A stretch of 56,204 bases of DNA, taken from positions 1 through 56,204 of IMG/VR virus record IMGVR_UViG_3300049098_000061; one strand, 5' to 3'. Under the pieces are notes generated by a model. It was not told the DNA's origin, did not search any database, and saw only the letters and a list, made by a program, of their open reading frames with translations. Source of the stretch: a virus. Made by a program: the position numbers and the translations under genes. This document shows positions 1-56,204 of the stretch, piece after piece. Every line of letters begins with the position of its first letter. The first letter of the stretch is position 1.

Positions 1-644
1 GCCCTGTCTATTTTTTCCATTACGCCTATAGCAACTATATCTGGCAACTCACCACTATCCACTAAGTCAATCACCTCCTTCCACGCCCTCCTCCAAAAAT
101 AAGTACTGTATAGATACTTTCCCTTGTTCGCTCTCCACTTTTTACTTCTGATGCTACTATAATCCCGATTTCTTAACCGCCAATTCAAAAACTGTATACT
201 CTTCTTAAGCCTATTCTCTTTGTTGAACTCTTTTTGCTTCCTATTTATTTCTTTTTTATTGTCCCAATAGTACTTCACACCATATGCTCTTCTCTTATCT
301 ACATGTTTCCAATACTGTTTTCTGTTTAGCTCTCTGCATCTTTCAATATTCTTATGGTAGTATTGAAGTACTCTTAAATTATCGGCTTCAACATCCTCAC
401 TTCTACGCCTTGCCATATACTCCCTGAAATATTTCCTTCTTTTTGCTAATGCTTCTGGATCTTTATTTACCCTTTCTCTCCTCGCTTTACTTCTATCTCT
501 ATTACACACATAGCAATTGTGGTGTCCCCTATACTTGAGACTCCTACCGGTATTATTCCAATCATGTCCATGACTACAGAGAGTGCCTAGGTAGTACTTC
601 TCTTCATCAAATTCTAAGTCGGAGTAGTCTTCTACTATGCCCAT
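1..644 (-). CDS. Partial Cys/His zinc-finger, Arg/Lys-rich protein (endonuclease-like?)
   Basis: Open reading frame starting at ATG 644 and running off the left edge, so the C-terminus is missing. The visible 214 residues begin with a putative zinc-binding unit near residues 23-50 (C-S-H-G-H, then C-Y-V-C after an RSLKYRGHHN stretch). The rest is very basic, helical and rich in Arg, Lys, Tyr and Asn. This layout resembles the N-terminal part of phage HNH or homing-type endonucleases and other DNA-binding phage proteins, but no HNH motif lies in the visible part, so the nuclease assignment is only a guess. It overlaps the end of the primase gene by 10 bp and is probably co-transcribed and translationally coupled with it. 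Confidence 0.7.
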   Translation of the reverse strand, partial: MGIVEDYSDLEFDEEKYYLGTLCSHGHDWNNTGRSLKYRGHHNCYVCNRDRSKARRERVNKDPEALAKRRKYFREYMARRRSEDVEADNLRVLQYYHKNIERCRELNRKQYWKHVDKRRAYGVKYYWDNKKEINRKQKEFNKENRLKKSIQFLNWRLRNRDYSSIRSKKWRANKGKYLYSTYFWRRAWKEVIDLVDSGELPDIVAIGVMEKIDR

Positions 645-1747
645 AAGTCTTTATAGCCACTACTAGTAGGTACAGGATTTAACTCCCCTACTGAAATTTT
701 GTTTTCTAATATATAATAGTATTGCTCGTATGTCTCTAAGTCTCCAGCATCATTCGCCGGTTTCTTCTTTTCGATTCTGCGTTTTGGTGTGTAGTAAGAA
801 ATATCTACTAGGCTCCAATCCAGTTTAAAAAGTCTCCTCCCTTTAAACAAGTCGATTGCTTTCATTGTAAACTTACTGCCTGCCTGATCCGCATCGAAGC
901 CTAGATAAATCGTATGGTTTGGTATCCTCGCTACCTTCCATTTATTGATACCTCCACAAGCAGCGAGGACATTGTTGACTCCCAATGATCTTAGGCGTAA
1001 CAAGTCTGTCTCCGACTCCACCAATACTACAGGTAATGCAGGATCTAGAAACTGGATACCAAACCAATAGTCTTTCCTACCCCACGGCTCGTACTCGTCT
1101 GCACATCCTAGTAGCTCTGGCGTGAGATACCAAAATGTTTTTTCCAGTACTAGCTTAACATGCAGTCGGTAAACTTCTCCATCGGTGTCGGTCATAGGAA
1201 AGATAATCAAGTGACGAGTAGGATCGTGCCTGACTCCATACTCATGCAGGTAATCAGGGATTATACCTCGGGACAAGAAATACATTTCGATCTCGTCTTT
1301 GTTACCTTCAAAGGGAGAGTCCTCTAGTAGTGGATAACTCTCAAGTATCTCGTCAGGTACTTTCACTTTTTTCTTACCTAAAAATACTCTCGCATGTACA
1401 TCATCAAATCCATCTCCTATAGTAAAGTCGTTTGGATCTCCTAGTTGCTCATCTCCAAATATTTCTGTTGCTCCGAACAGATACCTCGCACGTTTCGGGA
1501 TGCCTACCGTCCAATTCATCCGGTGTACTAGATCCCACAGTCTGCCTGATCCGCAAGTAAAGCAATGGTAGGCACTCTCTCCAGTATCGTTAGAGACTAT
1601 ACCGAATGAGGGATTCTCGTCTCGTCCTTTGGCATGAGTAAACGGAGCTAGTGGACAATTAGTTCTTGCCCAACTTTCCTCGTCAGAGATTTTAATCTCT
1701 CCAGAACCTATGAGCCTTAAGAAATTTATAATGTATCGGAGTTCCAC
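635..1747 (-). CDS. DnaG-type DNA primase (CHC2-like zinc finger + TOPRIM)
   Basis: Primes phage DNA replication by making short RNA primers. The N-terminus has a CHC2-like zinc site (C31, H38, C62, C65, the last two in HCFTCGSG). The TOPRIM core follows, with the acidic motif VESETD (E244) and the metal-binding GFDADQAG (D285, D287). At 370 aa it is shorter than bacterial DnaG, as usual for phage primases, and I see no separate helicase-interaction domain; the helicase is encoded at 54.8-56.1 kb. The start is GTG at 1747; no strong Shine-Dalgarno is seen, but the next in-frame starts would delete the zinc finger. It has its own promoter and operator about 80-110 bp upstream. Confidence 0.88.
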   Translation of the reverse strand: MELRYIINFLRLIGSGEIKISDEESWARTNCPLAPFTHAKGRDENPSFGIVSNDTGESAYHCFTCGSGRLWDLVHRMNWTVGIPKRARYLFGATEIFGDEQLGDPNDFTIGDGFDDVHARVFLGKKKVKVPDEILESYPLLEDSPFEGNKDEIEMYFLSRGIIPDYLHEYGVRHDPTRHLIIFPMTDTDGEVYRLHVKLVLEKTFWYLTPELLGCADEYEPWGRKDYWFGIQFLDPALPVVLVESETDLLRLRSLGVNNVLAACGGINKWKVARIPNHTIYLGFDADQAGSKFTMKAIDLFKGRRLFKLDWSLVDISYYTPKRRIEKKKPANDAGDLETYEQYYYILENKISVGELNPVPTSSGYKDLWA

Positions 1748-1809
1748 TAGTAGTTACTTTCAGAGAGGGAAATACAGTACTCGCCTACTGCCGAGTACAC
1801 AAAGGTATG

Positions 1810-1840
1810 ATCGATGGTACAGAATATGTGTACCATAGAT
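1810..1840. promoter_or_regulatory. Inverted-repeat operator candidate over the primase promoter
   Basis: Two 12-base arms, ATCGATGGTACA (1810-1821) and TGTACCATAGAT (1829-1840), are inverted copies matching at 11 of 12 positions, the inner 8 perfectly, around a 7-base spacer. The repeat covers the -10 box and predicted transcription start, the usual place for a repressor operator. The cognate regulator is unknown; the small helix-turn-helix protein at 54.4 kb is one candidate by inference. Confidence 0.55.
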
Positions 1841-1855
1841 AAAAGAATTTGTCAA
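1827..1855 (-). promoter_or_regulatory. Sigma70-type promoter of the primase gene
   Basis: On the minus strand TTGACA (1855-1850) is followed after 17 bp by TACACA (1832-1827), preceded by TGG as an extended -10. The -10 itself is a weak match, but the same arrangement (TTGACA, then ATGGTACA 19 bases from its start) recurs at the 24.26-kb promoter. The -35 box lies just at the end of the upstream small ORF. The leader between it and the primase start also holds a 7-bp hairpin (arms 1777-1783 and 1792-1798) without a T tract. Confidence 0.6.
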
Positions 1856-1858
1856 GGA

Positions 1859-2053
1859 TTATTTTGAAAAAGTTTTTACTGCGGTGTAGATCGAGTCTCC
1901 CATTTGATCCGGTAGTATCTCGCTGTGAAGTATTCTATTTTGCAGTATGTCTACAGGTATCCCATAAGGATATGCAGGACATAAGTACTCCTCTGGATCT
2001 TTCCAAGTACACGAGGCACATTGCGGAGACTCCATATTTTCTGCTAATCCCAT
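1859..2053 (-). CDS. Small Cys-rich zinc-binding-type phage protein
   Basis: A 64-aa protein with the pattern C-x2-C (CASC) followed by C-P-A-Y-P-Y-GIP and a later conserved-looking H. I recognise this as a widespread small family in phages and bacteria with a CxxC...CxAFPxGIPxxI signature; its function is not known to me. A zinc-binding role is inferred from the cysteines and histidine. It starts at ATG 2053, coupled to the preceding gene by a TAATG overlap, with a GAGGAG ribosome-binding site. It is the last gene before the primase promoter. Confidence 0.75.
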   Translation of the reverse strand: MGLAENMESPQCASCTWKDPEEYLCPAYPYGIPVDILQNRILHSEILPDQMGDSIYTAVKTFSK

Positions 2054-2355
2054 TACTCTAACTCCTCCTCGTCTTCTAGATCGTCATTGAGTCCGTCAGA
2101 TACCATGACGATACTTTCACATTTAGGTAATAACTCTCTAAAGTTATCGTAAGTTTTTTTCAAGTCTCCTAGTGGTGGAGCAAAATCATCGAGTGCCTCG
2201 TCCAGTGCCATAGGGTAAATTGACATTGCGTTCTGTGCAAAGGAGACTATCTCGTCATCCTCAGTAGACTCGCACCATTTCATAAAGTCATCGAAACCCT
2301 TAGTAGTTGCGAAGTCTCCGATATATCCATTCTCGTCATACACTTGATAACTCAT
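2053..2355 (-). CDS. Hypothetical acidic 100-aa protein
   Basis: No family recognised. It is markedly acidic, ending in a run of Asp/Glu (DDLEDEEELE), with predicted helices and no membrane segment. The start at ATG 2355 has a GAGGAG ribosome-binding site, and its stop overlaps the next start. It sits in a tight string of small genes downstream of the MuF-kinase protein, so it may be a minor or accessory virion factor or a host-interaction protein; neither is shown by the sequence. Confidence 0.65.
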   Translation of the reverse strand: MSYQVYDENGYIGDFATTKGFDDFMKWCESTEDDEIVSFAQNAMSIYPMALDEALDDFAPPLGDLKKTYDNFRELLPKCESIVMVSDGLNDDLEDEEELE

Positions 2356-2357
2356 TA

Positions 2358-2600
2358 CTACTCCTCTATTGGATCATTAGACCTCACCATAGATCCGTTG
2401 AAGTCGCTGGCTATTGCTCGTAGAAATAGCTCTCCCTCGTCAGGCTTCACCGGCTTGCCTTTAAAGGGTATCCCTACTGCTAGCCAAGTATTTTTCAACT
2501 TCTCAGGAACTTCGCTCAGGTCAGCTACTCCATCCTTAAGACTGACTTTGAAAAGTAGTTCCTGTTCAGTGTCTACTGTTCGATATACTTCCACTCGCAT
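2358..2600 (-). CDS. Hypothetical 80-aa protein
   Basis: No family recognised. The protein has short alternating hydrophobic strands (RVEVYRTV, LLFKVSL, WLAVGIPF) suggesting a small beta-rich domain, and no cysteines or membrane segment. ATG 2600 is preceded by GGAGG at good spacing, with the ribosome-binding site inside the last codons of the large MuF-kinase gene, so translation is probably coupled to it. Confidence 0.65.
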   Translation of the reverse strand: MRVEVYRTVDTEQELLFKVSLKDGVADLSEVPEKLKNTWLAVGIPFKGKPVKPDEGELFLRAIASDFNGSMVRSNDPIEE

Positions 2601-2601
2601 C

Positions 2602-5600
2602 TTAGCCTCCTATGTAACTATCCTCAGCACCATACGCACCATCTTCCCAATGCTTCATTACTACCGAGCTAAAATTACCTCCACGCAGTCTCTCTGCTAA
2701 TGAGTCTCCTCGTCTTAGTAATGCATCTATTTCCTCTGCATCGAATCCATAGCTTCTAGCCAAAGTAGTAGCATCTTTGTCTACAAAAGTTTGTATCCTA
2801 ACTGCCATATCTTGCATCCAATCAGGATCTAAGTCATACTCGATCCCTTCGTAGAAGTATTGCGCTGCATGACATCTCCATTCACTGATACCACCCGAGT
2901 CCATAAGTTGTCCCGGCATCACATAGCCGTGATCAATATAGACCGGAGTACCTGTTCTTCTAGTGCGAGGAGTCACTCTACCTGTGTGGATCTTTCTCAT
3001 CCAGTTTTGATCGTGCCTGTCTGCATTTCCTATTAAGTAGTCAAATACTGCCATCTGGAAGGTCTGCTCGTCTGTCATCTTCATACCTTGCCATACTGAC
3101 TCTACTTCTGAATTTGTGATATACTCCACCAATACTCCCGCTATGTTTCCATCTGTATCCTCGGCGAGCATAAACTTAGGGATAATCGCATTCTCGTTAT
3201 CGAAGCCTAGTCGGTGTGCTACGTCCAAAGAAAATGCCTCTCTCTGTGCTAGTGATATATTATGATTTTGAATAGTTCTCCTAACCATAAAGTCTTCGGC
3301 AACATCCCCGAACTCCTCCTCTACCCATTCCCAATGCTCGGGTTGTAGTTGGTTAAACTTTACAAAGTTAGTATTGAAATGCTCGTTTACTTCATCGATA
3401 GTCTGCATCAGATACTTATCGTTAGTCCAGTAAGTCTCGCCATTTATGGGCTTAAAGATATACTTCTTTTTGCCTTTGCCTACTGTAACTATTCTTACTT
3501 CATTAACGTTGCCATCCGCGATAGTGCCTTGAGTCTTTAGATTACTCGCCTTCCTAGTTTGCAGTTTAGGTGAGGCACTCCTGATCTCTGACAGTCTTTC
3601 TGTACTCGCAGCTACTTGCCTCGTTCCTGCTGTAGCCTTGCCCCCAAATATTTCTTGCAAGTCATCTATAGTTACTTCCTTCATTGAGTTAAGTCTAAAA
3701 GATCCTACTCCTTCTTTATAGTAGTACTTGCCATTACGCTCATCAAATACTACCGTATGCACCTGAGTATTTTTCTTTCCAAACTTCCTCGCCTCTTTTT
3801 TCTTCCTCGCCAGTGACTCTGTGTGCATAGTTATCTTATTATTCTTGCCTCGCACAATAGTCTTGACTTCAATAACGTGAGTAGGTTTTTTCTTACTCGC
3901 TCCTGAGTACCACTTCTCCGGATCTGCCCCTACCCAAACATCGAACGGGGCATTGTCTCCCTCTTGATAGACATCCTTAATCCCTGCGATTCTTAGATTG
4001 TCTCGCAAGTCTACTTCGTTACGAATAGCTACTGCCCTAACTTGAGCAGTACTAGGCTTGTGTGTCAACTTCGCAAGCATTTGTTTTTTAGATAGGAGAG
4101 TGCTATTATCAATGTCCATCGTGTACCACCAATACTCGACAGCGTTCTTTGCCTCTCTCGCACTCCACCTACTTGAGCTAGAGACTACTGTACTGGTGAT
4201 TTTGTCGGAGACATCGATCCCGTAGTCTTTATGTCTGACAGATGTTATTAGCTCATCCATCGACATTCCTTTTCTATAGTGATCTCCTATCACTGCAAGG
4301 AACTCGTCGCTAGCTGCGTTTGCTGCTACTATCCCACGGTTCCCATTGAGTTGATACACCGAGTTAACATGAGTAGGACTCCTCCAGCCTTTCTTTGTAT
4401 CACCCGCTGCATCTGTTAACTCTCTCCATACCGTATTCCCGCCTCCCCTTGCGCTTACTACTTGTGGGTTTACTAGCGCATGCCTTAGCTCGTGCTGTAT
4501 TGCATCAGGCCCGTACCTCTGTTTATCGAAGTACTTAGAGTTGATGAAAATTTTCTCTCCCTCTACTCGACTAACAATGTCCTCGCCATCCTCAACAAAG
4601 ATCTGAAAATTTGTCTTGTTCCTGATAGCCCATTTCTTTTCCTCCAGTGGTACTGAATCCCATGCATCTGCGAGGATCTGCCTCTCCGCTCTAGTCAATG
4701 ATCTACTAGTCCCTGGAATGCCACTTGCATCTATAAGCGCTTGAACTTCTCTCTTGCTAGGAGGATCGACATACTGGCTAAGTACTTTTGTCAGTATCTT
4801 ATTAGTAGGACGAGGCCCAACGTCAAATGGTCTGGCGAGTATCTCTTGAGGCATTGCCACAATTCTACTGGTGGATCTCACACTACATCGGCAACGAGGA
4901 TGATATGGAGGTAGGTTATACGGAGACTCTCTAGGATCATCAAAATCCGTTGGAGTGCTTCTCGGCGGAAATGGATTTATACTTGCTGCCTCGTCTGCTT
5001 CTGAAATAAGCATATCATATACTTTAGTTACTGCCTCCTCGACCGACCACGTACTACCATTCATGAATTGGCAAACATCACAAGTCCTATCGTCAAGTAC
5101 TGACTCGATAGTATATGATCTTACGTTCATTTCATGAAGTGCCTGTACTTGAGAAAATATTTTACTACTCTCTGAATTGAACTCGCTTACGCTACTCCAA
5201 TACCCTTCGGCCTTTACGAACTCCTTATACTTCATGCCTATGGATCTCAGGCTTGCACCTTCCTCGTAACTCAGAAGTCTAGCTGTCTCTGGAACTATAA
5301 ACCTATCAAAGTATTGCCCTTGAGTAGTAGTGAACCATCTCTTGACAGTTCTTTGTACATTCGCTTTAGTGCTACCTGTAACAGTAACTAGGTCAGTTAT
5401 AATACTCTCCTGATCCTTTTGAAAATAATTAATCTCGTGCCTCTCCCACAATCTATCCGCTATCCTACTGCTAGTCCGTCCTTGACCATAGTAGTAATTA
5501 GGGAAAGGTTCGGCATACTCGGGCCGATCATAGTACTCCACAAACTTCTCAGATTTTTGGATCTCTAGTAGTCCAGATAGAGCATAACCAAAGGCGTCCT

Positions 5601-5892
5601 CTCTGCCTCGATCCCATGCGTATCCTGCATACTCCTCGACATAGGGCGCTGCTACCTCCACAAAGTCCTCAGTCATCTTTGTCCTATATCTCTGATAGAT
5701 CGCATCGACATACTCGTCTCGTATGTCTTCATTCGCATAGTCGAAACAAGTTTCAATTACTTCCTCAGCTAGCTCCTCGGCGAGTGGTTTCCATATAGCA
5801 TAGATAGCTGCTTTCATGGCCATTGCCTCAATGCCAGCTACGCCGACTGCCTTGACTACTGACTCGGCTATATATGTAAGGGCAGTATTCAT
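2602..5892 (-). CDS. Polyvalent MuF-like minor head protein with zincin, nuclease-like and HipA/PI3K-type kinase domains
   Basis: A 1096-aa multidomain protein. Residues about 150-340 form a Mu gpF/SPP1 gp7-type head-morphogenesis domain with the metal-site hallmark DDRTCDVC (267-274) and HPRCRC (331-336). A zincin-like HELRH motif (467-471, HExxH) follows, with a possible third ligand at E530. Residues about 640-680 hold D651 and EVK (675-677), resembling a PD-(D/E)xK nuclease core. Residues about 800-1000 look like a HipA/PI3K-type kinase: KYIFKP (nucleotide-binding Lys), NADRHDQN (956-963) and IDHG (986-989). MuF proteins enter the capsid and can be ejected with DNA; carrying effector domains this way fits the known polyvalent-protein theme. 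Kinase substrate and protease activity are inferred. ATG 5892 has a strong AAGGAG site and overlaps the upstream gene. Confidence 0.88.
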   Translation of the reverse strand: MNTALTYIAESVVKAVGVAGIEAMAMKAAIYAIWKPLAEELAEEVIETCFDYANEDIRDEYVDAIYQRYRTKMTEDFVEVAAPYVEEYAGYAWDRGREDAFGYALSGLLEIQKSEKFVEYYDRPEYAEPFPNYYYGQGRTSSRIADRLWERHEINYFQKDQESIITDLVTVTGSTKANVQRTVKRWFTTTQGQYFDRFIVPETARLLSYEEGASLRSIGMKYKEFVKAEGYWSSVSEFNSESSKIFSQVQALHEMNVRSYTIESVLDDRTCDVCQFMNGSTWSVEEAVTKVYDMLISEADEAASINPFPPRSTPTDFDDPRESPYNLPPYHPRCRCSVRSTSRIVAMPQEILARPFDVGPRPTNKILTKVLSQYVDPPSKREVQALIDASGIPGTSRSLTRAERQILADAWDSVPLEEKKWAIRNKTNFQIFVEDGEDIVSRVEGEKIFINSKYFDKQRYGPDAIQHELRHALVNPQVVSARGGGNTVWRELTDAAGDTKKGWRSPTHVNSVYQLNGNRGIVAANAASDEFLAVIGDHYRKGMSMDELITSVRHKDYGIDVSDKITSTVVSSSSRWSAREAKNAVEYWWYTMDIDNSTLLSKKQMLAKLTHKPSTAQVRAVAIRNEVDLRDNLRIAGIKDVYQEGDNAPFDVWVGADPEKWYSGASKKKPTHVIEVKTIVRGKNNKITMHTESLARKKKEARKFGKKNTQVHTVVFDERNGKYYYKEGVGSFRLNSMKEVTIDDLQEIFGGKATAGTRQVAASTERLSEIRSASPKLQTRKASNLKTQGTIADGNVNEVRIVTVGKGKKKYIFKPINGETYWTNDKYLMQTIDEVNEHFNTNFVKFNQLQPEHWEWVEEEFGDVAEDFMVRRTIQNHNISLAQREAFSLDVAHRLGFDNENAIIPKFMLAEDTDGNIAGVLVEYITNSEVESVWQGMKMTDEQTFQMAVFDYLIGNADRHDQNWMRKIHTGRVTPRTRRTGTPVYIDHGYVMPGQLMDSGGISEWRCHAAQYFYEGIEYDLDPDWMQDMAVRIQTFVDKDATTLARSYGFDAEEIDALLRRGDSLAERLRGGNFSSVVMKHWEDGAYGAEDSYIGG

Positions 5893-6098
5893 TCCAACAT
5901 CTCCTTTAACTGCATCCTAAATATGCCATACACTATTTCCACTTCCCATTGCTCCCATGCTCGCAGTGGTGCTGTATACTCCTCTAAGATGCAATGGTTT
6001 ATACTGTCGTCAAGGATCAAAGCAAAGTTGCCCAATGGTAGTCTTCGATGCTTAACGAGTAATGAGTGCTTTCTTCGACTCCACTTCATTTGTATCAT
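5889..6098 (-). CDS. Hypothetical 69-aa protein
   Basis: No family recognised. The N-terminus is basic (KWSRRKHSLLVKHRR) and the C-terminal half helical and amphipathic. ATG 6098 overlaps the stop of the 49-aa ORF in an ATGA junction, and its own end overlaps the start of the MuF-kinase gene, so it is part of a coupled chain. A second in-frame ATG at 6089 is possible. Function unknown. Confidence 0.6.
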   Translation of the reverse strand: MIQMKWSRRKHSLLVKHRRLPLGNFALILDDSINHCILEEYTAPLRAWEQWEVEIVYGIFRMQLKEMLE

Positions 6099-6244
6099 GT
6101 GACTTTCTTTCTCTTGCGTAGTAAGTCAACTTTCATAGTAAGCGAGTAGTTACGAATGCTGCCGAATGCCTTGGCAAGCGGAGTATCTACCTCGCTCTTT
6201 GGAGTCTTCTTTGTATGAATATCCTCGATTTTAACTTTACTCAT
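6095..6244 (-). CDS. Hypothetical 49-aa basic protein
   Basis: Short ORF of 49 codons starting at ATG 6244, with ATGA overlaps at both ends: its start overlaps the stop of the replication gene and its stop overlaps the start of the 69-aa ORF. The double coupling is the main evidence that it is translated. It is rich in Lys/Arg, with a basic C-terminal tail (LLRKRKKVT), and may bind nucleic acid. No family recognised. Confidence 0.6.
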   Translation of the reverse strand: MSKVKIEDIHTKKTPKSEVDTPLAKAFGSIRNYSLTMKVDLLRKRKKVT

Positions 6245-7071
6245 TCTATGCCTCCTTCCTCGTATAGTCTCTGCATCTCATTGTCCAGATGTACTTCATT
6301 AGGTACACGGTAGTCAACCTTGAGAGTAGGCAAACATCGAACTTTTATTTCTGACTTGTCCACATATTCAAAATCACAATGACTCGTCTTTCCATTTTCC
6401 TTTCTCCATATCTGCCATAGGATACTCATCTTATAAGCAACGGGATGTTTCACTCTCCTTTTAGGATTGCATGTCTGTAACTCTGCATACTCCTCGACTG
6501 CTTTTTGAAAGTCATCTGTCTGACCTACTAGCCATTGCTCAACTTGCTTCCAATCTTTTTTATACTTGGATGGCGAAACCTTGTTTCTGACTTCTTTCCA
6601 TTCTTCTCTAGTGCTGTTGGGGTATGGGTTCCTACTAGTAGGTTTGGAAATTTTCCTACGTTGCGTAGGTCTTTGTTGTTCTTTCTGGTTAGTATCTGTA
6701 CTTATACATTTACCCATTTTGACCGATTCCATTTGGTCATTTTGACTAAATGGATTTAGACACTTTGACATAATGGGATGCTCGTAGTTGATTCCGTAAC
6801 TCCTCGTCTGATCGTAGTTTCTCCCATGCTTTCTTTTGAAAATGATCTTAAGATCAATTAACTTATCGAATACTCGGTTTAAGGTTTTTAGACTCATCCA
6901 AGGAAATTGTTTAGCCCATACTCGCATAGGATTCCAGATATAGACTACGCCATCGATCTCCTCTCCATACCCTTTCTCTATCCAATATTCGATTTTGTTT
7001 ACTACTACTGCTGCGTTAAGTCCGATCTCCATTGCCAACTCACTACTCGCACATACGTCTATCTTCAACAT
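6241..7071 (-). CDS. Replication initiator / replisome-organiser-like winged-helix protein
   Basis: 276 aa. The N-terminal 100 residues match the winged-helix pattern of phage replication-initiation and DnaD-type proteins (LNAAVVVNKIEYWI, then W-x-S-L-K-T-L-N-R-V-F-DKLIDLKII). A polar linker rich in Gln, Arg, Lys and Ser follows, then a C-terminal helical segment. Such proteins bind the origin and recruit helicase. The start is set at ATG 7071 because AGGAG lies 6 bases upstream; a TTG 69 bp upstream would run into the regulatory region. The gene is directly downstream of a region with a plus-strand small RNA and tandem AT-rich repeats, which supports a replication-control role (inference). 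Confidence 0.72.
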   Translation of the reverse strand: MLKIDVCASSELAMEIGLNAAVVVNKIEYWIEKGYGEEIDGVVYIWNPMRVWAKQFPWMSLKTLNRVFDKLIDLKIIFKRKHGRNYDQTRSYGINYEHPIMSKCLNPFSQNDQMESVKMGKCISTDTNQKEQQRPTQRRKISKPTSRNPYPNSTREEWKEVRNKVSPSKYKKDWKQVEQWLVGQTDDFQKAVEEYAELQTCNPKRRVKHPVAYKMSILWQIWRKENGKTSHCDFEYVDKSEIKVRCLPTLKVDYRVPNEVHLDNEMQRLYEEGGIE

Positions 7072-7100
7072 ACTTATCTCCTGTACTCGCAAAAAAGTTC

Positions 7101-7129
7101 TTGACAAAGGCAGGAGAATTTGGTATAAG
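7101..7129 (+). promoter_or_regulatory. Strong plus-strand sigma70 promoter for a small RNA
   Basis: TTGACA (7101-7106), a 17-bp spacer, then TATAAG (7124-7129): 11 of 12 consensus bases at ideal spacing. It is the closest consensus match I see in the window and the only convincing promoter on the plus strand. It points into a 70-bp stretch ending in a rho-independent terminator, with no ORF of useful length. Confidence 0.75.
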
Positions 7130-7135
7130 TAGACA

Positions 7136-7207
7136 ATCAATTCTTCTGCCAGGAGCTATTGATTCTGCTTTAGGGAAGTAGTCGTCGGGGCTGCTTCCCT
7201 ATTTTTT
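7136..7207 (+). ncRNA. Predicted ~72-nt small RNA, antisense to the leader of the replication gene
   Basis: Transcription from the upstream plus-strand promoter should start near 7136 and end at the T run at 7202-7207. The RNA would fold into a first hairpin (AATCAAT 7135-7141 with ATTGATT 7158-7164, plus inner stem CTTCT/AGGAG closing a GCC loop), a short linker, and the terminator hairpin. It is the only plausible plus-strand transcript and lies opposite the mRNA that would read from the portal gene into the replication gene. It could be an antisense regulator of replication-gene expression, or act in trans; target and role are inferred. Boundaries are approximate. Confidence 0.62.
7171..7207 (+). 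terminator. Rho-independent terminator, plus strand
   Basis: AGGGAAGTAG (7172-7181) pairs with CTGCTTCCCT (7191-7200) with one G-T wobble around a 9-base loop, extended by a T-A pair, and is followed directly by ATTTTTT. No T run follows on the minus strand, so it works only for rightward transcription, fitting the small-RNA promoter 70 bp upstream. Confidence 0.8.
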
Positions 7208-7220
7208 GACATTTGATTTA

Positions 7221-7260
7221 ATTAAATTACATAGAACTACATTAAATCACATAGAATGAG
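7221..7260. repeat. Two tandem 20-bp AT-rich repeats (iteron-like, origin candidate)
   Basis: 7221-7240 and 7241-7260 are direct copies matching at 16 of 20 positions, sharing ATTAAAT and ACATAGAA. A 12-bp palindrome ATTTAATTAAAT (7216-7227) overlaps the first copy, and the segment from 7202 to 7262 is very AT-rich. Placement next to a replication-initiator-like gene and small RNA suggests initiator binding sites or an unwinding element. Two copies are few for a classical iteron array, so confidence is limited. Confidence 0.45.
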
Positions 7261-7263
7261 ATT

Positions 7264-8964
7264 TTACGCTGCCTCGGAAGTATCCTTAATCTCAAACAAG
7301 CTGTCAGGTTCGCTACTACTTGCCTTCTCCTCTAACTCTCTCTGCTCGCTGTGTTCTTTCAAACTCTTATGGAGTTTGCTGAATGCCTGATATACTTTTG
7401 CTGCTTGCGCTGGATCTTCGACTCCCTCTAGCAGACCGGTGATCGTTTGACTCGCACTACTAATCTCATCGACTTCCGCAAGCATACCTAACTTAGCTAG
7501 CTCAAGCACGATAGCTACCGGATAGTCTGCCCACTTCTGATCGTAAGTAGTAATGTCAAGTCCGAGTGTTCTGTTCGCTACTCGGATACCTTCGTTGATG
7601 GTAAACACTCCCAACTTGCCAAACTCTTTGAATCCTGCGATGATCTGCTCGCCGGTGATCAGTCTCGGCCCTTTACTCTTGAAGGCGTGATACTTAGCTC
7701 CTAACTCCTCCATGATGGTTAGGTTTATGATCTCGTCGAATAGTTCTCGCTCAGGAACAAAGACTTGCTCCTCGGCCACCATCTTACTACTGTCGGCAGT
7801 AGACTTGCTATAAGTATCTGCTCGACCTAGATACAATGGCGGAAGTCTAAACGATCCACGGACTCTATGCTCGCCTCCGTCAATGTACTGCACGAACATG
7901 GAGTCTTCCTTACGGGCAGTCGAGATCTCCTGTATAGTAATCTTAACAGAAGTATTTTGTCCAACGTCTCCCTCACTCTCTGCCTCAAGCACTAGTACTT
8001 TGTGAAAGTTTTCGACTCCTTTCTTTTGTACTAGTATTGACTTTATGTCCTCGACTGACTCGCTGGTGAGCTTGCCTCCACTAACCATGATCGCTAAGGG
8101 AGGTACTACCTGATTTTCAAACAGGTCATAGTTTACATAGTCTGCGGAGTGCAAGCCCATAGCATTCATAACATTTCCAGACCAACGAGGTACTCCGTAA
8201 GTATCGGTTCCTATTTTGAAATGTAGAATCTCTGTTGCCTCGTTTCCTTCCTTGTATCCATCCTCTCCCTTGTACTTACCGTTTGCGGCATTCATAGGAC
8301 GAGGATCTCCATACTCTTTAAACCATCGGTAGTCATTCCTTGCCGTACTCGTGATCATAACAAACTTACGAAAACGTTTGTTTACAGTAACAGTAATATC
8401 CTTACTGCCTCGCTTCATTTTTACTTTGATCTGCTGTGGATCTTTTTGCTTCTTCTGCAATCGGATATAGCGAGAGTCTGCCTGATAAATCAAACCTATC
8501 TCCCCACCAGTGGTGCGAATGATTTCAAGATACCCGTTACCTGTAGTCTCCATATCACTACGCATTTCCTTACGAACAGTAGTAAAACTTTGGTTCTCGT
8601 TTACCTTACTAAAGAAGTCGGTAAGTAGTTGCTTCTCCGCCAATACTTCTGTTGACTTCTCGTGTTCCGAATCTCCAGTATAGAAAAAGTTAATCCCGAA
8701 CCCGTCCGTATTTAGCGCCATAGCATCGATACACTGAGGGAGTATCGAGGAGTTCTCTACTATGCCGTACAACTTCACCGGATCATATGGTGGTTTAAGT
8801 ATGCTCTGTTCTTTCATCCAATCTGAATTGAAAGTACCTTCCTCGGTCAACTGCCTAGACTCTAGCCCTTCTCTATCAGCTTTAGCTAGCAAAGAATCTA
8901 AGAGTAACTCGGAAGTTAATGATTTCCTCATTTGCTCTCTTGTAGTCATCTCTCCTGTAGCCAT
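7264..8964 (-). CDS. Portal protein (PBSX/XkdE-like phage portal)
   Basis: Forms the dodecameric portal ring at the capsid vertex through which DNA is packaged and ejected. The order of conserved-looking blocks fits PBSX-type portals: LKPPYDPVKLYGIVENSS and CIDAMALNTDGFG early, then TGNGYLEIIR, and WSGNVMNAMG in the middle, then a helical C-terminal part ending acidic. About 566 aa is normal for this family. ATG 8964 forms an ATGA overlap with the polymerase stop and follows a GAGGAG run; GTG 8967 is an alternative. It sits directly behind the DNA polymerase rather than behind a terminase, and is separated from the MuF gene by the replication-initiator region, which is unusual. Confidence 0.88.
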   Translation of the reverse strand: MATGEMTTREQMRKSLTSELLLDSLLAKADREGLESRQLTEEGTFNSDWMKEQSILKPPYDPVKLYGIVENSSILPQCIDAMALNTDGFGINFFYTGDSEHEKSTEVLAEKQLLTDFFSKVNENQSFTTVRKEMRSDMETTGNGYLEIIRTTGGEIGLIYQADSRYIRLQKKQKDPQQIKVKMKRGSKDITVTVNKRFRKFVMITSTARNDYRWFKEYGDPRPMNAANGKYKGEDGYKEGNEATEILHFKIGTDTYGVPRWSGNVMNAMGLHSADYVNYDLFENQVVPPLAIMVSGGKLTSESVEDIKSILVQKKGVENFHKVLVLEAESEGDVGQNTSVKITIQEISTARKEDSMFVQYIDGGEHRVRGSFRLPPLYLGRADTYSKSTADSSKMVAEEQVFVPERELFDEIINLTIMEELGAKYHAFKSKGPRLITGEQIIAGFKEFGKLGVFTINEGIRVANRTLGLDITTYDQKWADYPVAIVLELAKLGMLAEVDEISSASQTITGLLEGVEDPAQAAKVYQAFSKLHKSLKEHSEQRELEEKASSSEPDSLFEIKDTSEAA

Positions 8965-11624
8965 CACTCCTCCTCTGGATTATACTCTAACATATCCGCT
9001 AAGTTGTAGCCTTCCTCTGCCTCGGCTACGAATGGAACAGATGGAGTAAATCCAAACTTGCTTTTAGTTTCAATATTTGTCATGCCGTCCAATATGACTC
9101 CTGCATAAGTGTTTACCTTATCAATATCGACTTCCCATACTATCGAGTCATGTATAAACAGAACAGGTTTGCACTCATTTCTTTTGTAACTCGGCCTCTT
9201 GATTACATTGTCTCCGCCCATTAAAGTATAGTCACTACTCGGGCCTTGGATAAGTACATTGATTCCAAATCTCTCTGCTTCTCTCTGCACTTGCTTATCG
9301 TCCGAGTAGATATTAGGAATAGGGATTCTCCTACCAAACACAGTAGTAACGCACCCTCGCTTCTCCATCTCTGCAATTTCTCTCTCGTGCCAAGGTGCTA
9401 TGTCGGGATATAGATTGAAAAATCCCTCTCTCCATTGTACTGCCTCGTAATCACTTAACCTAACTCCAAATCCCTGATAGGCATAGTTCCTTAATCCGTA
9501 GGCACTCATTAAGTAGATCAAACCGAAGTTGACTGCCTTTGCATTCTGCCTCATCTGCTTAATACTATCTCCATTCAATCCCATAGTATTAAGCTGTTCG
9601 ACCATACTCGCCTTCGTTCCTATGTCCACAGGATTACCGGCTAGCTCCGCACCTGTAAATAAATGGATGTCTCCCTCGCGTTTGAAGATCTCTTTCATTA
9701 CTCGATCTCCAGAGACTTCTGCTGTCCATCGTAGCTCGCTCATGCTATGGTCAGTCTCTAACAACTTCTTACCATCAGGAGCTACGATAAGTCGTCTAAT
9801 CAGTGCTGCGGGTTTACTTCTCTTTGGAAAATTTTGTACGCTAGGTCGCCTCGCTCCTGTTCTGCCAGAGCTAGTATAGGTGAGTGAGTAGGTGGGATAT
9901 AGTTTACCATCAGGAGCTATGTTCTCGTCGATCTGTTTTATATACCGACTTCGCAGAGTATGGTACTCGCCCCACTCCTGATAGATCCTTATCAACTCTT
10001 TTGCTTTCTCATTAATATCTCTGTCTAGTAGTACTTTCAATACTGCTTTGTTCACCTTTGGTAACTTCGTTTTTGGGGATAGCTCAAGGGGAGTTATCCC
10101 AAATCCTATGTCTATCTCCTCGTCCTTATCCTCGTACTTAAATAGGCAGTCCATCAAAATGGTACGTCTAGTCAGTACGAATTTATCGTAATGCTTACCC
10201 TTAACAGGCTCGGGACACATCTCCTTAAATTTCTCTACCGTCTCTGTAATATGATCGGCTATCTCCTCGGACACTACCGGTAACTGAAACTCGTCTACCT
10301 GTACTCCATTCCTTTCTAACTCATAGAGTATGCCCATCTCTATAGGATGAGCAAAATTGACATAGTAATTTAAAGTCTCTCTATCAATAGCTAGTTCTTT
10401 TATTTGAGCTACTGCTACTCGCAATGTGGAGATAGCATCGAAGCATGCTCGCCGATTGAACTTGTCTCTATCTACCCGCAGTTGGGTTAACATATCCTCT
10501 AGCTCTGTCTCTGTCCACTCCTCTTTATACGCAGATGAGATATTACAATAACTCTCTAGTAAGTATCCTAAATTTGCGTTGGAGTACCTCGGTGCATCGA
10601 AGGCGTGTGCGAGTAGGGATATGTCAATCAAATTTCCTTGGAATTGCTCTGGATTTGTAACATCTATTCCTAGTTGCTCAAACCTATGCATTTCATACTT
10701 CTGATTCATGTAGTACTTTTGAATATCTTTCCGAGCAACTAGCTCCGCTAGCTCCGCTACTTTCCTATCGAATCCCTCGCTCTTTTTTATTCCTACCCCT
10801 ACTACCTCTCTGCTCTTTTTTGTGCCTCCTCGCTCTACTAGGATTACCCTATCCTTATCTGGATCATTTATAGCACACTCCTCGTATAAAATAATATTCC
10901 AGCCTTCGGAGTCATTAGCAGCTACCGAATAACTTATGGTGATAGAGTCATCGGTAAACCATTTCAGCCCTTGCGTCTCCGTATCGATTGCAGTAACATA
11001 GCACGAGTCATCCTCGGATCTCTGAAACCCGCCATCTAGTAGATCTCTAATAGAGTCAGTCTCCATGTAGATAAAATCATCGTCATCCTTTACTTGAAAG
11101 TCGTTTTCTATAAACTCTCTCACGGTTCGGAATACTCGAATAAAGTTATCTTCCTCGTTTGCGTTACGGAGTATGTATGCAGGATGCCAGTTAGGTAGTA
11201 CCCAACAATGGAACTCGTCACTCCAATAGTAATTGCCTCGGGCTTTCTTAATGCCCTTCATGTTCATTACTTGCTGTAGAGCGATTGCTCCTAGCGGTAC
11301 TATTAATTTAGGATTTATGTGATAGATTATTGTCTCTAGATTAGTTCGACAACTTTTAAGGATGGAGTTTACTTCTTTTTGGGTGAGGTTATCTTTCTCG
11401 ATCATACACCTAGCAGAGTTTGCGAAAAAACAAATCTCTCTAGGGATTAATTGTCTATCTAATGTGTTTGTAAGTAGTCGCCCACTCCTACCAACAAACG
11501 GCACTCCCTCTTTAAGTTCCTCGTATCCTGGAGACTCGCCTACAAACATAATACTTGCCTCTAGGCTGCCCTTGTAATTAGTCTCCTTTTTACCTGCTAG
11601 TAAGCAGTCACAGTGATCGGCCAT
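8964..11624 (-). CDS. Family A DNA polymerase with N-terminal uracil-DNA-glycosylase domain
   Basis: 886-aa replicative polymerase. Residues 1-190 form a family-4-like UDG: GESPG (29-33), GVPFVGRSGRLL, HP (147-148), and cysteines C5, C7, C73 and C92 that could hold an Fe-S cluster. A 3'-5' exonuclease domain follows, with D214-x-E216 (AIDTETQ) and a later NQKYEMH block. The polymerase part has motif A DHSMSELR (from D625), motif B RQNAKAVNFGLIYLMSAYG (from R692) and motif C IHDSIVWEV (H825-D826), where the usual Glu after HD is Ser. UDG-polymerase fusions are known in SPO1-like phages. ATG 11624 follows AGGGAGGG and has its own promoter 30 bp upstream. Its stop overlaps the portal start. Confidence 0.93.
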   Translation of the reverse strand: MADHCDCLLAGKKETNYKGSLEASIMFVGESPGYEELKEGVPFVGRSGRLLTNTLDRQLIPREICFFANSARCMIEKDNLTQKEVNSILKSCRTNLETIIYHINPKLIVPLGAIALQQVMNMKGIKKARGNYYWSDEFHCWVLPNWHPAYILRNANEEDNFIRVFRTVREFIENDFQVKDDDDFIYMETDSIRDLLDGGFQRSEDDSCYVTAIDTETQGLKWFTDDSITISYSVAANDSEGWNIILYEECAINDPDKDRVILVERGGTKKSREVVGVGIKKSEGFDRKVAELAELVARKDIQKYYMNQKYEMHRFEQLGIDVTNPEQFQGNLIDISLLAHAFDAPRYSNANLGYLLESYCNISSAYKEEWTETELEDMLTQLRVDRDKFNRRACFDAISTLRVAVAQIKELAIDRETLNYYVNFAHPIEMGILYELERNGVQVDEFQLPVVSEEIADHITETVEKFKEMCPEPVKGKHYDKFVLTRRTILMDCLFKYEDKDEEIDIGFGITPLELSPKTKLPKVNKAVLKVLLDRDINEKAKELIRIYQEWGEYHTLRSRYIKQIDENIAPDGKLYPTYSLTYTSSGRTGARRPSVQNFPKRSKPAALIRRLIVAPDGKKLLETDHSMSELRWTAEVSGDRVMKEIFKREGDIHLFTGAELAGNPVDIGTKASMVEQLNTMGLNGDSIKQMRQNAKAVNFGLIYLMSAYGLRNYAYQGFGVRLSDYEAVQWREGFFNLYPDIAPWHEREIAEMEKRGCVTTVFGRRIPIPNIYSDDKQVQREAERFGINVLIQGPSSDYTLMGGDNVIKRPSYKRNECKPVLFIHDSIVWEVDIDKVNTYAGVILDGMTNIETKSKFGFTPSVPFVAEAEEGYNLADMLEYNPEEE

Positions 11625-11654
11625 GTATTCCCTCCCTGTAGTAATGAATAACTA

Positions 11655-11683
11655 ACCATACTAAAAATAAGTGGTTTTGTCAA
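11655..11683 (-). promoter_or_regulatory. Sigma70-type promoter of the polymerase-portal operon
   Basis: Minus strand: TTGACA (11683-11678), 17-bp spacer, TATGGT (11660-11655). It shares the 13-base block ATTGACAAAACCA with the promoter at 24.26 kb, so the two probably belong to one phage promoter class. It lies in the 73-bp gap between the 163-aa hypothetical gene and the DNA polymerase start. Confidence 0.7.
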
Positions 11684-11697
11684 TACCTAATTTGAGA

Positions 11698-12189
11698 CTA
11701 TGCGAGGAGTGGGCCAAATACCATGTTGTTACTAGCGTCTAGAATTACTCGTCGTTTTTGGTTAGGTCGTAACTTCCCAACCTTGTGCGGGCCTTCTAGT
11801 ACTCTTGGAGTGTATCCTTTTTGTAGTAACTCAACATATTCTAAAGTACCCCACGGAGGGATACTCTCTAGTTTACTGTAGTACAAACCCACATGATTTC
11901 TTATCTCGAACAGGATTAACATATACTCTTTCCATTTCCTGTACTCTTTACACGACTCACCAATACTCTCTATCACTTCCCCATTAGTGACTAAGCGATC
12001 CTCCTCTATAAATCCAATTTGGAATAAGTAGTCATCTACTTTCTCTCCATCATTCTCAAATGCTATGAAGGCAGCAGAAAGTTTATTCTTGTCTCCGTTC
12101 GCCCACTCTACTAGTTGCTTCAAACGCTCGGCGGGATTTGGAGCGTTACCCGTAGTCAATGGTATGTCCATAAAAGGTAGTAGTTTCAT
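11698..12189 (-). CDS. Hypothetical 163-aa protein
   Basis: No family recognised. Mostly helical in its first 110 residues (AERLKQLVEWANG, KEYRKWKEYMLILFEIRNHVG), with a basic C-terminal stretch (KLRPNQKRRVILDA). No signal peptide or membrane span. It is the last gene of the long envelope cluster, coupled by an ATGA overlap to the NlpC/P60 peptidase upstream, so an accessory role to lysis or virion peptidase is possible but unproven. Confidence 0.7.
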   Translation of the reverse strand: MKLLPFMDIPLTTGNAPNPAERLKQLVEWANGDKNKLSAAFIAFENDGEKVDDYLFQIGFIEEDRLVTNGEVIESIGESCKEYRKWKEYMLILFEIRNHVGLYYSKLESIPPWGTLEYVELLQKGYTPRVLEGPHKVGKLRPNQKRRVILDASNNMVFGPLLA

Positions 12190-12632
12190 ATTAAAAATGG
12201 ATCTATAAAATTGTTTACTAGGTTCTGTCTACTTCTAAAAGGTCTTATCTTAATGTAGGCGTTTTGCTCGACCGCATCTGCCTCAGTCATAGTGCTACCG
12301 CCTCCACCACTCGCTCCTATAGATAGCTCTCTCCCAAGACAATACTCGACATGGATAATGTTATACGGAGGTAGAGTAGATATATTATTATGCCAAAATA
12401 CTAGGCATCCCTCCTCGGCGACACTAAATGAATTTTGATTAAATCGATTGTATAGATCCTGTGCTCGCCAGTCTCCTGATCGTGGTAGGTATCCTACTGA
12501 CTTTAGAATCTCAATAATAAACCCGCTACAATCAAAACCTACTAGTGGGTCATCTCCTCCCCACTTGTAAGGAAGGCCTAGAAAAGATAGTGCTACTTTA
12601 GTTGCAATCTCTACTGATCTAGTATCTCGCAT
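12186..12632 (-). CDS. NlpC/P60 peptidoglycan endopeptidase (candidate endolysin)
   Basis: Cleaves peptide stems of peptidoglycan. A 148-aa single-domain NlpC/P60 protein: catalytic Cys in FDCSGFI (after LPYKWGGDDP), catalytic His in NIIHVEYCLG, and a Gly-rich segment (GASGGGGS) followed by the third polar position. No signal peptide, so export would need a holin. A second NlpC/P60 gene at 41.9-42.3 kb is in the tail-tip module; this one is separate and is the better endolysin candidate. Starts at ATG 12632, abutting the upstream glycosyltransferase end. Confidence 0.82.
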   Translation of the reverse strand: MRDTRSVEIATKVALSFLGLPYKWGGDDPLVGFDCSGFIIEILKSVGYLPRSGDWRAQDLYNRFNQNSFSVAEEGCLVFWHNNISTLPPYNIIHVEYCLGRELSIGASGGGGSTMTEADAVEQNAYIKIRPFRSRQNLVNNFIDPFLI

Positions 12633-13597
12633 TAGTAGTCTCCTTTAAGTAACTCGTGCCCTTTCCATCTGTCTACCCACTCCTCGATCTCCCATATTTG
12701 TCCTGCCTTGATCCATGCTCTATGCTTTTTGCATTTACTAAGTATATCTCGCTCCATTCTTCCCGCTGCACTTATGACTAGTTTGGATTTCTCTTTCATC
12801 CAAGTATGCAGATTTCTTCGACCACCAAACATATAAGTAGCAATGCCTCGATTCCTTTGATAGTCAGAACTATTCCAAGCGTATCCTCGCTTGTCTCCAT
12901 GATGACATAGCGAGTCTCCGATCCATACGTGCTTTCTTTGTCCTAGTACTGCCATTACATAATTCATGAAGTTCTCACCACCACCATAGATGCCTAACTC
13001 ATCGGGCCATGCTCCTATCTCGTCCATGAATGACTTATGGATTATCATACCACAAGTAGACATTGCAGGAACCTCAATACATCTGTGCTTCTCATATTTC
13101 TTTTGACTCAAAGTGTGAAAAGTATAGTGGTAGTCTGACTTAGGCACTTCTACTACTGCCTTATACATTAGCTGTCTTGGCTCTAGTATATGGTAAGTCA
13201 AAGGCATGTGGAGACTACCATTCAGTTCCTTGTAGTATTGCTGGTAGTACTTCACTGCTTCCTCGGCAGAGTGAGGCATTATACAGTGACTATCGATAAA
13301 CCAGTAGATGTCTCCTTTTGCTTCTAGCATACCAAAATTTTTGCAATGCCAGTGCGAGAGTTTATCTGTATAGTGAAAGTATCGGAGCCACGAGTTACCC
13401 GTCTTCGTCCACTCCTTTGCCATGCTTGCTACGTTTTTGCTCCCTCTGTCTTCTTTCATAGTACTTTGCAGATTGTCTATCGCTAAGACTTCGTGATCCA
13501 CGTTTACTAGCGCCTCGTGAATGCTTCTTAGAGTGAATGCTATTTGAGGCCACTCTCTTACGTAAGGAACTATTACGCTTACTTTTTGTTTTCCCAC
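12632..13597 (-). CDS. GT-A fold (family 2-like) glycosyltransferase
   Basis: Transfers sugar from a nucleotide-sugar donor. The N-terminus VSVIVPYVREWPQIAFTLRS is the classic GT2 Rossmann start. WHCKNFGMLEAKGDIYWFIDSHC contains the D-x-H variant of the metal-binding DxD, and GGGENFMNYVMAV resembles the acceptor-site region. About 321 aa, no membrane segment, so a soluble or peripheral enzyme acting in the cytoplasm. Starts at GTG 13597 with GAGGGAG upstream. Part of the 12-kb envelope-modification cluster; the acceptor (LPS, capsule or virion protein) is unknown. Confidence 0.82.
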   Translation of the reverse strand: MGKQKVSVIVPYVREWPQIAFTLRSIHEALVNVDHEVLAIDNLQSTMKEDRGSKNVASMAKEWTKTGNSWLRYFHYTDKLSHWHCKNFGMLEAKGDIYWFIDSHCIMPHSAEEAVKYYQQYYKELNGSLHMPLTYHILEPRQLMYKAVVEVPKSDYHYTFHTLSQKKYEKHRCIEVPAMSTCGMIIHKSFMDEIGAWPDELGIYGGGENFMNYVMAVLGQRKHVWIGDSLCHHGDKRGYAWNSSDYQRNRGIATYMFGGRRNLHTWMKEKSKLVISAAGRMERDILSKCKKHRAWIKAGQIWEIEEWVDRWKGHELLKGDY

Positions 13598-13659
13598 GGC
13601 TCCCTCTCACCTGCTTTACTGCTTCGTGTAAAGCTATTAAAATGTCTCGCTCGTGTTTA

Positions 13660-14118
13660 CTACACCGCAACTCGTCTATCCGTTCCCTCAACGATTGATT
13701 CTCTCGGAGTCTTCTTTCTATTTTCAAAACCCCTCCAGTAGAGTATCTCTTTTTTAAACTCTGAAAATCCTCCTCGTAGATATTGATTGCTCGTAAGCTC
13801 TGCAATCACTTCAATCTTAATGGACGCGAAGTATACTACTGTAGACTGAATACTCTTGATCTGTTTGGTTGCCTCCTCGTTATCTCTTATGAGTTTAAGG
13901 AAGCCTTTGCTCCATTTTAAATACCCATAATAGTCGATAACAAATTGCGTCTCGCTGTCCACGATAGCGCCTAAGTACTCGGCATACTTAGTATAGGCAA
14001 GTTTTCCTTTTCTAACGTTAACTAGCGCACTCTTGCCTATAACACCGCTAGTCACTCCCTTGCTTATTACTTCAGACTCGAACAGTCTTTGGTATTTCAC
14101 AAAATTTAGTTTCCCCAT
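13660..14118 (-). CDS. Hypothetical 152-aa helical protein
   Basis: No family recognised. Predicted mostly alpha-helical, basic, no membrane span; one hydrophobic patch (YFASIKIEVIAELT). It overlaps the end of the upstream glycosyltransferase gene by 13 bp and lies between two glycosyltransferases, so it probably belongs to the same operon. The final 20 or so residues are polar and Arg/Glu-rich. A 60-bp gap follows before the GT2 gene. Confidence 0.6.
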   Translation of the reverse strand: MGKLNFVKYQRLFESEVISKGVTSGVIGKSALVNVRKGKLAYTKYAEYLGAIVDSETQFVIDYYGYLKWSKGFLKLIRDNEEATKQIKSIQSTVVYFASIKIEVIAELTSNQYLRGGFSEFKKEILYWRGFENRKKTPRESIVEGTDRRVAV

Positions 14119-15083
14119 ATCTTTTCGACTTTGCGCTTTTCGAGATAAGTAGTAAGAATATGAACTAGCTCCCCTATTCTATGTCTGTCAAGATGTCTCT
14201 TGTTTATTATGCTTACTCCTCTGTTTACTATCTCCTGTAGCTCGTCCATGTTCCCATTCCAAATACTCTTTGCTACATTGACTAGATTCTTTTTATTGTA
14301 GAATTTACACACTTCCTCGCCATCGAATAATTCATTATGTCCATTAAAATAATCGGTCAGTAGTAACGCTCCACTCCCCATAATCTCAAATGTCTTAGCA
14401 GGAGGCGAGCTTAGTCTTCCACAATCACTAAAACAGCATCGGTACTTAGCGACACATGCGGGGTATCTCGCGTGCCCTACTCGCCCTTCGATGTTTATAA
14501 GTCCGTGACTTTTTAAAGCGTACACTGCCTTGAATCTGTTCTGATAGACTCCTGACCATTTCATTCTCCGCTCGGCCCCTCGTCCAATGAACCCAATCTT
14601 ATACTTCCGGTACTTTAAAGGCACTCCTTGATTTTTTATAAACTCCCTTTCCGATACTGAGAACGGCAGCCATACACTAGGAATGTCTCTTAGTTTATCT
14701 ATTATGTATCCTCGCTGGATTATTAAGTTGATCCTATGCTCTATTAGCCAAGATTTTTGGTTGGGAGTCATAGCCCACCAATCACACTCAATACTGACTT
14801 TGGGGATACTACTACTCGCAAATCCTTTCGGAATCCATGCGTATACATTAGTCATCGGATAGATCATGACTACATCTGGCTTGAACTCCGATACTAGATC
14901 GTCAAAAGTTATTTTACTATGATAAAATTTTTTCCCAAAAGGAGTAGGCACTCCCGGCCCATAGGTAATTAACTTTATGTTAGGTAGCTCGTTTAGTTTT
15001 GAGACAAATCCAAAATGCACTCTTCTCGCTACGTTGTTAGAGTCTCCGTTAGGGTTGTCTCGATACAGGAATAAAATTCTCAT
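14106..15083 (-). CDS. GT-B fold glycosyltransferase (CgeB/family 1-like)
   Basis: 325 aa. The N-terminal half has a Rossmann start (RILFLYRDNP) and DVVMIYPM. The C-terminal half has IGFIGRGAERR and the donor-site block PPAKTFEIMGSGALLLTDY, typical of CgeB-like glycosyltransferases that use a [K/R]-x-F-E-x-x-[A/G]-x-G motif. A second member of the same kind (19.4-20.4 kb) shares KYFEVMASGTLLLTN. Soluble cytoplasmic enzyme; sugar and acceptor unknown. Overlaps the sulfotransferase gene by a 4-bp junction. Confidence 0.82.
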   Translation of the reverse strand: MRILFLYRDNPNGDSNNVARRVHFGFVSKLNELPNIKLITYGPGVPTPFGKKFYHSKITFDDLVSEFKPDVVMIYPMTNVYAWIPKGFASSSIPKVSIECDWWAMTPNQKSWLIEHRINLIIQRGYIIDKLRDIPSVWLPFSVSEREFIKNQGVPLKYRKYKIGFIGRGAERRMKWSGVYQNRFKAVYALKSHGLINIEGRVGHARYPACVAKYRCCFSDCGRLSSPPAKTFEIMGSGALLLTDYFNGHNELFDGEEVCKFYNKKNLVNVAKSIWNGNMDELQEIVNRGVSIINKRHLDRHRIGELVHILTTYLEKRKVEKIWGN

Positions 15084-15877
15084 AGGTAGTTTAATCGTCT
15101 AAGCATTACTAGAGGCTCGCCCTTAAAGACATACCTCCAATTCGGCAACTCCTGTTTCCATCTTCCTATATTGTTCTTTCTTACTTTCTGATAAAATCCA
15201 GATAGTAGCGGTTCGTGATCTACTCCAATCCATGCTGCTAGTTCCGTAAGTACTCGCAATGGTTCTGAGATTAGTTGCTCAAATCGTATGGTGTAGCAAT
15301 ACTCTGGCTTTATTTTCTTTGCGAACTCTAGCCATTCTTTAACTCCCTCGTACCATAGACTAGCTCCGCCTCCAAATCTGTACCTCCTACGAGAACACAC
15401 ATTGTCTCGACCATCTCGCAGTACATATATAACTTTGAAGTCAAGCCCCAAATCCCGTAGCCTTCTTAGAGTCTCTACTTCTAGTACTTTGTCTCCCCAA
15501 TACTTATATTTTGAAAATAGAATCGTTTCTACTGTCCATATCCACTCTCTTCTATCTTCTTGGTCTGCTATACTTCGGAAGTATTCTTTACGACACTTAT
15601 TGAAAAAGTCATCGTCAAAAGTAGGAGGTACATCCCAATAATGCTCCTCGCTCTGGTTCCACTTCGTCTTTAAGGATAGCTTACGGAAGTAGTCTTCAGC
15701 AGTAGTAGGGTTTCTTTTTATTGAGGATATTCTAGTGCCGGTCGGAGAGTCATACATCAAAAACTCATTGGTGATCCAAATATCAGGATGAGAATTGACC
15801 ACTCGCTGAGTGAATGTTGTACCACTTCGACCTACTCCATGAACTATAAGTCTAGGCAACAGTCCAATTCCTTTCAA
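15080..15877 (-). CDS. PAPS-dependent sulfotransferase
   Basis: Transfers sulfate from PAPS to a glycan or other acceptor. The 5'-phosphosulfate loop is visible near the N-terminus (VHGVGRSGTTFTQRVVNSHP), and the VIYVLRDGRDNVCSRRRY block near residues 135-152 corresponds to the 3'-phosphate-binding motif (RDGRD). About 265 aa, as expected for a single-domain enzyme. The start is uncertain: TTG at 15877 or 15859, both overlapping the GSCFA gene, the latter with AAGGA 9 bases upstream. Sulfotransferases are rare in phages; its place among glycosyltransferases suggests sulfated sugars (inference). Confidence 0.82.
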   Translation of the reverse strand: MKGIGLLPRLIVHGVGRSGTTFTQRVVNSHPDIWITNEFLMYDSPTGTRISSIKRNPTTAEDYFRKLSLKTKWNQSEEHYWDVPPTFDDDFFNKCRKEYFRSIADQEDRREWIWTVETILFSKYKYWGDKVLEVETLRRLRDLGLDFKVIYVLRDGRDNVCSRRRYRFGGGASLWYEGVKEWLEFAKKIKPEYCYTIRFEQLISEPLRVLTELAAWIGVDHEPLLSGFYQKVRKNNIGRWKQELPNWRYVFKGEPLVMLRRLNYL

Positions 15878-16712
15878 ACATCTCCATGATACTCGTTATG
15901 ACTTTCCACCTCAAATGCCTACCGTCGTCTCCTCGCCATCTATCTGCTATCTCGGCAGCTATCTCATAGGAGGGGAAGTAGTAAACGTTTTCAGTCTCTC
16001 GCATAAACAAATCAGCCCCTACTCGCACGATAGACTTAGAGACACTATTAGCGGTGATAACGTCTACATCATCTCTGAATGTTGCATTCAAAGGAACAGG
16101 AGATACAGTCAAGATTATTTTAGCTTCTGAGTCATGCTCTCGTAGTAGTCTATACATACTCGCTAGATCGTTTCTAACGTCCTCGGGAGTCTGGATATAG
16201 AACTCGTGCTTATTCAGATCCAATACTCTATTAGGTGGTACTTGAAAGAAAGTAGCTCCGTCAACTTTACTTCTCCAAGTCTCTGCCAAACCTAGAGTAA
16301 GTATGATCACTTCTGCTTCCTCGATAGCTTTTCTTGACTTGGCTCTATGTTCATTGAATGAACGTCTCGCATCTTTGATAAGATAGGAAGTACCTCGCCT
16401 ATACGGATCAACTAAATGCATATCGTCCACAGGCCACCATCTTTCCGCTACTTCCCAATCACTCTTAAACGAGTATTCAAATATCTGTCTCATGCACGCA
16501 CTGTTGTAGACAAAATCCCAATGTGCCGAGGCTACTATCTTGTTTCGGATAGGCTCATGCACTAGATAGTTGTACCCATGCTTAAGCAGTCTATTGCTTA
16601 TATGAAAAGCGAAACAGCTCCCCATAGAAGTTAACTTAGTTTCTTTTGTTATTAACTTCTCGCCTCGCTCAAACTTACTCATCCTATTTTTAAGCTGCGG
16701 GAATAACTCCAT
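15852..16712 (-). CDS. GSCFA-domain protein (SGNH-hydrolase-like)
   Basis: 286 aa. Residues near 30 read MGSCFAFHISNRL, the family-defining G-S-C-F-A block. Later segments ILTLGLAETW and ILTVSPVPLNATF match the conserved parts of GSCFA/SGNH-type proteins, often found in polysaccharide loci and thought to act as carbohydrate esterases or acyltransferases. The Ser of GSC would be the nucleophile position by analogy. No signal peptide. It overlaps genes on both sides, indicating co-translation with the acyltransferases upstream and the sulfotransferase downstream. Confidence 0.8.
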   Translation of the reverse strand: MELFPQLKNRMSKFERGEKLITKETKLTSMGSCFAFHISNRLLKHGYNYLVHEPIRNKIVASAHWDFVYNSACMRQIFEYSFKSDWEVAERWWPVDDMHLVDPYRRGTSYLIKDARRSFNEHRAKSRKAIEEAEVIILTLGLAETWRSKVDGATFFQVPPNRVLDLNKHEFYIQTPEDVRNDLASMYRLLREHDSEAKIILTVSPVPLNATFRDDVDVITANSVSKSIVRVGADLFMRETENVYYFPSYEIAAEIADRWRGDDGRHLRWKVITSIMEMFERNWTVA

Positions 16713-17220
16713 GTGGTTTAATCATCCTCGCCGGTGCTCCAGCATATACTCCTTTTGCTATTAGAGATCTAGTTACTACTGATCCTGAGCCTACTATTAT
16801 TCCATCGCTTATCTCGACTCCGGGATTTACATGGACTCCAGATGCGAGAAATACTTTACTACCTATCTTGCAAGGCATGTGTGTTCCATCAGGTGTCTGA
16901 TGTAGTAATGTTACTCTAGGGCCGATAAAAGTATCGCTCCCGATTACTACTCCTGGGGATATTATCGAGTGACACTTTATTATTACTTTGTCGCCTATTC
17001 TACAATCTTTCCCTAGTCGAGTATAACTTCCTATGACTACATCCGTACCGATCTTACTACCTTCCGGTATCTTAACGTAGTCACTTATTTTTATATTAGT
17101 TTCGATTACTACATTCTTTTCGATAAAACAAAATTTTCCTATAGCCACATCTCCTCCGTGTTTAAAGGTGGGGTGAATATGACTACTCTCTCCACCTAAA
17201 TAGCTATTACCACTTTCCAT
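16690..17220 (-). CDS. Left-handed beta-helix (hexapeptide) acyl/acetyltransferase
   Basis: 176 aa made almost entirely of hexapeptide repeats of the [LIV]-G-x4 type (IGKFCFIEKNVVIE, IGTDVVIGSYTRLGKD, IGDKVIIKCHSIIS, IGSDTFIGPRVTLLHQ), ending in a capping helix and G-A-P-A-R, as in sugar O- or N-acetyltransferases (WbbJ/WbpD-like). It works as a trimer using acyl- or acetyl-CoA or acyl-ACP. It starts at ATG 17220 after AAGGAG. Third of three consecutive hexapeptide transferases behind LpxC. Confidence 0.82.
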   Translation of the reverse strand: MESGNSYLGGESSHIHPTFKHGGDVAIGKFCFIEKNVVIETNIKISDYVKIPEGSKIGTDVVIGSYTRLGKDCRIGDKVIIKCHSIISPGVVIGSDTFIGPRVTLLHQTPDGTHMPCKIGSKVFLASGVHVNPGVEISDGIIVGSGSVVTRSLIAKGVYAGAPARMIKPHGVIPAA

Positions 17221-18007
17221 CCCAGTCTCCTTCCCTACGTGCAGGATTGCCGTAGTATACTCCTGGCTCGTCTATTGTTCTTACTACATTTGATCCCATG
17301 CCAATTTTTACTTCACTGCAAACTCTTACGTTATCTCGTATCACAGTATGCATACCGACTAGTACATTGTCTCCTAGTGTAGCCGAGCCTCCGACACAAA
17401 CGAACGGAGTGAATGCACAATACTTGCCGGTCTTAACATTATGTCCTATGTTCACATAACTACCGATATGATTATATGCTCCAATGCGAGTAGAGCCTAG
17501 CGAAGCTCTATGAATAGTAGCATACGGGCCGATCTCTACTCCCTCGTCTATGACTACATTCCCCATATGCTTCATTTTTAAAGGACGCTCCATAGTCTTA
17601 GGATCATAGACTATTCGCATTGCATCTACTCCTATCATTGCAGTAGGATGACAAACAACAGTAGGTGAAATCAAGTTCACTCTAGGAGGCTTATTACTAT
17701 TAAGATAGTTGTGTACTCTGATAAATTTATACTCGACCTCATCGAAATAAAAAGGTCGCATCTTGCCTAGTAGATCTTTCTCTAGCTTCTGAACTATCGA
17801 CATTAGTTTAGGAGCGCACATGGTTATGATTGTCTTATTGCCAGAACGTAACGTATCTACTAGCCGTACTAACCACTCGTTGTTCTTAACAAAAGTGATA
17901 GAGTTATCCTCTAGCTCGTCTGCTGCACAAGTCGTCTCCATACCTCGTATGATGTTCAAGAAGTCTTCAAAAGGTAACTCGGTCGGATTAAAAGTCTCCC
18001 TCATCAT
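17207..18007 (-). CDS. lpxD-like: LpxD-like UDP-3-O-acylglucosamine N-acyltransferase family protein
   Basis: 266 aa with an alpha/beta N-terminal domain (about 1-110) and a C-terminal hexapeptide beta-helix. The helix block VEIGPYATIHRASLGSTRIG then YVNIGHNV closely follows the LpxD pattern; H189 in IGHNV is at the place of the LpxD catalytic His. LpxD adds a hydroxyacyl chain to the glucosamine amine freed by LpxC, and a lpxC-type gene lies two genes upstream. Against a strict LpxD call, the protein is shorter than the usual ~340 aa and ends in YYGNPAR like sugar acetyltransferases. ATG 18007 (or 18004) follows AGGAGG. Confidence 0.72.
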   Translation of the reverse strand: MMRETFNPTELPFEDFLNIIRGMETTCAADELEDNSITFVKNNEWLVRLVDTLRSGNKTIITMCAPKLMSIVQKLEKDLLGKMRPFYFDEVEYKFIRVHNYLNSNKPPRVNLISPTVVCHPTAMIGVDAMRIVYDPKTMERPLKMKHMGNVVIDEGVEIGPYATIHRASLGSTRIGAYNHIGSYVNIGHNVKTGKYCAFTPFVCVGGSATLGDNVLVGMHTVIRDNVRVCSEVKIGMGSNVVRTIDEPGVYYGNPARREGDWDGKW

Positions 18008-18594
18008 AATCTTTCCTCCTTTGGTACTTTGCCTACTACTCTTGCCGGATTGCCATAAGCTATACAGTCTTTTGGGATATCTTTTGTTACTAGTGATCCT
18101 GCCCCGATCATTGCGTTAGTGCCTATGTAAACATCAGGTAGTACGGTCACTCCTATAGCTATCCTCGCCCCGTCTCCTATTTTATACCCCTTTACTTCAA
18201 AGTCAAGGCAGTCTCGCTTATGGCACATTTTAGTATCATTAGCTCCCACAAACAGAGGAGCTATAAAAACATTCCTACCGATAGATACTCCTCTAGTTAT
18301 GTGACATTGAGCATGAATTAAAGTTCCGTCGAGTACAGTACTTCTTCCCTCAAAGACTGTCAGATGCCCAATTACGCAACCATTGTAAATTCTAGTATGT
18401 GGACGTAGTACTGTCCCGTGTCCGATGAAAGTGTTTTTGCCTACTAGACAATTCTCCTCTATCCGTACACAGCTAGAGATCCTCGCCCCGTCTTCTATTA
18501 CTGATCCTTTTTTAATAATAGTAAACGGCTCGATAGTTACTCCGCTTCCAATTTCTACTTCTAAATCAATTACTGCGCTTGAGTGTATACCCAT
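18004..18594 (-). CDS. Hexapeptide acyl/acetyltransferase (LpxA/WbpD-like fold)
   Basis: 196 aa, left-handed beta-helix from residue 1: HSSAVIDLEVEIGSGVTIEP, then FTIIKKGSVIEDG, IEENCLVGKNTFIGHG, with an extended loop and C-terminal VGAND...VLPDVYIGTNAMIGAGSLV. It ends in YGNPARVVG, usual for nucleotide-sugar N-acetyltransferases. A role as the LpxA-type first acylation step is possible from its place beside LpxC, but I do not see the extra C-terminal helical domain of true LpxA. It overlaps the LpxC end by 29 bp. Confidence 0.78.
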   Translation of the reverse strand: MGIHSSAVIDLEVEIGSGVTIEPFTIIKKGSVIEDGARISSCVRIEENCLVGKNTFIGHGTVLRPHTRIYNGCVIGHLTVFEGRSTVLDGTLIHAQCHITRGVSIGRNVFIAPLFVGANDTKMCHKRDCLDFEVKGYKIGDGARIAIGVTVLPDVYIGTNAMIGAGSLVTKDIPKDCIAYGNPARVVGKVPKEERL

Positions 18595-19390
18595 TTAAAA
18601 TGCCCTTTACTAGCTCGTGGTGCATAGCATGTCCAGAGTTACATGCTGTTATCTTTCCTTTGATACTGAACCCAAACAATAAAGACAAGTCTCCTAGTAT
18701 GTCTAATACCTTATGTTTTACACACTCGTCTCGTTCAAACGATTCTGTGTCATTTATATTGATAGTGTTTACTCCGAACTCTGTGCCTTGTGCTTTCTTC
18801 TGCTTTCTCAAACCATTTACATACTTCTTGTCTGCAAAGGTTCTGGCTCTTGCTACCTCGGAGTAAGCGCCCTCGACATGCTTATACACATAAGCACCTA
18901 TTATATTCTTATGCCAATCTAGCGAGCATTCGATAACTAGCTCCTTACTACGAGCTATAGAAATATATCTATTTCCATTCACAATGCTAAAAGGTTTAGT
19001 TATTACTAGTCCTATTCTGGCGGAGTCTTCCTGATCCTCTACCCCTGCCTCTTGAATAGCGTCATAGAATATACTCGCACTACCATCTCCTATTGGTAGC
19101 TCATTGCCTTTAATTTCCACAATTGCATTGTTTATAAACAGACCATAGAAGCACGAGAGTAAATGCTCGACAGTCTCTATCTTGTCTCTTCCTTCCCCTA
19201 AAGTTGTATTGGAGAGACTATCGCCTAAACTATAAATATTGGCATTGTACCACGACTCCTCGCCCCTAAATTGGATACCACTATTAGGGACGGACGGAAG
19301 TATCTTTATCGAACAACGTTTTCCGGTATGCACACCGAGTCCGTCTATTACTACTTCTCGCTTTAGTGTTCTCTGTAGTATTGGTATCAC
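18566..19390 (-). CDS. lpxC: LpxC, UDP-3-O-acyl-N-acetylglucosamine deacetylase
   Basis: Zinc-dependent deacetylase of the committed lipid A step. The 274-aa protein aligns end to end with bacterial LpxC: N-terminal QRTLKREVVIDGLGVHTGK; TVEHLLS with zinc ligand H76 and catalytic E75; VEIKGNELPIGDGSA; ARTFA; the second zinc site KHKVLDILGD (H226, D230); and SGHAMHH (H254, general acid). All ligands and catalytic residues are present, so it should be active. A little shorter than E. coli LpxC (305 aa). It is embedded in a phage operon behind a glycosyltransferase, which is very unusual, and is followed by hexapeptide acyltransferases, one LpxD-like. Confidence 0.93.
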   Translation of the reverse strand: MIPILQRTLKREVVIDGLGVHTGKRCSIKILPSVPNSGIQFRGEESWYNANIYSLGDSLSNTTLGEGRDKIETVEHLLSCFYGLFINNAIVEIKGNELPIGDGSASIFYDAIQEAGVEDQEDSARIGLVITKPFSIVNGNRYISIARSKELVIECSLDWHKNIIGAYVYKHVEGAYSEVARARTFADKKYVNGLRKQKKAQGTEFGVNTININDTESFERDECVKHKVLDILGDLSLLFGFSIKGKITACNSGHAMHHELVKGILNGYTLKRSN

Positions 19391-20403
19391 TATTCTCCGA
19401 TCGCTCCTGTGAATGCGCCTATTGTCCTACGTGTAACATCATTCAACTGATTGACAGTTACTCGCATAGTCAATGCTTGTTTGATCCTACTCGCCACATC
19501 CTCTGCCGAGAAATTGTTTCTAACATAAGACATGCCTTGCTCGGCTATCTTTTCTCTTGCCTCGTTATGCATAAGATAATAGTGGATTCTTTCTTCTAGG
19601 TCATGTAGATTTTCCCATGTAGCAAAGTGGACTCCTGGGATAAATCCAAACTCCTTGCAATTATTTGGTTTGTTAGTCAACAAGAGAGTACCACTAGCCA
19701 TGACTTCAAAGTACTTCATTAGTACTTGATTATTGATACCATTAGCATTTACAAAGATCTTGCTTTGGTTTATGGCTCTAGCGTACTCGTGATGTTTTAT
19801 GCCACTTTTCCAATCTCCTATCAAGGAAGTTATCGGCATCTTTTTGATTAACTCTTGCACATTCGGTCTACTAGGATAAACATAACTGACTAGCCCATAA
19901 ACACACATTACATCATACTTCTTGGGTAAGTCTCGCTTCATAAAAATGTTAGTCTCTGCCCCGTGGGGTATCCATACAGTCTCTAGTTTAGAGGGGAGTC
20001 TGTCTGTAGCAATCTCCTGTCTAATAAGTCTCTCGACATCTGGAGTAGGACAAATAGCCAAATCGATATCAAACTCTACTAGTAGTTGGTTATAATAGAC
20101 CATATGGTTCCTACCATCAGGAAAGTAGTCACAAACCATGAACGCTTTTAAACAGTTCACATGCGCTCCGCCTCTATACTTATCCATATTTTTCCAGTTC
20201 TCCATAAGTATAGCGTTAGGCTCGCCTATTGCTCCTCGCACATCTTGACAGATAGACGGTATGAAAGTCTCTCCTCGGTAGTAACAGCCCTCTCCATATT
20301 GCACAGAGTCTTCGACTTGAGCTAGTAGTTGATCTCTGACATGCTGATGGCCCCAGTTTACTCGCTTGGAGTAGTCAGGAGATAGGATCAAAAGTTTCAA
20401 CAT
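19390..20403 (-). CDS. GT-B fold glycosyltransferase (CgeB/family 1-like)
   Basis: 337 aa. Starts KLLILSPDYSKRVNWGHQHVRD, a typical GT-B N-lobe. The C-lobe shows VNANGINNQVLMKYFEVMASGTLLLTNKP in spirit, with the donor-binding K-Y-F-E-V-M-A-S-G motif, and ends in helices (YVRNNFSAEDVASRI). Same family type as the gene at 14.1-15.1 kb. Soluble. Its end abuts the LpxC start, so the two are coupled; it may glycosylate the same envelope precursor, but that is inference. Confidence 0.82.
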   Translation of the reverse strand: MLKLLILSPDYSKRVNWGHQHVRDQLLAQVEDSVQYGEGCYYRGETFIPSICQDVRGAIGEPNAILMENWKNMDKYRGGAHVNCLKAFMVCDYFPDGRNHMVYYNQLLVEFDIDLAICPTPDVERLIRQEIATDRLPSKLETVWIPHGAETNIFMKRDLPKKYDVMCVYGLVSYVYPSRPNVQELIKKMPITSLIGDWKSGIKHHEYARAINQSKIFVNANGINNQVLMKYFEVMASGTLLLTNKPNNCKEFGFIPGVHFATWENLHDLEERIHYYLMHNEAREKIAEQGMSYVRNNFSAEDVASRIKQALTMRVTVNQLNDVTRRTIGAFTGAIGE

Positions 20404-20405
20404 GA

Positions 20406-20624
20406 CTACTCCTTTTCCGTAAGTTTTAATTTTAGACCATTGTTTAAAATCTTACTTATGGTGAACCTACTCCCCTTCAACTCTACTTCCTCGCCCACTT
20501 TGAAAATACCGCCGTGTCCGGGGTATAGCTTCTGCATGTCCTCGACTGCTTTTTGATACTCCTTAAGTTTCTCGCTCGGGTCAGGAGCATCAAATTGCAC
20601 CATCCTTCCATCTCCTGTGTCCAT
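20406..20624 (-). CDS. Hypothetical 72-aa phage protein
   Basis: Short protein with a helical N-terminal half (DPSEKLKEYQKAVEDMQKLYPGHGG) and a C-terminal beta segment FKVGEEVELKGSRFTISKI. I recognise the C-terminal pattern from many small phage proteins of unknown function with an SH3/KOW-like feel. ATG 20624 is 9 bp after the LamG-FN3 gene, and its stop is next to the glycosyltransferase start. Function unknown. Confidence 0.65.
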   Translation of the reverse strand: MDTGDGRMVQFDAPDPSEKLKEYQKAVEDMQKLYPGHGGIFKVGEEVELKGSRFTISKILNNGLKLKLTEKE

Positions 20625-20633
20625 TCTTGCCTC

Positions 20634-21908
20634 CTATTTTGTTTTAAAATTCAGGACTGCCGATACGCCCGTAAACAAATGACTTAATTGATCGGAGAAC
20701 TTTGACTCGTTATTCTTATCGTCGTAAGCAGTGGCAGCAAAGTAATAAGTCACTCCTTTGGTAAAACCCGTAAGCGTATACTCCGTCACGTTCTTAACGT
20801 CTACTACTGTATCGTATGAGTAGTAGTCTGGATCACATACTGGATCTGGCGGATCAGGAGTTTCCGTACAAATGTACTCTTTGGGATCTGTGTCTGGTAC
20901 TTCTTCCCGCTTAATGCAAGTACAGTACTTCTCCCAACTATCTTTGCATTTTTGTTGACTCTCTGTTAACTCACCACTATCAGGTAGTCTACACTTATCT
21001 TTTATTATCGCGGGAACGGCATCGGGAAGCGATGGATCGTATCTACTCGTTACTCCATAGTATATCTTATATCCTGCTAAGTCTTCCTCGACATTAGCAT
21101 CCCACGCAAAAGTAATAGATGGAGTAGTAGGCTTCTGAGCAAATCCTGCATTGTGGTTTTGAGTTACTTCCGCTTGCGTAAGTACTGTGGAGTAAATAGC
21201 TACGAGGTATATCTCACCTAGCCATGTCCTCATGTCTCCTGACTGCCAAGTAATCTCATTGAATAGGGCAAACTCGCAAGTCATATCCCAAGTGCTTCCG
21301 TCTCCTGGTACTGCCTCGCTTGCTCTCTCTACTCCATCAATATAAATTTTGGCCTCGCCGCTCGGCGCTCTAGTGTATACTACATGACTAAGAACAGGAC
21401 TAGCAGCTATACTCCCTGCCGGTGACGTTACCATTATATCGCTTCCATTGCTATTCGTTTGACTAGTCCTAAATCTCGGATGATAAGTATCTCCTGCCTG
21501 TCCTAAAGTAAAGTTTCTTATACTACTATCTTTAGAGAGAGTTACTATACGAGCAGGGCCAGATTGAGTATTATTTAAAGGTTTAACCCATACCTCGATA
21601 GTTATTCCTTTGGAGAAAAAATCGTTAGTCTTTACCTTTGTAATGTCTCCACTGGCCTTGACTAGAGTTGCCTCTTTTACTCTAAGCCCTCCCTCTATCC
21701 ATTCTACTTTGGACGAGTCTGGTATCGTTAAATTAAACGTAGGCTCTACTCCCGATTTGTCATTGACTACTGTACCACTTCCTTCCTCGAAATCGTATAG
21801 GAGAATTAAATCCCTAGTTACTACTTGTCCCTCCGCTATAAAAGTAAAGACTAGTCCTAAGCCTATAAGTATAGCCATGACTAGTAGTATTCTATTTAGA
21901 GTTACCAT
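20634..21908 (-). CDS. Membrane-anchored or secreted LamG + fibronectin-III protein
   Basis: 424 aa. A hydrophobic N-terminal segment (residues about 5-27) is a signal peptide or anchor. Residues about 35-265 form a LamG/concanavalin-type beta sandwich (LILLYDFEEGSGTVVNDKSG, FSKGITIEVWVKP, AKIYIDGV). Residues about 275-410 form an FN3 domain (ITFAWDANVEEDLAGYKIYYG) carrying a Cys-rich insertion with at least seven cysteines, likely disulfide-bonded in the periplasm. The FN3 part is related to that of the 23.5-24.2-kb protein. Such a product would sit on the host envelope rather than in the virion unless the signal is not used; a role in surface masking or superinfection exclusion is a guess. 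Confidence 0.78.
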   Translation of the reverse strand: MVTLNRILLVMAILIGLGLVFTFIAEGQVVTRDLILLYDFEEGSGTVVNDKSGVEPTFNLTIPDSSKVEWIEGGLRVKEATLVKASGDITKVKTNDFFSKGITIEVWVKPLNNTQSGPARIVTLSKDSSIRNFTLGQAGDTYHPRFRTSQTNSNGSDIMVTSPAGSIAASPVLSHVVYTRAPSGEAKIYIDGVERASEAVPGDGSTWDMTCEFALFNEITWQSGDMRTWLGEIYLVAIYSTVLTQAEVTQNHNAGFAQKPTTPSITFAWDANVEEDLAGYKIYYGVTSRYDPSLPDAVPAIIKDKCRLPDSGELTESQQKCKDSWEKYCTCIKREEVPDTDPKEYICTETPDPPDPVCDPDYYSYDTVVDVKNVTEYTLTGFTKGVTYYFAATAYDDKNNESKFSDQLSHLFTGVSAVLNFKTK

Positions 21909-23206
21909 ATATCACTCTCCCCAAATATCGGCAAGTAGAACCGATTATAAATGTTATCCCAATTATATCTTTTACGATTAAACGTTTTACTAGCTACTAT
22001 TTCGTTCCTTTGCATTCTCCCTATTATCAAATGAGCCAATGCCTCGTAGTATTCTTTCTCTGTGTTTGGTACTTGCAAATTTTTCTCGAAGCTCCCGAAC
22101 TCTGCATAAATACCATTACCTCCTTGCGTCTCCCACAACATAGGTAGCGAGCGATTCAGAACCATCTCTACTCCACACAATGCTGCTTCCGGTGCTACTA
22201 GCCCAAACGACTCGTGGTGAGTAGGAAAGATAAACAAGTTAGTCATTAGCTGCAACTCTCTCAGCATACGCCTTGGAATACCAGTAGCAAACTCGTCTCT
22301 CCACTCACTTGTAAAAATTACTTCCTCGTTGATTTTCATCTTTGCTAAACGGATTCGCTTGTAGTATCCAGCAAGATCCTCTTTCCTCGCTTTCCCTGTA
22401 GCCCACTGGTTAGCAATGACTAGGCAATTAGTAAAGTTCAGCTTTTTGAACTCTCTAAATATCGTGATTATCTTGTCTACTCGCTTTGCTCCTAACCTAT
22501 CTGTACTCGCAGGGTAAACCATAGTCACATCCCCCTGCATAATTAAAGGAAAGTCTTCTATAAAGTTATACGTTTCCTCGCTGAACTCGAAGTAACTTCG
22601 GTAGTCTTTTATGTGAGGTATTACTACGACATGGTGAGCATTGGTGTTGAACTGCTCGGCTACTAGCTGTTGATTCGCTTTGTTTGGATATACTATCCTA
22701 TGCCTATCTCCCCACTTCCTTATATCCCACCAAGGAAACTTCGCAGTAGGCACCGAGTGTACCCAATGCATCCACGCTACTTTACGTATGACCGGAGTCT
22801 TACATGCCTCGATTACTCCAAGTCCATAAGGTAAGTTCCATCCAGTGAAGATCCAATCATGACTTATCATGATAGTAATATCATTCTCGACTATTGCCTT
22901 AGACAATACTTCTCCGGTTTTCTTTACTACTTCCTTATGGTCTTCTGATAGTTCTTCTTTGCGGTAGTCAGTTAGGTCTGCTCTAGGTATGATATTGTGG
23001 AGAGTGTAGTTTATATCAGTCCACGGATCGTGCTCGAATAACTTTTGTTTTTCTTTCTCGTCAAAATTCTCACAAACAAATAAATGGACTTCGTGTCCAT
23101 TACTAGTGAGCATTCTAACTTGATCCTCGACAATACCAGTTAGCGAGTATCCGTGATTTATGAAGGTGAAACTAGTTAGTATTCCTACAGCGTGTTTTTT
23201 AGGCAT
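21902..23206 (-). CDS. GT4-family glycosyltransferase
   Basis: 434 aa GT-B glycosyltransferase. N-lobe: GILTSFTFINHGYSLTG followed by VRMLTSNGHEVHLFV. C-lobe: MTNLFIFPTHHESFGLVAPE, the E-x7-E signature of GT4 enzymes (E in HHESFGLVAPEAA). It uses a nucleotide-sugar and retains configuration; the substrate is unknown. The ribosome-binding site GGGAG lies inside a perfect 8-bp hairpin just upstream of ATG 23206, suggesting regulated translation. First enzyme of the envelope cluster after the small secreted-protein genes. Confidence 0.87.
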   Translation of the reverse strand: MPKKHAVGILTSFTFINHGYSLTGIVEDQVRMLTSNGHEVHLFVCENFDEKEKQKLFEHDPWTDINYTLHNIIPRADLTDYRKEELSEDHKEVVKKTGEVLSKAIVENDITIMISHDWIFTGWNLPYGLGVIEACKTPVIRKVAWMHWVHSVPTAKFPWWDIRKWGDRHRIVYPNKANQQLVAEQFNTNAHHVVVIPHIKDYRSYFEFSEETYNFIEDFPLIMQGDVTMVYPASTDRLGAKRVDKIITIFREFKKLNFTNCLVIANQWATGKARKEDLAGYYKRIRLAKMKINEEVIFTSEWRDEFATGIPRRMLRELQLMTNLFIFPTHHESFGLVAPEAALCGVEMVLNRSLPMLWETQGGNGIYAEFGSFEKNLQVPNTEKEYYEALAHLIIGRMQRNEIVASKTFNRKRYNWDNIYNRFYLPIFGESDIW

Positions 23207-23209
23207 AGA

Positions 23210-23235
23210 GAGTCTCCCTTACTCGTAGGAGACTC
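23210..23235 (-). promoter_or_regulatory. RNA hairpin sequestering the ribosome-binding site of the GT4 gene
   Basis: In the mRNA, GAGTCTCC (23235-23228) pairs perfectly with GGAGACTC (23217-23210) across a 10-base loop. The 3' arm contains the GGGAG Shine-Dalgarno for ATG 23206. No T run follows, so it is not a terminator. Translation would need opening of the stem, for example by ribosomes finishing the 56-aa ORF whose stop is 10 bases upstream. Confidence 0.55.
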
Positions 23236-23244
23236 CCCACGGTC

Positions 23245-23415
23245 TTAGGGTAAATAGTACTTGCAAGGGCCACGGTAGCAAACTTGCATCGTGCCGAGTG
23301 CATCTTCTCCCGACTCGGTGAGAGTATTGTCCGGAGAGTCCGACTCTCTGGCTGACATACTCGCTGCGGTGGCGTCTCTTTCCTCGTCCAACAAACCACT
23401 TGAGGTAACACCCAT
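23245..23415 (-). CDS. Hypothetical 56-aa phage protein with C-x4-C C-terminus
   Basis: ORF of 56 codons starting at ATG 23415 with an AGGAGG site 7 bases upstream; it ends 38 bp before the GT4 start. The N-terminal 40 residues are polar and acidic (low complexity: Ser, Glu, Asp, Ala). The C-terminus MQVCYRGPCKYYLP has a Cys pair reminiscent of short phage proteins with a CxRGPCxxY motif of unknown function. Longer overlapping frames here lack a good ribosome-binding site. The location suggests that its translation opens the hairpin before the GT4 gene. Confidence 0.55.
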   Translation of the reverse strand: MGVTSSGLLDEERDATAASMSARESDSPDNTLTESGEDALGTMQVCYRGPCKYYLP

Positions 23416-23498
23416 GATACAATCCTCCTGTTCATAGTTCTCCTTTCACTCGCTGTTCCCCTGTAGGGCAGCAATTATGATAGGGTTAGTAATGACTC

Positions 23499-24218
23499 CT
23501 ATTTGATTTTAATTTTAAACTCAAATGGAGACTTCGGCGGCATCTTGTCTATGATTACTGTCACTTCATTGCTATTATCAGAGAATGCATTATTATTTTC
23601 TGCTCCTCGGTTGGCGACTAGTATATAATATTTTGTTACTTTGTCTGCTCCTATTGATATATCCACCTTTGCATTATAAGGCGGAGTAGCCGAGGCATTA
23701 TAAGCTATGTCTGTTACTTTGACATAACCACTTCCACTCGTCTCGGATTCCCAAAGACTCCATCCGATGATCTTCGGTAGCCACTCAGTCTCGTATGTCC
23801 ATGTAAAGGTAAGCTCGCTTGTGTTTTTATCGTAACTAGCAGCTAAGTCGGTAACGGCTGGAGGTTTTAAGAAGTCGTAAGCAGCGGTCGCTTCTTCGGA
23901 GTTCTCGCTCTCGTTGTTGTCTGCATCATAGGCAGTAGCACTAAAATAGTAAGTAGTCTCTGCATTGTCTGGAACGTCTATATTTAACTTATGGCAAAAT
24001 TCTTCTGGCCCAAGACTGTAGATACTACAAAGGCTCGCCATAATTACATTGACATTTTGAGAATAACTTCCTGACTCGTTCCCATAATAGATCTTAAAAC
24101 CGGCTAGATCTACTCCATCGTGATCCCACGCTAGAGTTATTTCTTTGTTGACTGCTAATGCTGGAGTTGCTACTAGTAGGATAAAAAGAATTGCACACAA
24201 GAATTTTCTGATTTTCAT
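23499..24218 (-). CDS. Secreted tandem fibronectin-III domain protein
   Basis: 239 aa. A clear signal peptide (KIRKFLCAILFILLVATPALA, cut near residue 22, no lipobox) is followed by two FN3 domains: first at about 25-115 (ITLAWDHDGVDLAGFKIYYG, YYFSATAYDADNNES), second at about 120-235 (LTFTWTYETEWLPKIIGWSLW, KYYILVANRGAENN). It is the first gene after the 24.26-kb promoter, with AAGGAAA before ATG 24218, so it leads the envelope-cluster operon. Its FN3 resembles that of the 20.6-21.9-kb protein. A phage protein with a Sec signal probably acts in the host periplasm or surface; adhesion or exclusion roles are speculative. Confidence 0.8.
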   Translation of the reverse strand: MKIRKFLCAILFILLVATPALAVNKEITLAWDHDGVDLAGFKIYYGNESGSYSQNVNVIMASLCSIYSLGPEEFCHKLNIDVPDNAETTYYFSATAYDADNNESENSEEATAAYDFLKPPAVTDLAASYDKNTSELTFTWTYETEWLPKIIGWSLWESETSGSGYVKVTDIAYNASATPPYNAKVDISIGADKVTKYYILVANRGAENNNAFSDNSNEVTVIIDKMPPKSPFEFKIKIK

Positions 24219-24234
24219 TTTTCAAGTTTCCTTT

Positions 24235-24263
24235 CTTGTACCATAATAATATGGTTTTGTCAA
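24235..24263 (-). promoter_or_regulatory. Sigma70-type promoter of the envelope-modification operon
   Basis: Minus strand TTGACA (24263-24258), 17-bp spacer, TACAAG (24240-24235) with TGG before it as an extended -10. It shares ATTGACAAAACCA with the 11.68-kb promoter and ATGGTACA at identical spacing with the 1.85-kb promoter. The leader to ATG 24218 would be only about 10-15 bases. ACCAT-AATAAT-ATGGT (24241-24256) forms a small inverted repeat within it. Confidence 0.68.
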
Positions 24264-24271
24264 TGATTAAA

Positions 24272-24649
24272 TTAAACTGTTGTTGTAGTAGTCGAGATAG
24301 GGAGAGGAGTAGTCGGAAGTTCCTTCACAGTAACTTTCATCTCTGCCTCGTACCTATTCGTTAGACTAGTATTCATTTTGAAAGTCACATGATATGGAGA
24401 CTTATCGGGATCGCCACCTTGCAAGCGTACTCCTAACATATTATCAGAGTACGAGCCATCTGGATCACTGCCTAATACCATAGTACTTAAATCGACAAGT
24501 ACCCCTTGTGCGTCCTTACCATCTTTATCCATAGCGAGGACTGTACTTCCTGCTAATGCTACAGTCTCGGTAGCTTCTTGGACATTTAGAATACTTCCCC
24601 AAATGAACCATGACTCCCATGATTGTTTAGTTTCAGTTGGAATTGCCAT
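24272..24649 (-). CDS. Virion protein with Ig-like fold and poly-Thr-Val C-terminus (fibre/tail adaptor-like)
   Basis: 125 aa. The middle looks like a small beta sandwich (ETVALAGSTVLAMDKDG, SPYHVTFKMNTSLTNRYE), similar in style to the short phage 'fiber-tail adaptor' or Ig-like virion proteins. The C-terminus is ISTTTTTV, the poly-Thr tag shared with the capsid, tube and other virion proteins here; this is the best evidence that it is structural. It is the last gene of the tail/appendage operon before the 24.26-kb promoter and overlaps the 51-aa ORF upstream by 17 bp. Confidence 0.7.
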   Translation of the reverse strand: MAIPTETKQSWESWFIWGSILNVQEATETVALAGSTVLAMDKDGKDAQGVLVDLSTMVLGSDPDGSYSDNMLGVRLQGGDPDKSPYHVTFKMNTSLTNRYEAEMKVTVKELPTTPLPISTTTTTV

Positions 24650-24788
24650 TGACTACCTCCCTAACTATCTTTGTTATGGAGTCTCGCTTAACTACTTTCG
24701 TAATTGCGATTCTCTGTACCTTTCCTGTTGTTGCTTCTCTACTAACCTTTATAGTTATTGCATCTCGTTGAGAGATTTTGTTAGTCAT
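24633..24788 (-). CDS. Hypothetical 51-aa basic protein
   Basis: 51 codons from ATG 24788, with GGAGAG just upstream; it overlaps the ORFs on both sides. Rich in Thr, Lys, Arg and Ile/Val in short beta-like repeats (AITIKVSREATTGKVQRIAITKVVKRDSITKIVREV). The repeated pattern I-T-K-V-V/I resembles the C-terminal half of the 59-aa neighbour, so the two may be related fragments of one small family. Function unknown. Confidence 0.55.
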   Translation of the reverse strand: MTNKISQRDAITIKVSREATTGKVQRIAITKVVKRDSITKIVREVVNGNSN

Positions 24789-24960
24789 CTTCTCTCCTAA
24801 CTACTCTAGAGATACTTATTCTCTGAATGATTTTTGTAACTGCTGCTCTCCTCGTAATGAACTGAGGGAGTATGGATATGATAGGCTCTATATAAACAGC
24901 AATGCCGTATCCACGAGTTACTATTAGTGAGTTGCTACCGTATCCTCTAGTTACTATCAT
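24781..24960 (-). CDS. 59-aa protein with duplicated VTRGYG motif
   Basis: 59 codons from ATG 24960, joined to the preceding fibre gene by an ATGA overlap. It starts with an internal duplication: IVTRGYG at residues 2-8 and again at 13-19, then a hydrophobic segment (IAVYIEPIISILPQFI) and a basic C-terminal beta-like part. I recall similar tiny VTRGYG-type proteins among phage tail genes, without known function. Probably a small structural or assembly peptide (inference). Confidence 0.6.
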   Translation of the reverse strand: MIVTRGYGSNSLIVTRGYGIAVYIEPIISILPQFITRRAAVTKIIQRISISRVVRREDD

Positions 24961-26990
24961 ACTCGTTGTCTTTCAAAAACATTCGTCATTGTAGGACTAC
25001 CACCGGAGTCGAACAGATTGAATCTCGCTACTTCTGTTGTGTTATCCTCTTTGTAAAACACCATCTGATTAGCAACTATTCTCCATCTGCCTCCCTCAAT
25101 ATCCATAATAAATTCTAACTCGTTGAGTATGACTGAGGCATCTAGAAAAGCACTAGTGTCTACATCACATCCAACTCCCGAATTGTCTGCCTCGACTGTT
25201 CCTACTCCTATTAGCTGAATCTTTCCTGCTATACAAGTAGAGTCAATTATGATATTTCCAGAGTTGCAGTTTATGACTGTTCGACTACTCCCCGTCTTAT
25301 CTTTTAATTTTAAGTTACCATTCCAGTTTACTACATTGAGAGCAGAGTCTCCAATAGAAAACTCCACTTCGTTAGTAGGCTCGCCTCCACCTGTGCCGTC
25401 TAGAATGGTGGCCCAACTACCAAACGATATTTCTGCTCCTTCATTAAAAGCTACTACATTCATAATACCAAGGAAATTTTTGAGACTGTCTACCGAGCAG
25501 TTCTCGATCAAGGTTTGACAAGAACCGCTAAACTCTCCACTTATATTCACATTGCGGAAAGTAGTCTTATGAGCAGTACAACCGGCGTCTAGTACTACAT
25601 CGGTTCCCATTTTACCTTCGGTCTTTATGATCTTATTACTTATATCTTGAGTGGCTCCTACAGTAATCCCAGTACGCAGAACTAGAGTCTCCACATTACC
25701 ATAATTCATTATGGATAATGCATCCGCGAGATTATCTGATGGCGAGTAAGTAGTACCAATCGGCCATGCTACTCCACTAGATCCATTGACTGTATCCAGT
25801 ACAACTACTCCTAAGTATGTTGTGCCTCGCAGTGCAGTCGCAGCCGAGCCGGGAGTAACATGAGTAATCAAGTTCTCATCCCACACCTGATCTGCCACTA
25901 CTTCTGGATTTATTAGCTCATCGGTATTGACTGTCGCTCCCACACTGTTGTCTACAACGGTTCCTACTCCTCGAATGTTTATAGTTCCTGCGGTGACATC
26001 AGAGTCGAGGTATACTACTCCACTGTTCAAATCAACTCCTACTTCCTCGCTCCCGCTTTTGTTTGATAGCCTTATCTTTCCGTTGTAGTTTCTTAGCGCT
26101 AGTGTCTTTCCCGATCCGTTTAAGTTTATTTCTGGAATCCCTTGATCCGGATTGCCTGAGTAGCAATCCATGAATGCTGCGTCTCCCAATAGAAGTATCG
26201 TACTTCCGTCTAGTATGCATCTGTCCATAGTTCCTTGCACATAGTCAATGTCAAGTACTCTGCACTCCTTTAGAGTACTACTTCCGTCCAGTGTGCCTTG
26301 AATAGTAGCATCGTAATACTCACAATCGTCCACGGTAGCTGCTGCGTCAAGGGTGAGTGTAGTCTTACTTATACTACTTCCGACAAAATGAAAGCCAGAA
26401 AAATCCACACCACTAGTCAAGGTAGCGTCTCCGAGGATGAAGAAAGTAGTCAACCCATTGGCAACTGCTATATCCATAGCATCACTCCAATTATTAACAG
26501 GAGCCATACTCGTTCCTACAGGATACTCGGTGCCTGAGTGAGTAGAAGTAAAGTCTACAGTTACTCCTCCCTCAAACGATGAGTGTTGCAGTGCTGCCTG
26601 TTCCTGCAAAGTCGCAGAGGCCGAGGCTGTTCGGTCAACAGAAGTGTAAGCAGTAGGAAGTCTCGGGTCTATACTCAGACCGTCCTCGTCAACTGCTACC
26701 AAATTTCCTCCCGAGATAATACACAATTCCCAACTAGGTCCACTCCTCGCCTCAAATGCAAGTACAGCATTTTGGAGAGTTGCGGTTATTCCTACATAAG
26801 TAGTGCCACCGAGGAACTCCTTTCCTGCTGCGTCTATCAAATGAGCAGAGTCTATATTATGAAGGAGTTCCTCGTTGTATCGGCAAGTATCTACTAGGTC
26901 TTGAATCGTTATCTCATCGGAGGGGGCAGCCACGGTTATTACTCGTGGACTACTCTCCCAATCAATTGAAACGTCCGTTCTTATTGTCAT
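24957..26990 (-). CDS. Tail appendage/fibre protein, beta-helix-rich
   Basis: 677 aa. N-terminal about 130 residues (VDTCRYNEELLHNID, FLGGTTYVGITATLQNAVL) look like an attachment domain. The rest is repetitive and beta-rich, with Gly/Asp/Asn turns (GVDFSGFHFVGSSISKTTLTL, ILDGSTILLLGDAAFMD, NLNGSGKTLALRNYNGKI), typical of right-handed parallel beta-helix phage appendages that bind or cut host polysaccharide. Two similar halves are visible: TYVGITATLQNAV and TYLGVVVLDTVNG lead blocks that both include PVGTSMAPVNNWSDAM and PIGTTYSPSDNLADAL. No catalytic motif recognised. Confidence 0.75.
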   Translation of the reverse strand: MTIRTDVSIDWESSPRVITVAAPSDEITIQDLVDTCRYNEELLHNIDSAHLIDAAGKEFLGGTTYVGITATLQNAVLAFEARSGPSWELCIISGGNLVAVDEDGLSIDPRLPTAYTSVDRTASASATLQEQAALQHSSFEGGVTVDFTSTHSGTEYPVGTSMAPVNNWSDAMDIAVANGLTTFFILGDATLTSGVDFSGFHFVGSSISKTTLTLDAAATVDDCEYYDATIQGTLDGSSTLKECRVLDIDYVQGTMDRCILDGSTILLLGDAAFMDCYSGNPDQGIPEINLNGSGKTLALRNYNGKIRLSNKSGSEEVGVDLNSGVVYLDSDVTAGTINIRGVGTVVDNSVGATVNTDELINPEVVADQVWDENLITHVTPGSAATALRGTTYLGVVVLDTVNGSSGVAWPIGTTYSPSDNLADALSIMNYGNVETLVLRTGITVGATQDISNKIIKTEGKMGTDVVLDAGCTAHKTTFRNVNISGEFSGSCQTLIENCSVDSLKNFLGIMNVVAFNEGAEISFGSWATILDGTGGGEPTNEVEFSIGDSALNVVNWNGNLKLKDKTGSSRTVINCNSGNIIIDSTCIAGKIQLIGVGTVEADNSGVGCDVDTSAFLDASVILNELEFIMDIEGGRWRIVANQMVFYKEDNTTEVARFNLFDSGGSPTMTNVFERQRV

Positions 26991-27153
26991 TAGTCAGCGC
27001 CTTCTTCTCTTCTAGTGCTGAAATCATTCTCCGATATTCTCGGATGGTAGTATGCTCTTGCTCGATTGCATCCTCGAATATCTTAACATTTTTCTTACAT
27101 TTCTGGATACCCGTTTTAAGGGCATCCAGATCGTACTCGACATTATTACTCAT
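26962..27153 (-). CDS. Small coiled-coil protein
   Basis: 63 aa, almost entirely a charged helix with heptad spacing (LDALKTGIQKCKKNVKIFEDAIEQEH, YRRMISALEEKKAL). AAGGAG lies 4 bases before ATG 27153, and the gene lies between two fibre genes, overlapping the downstream one by 29 bp. Similar short coiled coils flank phage fibre genes elsewhere and may serve as chaperones or trimerisation aids; here that is inference. Confidence 0.65.
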   Translation of the reverse strand: MSNNVEYDLDALKTGIQKCKKNVKIFEDAIEQEHTTIREYRRMISALEEKKALTNDNKNGRFN

Positions 27154-27164
27154 ACTTCTCCTTG

Positions 27165-29600
27165 TTAGCTGTAGATTGTGTCAGGAGTACGAATAGTAGC
27201 CTGAGACATACCCGTACTCGTGATCTGGTTGTCTGCTTCAAACGGAACAATGTCTCCCGCTTGTCGCACCCTCACCCTAACGTCAATGTCACTAGCATAA
27301 GTCACATTGACACTCTCGCTCCCAGGACTTCCATCGGTTCCGGTATCTTCATAAATATCGATGAATGGCACATACACCGTATCACTAGTGGTAGTCGAAG
27401 CAATCGGGAGAGTACCAATTTCATAGGCGTCACTCGTCCAATCGGTTACAGGAGTAGTAGTCAATTCATTCTCACTGACTACTGCGGTAACGTAAGCGAT
27501 TACTCCCTCTGTTGTATTGCGAATCAGATCACCGATCTTCACTCCATTGGTTTGAAAGTTTGCTCCGGTGTCTGTCAACTGCGTACTCGAACAGTTACTA
27601 CCGTCTGCGGTCAAACCTGTCATATTGAACAGAGTAAAAGTAGAAGTATCCCATGAAGTGTATCTCAAGCGATACTCCAAAGGTACTGAATCATCGACAA
27701 TCCTTACAATACCTCCGGTAGTCTTCCCAGGAGTCTCGTTTCCGATTGCGGTTCCTACTACTAGCGAGGTAGCTCCTGCGGTCTGTGCTGCGGTCGCAGC
27801 ATAAGTATCTTTCTCGATATCTCCATTTACATCTATTCGGAATACTGCAAGAGTATCCCCCGCCCTCGTGTTAGTTACTGATACTGTTACTTTGATTGGA
27901 GCAGTGACTACGTTTCCATCGTCATCGATAAGTTGGAAACTATTAATATCATCCGAGTCGTAGTTAATCAGAACTACTCCAGGCGCACCGAAGAAAGTAC
28001 CACCGGCGAATGTTCCGAAAGGACTTTGCTTCGTGGGAGTAATAGTTCGGTAACTACCGACAGTCGCATAGTCGGTATAACTAGCCTGAGTTTCGTTATC
28101 TCCGATCTGAGTAACATCGCTCATGCTCCCGTACAATCGAACACTTCTCAAGAGTAAGTCACCCGTTGCTCCATCGTCATGGTCTGCGACTACTACCCCA
28201 TATGCTACTAGGACATTCGATACATCGTGCATCCACAAAGTCTCTCCCTCTGAGAATGATCCAGATTGTCCGGTGTACTCGATCTGATATTGAGTACCTA
28301 CATAGAATTGAGCGTCTTGTCCATCGGTATCGCCAGTGCCGGTTTCTCCTCTCATAGTAATGTACTTCAGCCATTCCCATACATCCGTAAGTACCTCGTC
28401 ACTACAATCAACGACTATGGAGTATGGTTCAGTTGAACCGTCCTCGTCAATATCATCCGAGTCTCTCGCAGCATGAGTAATACTCAAACCGGTGAGAGCA
28501 GCAGGCCCGTAGTCTGCGGGTGTTCCAAAGGTACAGCTCCTCGTTCCATTTGTTACTGTGTCGGAGTTTGCAAAGTCGGTCAGAGGATCACCGATCAAGT
28601 AGTAGTAAATCGTACCCGCTGCCAAGTCTAGATCGACTCCCCCAGTGATTACTCCCTCTTTCTCGGTAGCTGCGACATAGATAACGTCTCCTACCGAATA
28701 CTCGGTGCCACCGCTAGCTCCTGAGAAAGTCGCACTCTTGTATCCAGTAGTATTGTCTAGGTCTGCTCCTGTCGCCAAAGGTATTGGGTTTCGACCACCT
28801 GCACTCAAGTCCACTTCGTAGTAGTCATACGCTGCTCCGTATCTCCTCGCCATAACGGTTACGATAGCATCATCAATATTCGTTCCTACTTCCTTGACTA
28901 GTAGTAAGATATCAATGTGTCCGTCATCCCACCAATCGGTAGTGTCTTTAAACGCAGTGACTAGCGTCTCCTCTTGGTTCACATAGAGATGGGAGTTATC
29001 TGCAATCGTACCGAGCGAGTAGATATTCGCCCAAAGCATTTCTCCACTCTCGGGCGCTGCTTCCTGAGTAGCGGTATGGGTATTGCAAGTCAACCCTTGA
29101 CTAGCATTGTCAAAGGAGTTCGCCGCTGCATCGGTGAGTGGTCTTACCCATAGCTCACTGCCACTACCAGTGCCGAATACGTCTAGTAGTGTACCCTCAT
29201 CAGAATCGGTATCACCGGTGATCGTTTCCCCAATGTCTCCTGACACTATGTTAGTATTGTCCACGGTCAGTTTGATGATCCCGGTATTACTCCCCTCCGC
29301 CCTCAACCAACTAGCGGTCTTGATTGCACCGCCAGTCAGATACTCCACCGTAGTCTTATCGATAAACCACGGATCGTTGTCTCCTGAATCAATAATACCT
29401 ACCGTATACTCCGTAGGTGTTTGTGCGCTGATAGGAGTACCATCGTCTAGTTGTGTCAGTTCGTCAAAATGATCCTGCAATGCTGAGTATAGCTCGTTCA
29501 CGGTATAAGTAGTGCCACTCCCACTATACTCAATTCTCTTCTGTCGATTTTCATCTAAGTAGTAAATAGTAAAGTCACCACTTAAAATAGTTGCGCTCAT
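27165..29600 (-). CDS. Large virion appendage protein (beta-rich)
   Basis: 811 aa, low in Lys and Cys, rich in Thr, Asp, Gly and Val, with many short beta strands and Gly/Asp turns; no enzymatic motif recognised. C-terminal part contains Ig-like strands (APIKVTVSVTNTRAGDTLAVF, DIDVRVRVRQAGDIVPFEA). The composition and place, between two other fibre-type genes, mark it as a tail fibre or baseplate appendage. Its C-terminal 250 residues share style with the C-terminus of the next protein (IKVIDVDQDPIQDAQVAVY), which suggests related adaptor or carboxypeptidase-like beta domains. Confidence 0.7.
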   Translation of the reverse strand: MSATILSGDFTIYYLDENRQKRIEYSGSGTTYTVNELYSALQDHFDELTQLDDGTPISAQTPTEYTVGIIDSGDNDPWFIDKTTVEYLTGGAIKTASWLRAEGSNTGIIKLTVDNTNIVSGDIGETITGDTDSDEGTLLDVFGTGSGSELWVRPLTDAAANSFDNASQGLTCNTHTATQEAAPESGEMLWANIYSLGTIADNSHLYVNQEETLVTAFKDTTDWWDDGHIDILLLVKEVGTNIDDAIVTVMARRYGAAYDYYEVDLSAGGRNPIPLATGADLDNTTGYKSATFSGASGGTEYSVGDVIYVAATEKEGVITGGVDLDLAAGTIYYYLIGDPLTDFANSDTVTNGTRSCTFGTPADYGPAALTGLSITHAARDSDDIDEDGSTEPYSIVVDCSDEVLTDVWEWLKYITMRGETGTGDTDGQDAQFYVGTQYQIEYTGQSGSFSEGETLWMHDVSNVLVAYGVVVADHDDGATGDLLLRSVRLYGSMSDVTQIGDNETQASYTDYATVGSYRTITPTKQSPFGTFAGGTFFGAPGVVLINYDSDDINSFQLIDDDGNVVTAPIKVTVSVTNTRAGDTLAVFRIDVNGDIEKDTYAATAAQTAGATSLVVGTAIGNETPGKTTGGIVRIVDDSVPLEYRLRYTSWDTSTFTLFNMTGLTADGSNCSSTQLTDTGANFQTNGVKIGDLIRNTTEGVIAYVTAVVSENELTTTPVTDWTSDAYEIGTLPIASTTTSDTVYVPFIDIYEDTGTDGSPGSESVNVTYASDIDVRVRVRQAGDIVPFEADNQITSTGMSQATIRTPDTIYS

Positions 29601-29615
29601 ATTACTTCCTCCTAT

Positions 29616-31802
29616 TTAGGCTGCTACTATGGCATCCTCTTGTAATGTTACAGTTAAACTAAAACCATCGTTTTCAATTAATCCAGTAGTCGAGTACGGA
29701 ATGTATCTAGTACTCCCAGTGCTCGACTTCCTTACTCTAATATAAATATCAACATCACTCCCAGGATAGTTAAAGCCCTGAGTGGCTATGCCTGTGGAGA
29801 GAGTGTCCTCGTTCATTAACTCTACAGCATCACTGCTCCTGTATACTGCTACTTGTGCATCTTGGATCGGGTCTTGATCTACGTCTATCACTTTAATAGT
29901 AATATTCACTGACGCGACTACTCTTAATGCTCCCTTCAAAGTTTGAGCAAAATTAGTACTGTCAGAGACACTACCATCGATATTGTTGATTACTATGATT
30001 CCTCCGCTATTGAAATAAAAACAAGTGTCCCATGTTTGGGCACTACTCCAACTAGTCGTATAGGTAAAGCCAGAACCACCGCCGTATCCTCCACCTGAAT
30101 CGGTTCCTACACTTATATAGTTACTACCATCTGCGTCTGATCCACTGTACTCCAGCGATATTGCATAGGTAGTAACAGCGGTCATTTCGTATTCATCTTC
30201 AAACTCAAAGTCTACTAGAGCTAAAGATGCTCCTACTCCTGATGCTGCCACTGTGTTAGAAGTGGCTAAAATACTCCCTGTCGGTGCCCCACCACTCGTG
30301 GCATATAGGTTTGCGGTTAGGTTTCCTGTTAATGTTCCCGTTCTCGATAAATAGAATATGGCTCTTGATAACTCCGCGTTCGATATGCCTACTAGAAAAC
30401 TTTGAGCGACTCGATTAATAGTACCGTTTATATTTTGTGTTGCGTCTTGATTGCTCTCCGAGTAACTTCCCTCTGTTGTAGCTGCTGCATTATGAAGTAT
30501 GTCATAATCATTACCGGAGAAGTCAAGTCTCGTGTAGTCAAACTCTCCAGCGGCATCGTGTTGAATCCCTGCGGGATCTCCAGTAGCATCTGTATTAGCA
30601 ATGAACTTGCAATCTGAAATATCTATATTCGCATTCCAAAGTAATGCTGCTCCATCTACATTACTTCCTCCATACGAGTCTTGGGTATTTACAAATAACA
30701 AGTTTCTTAACTTCGGCGCTCCTACTGGATCAAACTGCCCACATCCTATTATTGCTCCACCATAGAATAGATGATCCGAGTCGTTACCCCAACTGATACC
30801 TCCTAGTAAGTCTCTGAATTGTGTTCCGTATAATTTTGTTAGACTACCGGCTGCATTGCCTCCGTACAAGTCAATCGATACTTCCATTCCAGAAGTTCCG
30901 AGAAAAGTAGTACCACTCCTACCGTTATCGCTCCCTACGATTACTCCGTCCTCAAACGTAGTGGTGTAACTAGCGGCATCCTCAATTACTATCTTTTGTG
31001 CAGCAACGGGATAAGTAGGCTCCCACGCACTGCTATAGTAATACTCCGATGTACCAAATTGAATAATGTGTGCATCACTGTCAGCAAAAGAAGTAGCAGA
31101 GGTCTGAGTCGAGTCTCCTATGTAGAACGCACCATGAGCAAAATAAATTCCCTCTACTATTTGTATGCCTCCATGCGCTCTACTCGCATATGCAGTACAC
31201 CAATCAGCTACATCCTTCCAACCTTGAGTACTAGTGCCAGTTATTCTGAGTCCTTCTCCTACCCATATCTGACTCATAAAAACTGACTCCGCTCTAACAG
31301 ATACTATAGTGTCTAACCACAAACCGAAGTATCTAACCGAGGAGATGTCAAACGTTCCGGTATCTGTTACACTCCCTGCTTTGGTTGGATCGATTACAAA
31401 TAACTTCCAACCACCTGTCCATCCGTTCGCATCGTCATTCCCTGCGATTATATACTCCCTGTAGTCAGAAGTACTACTTCCTATTCTGATTGCAAAACCT
31501 TTATTTGCTAAGGAGTCAAACTGTCCTGCTGATTGGATGTTCACCCAAAACCATATGAACTGCCCTGTATAAGTTCCAGTACTAGGAGTAAAGTCTAGCC
31601 CACTCCCATAGTCGTAGTAAGTCCATCCAGACTTACTCGCATACTTCATACCAATGGAGGCAGAACCGTAGAGATAAACGTCATTATTAACATAGTTAGT
31701 ACCGCCGCCTAGCTCACTCCACGATCCGCCGCCTGTATCCGTAGTCAGATCGTCTGCGTAGGCAATGACTCCTAGTCCTTCCATCGAAATCGTTAATGCC
31801 AT
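29616..31802 (-). CDS. Tail fibre-like protein with beta-sandwich and beta-helix regions
   Basis: 728 aa. Residues about 1-190 look like a concanavalin/LamG-type sandwich (GGSWSELGGGTNYVNN, QFIWFWVNIQSAGQFD, VRYFGLWLDTIVSV). The middle holds repetitive Gly/Asp-rich strands suited to a beta-helix. Residues about 470-590 contain a second sandwich (QSFLVGISNAELSRAIFYLSRTGTL, NLYATSGGAPTGSI), and the C-terminal 110 residues an Ig/CNA-B-like domain (VKVIDVDQDPIQDAQ in form). Likely receptor-binding. ATG 31802 directly follows the stop of a 50-aa coiled-coil ORF. Confidence 0.75.
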   Translation of the reverse strand: MALTISMEGLGVIAYADDLTTDTGGGSWSELGGGTNYVNNDVYLYGSASIGMKYASKSGWTYYDYGSGLDFTPSTGTYTGQFIWFWVNIQSAGQFDSLANKGFAIRIGSSTSDYREYIIAGNDDANGWTGGWKLFVIDPTKAGSVTDTGTFDISSVRYFGLWLDTIVSVRAESVFMSQIWVGEGLRITGTSTQGWKDVADWCTAYASRAHGGIQIVEGIYFAHGAFYIGDSTQTSATSFADSDAHIIQFGTSEYYYSSAWEPTYPVAAQKIVIEDAASYTTTFEDGVIVGSDNGRSGTTFLGTSGMEVSIDLYGGNAAGSLTKLYGTQFRDLLGGISWGNDSDHLFYGGAIIGCGQFDPVGAPKLRNLLFVNTQDSYGGSNVDGAALLWNANIDISDCKFIANTDATGDPAGIQHDAAGEFDYTRLDFSGNDYDILHNAAATTEGSYSESNQDATQNINGTINRVAQSFLVGISNAELSRAIFYLSRTGTLTGNLTANLYATSGGAPTGSILATSNTVAASGVGASLALVDFEFEDEYEMTAVTTYAISLEYSGSDADGSNYISVGTDSGGGYGGGSGFTYTTSWSSAQTWDTCFYFNSGGIIVINNIDGSVSDSTNFAQTLKGALRVVASVNITIKVIDVDQDPIQDAQVAVYRSSDAVELMNEDTLSTGIATQGFNYPGSDVDIYIRVRKSSTGSTRYIPYSTTGLIENDGFSLTVTLQEDAIVAA

Positions 31803-31955
31803 TTATCTTCCCTCTATCTTCTTTAACTGCTCAAATACTCGCTCTTGTTCACGGAGTATTTCTTGCAATAATTCTTCTAGCTTGTCGTGATGAAAGTCTC
31901 TCTCCGATCTGCTCTCTATGTCTGGCTTAGGAAATATTACTTTGTATTCTGGCAT
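31803..31955 (-). CDS. 50-aa coiled-coil peptide
   Basis: 50 codons from ATG 31955 with AAGGAG 5 bases upstream; the stop TAA is directly followed by the ATG of the fibre gene. After a Pro-containing start, residues 18-50 form a charged amphipathic helix (DKLEELLQEILREQERVFEQ). Like the 63-aa ORF at 27 kb, it precedes a fibre gene and could be a folding aid or small membrane-associated factor (inference). Confidence 0.6.
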   Translation of the reverse strand: MPEYKVIFPKPDIESRSERDFHHDKLEELLQEILREQERVFEQLKKIEGR

Positions 31956-31990
31956 GACTACTCCTTAAAGTAGTATAGGCGTATCAATTA

Positions 31991-32182
31991 TTAATCGGTG
32001 CTTAAGTCAATGTCTGTTTTTAATCCAAGTATATCTATGATACCAAGGCCAAGTTCAATTACTTCCTCCTTCTTAATTACTTCGTCTGCCGATGCTTGCG
32101 CAAACCAAGTCACTACGAAGGACGCCACTCCAAAGACTTTCATTACTACTGCCATGACTTTTAATTTTTCTTTTGTTTTCAT
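31991..32182 (-). CDS. Small membrane or exported protein
   Basis: 63 aa. Basic N-terminus (MKTKEKLK), one hydrophobic stretch (VMAVVMKVFGVASFVVTWFA, residues about 9-28) ending in QASADE, which could be a signal-peptide cut site or a membrane anchor, then a polar acidic tail. GAGGAG precedes the start. Located immediately downstream of the histidine kinase. It could be a holin-like or signalling accessory protein; the single weak span makes either uncertain. Confidence 0.55.
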   Translation of the reverse strand: MKTKEKLKVMAVVMKVFGVASFVVTWFAQASADEVIKKEEVIELGLGIIDILGLKTDIDLSTD

Positions 32183-32203
32183 ATACTACTCCTCTCAATA
32201 CGC

Positions 32204-34441
32204 CTATACTTTCTTTTTTAACAATCCCGAGACTGTCTCTGCTATTTGCTTCCTTCCCATTGGCTTACTAACATAGGCACCGATGGAGTCATGAAACAGA
32301 TCCGCAGCATACTTTCCGTTACTACCTAGTCCCGAGCATAGGATTATTCGCACTCCCGGTCTTATCTTCTGAATCTCGTGTACTAAATCTACTCCTGTCA
32401 ATTCTGGCATAGTCAAATCTGTAATTACTAGATCGTACTTTTGTGGTTCGTCCTCGAATGCCTGCAAAGCGCTATAGCTACTGCGGAACTGCTCTACTTT
32501 ATAGTTAAGGCTCGTTAGTATATGAGCCATAGCTTCCAATACAATGTCCTCGTCGTCTACTAATAGTATGTTCTCTCCGTTTCCTGTTGGGATAATCTCA
32601 TCTATTTTACATTCTCGGACTACCGAAGTCGTACTCTCTACAGTTGGTATGTAAACCACGACTCTCGTTCCTTTCCCCTCCTCGCTATATATGTTTAAAT
32701 ATCCTTTGTATCCTTTCACTATTCCGTTAACAGCCGAGAGTCCTATGCCAGATCCTCCATTCTCCTTCTTAGTGGTAAAGTAAGGATCTAATGCTCTATC
32801 GAGTACTTTGGGGGACATACCTTCCCCGTTGTCCTCGACTTCGATTTTTACATACTTCCCTTTAGTTAATCCGTACCTCTCTACTAGTATGGTGTCGTTT
32901 GTAACATCGATGCTGATTGCTCCCTCGTCGTTTGGCATTGCTTGTGCTGCGTTCTTGCATAAGTTCATTAGTATCTGTCTTATAGTAATATCAGTAGCAG
33001 AGACTAGACCTAAGTTCTCGTCCATAGTCATGTGCATCTCTATGCTAGTAGGTACAATAGATCGTAAAAACTCAAAAGTCTCCCTAAGACACCCTTGCAA
33101 ACTTAAAGGAATAGTAGTATTCACGCTTCCCTCATCACGGGTAAATGATTGAATCCTGTGCACTAGCAGACTCGCTGTTTCTGCTGCTCCTAGTATAGAT
33201 ATGATATATCTCCTATTCGGATCATCTTTATCCATATTATACAGAAGTACATCGCAATTTCCAATTACGGGAGTAAGGGCATTATTGAAATCATGTGCAA
33301 TGCCTTCGGCAAAATTTCCGATTGCTTCCATCTTACTAGTCTGTCTCTGCCGCTTTCTTAACTTCTCCAGTTCTATTTCTGCTTTCTTTTTGGCAGTAAG
33401 ATCGTGGATAGCAGTTACTCGTACAGGCTTGCCTTCATACACACTGCTCTTGCCTCGTACCTCCATACAGATTACTCTGCCGTCTTTCCTTAAGCCTCTA
33501 TGCTCGTAAGGTTCCTCCAGTCCTTTGGATAGATTCTCTTTTACTTTCTCCCAATCGTCCTCGTGTACAAATTTCTTTATTGGTTCTCCTATTAAGTCCT
33601 CTCTACTATATCCATAAGTCGTTATCATCTGATCATTAATATCGATTATATGCTCATCGGCGGTTATGGCAATTCCTTCAAATGCTCCATCATAAAAACA
33701 TCTAAATCTATGCTCGCTGTCTTTTAGTTCTTTCTCTACCCTCGCATGGTTCCTGCATATCTCTTTGTATCTTTCATTATCTAGCTCTAGTTTTTCTAGA
33801 ATAGGATTAGTTACTCTGAGAAATACAAATACTCCTATTATTACTAGTAAGAACCCAGGAGCACTCGCCACAATTGCCCCTTTAAAGAATCTCGACTTAA
33901 TGTCATGAGCATGCACTTTTGCTACAATCCCGAGTCCTATCGAATCAACATAAGTATATCCTGCTATGCAATCTTCTCCTAAATAATCTTTTGCCTTTAC
34001 TGCTCCTTCCTTTTTCTGCAAAGCCAACTGCATCGGGATAGCCCACTCGTGTCCAATAGGTATCGAGGCATAGAGTATTGAGCTTCTACTAGATTGACTT
34101 ATCCATTTTATTTCATTGTTTTCAAGTCTCCCTATAGTAACTTCTACAGTAGATTTTTCTCTAGGGTGAGTAGTGGCTTTATTTATTTGAACAATTGTTT
34201 GATGATATATTTGATCCTTCTCCGATAGGTCAGGGTATAGTTTATGTATCTGTGCATGCTCTCTATGGTACTCGACTACGGATTCTATATGTCTTTCGAT
34301 TCTCCTTGCCGTACCCAATAACCACTCCTCCTGTTGCTTGACTTCTTCTATGTAAAACAGATAAGTAGTCAACGAGATCGCAAGGATACAAACTCCCGCC
34401 ATTATTACGGTCAGTCTTATGAAGGCGTAAAAATAATTCAT
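32204..34441 (-). CDS. Hybrid sensor histidine kinase (Cache-like sensor, PAS, HisKA/HATPase, receiver)
   Basis: 745-aa inner-membrane signalling kinase. Two membrane spans (about 8-30 and 188-209) flank a periplasmic region whose end (YLGEDCIAGYTYVDSIGLGIVAKV) looks like a Cache sensor. A PAS domain covers about 240-350 (YSREDLIGEPIKKFVHEDD). The kinase has the H-box AHDFNNALTPVIG (phospho-acceptor H383), N-box LMNLCKNAAQAM (N497), DNGEGM (537-542), PYFTTK and GGSGIGLSAV. The C-terminal receiver (about 622-745) has DDE (629-631), phospho-acceptor D675 in ITDLTMPELTG, and K726. All catalytic residues look intact. It lies in the middle of the tail-fibre operon, a surprising place; it probably came from a bacterial host and may rewire host signalling. 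Confidence 0.93.
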   Translation of the reverse strand: MNYFYAFIRLTVIMAGVCILAISLTTYLFYIEEVKQQEEWLLGTARRIERHIESVVEYHREHAQIHKLYPDLSEKDQIYHQTIVQINKATTHPREKSTVEVTIGRLENNEIKWISQSSRSSILYASIPIGHEWAIPMQLALQKKEGAVKAKDYLGEDCIAGYTYVDSIGLGIVAKVHAHDIKSRFFKGAIVASAPGFLLVIIGVFVFLRVTNPILEKLELDNERYKEICRNHARVEKELKDSEHRFRCFYDGAFEGIAITADEHIIDINDQMITTYGYSREDLIGEPIKKFVHEDDWEKVKENLSKGLEEPYEHRGLRKDGRVICMEVRGKSSVYEGKPVRVTAIHDLTAKKKAEIELEKLRKRQRQTSKMEAIGNFAEGIAHDFNNALTPVIGNCDVLLYNMDKDDPNRRYIISILGAAETASLLVHRIQSFTRDEGSVNTTIPLSLQGCLRETFEFLRSIVPTSIEMHMTMDENLGLVSATDITIRQILMNLCKNAAQAMPNDEGAISIDVTNDTILVERYGLTKGKYVKIEVEDNGEGMSPKVLDRALDPYFTTKKENGGSGIGLSAVNGIVKGYKGYLNIYSEEGKGTRVVVYIPTVESTTSVVRECKIDEIIPTGNGENILLVDDEDIVLEAMAHILTSLNYKVEQFRSSYSALQAFEDEPQKYDLVITDLTMPELTGVDLVHEIQKIRPGVRIILCSGLGSNGKYAADLFHDSIGAYVSKPMGRKQIAETVSGLLKKKV

Positions 34442-34851
34442 TTAGTTCCATTGCTATTTACTTCCCTATTATGCTTAAGAAGTAAGTTATATATTTCTTT
34501 TTGAGATTGCCTTATCTCTCTAAGTCCTGATGCCATGTCACTACGGAGTCCACTTATCTTCTCGCTATAGTCCATCTGGATCATCTCTAGTCTGTGATCG
34601 TAAATAGCATCTTTCTGAATTTGGTCATTTACGTGCTTGACAAAAGACTCCTCATACCTCGCTGAGATTCCATAAGTTAAGTGGGTAACGTATACTCCCC
34701 ACGATATTATTCCACCTACTCCTATACTTATAGCTATAGGTACTAGTAAATTCATCCAGTACCTTTTTCTTTTCTCTCTCATACGTCTGTCGATATTTTG
34801 TCTCCGCTTTGCTTCTCGACGTTCTTCGTCTCCGTCCCACTCCTCTCTCAT
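34438..34851 (-). CDS. Membrane-anchored coiled-coil protein
   Basis: 137 aa. A strongly basic N-terminus (REAKRRQNIDRRMREKRKRY) precedes one membrane span (LLVPIAISIGVGGIISWGVYV, about 34-56) and a long charged helix (DHRLEMIQMDYSEKISGLRSD, IRQSQKEIYNLLLKH). The positive-inside rule puts the N-terminus in the cytoplasm and the helix in the periplasm, as in i-spanins or some holins. It overlaps the histidine kinase start in a 4-bp junction, so it might alternatively be an accessory to the kinase. Confidence 0.7.
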   Translation of the reverse strand: MREEWDGDEERREAKRRQNIDRRMREKRKRYWMNLLVPIAISIGVGGIISWGVYVTHLTYGISARYEESFVKHVNDQIQKDAIYDHRLEMIQMDYSEKISGLRSDMASGLREIRQSQKEIYNLLLKHNREVNSNGTK

Positions 34852-34852
34852 A

Positions 34853-36688
34853 CTACTCCTCCTCAGTAGACGATATAGCTCTCCATACTCCTCGTCTGAG
34901 CATATACGTTCCTGCTACTGTTCTTTTACTATTATTTTTTACTATCTTCCACTCGTCTCCGGTCAACATTGTTTCGTCGAGTATTATATTAGGCACAGGA
35001 GGACTTACATCCTCCATACTATACGCACCAAGACTATTGAACAAAGCCGCCCGAGTAGCTTCAAACCATGATCTAGGCTGTATCTTACTCGCTATCCTTA
35101 CTTCTCCGATAGCACAATCATACCAAGCATTGCCCCTACCTCCGATAGTTATTCCGTAATCAATAGCACTTCCACAAGTAGATACCCCGTCCGATACTCT
35201 CTCCCACGTATCGTCAAGGAAGTTTTCATTACGCATCCAGCCTACTCCTGTATTATAAAAACCTGAGTATTGACAAGCTGCATAGTGCCACGCTTCTTCG
35301 GTAAATAATAGACCGGTAGTATAATCGGCCAAATCCCAAGCGGAGACTGCTCCGTCCATATATGTTCCGAGGTATCCAGTAGCACTGATACGAAATGCTG
35401 CTCTAGCAGTACTAGAGTTATAATATAGGTGCTGAATCATTCCATTGTAAGTAGTTATATCATCTGGCCTGATGAGGCACTCCATACTCCACCACTTGTC
35501 TCCTTGCATGTTCCAAGCACCGTCATTATTGTCAAAGAATATCCAATCGTTTGACCCGTCGAAGTCTATCGCCTGACTTCCTGGGATATTTCCTTCAATC
35601 AAATCCTCCTCTAGCATAGTCCCTTGAGGAGTACCGTCTACCGTACCTGTACTGTCTATAATACAGTCTGCACCCCCACTAGGATCATTCGACAAATGCC
35701 ATACATGCTCATAGTTACTCTCCCATACGCTGATCCCGACTGTACTAGCTGGCAATCCCACATACTGAGTATTGTCCGAGGCTGCTTCATCGTAGTAAAC
35801 AAATAATTCCGTGTCCTCCGTACAACTCACATAAGGCAACTTCACCCACAAACGGGCATACCCGTTGGTATTATCCCATCTGTCTACTTCCACTGGAACT
35901 TGAGTAAGACCATCTCCTGTAGTCACCGCAATCTTTAGGTAACTACTTCCTATCGTATCGAAAATGTCGGTACAGTCTGTAGCCCCTGTTCCTGACGAGC
36001 TAGTTAGATTCACAAGGTAAGGATAATCATACAAGTCTGCTCGTATGTCAGAACTAGCTATTATTACCTTTACTCGCTTATTGTATCCTGCCATTATCTC
36101 CGATATAGGAGTAGGCACTACACTTAGTACTACTATTCCAGATACCCCGTAGGAACTCCCAGTATATTGTATTGTTGCACTTATCGGATCAGTACTTCCA
36201 GGATCGTAGTAGTACATATCCACATCAGTTTGTTTGCCTACATGCGTCCAACCGGCTGGAGGAGTTTGTACTACTGCTGCTGCGTCTTGATAAAACATTG
36301 CTACTACTCGATCGTATACTGTCAGTGGGGTTACTTCTGGAGTAGTATACGAGGAAGCGTTATGAGTCTGCGCTCCCCACATACCAGAGTCAGATGGTTT
36401 TACCCATGCTCCTCCGGTCTTTCTAAATGCGGCTAAAATAGCTTGTTGACAGTACTCTTGACAGCTATGAGTAATCGAGCCATCGTCACAGGCTATTCTC
36501 CATGCTAGTCGCTGCCACGAAGTCGAACCACTAGTCCTAATATCGATATTAGTGAAAGCCTCTGGAAGTCTAGCACTAGCAGTACCACCGTAGGCTCCTT
36601 GCCATAAAAGCATATCTCCGTCCTGCAAATCTGTTGGGGCAGCGGCACTGTAGCTTCCAGACGAGTAGTTTACAAAACTGATACCCAT
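34853..36688 (-). CDS. Tail fibre/receptor-binding protein with DUF2341 and LamG-like domains
   Basis: 611 aa. N-terminal about 190 residues resemble a phage attachment sandwich (DLQDGDMLLWQGAYGG, VVAMFYQDAAAVVQTPPAGWTHVG). Residues about 205-310 match the DUF2341 pattern (YKRKITIDxxxV-type: YNKRVKVIIASSDI, YPYLVNLTS, ELFVYYDE). Residues about 325-550 form a LamG/concanavalin domain (HVWHLSNDPSG, AIDFDGSNDWIFF, MECLIRP, GEVRIASKIQPRSW). Such domains bind surface glycans. It is the first appendage gene downstream of the paralogous poly-Thr pair. No C-terminal tag. Confidence 0.78.
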   Translation of the reverse strand: MGISFVNYSSGSYSAAAPTDLQDGDMLLWQGAYGGTASARLPEAFTNIDIRTSGSTSWQRLAWRIACDDGSITHSCQEYCQQAILAAFRKTGGAWVKPSDSGMWGAQTHNASSYTTPEVTPLTVYDRVVAMFYQDAAAVVQTPPAGWTHVGKQTDVDMYYYDPGSTDPISATIQYTGSSYGVSGIVVLSVVPTPISEIMAGYNKRVKVIIASSDIRADLYDYPYLVNLTSSSGTGATDCTDIFDTIGSSYLKIAVTTGDGLTQVPVEVDRWDNTNGYARLWVKLPYVSCTEDTELFVYYDEAASDNTQYVGLPASTVGISVWESNYEHVWHLSNDPSGGADCIIDSTGTVDGTPQGTMLEEDLIEGNIPGSQAIDFDGSNDWIFFDNNDGAWNMQGDKWWSMECLIRPDDITTYNGMIQHLYYNSSTARAAFRISATGYLGTYMDGAVSAWDLADYTTGLLFTEEAWHYAACQYSGFYNTGVGWMRNENFLDDTWERVSDGVSTCGSAIDYGITIGGRGNAWYDCAIGEVRIASKIQPRSWFEATRAALFNSLGAYSMEDVSPPVPNIILDETMLTGDEWKIVKNNSKRTVAGTYMLRRGVWRAISSTEEE

Positions 36689-36702
36689 TTACTTATTACT
36701 CC

Positions 36703-37281
36703 TTAAACAGTTGTGGTCGTAGTACTAGTAGTCGTAGTTGTCGTCGTAGTTGTCGTTGTTGTTGTTGCAATCTTCATTAATATCGTACCGTCTTCATATC
36801 CTACAGGAGACGGTAAGTCTCCATATGTGAAATGAATCGGGGAAGTCTCTCGACATAATACGAACATGCTCGTACTCGACAAAACAACTCCCATTGTTTG
36901 AGCGAATGCCAATGGTCTGGTTTCTACTAGCGCTCCCGCCGTAGCGTCACTGACATATATTTTCTCTCCCTCCTCGCCAGTGAATGACCATGTGTCTACC
37001 GTCAACGGGCCTATTCTCTGTATCCGTATAATGTCATCAGCATTTCCTGCTTCTACTGCTATACCTCGACTTGGCTCCATCCCTACTGCTGCTTTGCCCT
37101 TCCAGTACTTACCATCCGATTTGAGGTAGACCGCCTCCCCTTTTGCTACAGTCTCCCCTAGCGTCACTCTTAAGCGAGTATGGAGATGCTCGTCAATATC
37201 CTCTATGCTACTCTTTAAAATGTCATTCCATCCAGTGAGTGATAACTCTACTAGTGGCAGATCATATTTTAATGAAGTCAT
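36703..37281 (-). CDS. Virion protein, paralogue of the next gene, with poly-Thr-Val C-terminus
   Basis: 192 aa. The body (TLGETVAKGEAVYLKSDGKYW, RGIAVEAGNADDIIRI, GEKIYVSDATAGALV) is a beta domain recurring in many phage tail and decoration proteins. It is clearly a tandem duplicate of the 37.3-37.9-kb protein (shared LKYDxxLVELSxxGW, SIEDID, VYLKSDGKYWKxKA, FAQTMGxVLS). It ends in 12 Thr, one Ser, 5 Thr and Val. Probably a decoration or fibre-base protein. Confidence 0.75.
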   Translation of the reverse strand: MTSLKYDLPLVELSLTGWNDILKSSIEDIDEHLHTRLRVTLGETVAKGEAVYLKSDGKYWKGKAAVGMEPSRGIAVEAGNADDIIRIQRIGPLTVDTWSFTGEEGEKIYVSDATAGALVETRPLAFAQTMGVVLSSTSMFVLCRETSPIHFTYGDLPSPVGYEDGTILMKIATTTTTTTTTTTTTSTTTTTV

Positions 37282-37290
37282 ACTCTCACC

Positions 37291-37914
37291 TTAAACCGTT
37301 GTGGTCGTCGTCGTTGTAGTCGTTGTTGTGGTGGTAGTAGTCGTTGTGGTAGTAGTCGTTGTTGTAGTAGTCGTGGTCGTTGTTGTGGTAGTAGTCAACA
37401 ACCTGATATATACTGATCCTTCTGGATACCCCGTTGGGTCAGGAGGAGAAGCAGTAAACCCCATATGAAATGGAGAAGTCTCTCTAGTCAATAAATATAC
37501 AAAGTTCTTTGACAAGACATACCCCATAGTCTGAGCAAATCCAAATGGTCTGCTGGTAGTTAATGCCCCTGCTACGTCCTCGGATAAATATACTTTCTTT
37601 CCTATACTACCTGACCAATCCCACGAGAAGTCTCTTACCTGTCCAATTCTCCTGATACGAATCTCGTCATCAGCATCTCCGTTATCTACAGCGAGTCCTC
37701 TAGCTGGATTCATAGACACTACTGCTTTAGCCTTCCAGTACTTGCCGTCTGATTTTAAATACACTGCATCATTTTTTGATACAGACTCTCCTAAAGTACC
37801 GAGGAACACAGGATGCATGTGGTAATCTATGTCCTCGATACTACCTTTGAGAACTTGCTCCCATCCTCCGATAGATAGCTCGACTAAATCTATATCGTAC
37901 TTCAATGTAGGCAT
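37291..37914 (-). CDS. Virion protein, tandem paralogue, with 33-residue poly-Thr-Val C-terminus
   Basis: 207 aa. Same domain as the neighbour (SLTLGES-type strand TLGESVSKNDAVYLKSDGKY, KVYLSEDVAGALTTSRP, FGFAQTMGYVLSK). After YIRLL the protein is 33 consecutive Thr and a final Val, the longest copy of the tag seen here. All four Thr codons are used, so the run is not a pure DNA repeat. It directly follows the tail hub gene. Likely exposed on the virion; function of the tail unknown. Confidence 0.78.
   Translation of the reverse strand: MPTLKYDIDLVELSIGGWEQVLKGSIEDIDYHMHPVFLGTLGESVSKNDAVYLKSDGKYWKAKAVVSMNPARGLAVDNGDADDEIRIRRIGQVRDFSWDWSGSIGKKVYLSEDVAGALTTSRPFGFAQTMGYVLSKNFVYLLTRETSPFHMGFTASPPDPTGYPEGSVYIRLLTTTTTTTTTTTTTTTTTTTTTTTTTTTTTTTTTV
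37297..37395 (-). repeat. 33 consecutive Thr codons (ACN repeat)
   Basis: 99 bases of uninterrupted ACN codons in frame, mixing ACA, ACC, ACG and ACT, followed by GTT TAA. The third base is diversified while the first two are constant, which points to protein-level constraint or an old expansion with synonymous drift. Confidence 0.95.
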
Positions 37915-37918
37915 AGGC

Positions 37919-40900
37919 TTAAACCGTTGTTGTAGTGGTGGAGCCTGTTACTGTTGTGCTAGTAGTTGTAACCGTTGTAGTTGTCGTGGTGGACGAGATC
38001 CTCTCCACTACTAGCGTTCTCGAATGTATGTTGTCGTATCTTACTCCGGTATCGCTTTTATAGTTATCGACTTGGAAAGTCAATTCATCTTCTAGTGATC
38101 CATTATCTGACTCGTTCATTGTCTGACTATATTCCCAATTATAGGCAGACAATGAAGTCGCAGTCCTAACCGTTGTTCCTACTGCATTTTTTACTACTAC
38201 CTCAAAATATCCTTCGTGAGTCGGAGACGCATCAATTACTTCGTCTGGATTATTTATACCGGCATCGACTCCTCGTACTCGCGGACTCCATGTTAAGTAA
38301 ATGTCTTTGCCGTATACAGGATGTCCCCCTTTCCCACTAGCTCTAAAATTCTCGACTACATAAGGGGCAAACGCTCTGCCTACTATCGTATAGCTAATTG
38401 CAGTAGCCTCCGATAGCTCTCCAATGAAGTGCTCGTTATACGGAATGTACTTGAAGTAAAGGACAGCTCCTTTTACAAATGCAGTATCTCGTAGTAACTT
38501 TAGGGATGTAGTGCCTACGTGCCAAAAATCCTCATCTGCTGCCCACGTTTGTCTTATACTATCAAATCTCCCTCTACTCAGATTACTTATCTCGTACCTT
38601 CCTTCGGTTACTGCATCGGGAGTTATAGTTTCAAAATTTAATATTTCCGTTCCGAGTAGAGATAGATTGCCATTGTTCAGCATCTCCGTCCTAGTTATAG
38701 TCTCTATCTCGCTAAAGTCATCGTCAAAGCTAGCGTCTATTTCAAAGGTTAACTCCTTCTCTAAAGTAAGGGCTTGTACGTTAAGCTCCGCTACTAGTGT
38801 GCCGTGACTTGCATAATAGGTGGCGTCATCGAGATAGCTATAGCTTGTACCTCCATCGATACTCATCCATATCTCGTACCCGACTTCGGTTCCTTTCTTT
38901 CTTCCTGCCAGTGGAATTAATACTATCTCCTCGCCTACCAGAGAGTACGGAGCCTCGATAATATCCATCTCCGTTAGTACATCTAGTCCAAAGTCTCTTG
39001 CCGATCCTTCTGTAGTAACCGCAGCTAGAGTAGCAGAAGAAGTCACATAATCAGGCTCCTCCATAAAGCTGATGGTAATATCCTCTTTGTTAATATCGCC
39101 TTCGCCTATATTCATTGCTCGGCATACCATATTGCTTATGTTATGTTCCGAGTCTGATAGACGAAACAAATCTCCTACTTCATACTTAAATGCGTTACGG
39201 TTTACTGTTGCGTTACCCTCGGCAAACGGGTATGCTGCTCTCCTCGCTGCTCGGTCTGCTGCCCAATTTGCGTTCTCCTTTGTCCCATACATCATTAACT
39301 GCACAGAGCGAGTCACTGCTCTACCGTGGATCTCCGCTGTGCCTCTATCGTCTGCGGTTACTGCCGATCTTCTGATATTTAACGCAGTCTGAGGAACTAG
39401 AGTAGTACAGTAATTATCGTCCCCAGTAAAAGTGACCGAGTATACCTCGGTGTGGATAGCTGATTGATTGCACTCAACACTTGACCACTCGTAAAACTCG
39501 AATACTAGGTCTTTGTCGCAAGTGTATGCAGATTCTCTCCACGATGATCCTCCTACACTAGTGTACATGGTAGAGCCTACTCGTCTCAAACCATAAGTAA
39601 ATTGAGCAGTCTGCTGTTTTTGATTGGTCAGCATTATCCACGTTCCTGCTTGAATATCCCAATGATTCGTAAAGGGAGCAGGAATGTAAGTACCCGGCTT
39701 TCTACTCAGCCCGACTGCCCACCCATCCATAGTACTTAAGTCCCATACTACTATTACTCCTCGTGTCTCTTGTGTCTGATTATCACTTCGACCGTTATCA
39801 ATACCTCTATGATTACAGGTTATGCTAAAATCTCCTTCTAGAGTTATATTAGATCGTAGTCTAGCTACCTGCTCCACTCCTACTGGACTAGCGTCCAAAT
39901 AAACACTGAGCGCACCTTGGAAGTATCCATTTAAAGCAGTCTCGTCCCCCTCCTCGATTATAGTCCATTTATTAACATCCGGTGGATCTCCGTCGTCTCC
40001 ATAGAACGAGTCGCTATATGCCGATGCATCATAGCAGATCATACCACTAGTAGCTACGGGAGCATAGAAAGGCTCGGCACTACAGTCTATAGTTGCTGTA
40101 GTTACTCCACTTCCTGATGGAATAGTGCTGAATTGATAACTAGCGTAAACATGACGAGGTGATTCATAACTAGCGCTCCAATCTCCCGAATCCTCAGTAC
40201 CGTCCTCGGCGTTCATCCATCCACTGCCTTTATTGAATCCGAAGGTAAAGTAAATCCAACTAGGGAGATTTCTTTTTCTAGTTAGCCTCAACCATATTGG
40301 GAAGTCGTCTTCGTCTAGCTCGTACTCGTCGGAGATTAGGTTCTTTGACTTATGGTATATTGTTATTCTATCGTTTCTGTAAAGTCTAATGCAAGTATAC
40401 ACATAAAAATCACTCTCCGCTGACCATTTAGTATCTGCAAATCCAAATCTGAATACGTCTATATAATCGGTGTCGTTAGTTCCTGCCGAGGAGATAGTAG
40501 CAAAATCGACTCTAGTACTTATCGTAAAATCAGCAACATTATAGGTATCCTCCATACACCAAAGGCTATTTACTCTGTGTTGCTCATACTCGCTACCTAC
40601 TATTAGCGCTCCTGCCCATGTCAATCCTGCTGCGGTCACTGTAGGAACATTACTCCCATCAGTATCACTTATGCCTTCCGCAAACATTACTACCCATTTC
40701 TCGGTATCGGGAGTACCAGTGTACTCGAAGGTATCTTCTGGATCATACTCTCCGGTAACTGCTACTACTCCCGCGTCCATGTCGTAGCGCTCGTGGTGCT
40801 GTACTTGTACCTCGTTTGCTACTTCCGTCCATCCCTTACGTTCAAAGGCTAGTGGTTCCGTGAAGTCATCTTGAGTAATGGAGGGGAGGCTACTTATGTC

Positions 40901-41866
40901 CTCGTATGCTCGCAATGCATGGAGATGGAACTTACCGTCTATACCATATCGAAGTACTGCTCCTGCGTGTGTTAAGACACTCTCTATGGTTCTCAATGCT
41001 CCCTCTTGCCTTGACAAGAGCATGCTTAAACCATGCTGCTCATACTCGCCCGTAAATAAGTCTGCGAAGGTAGAAAAACTCTCCTCGTTTACCCAAGTAG
41101 TAGGAAAGCCTACATACTGATGGTGAGTAAGAACGTGATAAATAGCATGTGCGGGGTTGTAGTCATACGTACCTATAGACTCGGAGAAGTTAAAGGCGTA
41201 GGAAGGACGCTTAGTCAATACAAACCTTATTCTAGGAGCACGATTATAACTACCTATAAAGCAGTCATCAAAGAAAGCATAACACAGACCTCGATACGTT
41301 GGAGTAACACTAGTTCCCTCCTCTGCTGCCATTACGCTATTTTGTGTCTGATCATTAGTACCGAAGTAGAGAGTCATACTCCCCATACCTTCTAGAGTAA
41401 TTGTCTCCTCGCCGCCACTTTCAGGTTTGTTTAACTCTCCAGACCATACTACCTCCTCGTCTCGCAGCACAGTCCACAGAGTATCAAGTTCTCCTAGTAT
41501 TATACCTTGCGCCCATGATAGGTAGTACTCGTATCCAACAGTTACCTTTTTAGACTTGCCTCCTCCTTTGCCACCTCCTTGCTTTTCCTTGATAGCTTTA
41601 GTTCTCGCTTTACCGTACCAAAAGATATGACCTATCACTCTACTAGTTCCTAGTAGATCGAATACAGCCATTCCCTCCTCGATTGTAGGAACGTCTAGTT
41701 CATGCATCTGAGGAGTACCGGGACTCGGCATATCAGAAGTAGCAGGATCAATATAAGTACCCGCTGCATACCCTAGTGCTGCTCCCATCAAAATAAATCC
41801 AGCACCACCGGTGAAGTAGCCTGCTACTGCTCCTACAACTCCTAATACTATTTGTCCTGTAGTCAT
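37919..41866 (-). CDS. Large tail hub/host-specificity protein (gene-transfer-agent gp15-like)
   Basis: 1315 aa. N-terminal Gly/Ala-rich hydrophobic segment (GVVGAVAGYFTGGAGFILMGAALGYAAGTY in part) then conserved-looking blocks: PTIEEGMAVFDLLGTSR, YYLSWAQGIILGELD, YALYHVLTHH-type AHAIYHVLTHHQYVGFP. These are typical of the 'megatron' tail-tip hub after an NlpC/P60 gene. Later parts carry beta sandwiches, and the C-terminus an FN3-like domain (YFEVVVKNAVGTTVRTATSL). It ends with three poly-Thr units in succession, each closed by Val (TTTTTTV, TTTSTTV, TGSTTTTTV). Receptor contact and DNA channel opening are the expected roles. Confidence 0.82.
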   Translation of the reverse strand: MTTGQIVLGVVGAVAGYFTGGAGFILMGAALGYAAGTYIDPATSDMPSPGTPQMHELDVPTIEEGMAVFDLLGTSRVIGHIFWYGKARTKAIKEKQGGGKGGGKSKKVTVGYEYYLSWAQGIILGELDTLWTVLRDEEVVWSGELNKPESGGEETITLEGMGSMTLYFGTNDQTQNSVMAAEEGTSVTPTYRGLCYAFFDDCFIGSYNRAPRIRFVLTKRPSYAFNFSESIGTYDYNPAHAIYHVLTHHQYVGFPTTWVNEESFSTFADLFTGEYEQHGLSMLLSRQEGALRTIESVLTHAGAVLRYGIDGKFHLHALRAYEDISSLPSITQDDFTEPLAFERKGWTEVANEVQVQHHERYDMDAGVVAVTGEYDPEDTFEYTGTPDTEKWVVMFAEGISDTDGSNVPTVTAAGLTWAGALIVGSEYEQHRVNSLWCMEDTYNVADFTISTRVDFATISSAGTNDTDYIDVFRFGFADTKWSAESDFYVYTCIRLYRNDRITIYHKSKNLISDEYELDEDDFPIWLRLTRKRNLPSWIYFTFGFNKGSGWMNAEDGTEDSGDWSASYESPRHVYASYQFSTIPSGSGVTTATIDCSAEPFYAPVATSGMICYDASAYSDSFYGDDGDPPDVNKWTIIEEGDETALNGYFQGALSVYLDASPVGVEQVARLRSNITLEGDFSITCNHRGIDNGRSDNQTQETRGVIVVWDLSTMDGWAVGLSRKPGTYIPAPFTNHWDIQAGTWIMLTNQKQQTAQFTYGLRRVGSTMYTSVGGSSWRESAYTCDKDLVFEFYEWSSVECNQSAIHTEVYSVTFTGDDNYCTTLVPQTALNIRRSAVTADDRGTAEIHGRAVTRSVQLMMYGTKENANWAADRAARRAAYPFAEGNATVNRNAFKYEVGDLFRLSDSEHNISNMVCRAMNIGEGDINKEDITISFMEEPDYVTSSATLAAVTTEGSARDFGLDVLTEMDIIEAPYSLVGEEIVLIPLAGRKKGTEVGYEIWMSIDGGTSYSYLDDATYYASHGTLVAELNVQALTLEKELTFEIDASFDDDFSEIETITRTEMLNNGNLSLLGTEILNFETITPDAVTEGRYEISNLSRGRFDSIRQTWAADEDFWHVGTTSLKLLRDTAFVKGAVLYFKYIPYNEHFIGELSEATAISYTIVGRAFAPYVVENFRASGKGGHPVYGKDIYLTWSPRVRGVDAGINNPDEVIDASPTHEGYFEVVVKNAVGTTVRTATSLSAYNWEYSQTMNESDNGSLEDELTFQVDNYKSDTGVRYDNIHSRTLVVERISSTTTTTTVTTTSTTVTGSTTTTTV

Positions 41867-42321
41867 GCTATTACCCTAAAAGCTCTCTTCATTCTATAAT
41901 AGAAGTAGTCCTCGTCGTACCGTCTACGCTGTACTCCTATATCTGTCAAGGCTTGGTGGACATGCTCGTCTAGGTACAATCCTCCATGCGCCTCGTGTAG
42001 TCCAAACTTATACAAAATAATGTCTCCATTCTTAGGCTCTTTTGGATCTACTTCCACTGCATCGAATTGTGCTTTTATTCCGTCCACTAGTAGTTTCTGT
42101 CCATTATGTAAGTGCCAATCTTTAGGATACTTAGGGATCACTATAGCTCTCCCTTTGTCTGCGCCTACAGCATTGTATGCTCGCACAATAAAATGAATAC
42201 AGTCACATCCTCGACCCTTTACTCCTGTCCAATGTTTGTACGGAGTATCTTGCCAACTAAGGATCTCTGATTGTAACCTTGCTAAATTCGCCTTGTCCGA
42301 GAAGTAACCTTTCTCGCTCAC
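41863..42321 (-). CDS. Tail-tip NlpC/P60-family peptidase
   Basis: 152 aa. Catalytic Cys in RGCDCIHFIVRAYNAVG (DTPYKHWTG upstream is the usual lead-in), His in LHEAHGGLYLDE. Equivalent to gene-transfer-agent gp14-type peptidases that sit in the tail tip and open peptidoglycan during entry, just before the hub gene. GTG 42321 is the start, after AGGAGA; its end overlaps the hub ATG by 4 bp. Confidence 0.83.
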   Translation of the reverse strand: MSEKGYFSDKANLARLQSEILSWQDTPYKHWTGVKGRGCDCIHFIVRAYNAVGADKGRAIVIPKYPKDWHLHNGQKLLVDGIKAQFDAVEVDPKEPKNGDIILYKFGLHEAHGGLYLDEHVHQALTDIGVQRRRYDEDYFYYRMKRAFRVIA

Positions 42322-42459
42322 CTTCTCTCCTTATCTTTGTAAACTCCACATAGCATTTACAGTCTAAACATTCCCATAGATCGCCGATATTGTCCCGAGT
42401 CTCACTGGTATTAACTCATTCTCGCACATTGGGCAATACCTCGTATCCATTGCTCCCAT
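42257..42459 (-). pseudogene. Frameshifted small zinc-ribbon protein
   Basis: From ATG 42459 (or 42450) the frame encodes MGAMDTRYCPMCENE and stops at 42364. The -1 frame, which has no start of its own, continues with NIGDLWECLDCKCYVEF and runs to 42257 inside the peptidase gene. Joined near 42410-42420, the two halves give a normal CPMC...CLDC zinc ribbon, a small protein type often found between these tail-tip genes. I see no good slippery heptamer, so a one-base deletion or sequence error is more likely than programmed frameshifting. Confidence 0.55.
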
Positions 42460-43283
42460 TATGTCCACATAGACGGATTATCGTATGGTAGATACGGAAA
42501 GCCAAAGAATCTATCAAGACTCCCACCAAGATTTGAAAATTTATCTCGACAAGCCTCCATAAGTTTATTACATCCAGCATACACAGTTACGTCCTCCGAT
42601 GCAGCTAGGTCGGGTATGTAGTGACGCAGTACTATACTAGTCCCTGTGTGCGAGACTATCATCCGCTTATAGCCACTCCATTCCAGCCACCCAAAGGTAT
42701 AGTAGTCATCTGCCTTTGTTCCGAATCCTGTAGCAGTTACAGTGACTAGATCTGACCCTACGGAGAGTAGAGGGTAAGTAGAAGCGTAACTCGATTTAGT
42801 TACTCCACACTGCGTACTGTATAATTGAAGTGTGCATTTCTTTTGATAGCGGGGGCGAGGCACAGGCTGTCCTAAAAACTTCTCCAATCCTTCGCACTGT
42901 AGAGTAGCTGCTCTCCCTCGTATTTGGCATCTAGCTAGAGTTCCCATGAAGTACACCATACCTTCACGGGGAGACTGATTTCTGAATACTCGTATTACTC
43001 GTACCCAAGTTTCGTCTAGCGGCGCTGCGGTCAAATAGCTCTTTACTTCGGGTTGTAGCTTGTCTACGTTTACTTGGAGTTTACTTATAGTCATATCGGC
43101 ACTATGACTCATCCTTTGTCTGCCTATATATGCTGGCTCATAAGTATAACCATTATAGGTTATCTCACTATCCGCACTAGTTACTCGATAGCTCAACTGG
43201 TCATTCCAGAAGTCGTATAGATCAATGGGCTTTCTAGTACGAGAAGTCTCCAAACCATCTATTTGATTACTTGTCTCTCTCAT
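42459..43283 (-). CDS. DUF2163/BR0599-like tail-tip protein
   Basis: 274 aa. The order of motifs fits the family found in gene-transfer-agent-like tails (gp13): ITYNGYTYEPAYIGR, LQVNVDKLQPEV, VRVIRVFRNQSPREGMVYFMGTL, then a Cys-containing C-terminal part (YQKKCTLQLYSTQCGVTK, ACRDKFSNLGGSLDRFFGFPYLP). The C-terminal Cys and F-G-F/G-N-P signature is typical. Baseplate/hub component between the distal tail protein and the peptidase. Overlaps the upstream gene by 4 bp. Confidence 0.8.
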   Translation of the reverse strand: MRETSNQIDGLETSRTRKPIDLYDFWNDQLSYRVTSADSEITYNGYTYEPAYIGRQRMSHSADMTISKLQVNVDKLQPEVKSYLTAAPLDETWVRVIRVFRNQSPREGMVYFMGTLARCQIRGRAATLQCEGLEKFLGQPVPRPRYQKKCTLQLYSTQCGVTKSSYASTYPLLSVGSDLVTVTATGFGTKADDYYTFGWLEWSGYKRMIVSHTGTSIVLRHYIPDLAASEDVTVYAGCNKLMEACRDKFSNLGGSLDRFFGFPYLPYDNPSMWT

Positions 43284-44503
43284 ATCGTTGTGGTGGTGGT
43301 AGTAGTATAGCTCATTGTCTCATCGTGGATACTCTGCATTCTAAGCGTAGTCTCTGCGACTAGTGGCTTAGGATACCCCATCTCCATAGTGTCTATTTCA
43401 AACCTAACAGGTAGTAAAAAGCTGACGAGTATTCTATTTACTACCGATACGGCTACGTCTTGCCCTATCGCACTTCCTAGAGTTAACTGAGTCGAGGAGG
43501 GCCAACCGACTACCTTTCGATATAGCTCGGTGCCATCCGGTAGCATTATAAAAAGGTATCTCCCTATAATCGTATTCTCTGCCCAATATGAGGAGTACTC
43601 TATATTCTCTATTGTTATAGTAGTATCACTCGAACTGATAGCTCCTGTGATTACTACATCTCTCTGCCAAGTAGGACTCCAGAACTGTTTCCACTTTCCT
43701 ATCGATGAATCGAAGAAACCTCTTATCTCCGCACACTCGCTAACACCATCCCAAAGAAATTGACCCTCAAGTGTATACTCGCTCTCTGGCTCTCTAGTAT
43801 AACGTATCTGTACTCCTAGCTTTTGTAGAAACTCAGATGGTCTACTAAACGAGATACTCATTCCTTCTATCCAGTTAGGCTCTTTGTTGAATACGTAGTA
43901 CCCTTTATACATAGGAAAGTTATGACTCAGTATCTTGCGAGTTATAGTATCTTCCCACGCTTCTTTGAATGCTACAGATGCTCCTCCAAATGCACTGGTC
44001 ACTTTATCCAAAGGAACATTTTGCTCCATAGTCATATGAAGCATAGGATATATGGAACTTCCACTAGGCCAAGTATTTGTAAGAGTACTCTCAAGAGTCA
44101 AGCGAGTGGTGGTCATACTATAAATTTCGACTACTTCATAATCATCCCAATCGTTATAGATTACAGCAAGACCGCCTACCTCGTAGTTTGTCTTGTCAAT
44201 ATCTGTTAAGTCTACATACCCTTGCCCCGCTGTTGCTTGAGCAGTTAGAGATCCATGCTCTCCCCATACAGGTACTCCAAACACACCTCCTTGATGTTTC
44301 TGTACTACTCGATTGAAGTATGCCGACTCCGCTTCACTCATAAAAGTTATGTCATATTTGACGCTTCTCCTCGGCCAGCTTATAAGTGCGGATCTTTGCT
44401 CATACCCATATACCGTCCTGAGTATACTCGTCTCATAAGTGTAGTCAATGTAAAATTCAGACTCCCACTCACACTCTATCATCATGTAGGCATCTACGCT
44501 CAT
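43280..44503 (-). CDS. Distal-tail-like protein (DUF2460-like) with poly-Thr-Ile C-terminus
   Basis: 407 aa. N-terminal region (SALISWPRRSVKYDITFMSEAE, QGGVFGVPVWGE) resembles the first tail-tip protein after the tape measure in gene-transfer-agent-like tails (gp12/DUF2460). A central beta part (AVIYNDWDDYEVVEIYSMTTTRLTL) appears twice in similar form (TTITIENIEY, STQLTLGSAIG). It ends in seven Thr and Ile, the only copy of the tag with Ile rather than Val. Start overlaps the tape-measure stop. Confidence 0.75.
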   Translation of the reverse strand: MSVDAYMMIECEWESEFYIDYTYETSILRTVYGYEQRSALISWPRRSVKYDITFMSEAESAYFNRVVQKHQGGVFGVPVWGEHGSLTAQATAGQGYVDLTDIDKTNYEVGGLAVIYNDWDDYEVVEIYSMTTTRLTLESTLTNTWPSGSSIYPMLHMTMEQNVPLDKVTSAFGGASVAFKEAWEDTITRKILSHNFPMYKGYYVFNKEPNWIEGMSISFSRPSEFLQKLGVQIRYTREPESEYTLEGQFLWDGVSECAEIRGFFDSSIGKWKQFWSPTWQRDVVITGAISSSDTTITIENIEYSSYWAENTIIGRYLFIMLPDGTELYRKVVGWPSSTQLTLGSAIGQDVAVSVVNRILVSFLLPVRFEIDTMEMGYPKPLVAETTLRMQSIHDETMSYTTTTTTTI

Positions 44504-47500
44504 CGGAGTACTCGCTGCACTTTATCTCTGTTGCTACTTATAACGTTTATGACTGCGCTCTCGCCCTCGGGACTTCCTAATGCTGACAGCATCTCTCTTT
44601 GATCTACATAGTTCATAATCTTAATTTCTTGCTTCTGTTGGGCGGGTGCGTTAGAAACGCCTCCTCCCATACCCGATACCTGACCACCTGTAGCGTATCC
44701 TCGCCTCGACGGACTACTAGCATAGGCATACTTCGGAACAGGAAGTCCACTGAATAATTCTCGTGGAATCATCTTTTTGCGAAGTGCTTCCATTATGTCT
44801 CTACCGTAGTAACTCACTGCGGAGACGGGTTGTACAAATTCTTTAGCAGTAGCCCATATAGGCACGTTGTCTGCCTTCGGGTGTGGAGACTTGCCTTTTA
44901 CCTCGCCGCCTTCCGCCAATGTTTGCGCTCTAATCTTTGCTACTCTAGCAAGACCCGCTGCTACTGTCGCCGCTGCTGCCGCTGCTCCTAGTGCATACCC
45001 AACATAAGGAATTTTCGATAGCGAGTCGAAGACACTTTGAGCGCTCTTATAAGTAGTCATTATCGTGTCTTTGATAGCCATTGCTTTTTGGAGAGCGAAT
45101 GCTGCTTTTGCCTCTTTCGACTGCTCGCCAAACATCCACTTCGTTGCCTCGACTGCATCGGCTGCTGCTTCTTTACCATGCTCCCACTGCATTGCTCGGA
45201 TAGCTTCTAGTTGATCCTGTTTCTTTTGCTCTAGCTCTATCTCCTGTTGATCTCTAATCTGTTTTAGTAGTGCCTCGTCGTCATAAAATTTGCTGATTAT
45301 CTCTAACTGCTCGGCATGCTTATCTCTCAGGGCTTGCAATTCTAATTGATTTCTAGTCTCGTAGTCATCCTCGTCTGCTGCACCCTTCTGTACTTCCGTT
45401 ATCGCCTTATCTGCGTCTATCTTCGCCTTTGCTAACGCCTCGGCTCGCTTCTCTTCTTCCTTTGCTCTTTTATCCGCTTCTTTCTTTCTTTTCTCCTCTT
45501 GCTCTTTATTCCAATCCTCGATCTCTTTATCGTACTTAGCTACAATCGCATTGCGGATACCGTACATCTTATCCCATTCGACGCCCATGTCCTCTGCACT
45601 CTCTCTTAGGGCATCAAGCTCGGCGTCTCTCTCTGCTATAAACTTCTCGGTTCCTTCCTCCATTAAGTCTATGCGAATACCCGCTGCATCCTCCTCGGAC
45701 TCTGCTATATACTCATTGACTTGGATTTGATGTTTTAGTCTCTCGTCCGCTGCTGCCTTAGTATATTTAGTTACCTCGTCTTGAGACTTCCTTAACCGAT
45801 TTCCGATATCTCCTGATACTGCCAGTTTTTGAGTAGTAGACTCCTGTATCTCTACTAGTGCTTTTTGTAGCTCTTGAGCATTCTTTAATTTAGCCTCGGC
45901 ATTGTCTTTATCTATTTTAGCTATTTTTTGATTATACTCCCACTCGGCGAGTAGACCTAATTCTTTATTTCTCTCAAGCTCGTCTATTTCTGCCTTATAG
46001 TTCTTTGCAGTCTCCTCGGCCAGTTGTTTTTGAAGTACACTTAATGCACTGTTTATCTCCGTTTCCTTAGCTAGTAGATCCTGCTTTGCCTTTATTCTCT
46101 CTTCGTTTGCTTTCTTGAATGCCTCCGTCTCCGCTGTTGCCCTGTCTCTTAGATTCTCCGGAACTGCGGATATTGCCTCTGCTGCCTCGGCACTCTTTTG
46201 TTTTAAGTCCTCGTACTCGTCAGCCATTTTTGCTAGCTCAACGGTAGTCTCCGATATATCTGTTCTAAGTCCTTCAAGACTCATTTCTTGTACAGACCTA
46301 GTTATATCCCTAGTTATCTTTCCTTCCTCTTGCATCGCTGCATGAGTAGCTGCTATGGACTCAGCATGCTCTTTAGAGTAGCCTCGTACTATTCTAAAAT
46401 ATTCGATTACTTCCTGTTGAGACATACCTACATCGAACTCGCCCCAACTATCTATCATTTCTACAACGGAGCGATTAGTAAGCTCTATCTCGTCTCTCAT
46501 TTTTTTAGTCTCCGCTACTTGCTCTGCGGTGACTCGCTTCCATCCTGATATTCCTCCTGTAATTAGACCCCACGTAGCTTTGAGACTCTTGTTAGTCTCG
46601 TTCCACCAGTAGGTAGCATCTTTAACTTTCCCTATGTGTCGATCTAGTTGGAGATTTGCTGCCTCGACTTGCTTCTTCAAATTGACTTCTGCTAATTCTT
46701 TGGATCTCTGTACGAATGCCTCTAGAGCTACTCCACCATCTTTAACTTTCCCTGTGAACTCGTCTATGCTATTTGCAGCCCTCCTTGCCTCTACAGACAA
46801 CTCTTTATTACTCTCCGCTGTCTTTAACAACTGCTCTCGCATGTTCTTGCCGGTAGCTATGGCTTTCTTACTTCCTTCCTCCATTTCTTTGAGCGAGCTA
46901 ATTTGTTTGCTATAACTCGATCTAAGTGCATCGAACTCAACTGCTGCTAGTTTAGCCTCCTCTGCTAATCTTTTTTGCTTCTCACTAAGTTCTGCAAAGT
47001 ATAGTATCAATCCTCCGACAAGCACTAGTAGTGCAGTTATCGGATTAGCAAGCATAGTTGTCCACAGTGTTTTTAATCCTCTCTGAACAAGAAGCATTAT
47101 GGACTTCAATCCTTTTAATACGCCCTCAAAAGTTATGGTAGTAGTCAAGGCAACTTTGGTAGCAGATGCATATCCCAACATTGCTGCTTTCATCTGCAAT
47201 AATGTAGTAACTACATTCGTGCTAGCTAACGCTCCAAGAGTTGCATTGAAACTAGCTACTGCTAAGGCTAATGCTCCAAATCCTGCTGCGAGTATCGCTA
47301 CTACTCCTGCTAAGACTCCGATCACTTTGGTTAATACAGGCATCTCCTCTGCGATAGAAGTAATCACACCTAAGAAGCCAGTGACTAGTTCAATCACTGC
47401 TCGCAGTGGTTTTAATAGTGGATCTCCAAATGCTCGCTTCAACCCATCCAATGCAGAGAGTAGCTCGACGAATGCTCCTTTGAGATTGTCTTTCATCGTC

Positions 47501-48573
47501 TGTGCCATCTTCTCTGCTGCTCCCGCTGCTGCCTCGTTCGCTACTATCATATCGTCGAGAGCGTCTATCTGAGAAGTAATAGCGAGTACACCTGACGAGG
47601 CATATCGACCGAAGATCTCTTGTGCATCTGCTGCGTTTAATCCTGCATCGGCTAGTTGATGAAATGCATCTACTAGATCTAGACTTCCATCTGTGTCTAG
47701 CTGGATATTTACTCCTAATCTATCTAACGCTGCTGCTGCCTCGCCTGTTGGTTTGGTCAAGGCAAAGATAGTTCCTCGCAATGCAGTACCCGCCCTACTT
47801 CCTTGAATACCTGCGTTTCCGAGGACACCTACTACCGAAGCAAGATCCTGTAAGCCTACTCCCGCTGCTGCTGCGATTGGGCCTGCATAGGAGAGAGCAT
47901 CGGCCATGTCAGTAAGTTCTGCATTTGACTCGGCTGCTGTCTTGGCAAGTACATCTACTACTACTTGGAGTTCTGAAACGGGGAGTCGCATACCGGAGAG
48001 TACATTAGTTGCGATGTTTGCAGCTTGTCCGAGGTCTACCGCTGCTGCTACGGCTAATTGGAGAGACGGGCCAATACCGGCGATTACTTCTCCAGCATCA
48101 AAACCGGCTTGACCAAGATACTGCATACCTACTGCTGCTTCTTGAGCAGTGAAACGAGTAGTTCTACCTAACTCGCTAGCGGTGGCTTTTAGAGCCTCTA
48201 TAGACTCCTCGGCCCCACCTGTTACTGCGATTACTCCGCTTAAGGCTTGTTCAAAATCTGCTGCACTCTTGATAGGAAAGAACGCTGCTGCCGAGAGACT
48301 CGCTGCTATGCCTAGTAGGGCTGCTCCTGCTTTTCCGAAGCCTTTGGTAGCCTCCTCTGCTTTCTTAGCTGCGTCAGTATAACTCCTGACTTCTTTCTCA
48401 AGTGCAGTTAACTCTTTAGCACTCTTTTGATTAGCCTGTGCTGACTTCTTTCCGAACTCTACTGCGCCTCGGGTTAACTCGTTTAGCTGGCTTTGTAATT
48501 TTACTACCTCTTTGGAGGCGCTGTTTGTAGCTCGTATAAGTAGCTCCAGGTTGACTGTCGCTCCTGTTGCCAT
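44500..48573 (-). CDS. Tail tape measure protein
   Basis: 1357 aa, the longest protein in the window. N-terminal coiled coil (VKLQSQLNELTRGAVEFGKK), then a region typical of phage tape measures: AALLGIAASLSAAAFFPIKSAADFEQALSGV and ATAAELGRTTRFTAQEAA-like blocks, AGIQGSRAGTALRG, hydrophobic spans at about 390-530, long Ala/Glu/Lys coiled coils, and a Gly-rich C-terminus with RREL-like segment. It sets tail length and may enter the host membrane. At 0.15 nm per residue it predicts a tail near 200 nm (inference). The frameshifted GT reading frame overlaps its first 140 bases. Confidence 0.93.
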   Translation of the reverse strand: MATGATVNLELLIRATNSASKEVVKLQSQLNELTRGAVEFGKKSAQANQKSAKELTALEKEVRSYTDAAKKAEEATKGFGKAGAALLGIAASLSAAAFFPIKSAADFEQALSGVIAVTGGAEESIEALKATASELGRTTRFTAQEAAVGMQYLGQAGFDAGEVIAGIGPSLQLAVAAAVDLGQAANIATNVLSGMRLPVSELQVVVDVLAKTAAESNAELTDMADALSYAGPIAAAAGVGLQDLASVVGVLGNAGIQGSRAGTALRGTIFALTKPTGEAAAALDRLGVNIQLDTDGSLDLVDAFHQLADAGLNAADAQEIFGRYASSGVLAITSQIDALDDMIVANEAAAGAAEKMAQTMKDNLKGAFVELLSALDGLKRAFGDPLLKPLRAVIELVTGFLGVITSIAEEMPVLTKVIGVLAGVVAILAAGFGALALAVASFNATLGALASTNVVTTLLQMKAAMLGYASATKVALTTTITFEGVLKGLKSIMLLVQRGLKTLWTTMLANPITALLVLVGGLILYFAELSEKQKRLAEEAKLAAVEFDALRSSYSKQISSLKEMEEGSKKAIATGKNMREQLLKTAESNKELSVEARRAANSIDEFTGKVKDGGVALEAFVQRSKELAEVNLKKQVEAANLQLDRHIGKVKDATYWWNETNKSLKATWGLITGGISGWKRVTAEQVAETKKMRDEIELTNRSVVEMIDSWGEFDVGMSQQEVIEYFRIVRGYSKEHAESIAATHAAMQEEGKITRDITRSVQEMSLEGLRTDISETTVELAKMADEYEDLKQKSAEAAEAISAVPENLRDRATAETEAFKKANEERIKAKQDLLAKETEINSALSVLQKQLAEETAKNYKAEIDELERNKELGLLAEWEYNQKIAKIDKDNAEAKLKNAQELQKALVEIQESTTQKLAVSGDIGNRLRKSQDEVTKYTKAAADERLKHQIQVNEYIAESEEDAAGIRIDLMEEGTEKFIAERDAELDALRESAEDMGVEWDKMYGIRNAIVAKYDKEIEDWNKEQEEKRKKEADKRAKEEEKRAEALAKAKIDADKAITEVQKGAADEDDYETRNQLELQALRDKHAEQLEIISKFYDDEALLKQIRDQQEIELEQKKQDQLEAIRAMQWEHGKEAAADAVEATKWMFGEQSKEAKAAFALQKAMAIKDTIMTTYKSAQSVFDSLSKIPYVGYALGAAAAAATVAAGLARVAKIRAQTLAEGGEVKGKSPHPKADNVPIWATAKEFVQPVSAVSYYGRDIMEALRKKMIPRELFSGLPVPKYAYASSPSRRGYATGGQVSGMGGGVSNAPAQQKQEIKIMNYVDQREMLSALGSPEGESAVINVISSNRDKVQRVLR

Positions 48574-49122
48574 GAGTGCTACTCCTATCTAGTGATTCCG
48601 TTTGTCTATCAAACCTCCTCGATATGAGATCCACAAATAGGAAGACTTGCGGAATACTATACTTTTTAATATCAGAAAAGATATGCCCTTCACTTATTAA
48701 AAACTCGACACTCTCAGCTATTATCCTTGAGAAGCTGTGTTTTTCACTGCCTCGATCAGATCGCCTTTTCCGCTTACGACTAGGACTTTTTGAACGAGGC
48801 TCATCCACTTTCCCACAACTCCCTCCGTAATATTCTGCTCGACTACTATCTCTAAAATATCAGGAACATCAACGGAAGGCACTTTACTCGCAGGAAGATC
48901 AATGCAGTAAGGAACTATTTTTAGTACTTCTCCAAGGGCTTTTGCTGCTATCTCGGAAGGGCCAATTGTTCCTCCCTCGGCATGCTTCATTAGTATACCA
49001 AAGGAGTCGGCAACTTTTGGAAGGTTTTCCAGCGAGAGAGGAGTAACCGTGACTTTTGTTTCGCCATCGGAAAGTACTACCTCCCGCGCTGGAAATAGTG
49101 TCTTTATTTCTTGGTTATTCAT
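48431..49122 (-). CDS. Tail assembly chaperone GT, made by -1 frameshift
   Basis: Predicted fusion of the G frame (105 codons from ATG 49122) with the -1 frame (125 codons to the stop at 48431), about 230 aa. The frameshift point is G-GGA-AAG at 48814-48808, exactly the lambda G/T slippery heptamer and in the right frame phase. After the slip the product continues V-D-E-P-R-S-K, a very basic stretch, then a T-type helical domain (IIAESVEFLISEGHIFSDIKKY, IPQVFLFVDLISRR). G and GT wrap the tape measure before tube assembly. The gene lies between the tube and tape-measure genes, as expected. Confidence 0.82.
48721..49122 (-). CDS. Tail assembly chaperone G (unshifted product)
   Basis: 133 aa read in frame 0 through the slippery site to the stop at 48721. 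Soluble, with TKVTVTPLSLENLPKVADSFG and a helical C-terminal half. The size and place match the abundant gpG product of lambda-like tail modules; most ribosomes should make this form and a few percent the GT form. A 59-bp gap separates it from the tube gene. Confidence 0.83.
   Translation of the reverse strand: MNNQEIKTLFPAREVVLSDGETKVTVTPLSLENLPKVADSFGILMKHAEGGTIGPSEIAAKALGEVLKIVPYCIDLPASKVPSVDVPDILEIVVEQNITEGVVGKWMSLVQKVLVVSGKGDLIEAVKNTASQG
48808..48814 (-). promoter_or_regulatory. Programmed -1 frameshift site GGGAAAG
   Basis: Minus strand reads G-GGA-AAG with GGA as codon 104 and AAG as codon 105 of the chaperone gene, so tandem slippage into -1 leaves GGG and AAA with proper pairing. 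This is identical to the lambda gpG/gpGT heptamer. The -1 frame is open from here to 48431. Confidence 0.85.
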
Positions 49123-49181
49123 AGATCCTCCGATATGAGTGTTCTAGCGTTTATGTACTAGCACTCAGTTATTGGTAGGAA

Positions 49182-49721
49182 TTAAACAGTTGTGGTAGTC
49201 GTAGTTGCAAACGTCACAGTGAAGTACGGCGAGGTCGGGTTGTTCGACGTATCTGCTAGACCCTCACCACTAAACGTCATGAGACTCCACTCGTCTGAAA
49301 TCAAGTTCAATGCACCACCGGGAGACAATGTGACTCGATGGAACTCCCATGTCTCATTTGGCCCCGCTGGATTGTCGCTCACAAACTGGACTGCATACTC
49401 CTTATCTAACTCGGTGTTTGCGGAGATAACATTCCCACTCACACTACCGAGCAAGAACATCGCCAAGTTACTCACCGCAAACTCGTCGAGGTCAAAGTTC
49501 AGAGTATACCCTGTCTCCAAGACCACGGACTTGTCTTTGACTCGCGTGCCGGAACGTGAGGAATAGTGATCTAGCTTCTCCTCAGTTACTTCAACCTCGA
49601 AGCGAGGAGAGTTCCCCACATCATCGAGACTGCCTGGAGGAGTAGTTCCAGACCACGCTGCAATGGATACTATCCCACGTCCTAGCGTGTATAATGTTGT
49701 ACTATGAGGACTCGCTGACAT
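49182..49721 (-). CDS. Major tail tube protein with poly-Thr-Val C-terminus
   Basis: 179 aa. The first 100 residues fit a tail-tube fold (TLGRGIVSIAAWSG, FEVEVTEEKLDHYSSRSGTRVKD, LETGYTLNFDLDEFAVSNLAMF), the pattern where a Y/H-x-S-x-R-S-G loop precedes a long strand is common in siphovirus tubes. A second sheet region follows (TWEFHRVTLSPGGALNLIS). It ends FATTTTTTV. If each copy carries the tag, a tail would show hundreds of poly-Thr tails. Confidence 0.83.
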   Translation of the reverse strand: MSASPHSTTLYTLGRGIVSIAAWSGTTPPGSLDDVGNSPRFEVEVTEEKLDHYSSRSGTRVKDKSVVLETGYTLNFDLDEFAVSNLAMFLLGSVSGNVISANTELDKEYAVQFVSDNPAGPNETWEFHRVTLSPGGALNLISDEWSLMTFSGEGLADTSNNPTSPYFTVTFATTTTTTV

Positions 49722-49735
49722 ATTTAGTTTCCTCC

Positions 49736-50194
49736 TTATAGATTGTTAAAATCTTCTGTAAATTGAATTGATAAAACTTCTCCGATACCTACTACATTAT
49801 GCATAGGACGGTATACTCGGGACACTTCCTCCTCTACTATTATGGAGGCTAGTCCTCCTAGAGTTTGACCGTCTGCAAAGATAGCGAGTCGGGCTGCTTT
49901 CAAAAACGTTGTAATGTCTCGACTACACTCTCCTTTGCTGGCTGAATTGTACCAATGCTCTAGAACTACTCTAAAGAACTTTTTGTATACTGGTTTCTCC
50001 TTTGCTCCTCTCCGCATAGTCTCATCTACGGTAGACGAGGAAAACTCAAATATATTAGTCAAAGGCATTAAATCAGGACTAGGTTCTCCCTCTGGATTGC
50101 GAAAGATATATCGAATATCAAAATCATACCCGTTTGCTATCTTTATCAGATTAAGTCTAGACTGGATCTCGACTACTATATTATCCCTTTGCAA
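49736..50194 (-). CDS. Tail terminator-like protein
   Basis: 152 aa, alpha/beta, in the usual place between the neck protein and the tube gene. RFFRVVLEHW-like strand (YKKFFRVVLEHWYN), Asp-rich turn and C-terminal ILSIQFTEDFNN are compatible with the phage terminator (gpU-like) fold that caps the tail tube, but the call rests mainly on gene order. Its start overlaps the upstream gene by 14 bp. Confidence 0.65.
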   Translation of the reverse strand: MQRDNIVVEIQSRLNLIKIANGYDFDIRYIFRNPEGEPSPDLMPLTNIFEFSSSTVDETMRRGAKEKPVYKKFFRVVLEHWYNSASKGECSRDITTFLKAARLAIFADGQTLGGLASIIVEEEVSRVYRPMHNVVGIGEVLSIQFTEDFNNL

Positions 50195-50612
50195 TGGATC
50201 TCCCTTGTACTAAAAGTTCAAATAACTCGACAGCTATTTTATCTGCGATCTCGTCAACTTTAGCTTTGGTAGTAATACCTTCCGGTGCCTGACTAGAGTA
50301 TACTCGCCCTTCATTGTAGACTGTCCGATGTCTTGCACTAGGCCACGGACGTTTTCCAATTTCGCTTCCATACTCCAATGCTGCTGATTGAGGAGCAGGA
50401 TTACCAAACGAGTATCCTCCAGCATCTTTCCTTACCGGAGTCCATTGTTTCTTTGTTCGCTTCCTTCCCTTCAAGGATCTATCACCAACCGGAGTAGCAT
50501 CAATTACTGCCTGTCTTACTCGACTGGCCACACTCCTCGTTAGCTTACTGACTTGACCCTCTGTTAGATCAGGAATTTTGTCTCTAGATATATCGATGGT
50601 CAGATTAAGCAT
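50181..50612 (-). CDS. HK97 gp10-like neck / tail-completion protein
   Basis: 143 aa. Helical N-terminus (VSKLTRSVASRVRQAVIDATPVGD), a basic turn (GRKRTKKQWTPVRKD), then NPAPQSAALEYGSEIGKRPWPSARH, the signature pattern of gp10-type proteins where A-x-x-x-E-Y-G and RP..P precede the C-terminal helix. It links head and tail. It overlaps neighbours on both sides. Confidence 0.82.
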   Translation of the reverse strand: MLNLTIDISRDKIPDLTEGQVSKLTRSVASRVRQAVIDATPVGDRSLKGRKRTKKQWTPVRKDAGGYSFGNPAPQSAALEYGSEIGKRPWPSARHRTVYNEGRVYSSQAPEGITTKAKVDEIADKIAVELFELLVQGRSIAKG

Positions 50613-51012
50613 ACCCTGAGACTTCCACCTTTACTATAAGATTAAATACAGGAAATATTTTCTTCACCGAGTAAGTATAACCCGTATCATTATCAACAAT
50701 TAAGTCTCTGATACTTACTCCCTCGGGTACGTGTTGATCTCTAAATAAGAATATTACATCGCCACTAGCTATACCCCAAGATCCTGATGTCTGACCCGTC
50801 TGCCAAAGACTCCTACTCGACACTTCTTTCTCTACCTTGATAGCTGTGATGTTTGTAAAGTCAGTGTAAGTATCTACATTGACTCCAGCATCCTCGTCGA
50901 AGTCAGAGTCAGAGAATTTTCTCCAAGTTACTATAGTAGTCAGATCCTCGTCCTCGTATAACTGAGGGAGTATGCTATCCACTGCTGATTGTATCTGAGC
51001 AAAGATTCCCAT
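50605..51012 (-). CDS. Head closure / head-tail joining protein
   Basis: 135 aa, mostly beta (TTIVTWRKFSDSDFDED, VIFLFRDQHVPEG, YTYSVKKIFPVFNLIVKVEV), in the slot between the connector and the gp10-like protein where head-closure proteins are found. Family assignment rests on order and fold impression. Its ATG at 51012 overlaps the preceding stop. Confidence 0.65.
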   Translation of the reverse strand: MGIFAQIQSAVDSILPQLYEDEDLTTIVTWRKFSDSDFDEDAGVNVDTYTDFTNITAIKVEKEVSSRSLWQTGQTSGSWGIASGDVIFLFRDQHVPEGVSIRDLIVDNDTGYTYSVKKIFPVFNLIVKVEVSGYA

Positions 51013-51575
51013 TAAACGACTCCGCCACTTATTCGCTTATACCATCTGCCTAAGTAGGCATAGATAATATCAAGAGACGAGATAGAGCCTTTGGACATAC
51101 TACTAGTCATCCCTGGCCCAAAGAACTCCAGTGCTAGTGACCCACCTAACTCGAACGCCTTAATCTCTTTCTCCGGAAACGCTAGAGGATCGAGACTTAA
51201 CATATGATTAACCACTTGATAGGCAATCTCCATTTGGGTATACTCGACTTCGGCAGGAACAGTAGGAGCGTTATCCTCTATGTCAGAGTAGTCGAGTATG
51301 TATTCTTCATCATCCATAATGAAGTCATACTCGTCATCCGTTCTCCACCATCTCGGAAACTCCAAGCGTTGATTGAAGCTCGCCTTGACTCCTCGAAACG
51401 GAAAAGTATTCATAAGCAAGGCAGCTAACTTCAACCTATGCTCCTTTAAGGACTCGTCCAAATCTAGGAAGGTGGACGCACCGTCTCCATAGATAGCCTC
51501 AACATACTCGTTGAGATTTACTACGGTGACGTAGCTTTCGCTACTGCTCCCGCCTACAGTCGTATCTAATGCCAT
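51012..51575 (-). CDS. Head-tail connector (gp6 / 'DnaT-like' family)
   Basis: 187 aa from ATG 51575 (AGGAAT upstream); an upstream in-frame extension exists but lacks such a site. The pattern SYVTVVNLNEYVEA, helical middle with LKLAALLMNT, FPRWW, and VPAEVEYTQMEIAYQVVNHML is that of the small connector proteins often mislabelled DnaT-like ssDNA-binding proteins. It attaches below the portal. Directly follows the major capsid gene. Confidence 0.8.
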   Translation of the reverse strand: MALDTTVGGSSSESYVTVVNLNEYVEAIYGDGASTFLDLDESLKEHRLKLAALLMNTFPFRGVKASFNQRLEFPRWWRTDDEYDFIMDDEEYILDYSDIEDNAPTVPAEVEYTQMEIAYQVVNHMLSLDPLAFPEKEIKAFELGGSLALEFFGPGMTSSMSKGSISSLDIIYAYLGRWYKRISGGVV

Positions 51576-51603
51576 GATGATTATTCCTATCTCACTACTA
51601 TAA

Positions 51604-52557
51604 TTAAACAGTAGTAGTGGTCGTGGTAGACGGCAGACCGGCATCGGTGAAGTTCTCGACTACTACACAAGCCTGTGGCTCTTCGATCTTCACATCGCAA
51701 CGCATGGTGAGTACGATGATCAGTACTCGCCTACGGATGTCTTTGTCCGTCTCAATCATGATGTCTCGCTGGATACCCCAAACGATATTTTTGGGATAGG
51801 AGAGAAAGGTTTTGTTGTCGGGCATCATGGCTGTCGGCTGTACGGGAGTACCATAAGCAAACATCGGTGTAAACTTGGAGATCTTCTCGTCGCCAAGCGA
51901 GGTAGCTCGGTCGGCAATAGAGTCTCTATACTCCATCTCCACATGATGCGAGACATAGTGTTTCATCATTGCACGATTGCGGAGATACCTCGTGGGCATT
52001 CTCTGAATCGCTTCTTTGAAAAGTCCTTTGTCAATGTCGGTGATCCCACTACCGTCGATGGTGTGCCCGGTAGGAGTGAGGGCAATCATACCATCACACA
52101 GGGCGAGGTAGGAGTCTGAACTTCCGGTATCGCCAAGCACGATTAACTCCTCAAGGTCGAGGGCTGCTCGCTCTGCAATCATACTCATGATGGTTTGCTC
52201 AAGCCCGCCTCTCTCGATGTTGTCTTCCAATACATCGTAGGGGAGCCAAACTTCTGCAATGATCTCCTCGGTTTCAAGTTCGATCAGACCGAGATCCGGT
52301 GCAGCTCTCTTACTCGCATCTAGCGCGGTTCCACTCGCCGGAGCTGCTCTCAGGATTCTACTTCCGAACCCTAACTTCTCGATCTTCCGTTTCGGTGCGC
52401 TCATCCGCACGACTCGACACTCGTTGATGATGGTTGGCTGATCGATAATTAACCTGATAAAAGCATTGGCTTGCTCGGAGTTGAGGTAGCCTCCACTGGC
52501 GATTAGGTTACTTACCGCAATATCAGCCTTTTCGACTATATACCGATTGTCTTTCAT
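51604..52557 (-). CDS. Major capsid protein with poly-Thr-Val C-terminus
   Basis: 317 aa, HK97-fold type of the XkdG/PBSX-like group: N-terminal SGGYLNSEQANAFIRLI, ECRVVRMSAPKRKIEKLGFG, then EEIIAEVWLPYDVLEDNIERG and MIAERAALDLEELIVLGDTG, ending in domain A strands (RVLIIVLTMRCDVKIEEP). After FTDAGLPS it ends in six Thr and Val. The tag on the most abundant virion protein would give hundreds of copies per head. It has no long N-terminal delta domain; the scaffold is likely the separate gene upstream. Confidence 0.9.
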   Translation of the reverse strand: MKDNRYIVEKADIAVSNLIASGGYLNSEQANAFIRLIIDQPTIINECRVVRMSAPKRKIEKLGFGSRILRAAPASGTALDASKRAAPDLGLIELETEEIIAEVWLPYDVLEDNIERGGLEQTIMSMIAERAALDLEELIVLGDTGSSDSYLALCDGMIALTPTGHTIDGSGITDIDKGLFKEAIQRMPTRYLRNRAMMKHYVSHHVEMEYRDSIADRATSLGDEKISKFTPMFAYGTPVQPTAMMPDNKTFLSYPKNIVWGIQRDIMIETDKDIRRRVLIIVLTMRCDVKIEEPQACVVVENFTDAGLPSTTTTTTV

Positions 52558-52617
52558 GTTACTAGTCCTCCTTATACATATTGTAGGTTAGATTTGGTTA
52601 CTCGATTGGTTTACGGA

Positions 52618-53691
52618 TTAACGAAAGTCTGACATGCCTTTGAAGAAAGCACCTTTGAACAGTCTGTCCGATTGACTCGGCATCTGTCTTCCAGTATCGT
52701 CTGGCTCCTCCTCCTTCTCGGTCTTTGTTGTGACCGTGGTGTTTTGGATTTCTTCCAATTTACCGGCTACCGTCTCCAAAGTCTCTGTGACTTTCTTGTT
52801 ACTCGTGGAGACTTCCTTTGTCGTCTCGCCGATGGCTCCGATCAGTTTGTCACCGAAGGCGTTAAGCGCTTCGTTGAACGAGGAGACTACTGTGGTAAGG
52901 TCAGGAGTCTCCTCGCCCTCCCCGGCCCCGGTCGCTGCTGCGGCGTCGGCTTCTTCTTTGGCTTTTGCTTCTGCTTCGGCCTGTTTCCTTGCCTCGTCGT
53001 CTTCGGTTAAATCATCGACTTCGGCGGTCTGGATAGTATGGAGTATGTCAACTACTAGATCTGGATGATCCTCGGCGTTGACTCCTTTCTCTATGGCTTT
53101 CTCGGAAAGGTTCTCCAGTACTACCTCTGCAAAGGCACGGAAATTGTCGATGGTAGTTAAAATGGTTGTTTTGCGAAAATCCGCATCCGCATTCTCCTGC
53201 CTCATCGCTCCGCCTACTACATCGGCCATTGCGTAGAGTTCCGAGTAGAGATTATCCATCGTAGCATAATCCACTGCTTCTTTGACATCCACTTGCAGTG
53301 TGCCATGCTCGCCGGTGCCTTCTGCCAAGTCTCCGAGTACGAAAAAGATTCCGTCTACTTCCTCGTGCTTCTGCACTATGAGAGTATCCTCGTTTACTTT
53401 GGCAATCGGAACCTGTGGATAAGCAGTGAAGGTATTAAACTTCTGCTCGTCCCTTTTATCGATTCCCTCTAATGCTTTGGCAATGTTCTCGTCGGAGAGA
53501 TCGTTTCTGACTAGAACACTTTGCACAACCTTGTTCATGTTGTCGTCCTCCTTTGTCTTGTCGGTTTTAATTACTTTAAACGGCGCTCTGTTTGCTCCAT
53601 ACTTCACCAAGGAGACGAACTCGACTTTTGGATCTACCATGAATACGACCTCGTCCTCGATAGTTGTAGTTACTTCTTTTACTTTGCTCAT
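52618..53691 (-). CDS. XkdF C-terminal/scaffold-like protein
   Basis: 357 aa. Residues about 18-45 (DPKVEFVSLVKYGANRAPFKVIK) match the second half of XkdF-type proteins (FVSLVxxGANR). The remainder is acidic and helical, with a long Ala/Glu/Lys coiled coil (DEARKQAEAEAKAKEEADAAAA) and a Gly/Ser/Thr-rich hinge, typical of scaffolding proteins. It sits between protease and capsid, the usual scaffold place. Likely removed or cleaved during head maturation (inference). Confidence 0.75.
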   Translation of the reverse strand: MSKVKEVTTTIEDEVVFMVDPKVEFVSLVKYGANRAPFKVIKTDKTKEDDNMNKVVQSVLVRNDLSDENIAKALEGIDKRDEQKFNTFTAYPQVPIAKVNEDTLIVQKHEEVDGIFFVLGDLAEGTGEHGTLQVDVKEAVDYATMDNLYSELYAMADVVGGAMRQENADADFRKTTILTTIDNFRAFAEVVLENLSEKAIEKGVNAEDHPDLVVDILHTIQTAEVDDLTEDDEARKQAEAEAKAKEEADAAAATGAGEGEETPDLTTVVSSFNEALNAFGDKLIGAIGETTKEVSTSNKKVTETLETVAGKLEEIQNTTVTTKTEKEEEPDDTGRQMPSQSDRLFKGAFFKGMSDFR

Positions 53692-53695
53692 GACT

Positions 53696-54319
53696 TTACT
53701 CCAATACTAGTCTGTGCCTATGGTCAATCTCTTCCTCTGTTGCAGTGCCATGCTTTATGGCATGCGAGTGCTCCAGTACTACATCTGTTTTACCGGAGAC
53801 TATATTTCCTTTATCGTCTAGATTTAATACAAAGGCGTGAGTGTGCGGAGGGAGGATTTCTTCTGTGTTCTTTTCGGTGACTCCTGCCATTTGCTTGGCT
53901 ACTTCGACGAGTACTTTGGCTGGAACTTTCTTACTCGTACCATAAAAAGAAAACCCGTTAAGCTCACCTGACTTAACGAGTTTCCAAATATCGTCTGGAC
54001 ATTTAACTCCCATTACCCACGAGCCTTCGACCCAAGGCTCCCATCCCTCTCTTGCAATGAATGACTCGACGACTTGGCATCCAGACTCCGCCAAGTCGTG
54101 TTGTATGTCGATCTTACTAGTCTTGCCTGTAGAGAGAAACTCCCACGCTGCTTTCTCTACATCCTCGGAACTCATAGTCTCATGGTCTGTGTCTACTCGA
54201 TTCGGAACGTAGACCTCGCCATAGACTACTTGATCTTCCGACTTTGTTGCTTTCTCAAAAAGTTTTAAATAAATGGAATAGTCAGGAGTTTCTCGGTGGG
54301 CTTTTACTAGCTCTAGCAT
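53696..54319 (-). CDS. XkdF-like prohead serine protease
   Basis: 207 aa from ATG 54319, chosen because AAGGAG lies 8 bases upstream; a TTG 30 bp upstream is less likely. The DQVVYGEVYVPNRVDTDHETMS, DIQHDLAESGCQVVESFIAREGW (in pieces) and GSWVMGVKCPDD blocks follow the XkdF protease pattern. The H in QHD and S in ESF are the likely catalytic pair by analogy to prohead proteases (S21-like). The C-terminus is a His-rich segment (PPHTHAF, LEHSHAIKHG, IDHRHRL) which could bind metal. First head gene after the regulatory region. Confidence 0.8.
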   Translation of the reverse strand: MLELVKAHRETPDYSIYLKLFEKATKSEDQVVYGEVYVPNRVDTDHETMSSEDVEKAAWEFLSTGKTSKIDIQHDLAESGCQVVESFIAREGWEPWVEGSWVMGVKCPDDIWKLVKSGELNGFSFYGTSKKVPAKVLVEVAKQMAGVTEKNTEEILPPHTHAFVLNLDDKGNIVSGKTDVVLEHSHAIKHGTATEEEIDHRHRLVLE

Positions 54320-54400
54320 AGGCACTCTCCTTGGTTCTATGGACACCAAATGAGATCATCCTACACCTTTTATATAAGAGAAGCAAGAGGGCGGGTATTG

Positions 54401-54631
54401 TTAACGTTTCGTGGAAGGTATGTAGACTCGTTGTTTGTTGAATATTACTTCAAGTTCCCTACGATAAACTCTTTTGTTAGGAGCTATCACTATCTCGCCC
54501 TTGCGGTTCATTTGCCATAGTTTAGTTCTGCTACAACCCATGATATTACAAGTTTCGGGGATACTATAGCTCCCTTTGTATGGAAGATCCACGCTCGGTA
54601 ATACTGTGTCTTTAAAGTAGTTCTCTGACAT
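54401..54631 (-). CDS. Small MerR/excisionase-type helix-turn-helix protein
   Basis: 76 aa from ATG 54631, with GAGGG 4-5 bases upstream; a longer in-frame extension would read through a terminator and is rejected. The core is YSIPETCNIMGCSRTKLWQM followed by IVIAPNKRVYRREL, the HTH_17/excisionase-like winged helix that binds DNA. It lies right behind two promoters and a terminator, and it could be the regulator of the phage promoters or an architectural protein. No integrase is seen in the window. Confidence 0.75.
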   Translation of the reverse strand: MSENYFKDTVLPSVDLPYKGSYSIPETCNIMGCSRTKLWQMNRKGEIVIAPNKRVYRRELEVIFNKQRVYIPSTKR

Positions 54632-54685
54632 AAAACCCTCACTAAACTTCTTCGCACTACAGTAAAATTTTTTATCTACTCGTAA

Positions 54686-54714
54686 AGAATAACACGGATA
54701 AAATAGGGAGTCAA
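54686..54714 (-). promoter_or_regulatory. Second sigma70-type promoter of the HTH/head operon
   Basis: Minus strand TTGACT (54714-54709), 17-bp spacer, TATTCT (54691-54686). It starts just downstream of the terminator hairpin, so it can express the HTH gene when the upstream transcript ends. Weaker match than the upstream promoter. Confidence 0.5.
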
Positions 54715-54716
54715 TA

Positions 54717-54753
54717 GAAAAGGGGAGGTGCAATGGGCAGTCGCACCTCCCCT
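54717..54753 (-). terminator. Rho-independent terminator/attenuator in the HTH leader
   Basis: Perfect 11-bp stem AGGGGAGGTGC (54753-54743 read on minus) with GCACCTCCCCT (54731-54721), 11-base loop, followed by TTTTCTATT on the minus strand. It would stop the helicase transcript and also end RNA begun at the 54.83-kb promoter after about 80 nt, so either attenuation or a short leader RNA is made. Confidence 0.65.
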
Positions 54754-54804
54754 CTAGGGATGGGAATGGATAGTATGGCAACACCACTAAGGGAGTCAAG
54801 TACT

Positions 54805-54833
54805 TATATACTATAGCTCGGCGGGCATGTCAA
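54805..54833 (-). promoter_or_regulatory. Sigma70-type promoter upstream of the attenuator
   Basis: Minus strand TTGACA (54833-54828), 17-bp spacer, TATATA (54810-54805). Good consensus. It begins 4 bp after the helicase stop. Transcription should start near 54798 and reach the terminator after about 80 nt. Confidence 0.7.
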
Positions 54834-54836
54834 GGA

Positions 54837-56141
54837 TTAAATTTGAGCGAAGGGCATTTCGTCTGTTAGGTCAGGTTCATACACTGGCTCCTCGTAGATA
54901 CTTCCAGAGAGTCTCCTTATCTGAGTAAGTTGTGAAGTACGCATGTTATACTCGACTCGTATACTTCCAGACTCTCCGTCTCTACCTTTGGTCAGCTTAA
55001 GCACTCTTGACTGTACCTCGCTTGTACTTCCTACGTCCTCTTTACGCTCGTACTCAAAAGAGAGTACTACACCGGCTATCTGTGGAATCGCAAAGCCCCC
55101 GCCTACTCCCTCTAACTTACCGGTATCTTTCTTGCCATACTGATAAGTAGCGAGTACAGGGATATTCTCGTTCATAGCAAGATTCTTGAGAGTCATTGCT
55201 ACATCCATGTTTTTCTCCCACCATGAACTTTTTGAACTTGATTGCAATAGGTATGCCCCGTCGATAACTGCAAAGTCTGGTTTTAGTTCTTTGATTACTA
55301 CCGTAAAGTCTTCGACCTTTGGGAACATACCTCCAGGTAGTAAGTAAAAATAGTTGCCTCGCTCTCCGTCATATACTGCCCCTTCCTCAATTATTCTTGC
55401 TGCTCGCTCTCTCCCAAAATAGCTCATTCTACCTTTCTTTAAATCATCAGTTGAGAACCTTCCCTCTATTGCAAGTACTCTCCTTGCAGTCTGTAAGTTC
55501 GGCATCTCTGTCGATAGGAAGATCACATTCCTACCACTGTTATGTGCTGCTTTAGCTACTTTAAGAGCGAGGTATGTTTTCCCTACTCCGGTCTGTCCTA
55601 CTATAACTATATAGTCTCCATCTTGTGCTCCTCCAGATTGGTGATCTATATAAGAAAATCCAAAAGGTACTCCCATCAATTCCTGAGTACTTTGTACCTC
55701 GTCATGTTTTGTTAATACTTCTCGTTGAACTTCTCTTATATCGACCATACGTTTACTAACGTATGACTCGCGTAAGTCGATATAGCCTCTACCCATTAAA
55801 TTTAAGGCTTCTTCAATGTTCTGCTCCTCTATCTGCCTACGCATGTCAAGCATGCACGAGTGCATATCTCTATAGCGTTTTCTCTCTGCTACCTCTCCAA
55901 CCCAATACGGCACTGCCTCGGCTGGCAAATCTGTGAAGGCTAGTTGCTCGGATATGTGTCTGCTTATAGTCTCTAGAGTAGGATACTGCCCGTACTCAAG
56001 AATAAATTGACGTATGAATCTATAAGCATCTAATTCTTTGTTTTGGAAATGATCTTCGGTTATAGAGTGATTTTGCAGACTAGAAAAAGGAGTGTCGGTT
56101 TCGATAAGAGCCTTAAACAACCCAAACCCTATACTCGACAA
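54837..56141 (-). CDS. DnaB-like replicative helicase (RecA-fold ATPase)
   Basis: 434 aa. Helical N-terminal part (about 1-150) followed by the RecA-type core: Walker A GQTGVGKTY (182-190), the NVIFLSTEMPN strand with the catalytic E typical of DnaB (STEM/SLEM), Walker B FAVIDGAYLL, and later VLKLTKGRDGESG which is the finger loop seen in DnaB/KaiC-type helicases. Unwinds DNA at the phage fork with the primase at 0.6-1.7 kb and the UDG-polymerase. Starts at TTG 56141 with AAGGAG 7 bases upstream. Ends 4 bp from a strong promoter. Confidence 0.9.
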   Translation of the reverse strand: MSSIGFGLFKALIETDTPFSSLQNHSITEDHFQNKELDAYRFIRQFILEYGQYPTLETISRHISEQLAFTDLPAEAVPYWVGEVAERKRYRDMHSCMLDMRRQIEEQNIEEALNLMGRGYIDLRESYVSKRMVDIREVQREVLTKHDEVQSTQELMGVPFGFSYIDHQSGGAQDGDYIVIVGQTGVGKTYLALKVAKAAHNSGRNVIFLSTEMPNLQTARRVLAIEGRFSTDDLKKGRMSYFGRERAARIIEEGAVYDGERGNYFYLLPGGMFPKVEDFTVVIKELKPDFAVIDGAYLLQSSSKSSWWEKNMDVAMTLKNLAMNENIPVLATYQYGKKDTGKLEGVGGGFAIPQIAGVVLSFEYERKEDVGSTSEVQSRVLKLTKGRDGESGSIRVEYNMRTSQLTQIRRLSGSIYEEPVYEPDLTDEMPFAQI

Positions 56142-56142
56142 G

Positions 56143-56204
56143 TCAGTTCTCCTTAGCGTCTACTCCCGGATCTGCAATGATGACTACGGGAGTCGGTGAG
56201 TCCA
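56143..56204 (-). CDS. Partial ORF, C-terminal end of an upstream gene
   Basis: Frame open from the right edge to TGA 56143, giving only TPVVIIADPGVDAKEN before the stop. The stop overlaps the ribosome-binding region of the helicase, suggesting a coupled operon that continues beyond the window. Too short to name. Its last strand (VVIIADPG) might belong to a nucleotide-binding protein, but this is not secure. Confidence 0.45.
   Translation of the reverse strand, partial: DSPTPVVIIADPGVDAKEN

Follow-up and report, generated by a model that had tools for sequence, protein, structure and literature searches.

Why would a phage carry lpxC? LpxC, a major antibiotic target, catalyzes the step at which lipid A synthesis is committed and regulated. 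In a 56,204-base virus record without a terminal repeat (the window, meaning the whole stretch of DNA that was analyzed), an LpxC-family gene lies beside a gene for an LpxD relative. The original prediction proposed, among other readings, that the two proteins perform consecutive steps of lipid A synthesis, or that they provide an acylated sugar to a different glycan. We asked which of these readings fits the protein, its neighbors and its counterparts in other phages.

LpxC active site and fold in a siphovirus contig

The gene at 18566..19390 (minus strand, GTG start) encodes a 274-residue LpxC-family (PF03331) zinc N-deacetylase. The protein scored well above the Pfam cut-off for PF03331 (E = 5.5e-63; 213.4 bits vs. 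27) and below that of the NCBIfam equivalog TIGR00325 (154.8 bits vs. 187.25). Family matches of this protein and its hexapeptide neighbors had E-values of 1e-13 to 1e-65 and are not chance matches. Its alignment with solved LpxCs spanned the full length at about 30% identity, and the nearest bacterial LpxC was 36–37% identical. Numbered from the GTG, residues E75, H76, H226, D230 and H254 align with the general base, zinc ligands and acid of E. coli LpxC, exactly as first predicted. E. coli LpxC residues K239 (the UDP-phosphate residue), D246, T191 and F192 are also kept, as is the ARTF motif. The AlphaFold model (33 sequences; pLDDT 90, pTM 0.90) has the two-domain LpxC fold, and its best matches in the PDB were LpxC structures (TM 0.89; 5u3b, 1yh8). 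In its fold, zinc ligands, general base and acid, Lys239 and ARTF motif, the window protein thus resembles LpxC (EC 3.5.1.108, PF03331; UDP-3-O-acyl-GlcNAc deacetylase), and its identification as a member of the LpxC family is confirmed.

One reading is that a captured lpxC is drifting to inactivity; in its favor, the branch of the window protein in LpxC trees is long, at 2.66 and 3.22 changes per site. We consider such decay very unlikely, because the 274-codon frame is open and translationally coupled, and every catalytic residue is kept at a best identity of about 36%. Second LpxC copies in Nitrospirota were considered as a match and rejected, as these are frames of 411–496 aa, unlike the window LpxC. 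No viral protein in BFVD matched the window LpxC fold, and scans of viral contigs with the window LpxC alone, the adjacent glycosyltransferase, the DNA polymerase and the portal found no relatives.

The window is a real siphovirus contig in which lpxC lies deep inside, and the gene is no contig-end artefact. PHROG matches covered primase, head morphogenesis, a DnaD-like loader, portal, DNA polymerase A and tail assembly, as well as tape measure, major tail, head-tail adaptor, major capsid protein, protease and DnaB helicase, and all PHROG-identified genes are on the minus strand. Tail genes flank the lpxC operon on one side and the DNA polymerase and portal genes on the other, so that phage hallmark genes (portal, DNA polymerase, tape measure, major capsid and tail) surround lpxC on the same contig and strand. 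Stenotrophomonas siphophages, DLP_5 among them, have major capsid proteins about 50% identical to that of the window. Capsid proteins 85–96% identical to it occur on IMG/VR fragments; an lpxC match was present in 0 of the 20 such records checked, but no fragment exceeds 29 kb and absence from relatives is not implied. No bacterial LpxC is close enough to suggest a host (best identity at most 37%), and no cassette-bearing relatives were found that could point to one.

Several other features of the contig were recorded. The portal and DNA polymerase genes overlap by 4 nt (7264-11624), so that a head gene and a replication gene are unusually intermixed. Four large tail-region proteins (611–811 aa; 24957-31802 and 34853-36688) had no PHROG or Pfam matches, and a 1096-aa protein (2602-5892) has a short head-morphogenesis-like stretch at residues ~230–340 and no assignment over the rest of its length. 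PADLOC gave no defense-system match among the eight proteins scanned.

Misassembly with host DNA was named in the original prediction as grounds for rejection; we regard misassembly or host contamination as having a negligible chance. The concern is a real one, since several public 'phage' lpxC records look like host DNA, including that of Acinetobacter 'phage' MD-2021a. In the window, however, lpxC has no cellular lpxC neighbors; it lies on the same strand as the phage genes, overlaps its neighbors, is similar in GC to the phage genes on both sides, and has only a 36–37% identical nearest bacterial LpxC.

Among the public records, lpxC was noted in 'phage' entries CAKLQH020000013.1, CAKLQF020000016.1, AFYI01000001.1, MT836264.1 and MT837229.1. 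The first of these is bacterial chromosome, with the murC-ddlB-ftsQAZ-lpxC run annotated for MD-2021a; the other four are suspected to be host DNA. Similarly, 'lpxD' matches in Helicobacter phages may be the host gene that flanks the metK-lpxD integration hot spot (PMC11321410). Phage- or virome-borne lpxD has been reported (PMC10284932, PMC8401523), and an lpxC read count appears in a paper on cellular contamination of viromes (PMC3877843). The original prediction knew of no described phage system of this kind. In line with this, we found no description of a phage LpxC in open PMC full text, a scope that gives no proof of absence.

Acyl tunnel and C-terminal tail of phage LpxCs

LpxC relies heavily on the 3-O-acyl chain of its substrate. 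In E. coli LpxC, the fatty-acyl tunnel is formed by Met195, Ile198, Phe212 and Val217, and Phe194 lies in the hexose pocket (PMC10254716). The window LpxC has D, K and E at tunnel-region positions 194, 195 and 211 (E. coli numbering), and no gap interrupts the alignment between the RTF motif and position 211. Charged or amide residues thus occupy 3 of the 7 scored tunnel positions, compared with at most one in each of 113 bacterial LpxCs (83 chosen for similarity to the window protein and 30 further Nitrospirota). The loop from the Asn214 equivalent to His238, before the second zinc histidine, is also shortened, with 18 residues in the window compared with 23–25 in 112 of the 113 bacterial proteins. 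Judged from sequence only, the window LpxC lacks the hydrophobic acyl-chain tunnel of Insert II. Given the reliance of LpxC on the 3-O-acyl chain, this damaged tunnel suggests that the window LpxC acts on a different substrate. On the other hand, the enzyme might tolerate a few such changes or compensate for them.

The C-terminal tail also differs. The E. coli LpxC signal for degradation by FtsH sits in this tail. After the catalytic His, the window LpxC has only 20 residues, and the six phage LpxCs have 15–24, whereas all 113 bacterial LpxCs have at least 22 and mostly about 40. The idea in the original prediction that a phage LpxC escapes degradation control gains some support from this short tail, which is found in every phage LpxC. 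In sum, the window protein departs from LpxC (EC 3.5.1.108) in its identity of at most 37%, its charged residues at 194, 195 and 211, a loop 6 residues shorter, its short tail, its score under the TIGR00325 cut-off and its place in a glycan operon.

The search of phage genomes for lpxC that had been called for returned matches in the Vibrio jumbo phages K566 and K567, which are isolates with 255-kb genomes, and in four IMG/VR phage contigs. The K566/K567 LpxC resembles that of the window in being phage-encoded, with catalytic residues kept and a degenerate Insert II, and GT8 and radical-SAM genes lie within ~10 kb of lpxC. In contrast to the window, it is only 24% identical to the window protein and lies beside NAMPT and a PagP-annotated protein (PagP is a lipid A acylation enzyme), and no hexapeptide transferase was recognized in the ten neighbors scanned. 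In K566 (L002, 11535-12801), lpxC directly adjoins the PagP-annotated gene, an annotation that a Pfam scan did not confirm; the tunnel region of the K566 LpxC is degenerate and could not be reliably aligned.

The LpxCs of the four IMG/VR contigs (L007, 2568-3407; L008, 9989-10828; L009, 1044-1865; L010, 9980-10822) are likewise phage-encoded, with catalytic residues kept and short C-terminal tails. Unlike the window protein, they have an essentially normal acyl tunnel (in L009 one position is charged, which is also seen in some bacterial LpxCs), and lpxC lies among replication genes rather than glycan genes. On three of the contigs it is beside a UvsW-like helicase, primase or topoisomerase II, which hints at T4-like phages, and on the fourth it is beside a phage DNA polymerase. 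No acyltransferase was identified near lpxC on any of the four.

The phylogeny proposed in the original prediction was also run: a quick tree scattered the phage LpxCs, but an AU test did not reject a single phage clade (p-AU 0.7). We therefore favor neither independent acquisition by each phage lineage nor a single origin.

Beta-helix acyltransferases and the glycan operon

Downstream of lpxC are three left-handed beta-helix (hexapeptide) acyltransferases, all on the minus strand. The first (18004..18594; 196 aa) is NeuD-like, with the sugar N-acetyltransferase QdtC as its closest solved relative. The second (17207..18007; 266 aa) is related to LpxD. The third (16690..17220; 176 aa) is QdtC/acetyltransferase-like and lies outside the region covered by the original prediction, which had correctly placed a hexapeptide transferase and then an LpxD-like protein with an IGHNV histidine. 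The 196- and 176-aa proteins resemble sugar N-acetyltransferases of the NeuD/PglD/QdtC type in beta-helix fold and size, yet the window proteins all fall under the NCBIfam cut-offs, with the three beta-helix proteins scoring 80–96 bits against TIGR03570 (NeuD/PglD; cut-off 160.8).

The 266-aa protein shares with LpxD, the lipid A N-acyltransferase, the C-terminal beta-helix and the region of the catalytic His. H189 in its IGHNV motif aligns with the catalytic His239 of E. coli LpxD, and across 398 Pseudomonadota genomes it matched best to the C-terminal beta-helix of full-length LpxD; the bacterial genome scan found no bacterial homologs of it. It is shorter than LpxD (266 vs. ~340 aa) and lacks several LpxD features. 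Its N-terminal half gave no Pfam match to the uridine-binding LpxD N-terminal domain, and residues 1–110 have no assignment. In the alignment, E. coli His276 is replaced by Asn. The protein stops just past the beta-helix, without the C-terminal helices that hold ACP. The structure model (two sequences) likewise showed only the beta-helix, with residues 1–110 at low confidence. Scores fell under both LpxD cut-offs (102 bits vs. 242.5 for TIGR01853; 111 bits vs. 207 for NF002060). LpxD is nevertheless its better match (111 bits, compared with 82 for NeuD), below the cut-off in each case, and this kinship is specific enough that the substrate may yet be related to lipid A.

Overlaps of 1–29 nt join each gene to the next from 20403 to 13660, lpxC included, and all genes of the region are on the minus strand. 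Upstream, a glycosyltransferase (PF13524; 19390..20403; 337 aa) ends in a stop codon that overlaps the lpxC start (taGTG). Beyond the acyltransferases follow a GSCFA-family protein (PF08885, a family match only; 15852..16712; 286 aa), a sulfotransferase (PF13469; 15080..15877; 265 aa), a second PF13524 glycosyltransferase (14106..15083; 325 aa) and a GT2-like glycosyltransferase (PF00535; 12632..13597; 321 aa). Just upstream of the overlap run is a virion-protein-like LamG/ConA-lectin domain protein (20634..21908) with a weak fn3 match and a hydrophobic N-terminus, and next to it a probable GT4-fold glycosyltransferase (21902..23206; phrog_2170, Pfam below cut-off). No lipid A gene other than LpxC and the LpxD relative was recognized in the operon context, and no sugar-nucleotide synthesis genes are present.

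Scans of viral contigs found no close relative with the whole cassette. On a 6.2-kb phage contig without lpxC (L034, 11-2006), an LpxD-like protein (35% identical) is followed by methyltransferase-like and sulfotransferase-like genes and then by tail genes, including a tape-measure-like frame; these neighbors were named from their translations. This arrangement indicates that the LpxD-derived acyltransferase belongs to phage glycan cassettes both with and without lpxC.

A candidate deacetylation and re-acylation pathway

From their sequences, these enzymes most likely deacetylate and re-acylate a sugar nucleotide that goes into a phage-encoded glycan. Of the options in the original prediction, the acylated sugar for another glycan is the one that we favor, on the basis of the altered tunnel and the glycan neighbors, and we give even chances to a pathway in which the window LpxC deacetylates a UDP-N-acetylsugar that is then re-acylated. 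We infer the substrate, order of steps and acceptor as follows. The diverged zinc deacetylase would remove the N-acetyl group of a UDP-N-acetyl-hexosamine whose 3-O-acyl chain is absent or short. At least one of the three beta-helix acyltransferases, including the LpxD-derived one, would then add a different acyl group to the freed amine or to a neighboring hydroxyl; all three could use the free amine. Glycosyltransferases and the sulfotransferase would build the modified sugar into a glycan, whose acceptor may be a virion tail or decoration protein or the host surface. The product is probably an unusual sugar coat, not ordinary lipid A.

Mycobacterial hosts have no lipid A, and we know of no LpxC-type deacetylation and re-acylation in mycobacteriophage virion glycosylation. 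PMC12619734, which cites Freeman et al. (2023) on this glycosylation, describes phage glycosyltransferases that are thought to decorate virion proteins, as is proposed for the window.

Alternatively, the window LpxC could be a true lipid A enzyme that performs the committed step during infection free of host proteolysis; together with a change of N-acylation by the LpxD-like protein, this would shift the supply or acyl pattern of lipid A. The LpxC fold, the complete active site and the LpxD-derived neighbor fit this reading of consecutive lipid A steps, as do the short tail (20 residues vs. at least 22 in the 113 bacterial proteins, most ~40) and the four IMG/VR phage contigs with a near-normal tunnel and no acyltransferase identified nearby. 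It is weakened by the altered tunnel and shortened loop, the missed equivalog cut-offs, the LpxD features missing from the 266-aa protein (N-terminal domain, H276 equivalent and C-terminal helices) and the glycan genes around it. A lipid A role is thus possible but not favored, and we consider it somewhat unlikely.

The same chemistry could instead serve conversion of the host surface, where an altered O-antigen, capsule or lipid-linked glycan would block superinfection or hide a receptor. Serotype-converting phages use glycosyltransferases, acyltransferases and sulfotransferase gene types, and these are the gene types of the operon. However, no flippase or polymerase and no integrase were recognized among the window proteins scanned, and the gene arrangement looks lytic-type, with tail genes on one side of the operon and replication genes on the other. 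We judge host-surface conversion unlikely, and it overlaps the favored glycan pathway, from which it differs only in the acceptor.

In our tentative overall picture, which is possible rather than probable, phages have repurposed LpxC for a deacetylate/re-acylate pathway that makes a sulfated glycan, and in other lineages LpxCs with normal tunnels and trimmed tails drive lipid A synthesis outside host proteolysis. The window suggests that the LpxC fold has a second use, outside lipid A. The phage LpxCs with short tails further raise the testable idea that phages might take over outer-membrane synthesis by evading the degradation that keeps host LpxC in check.
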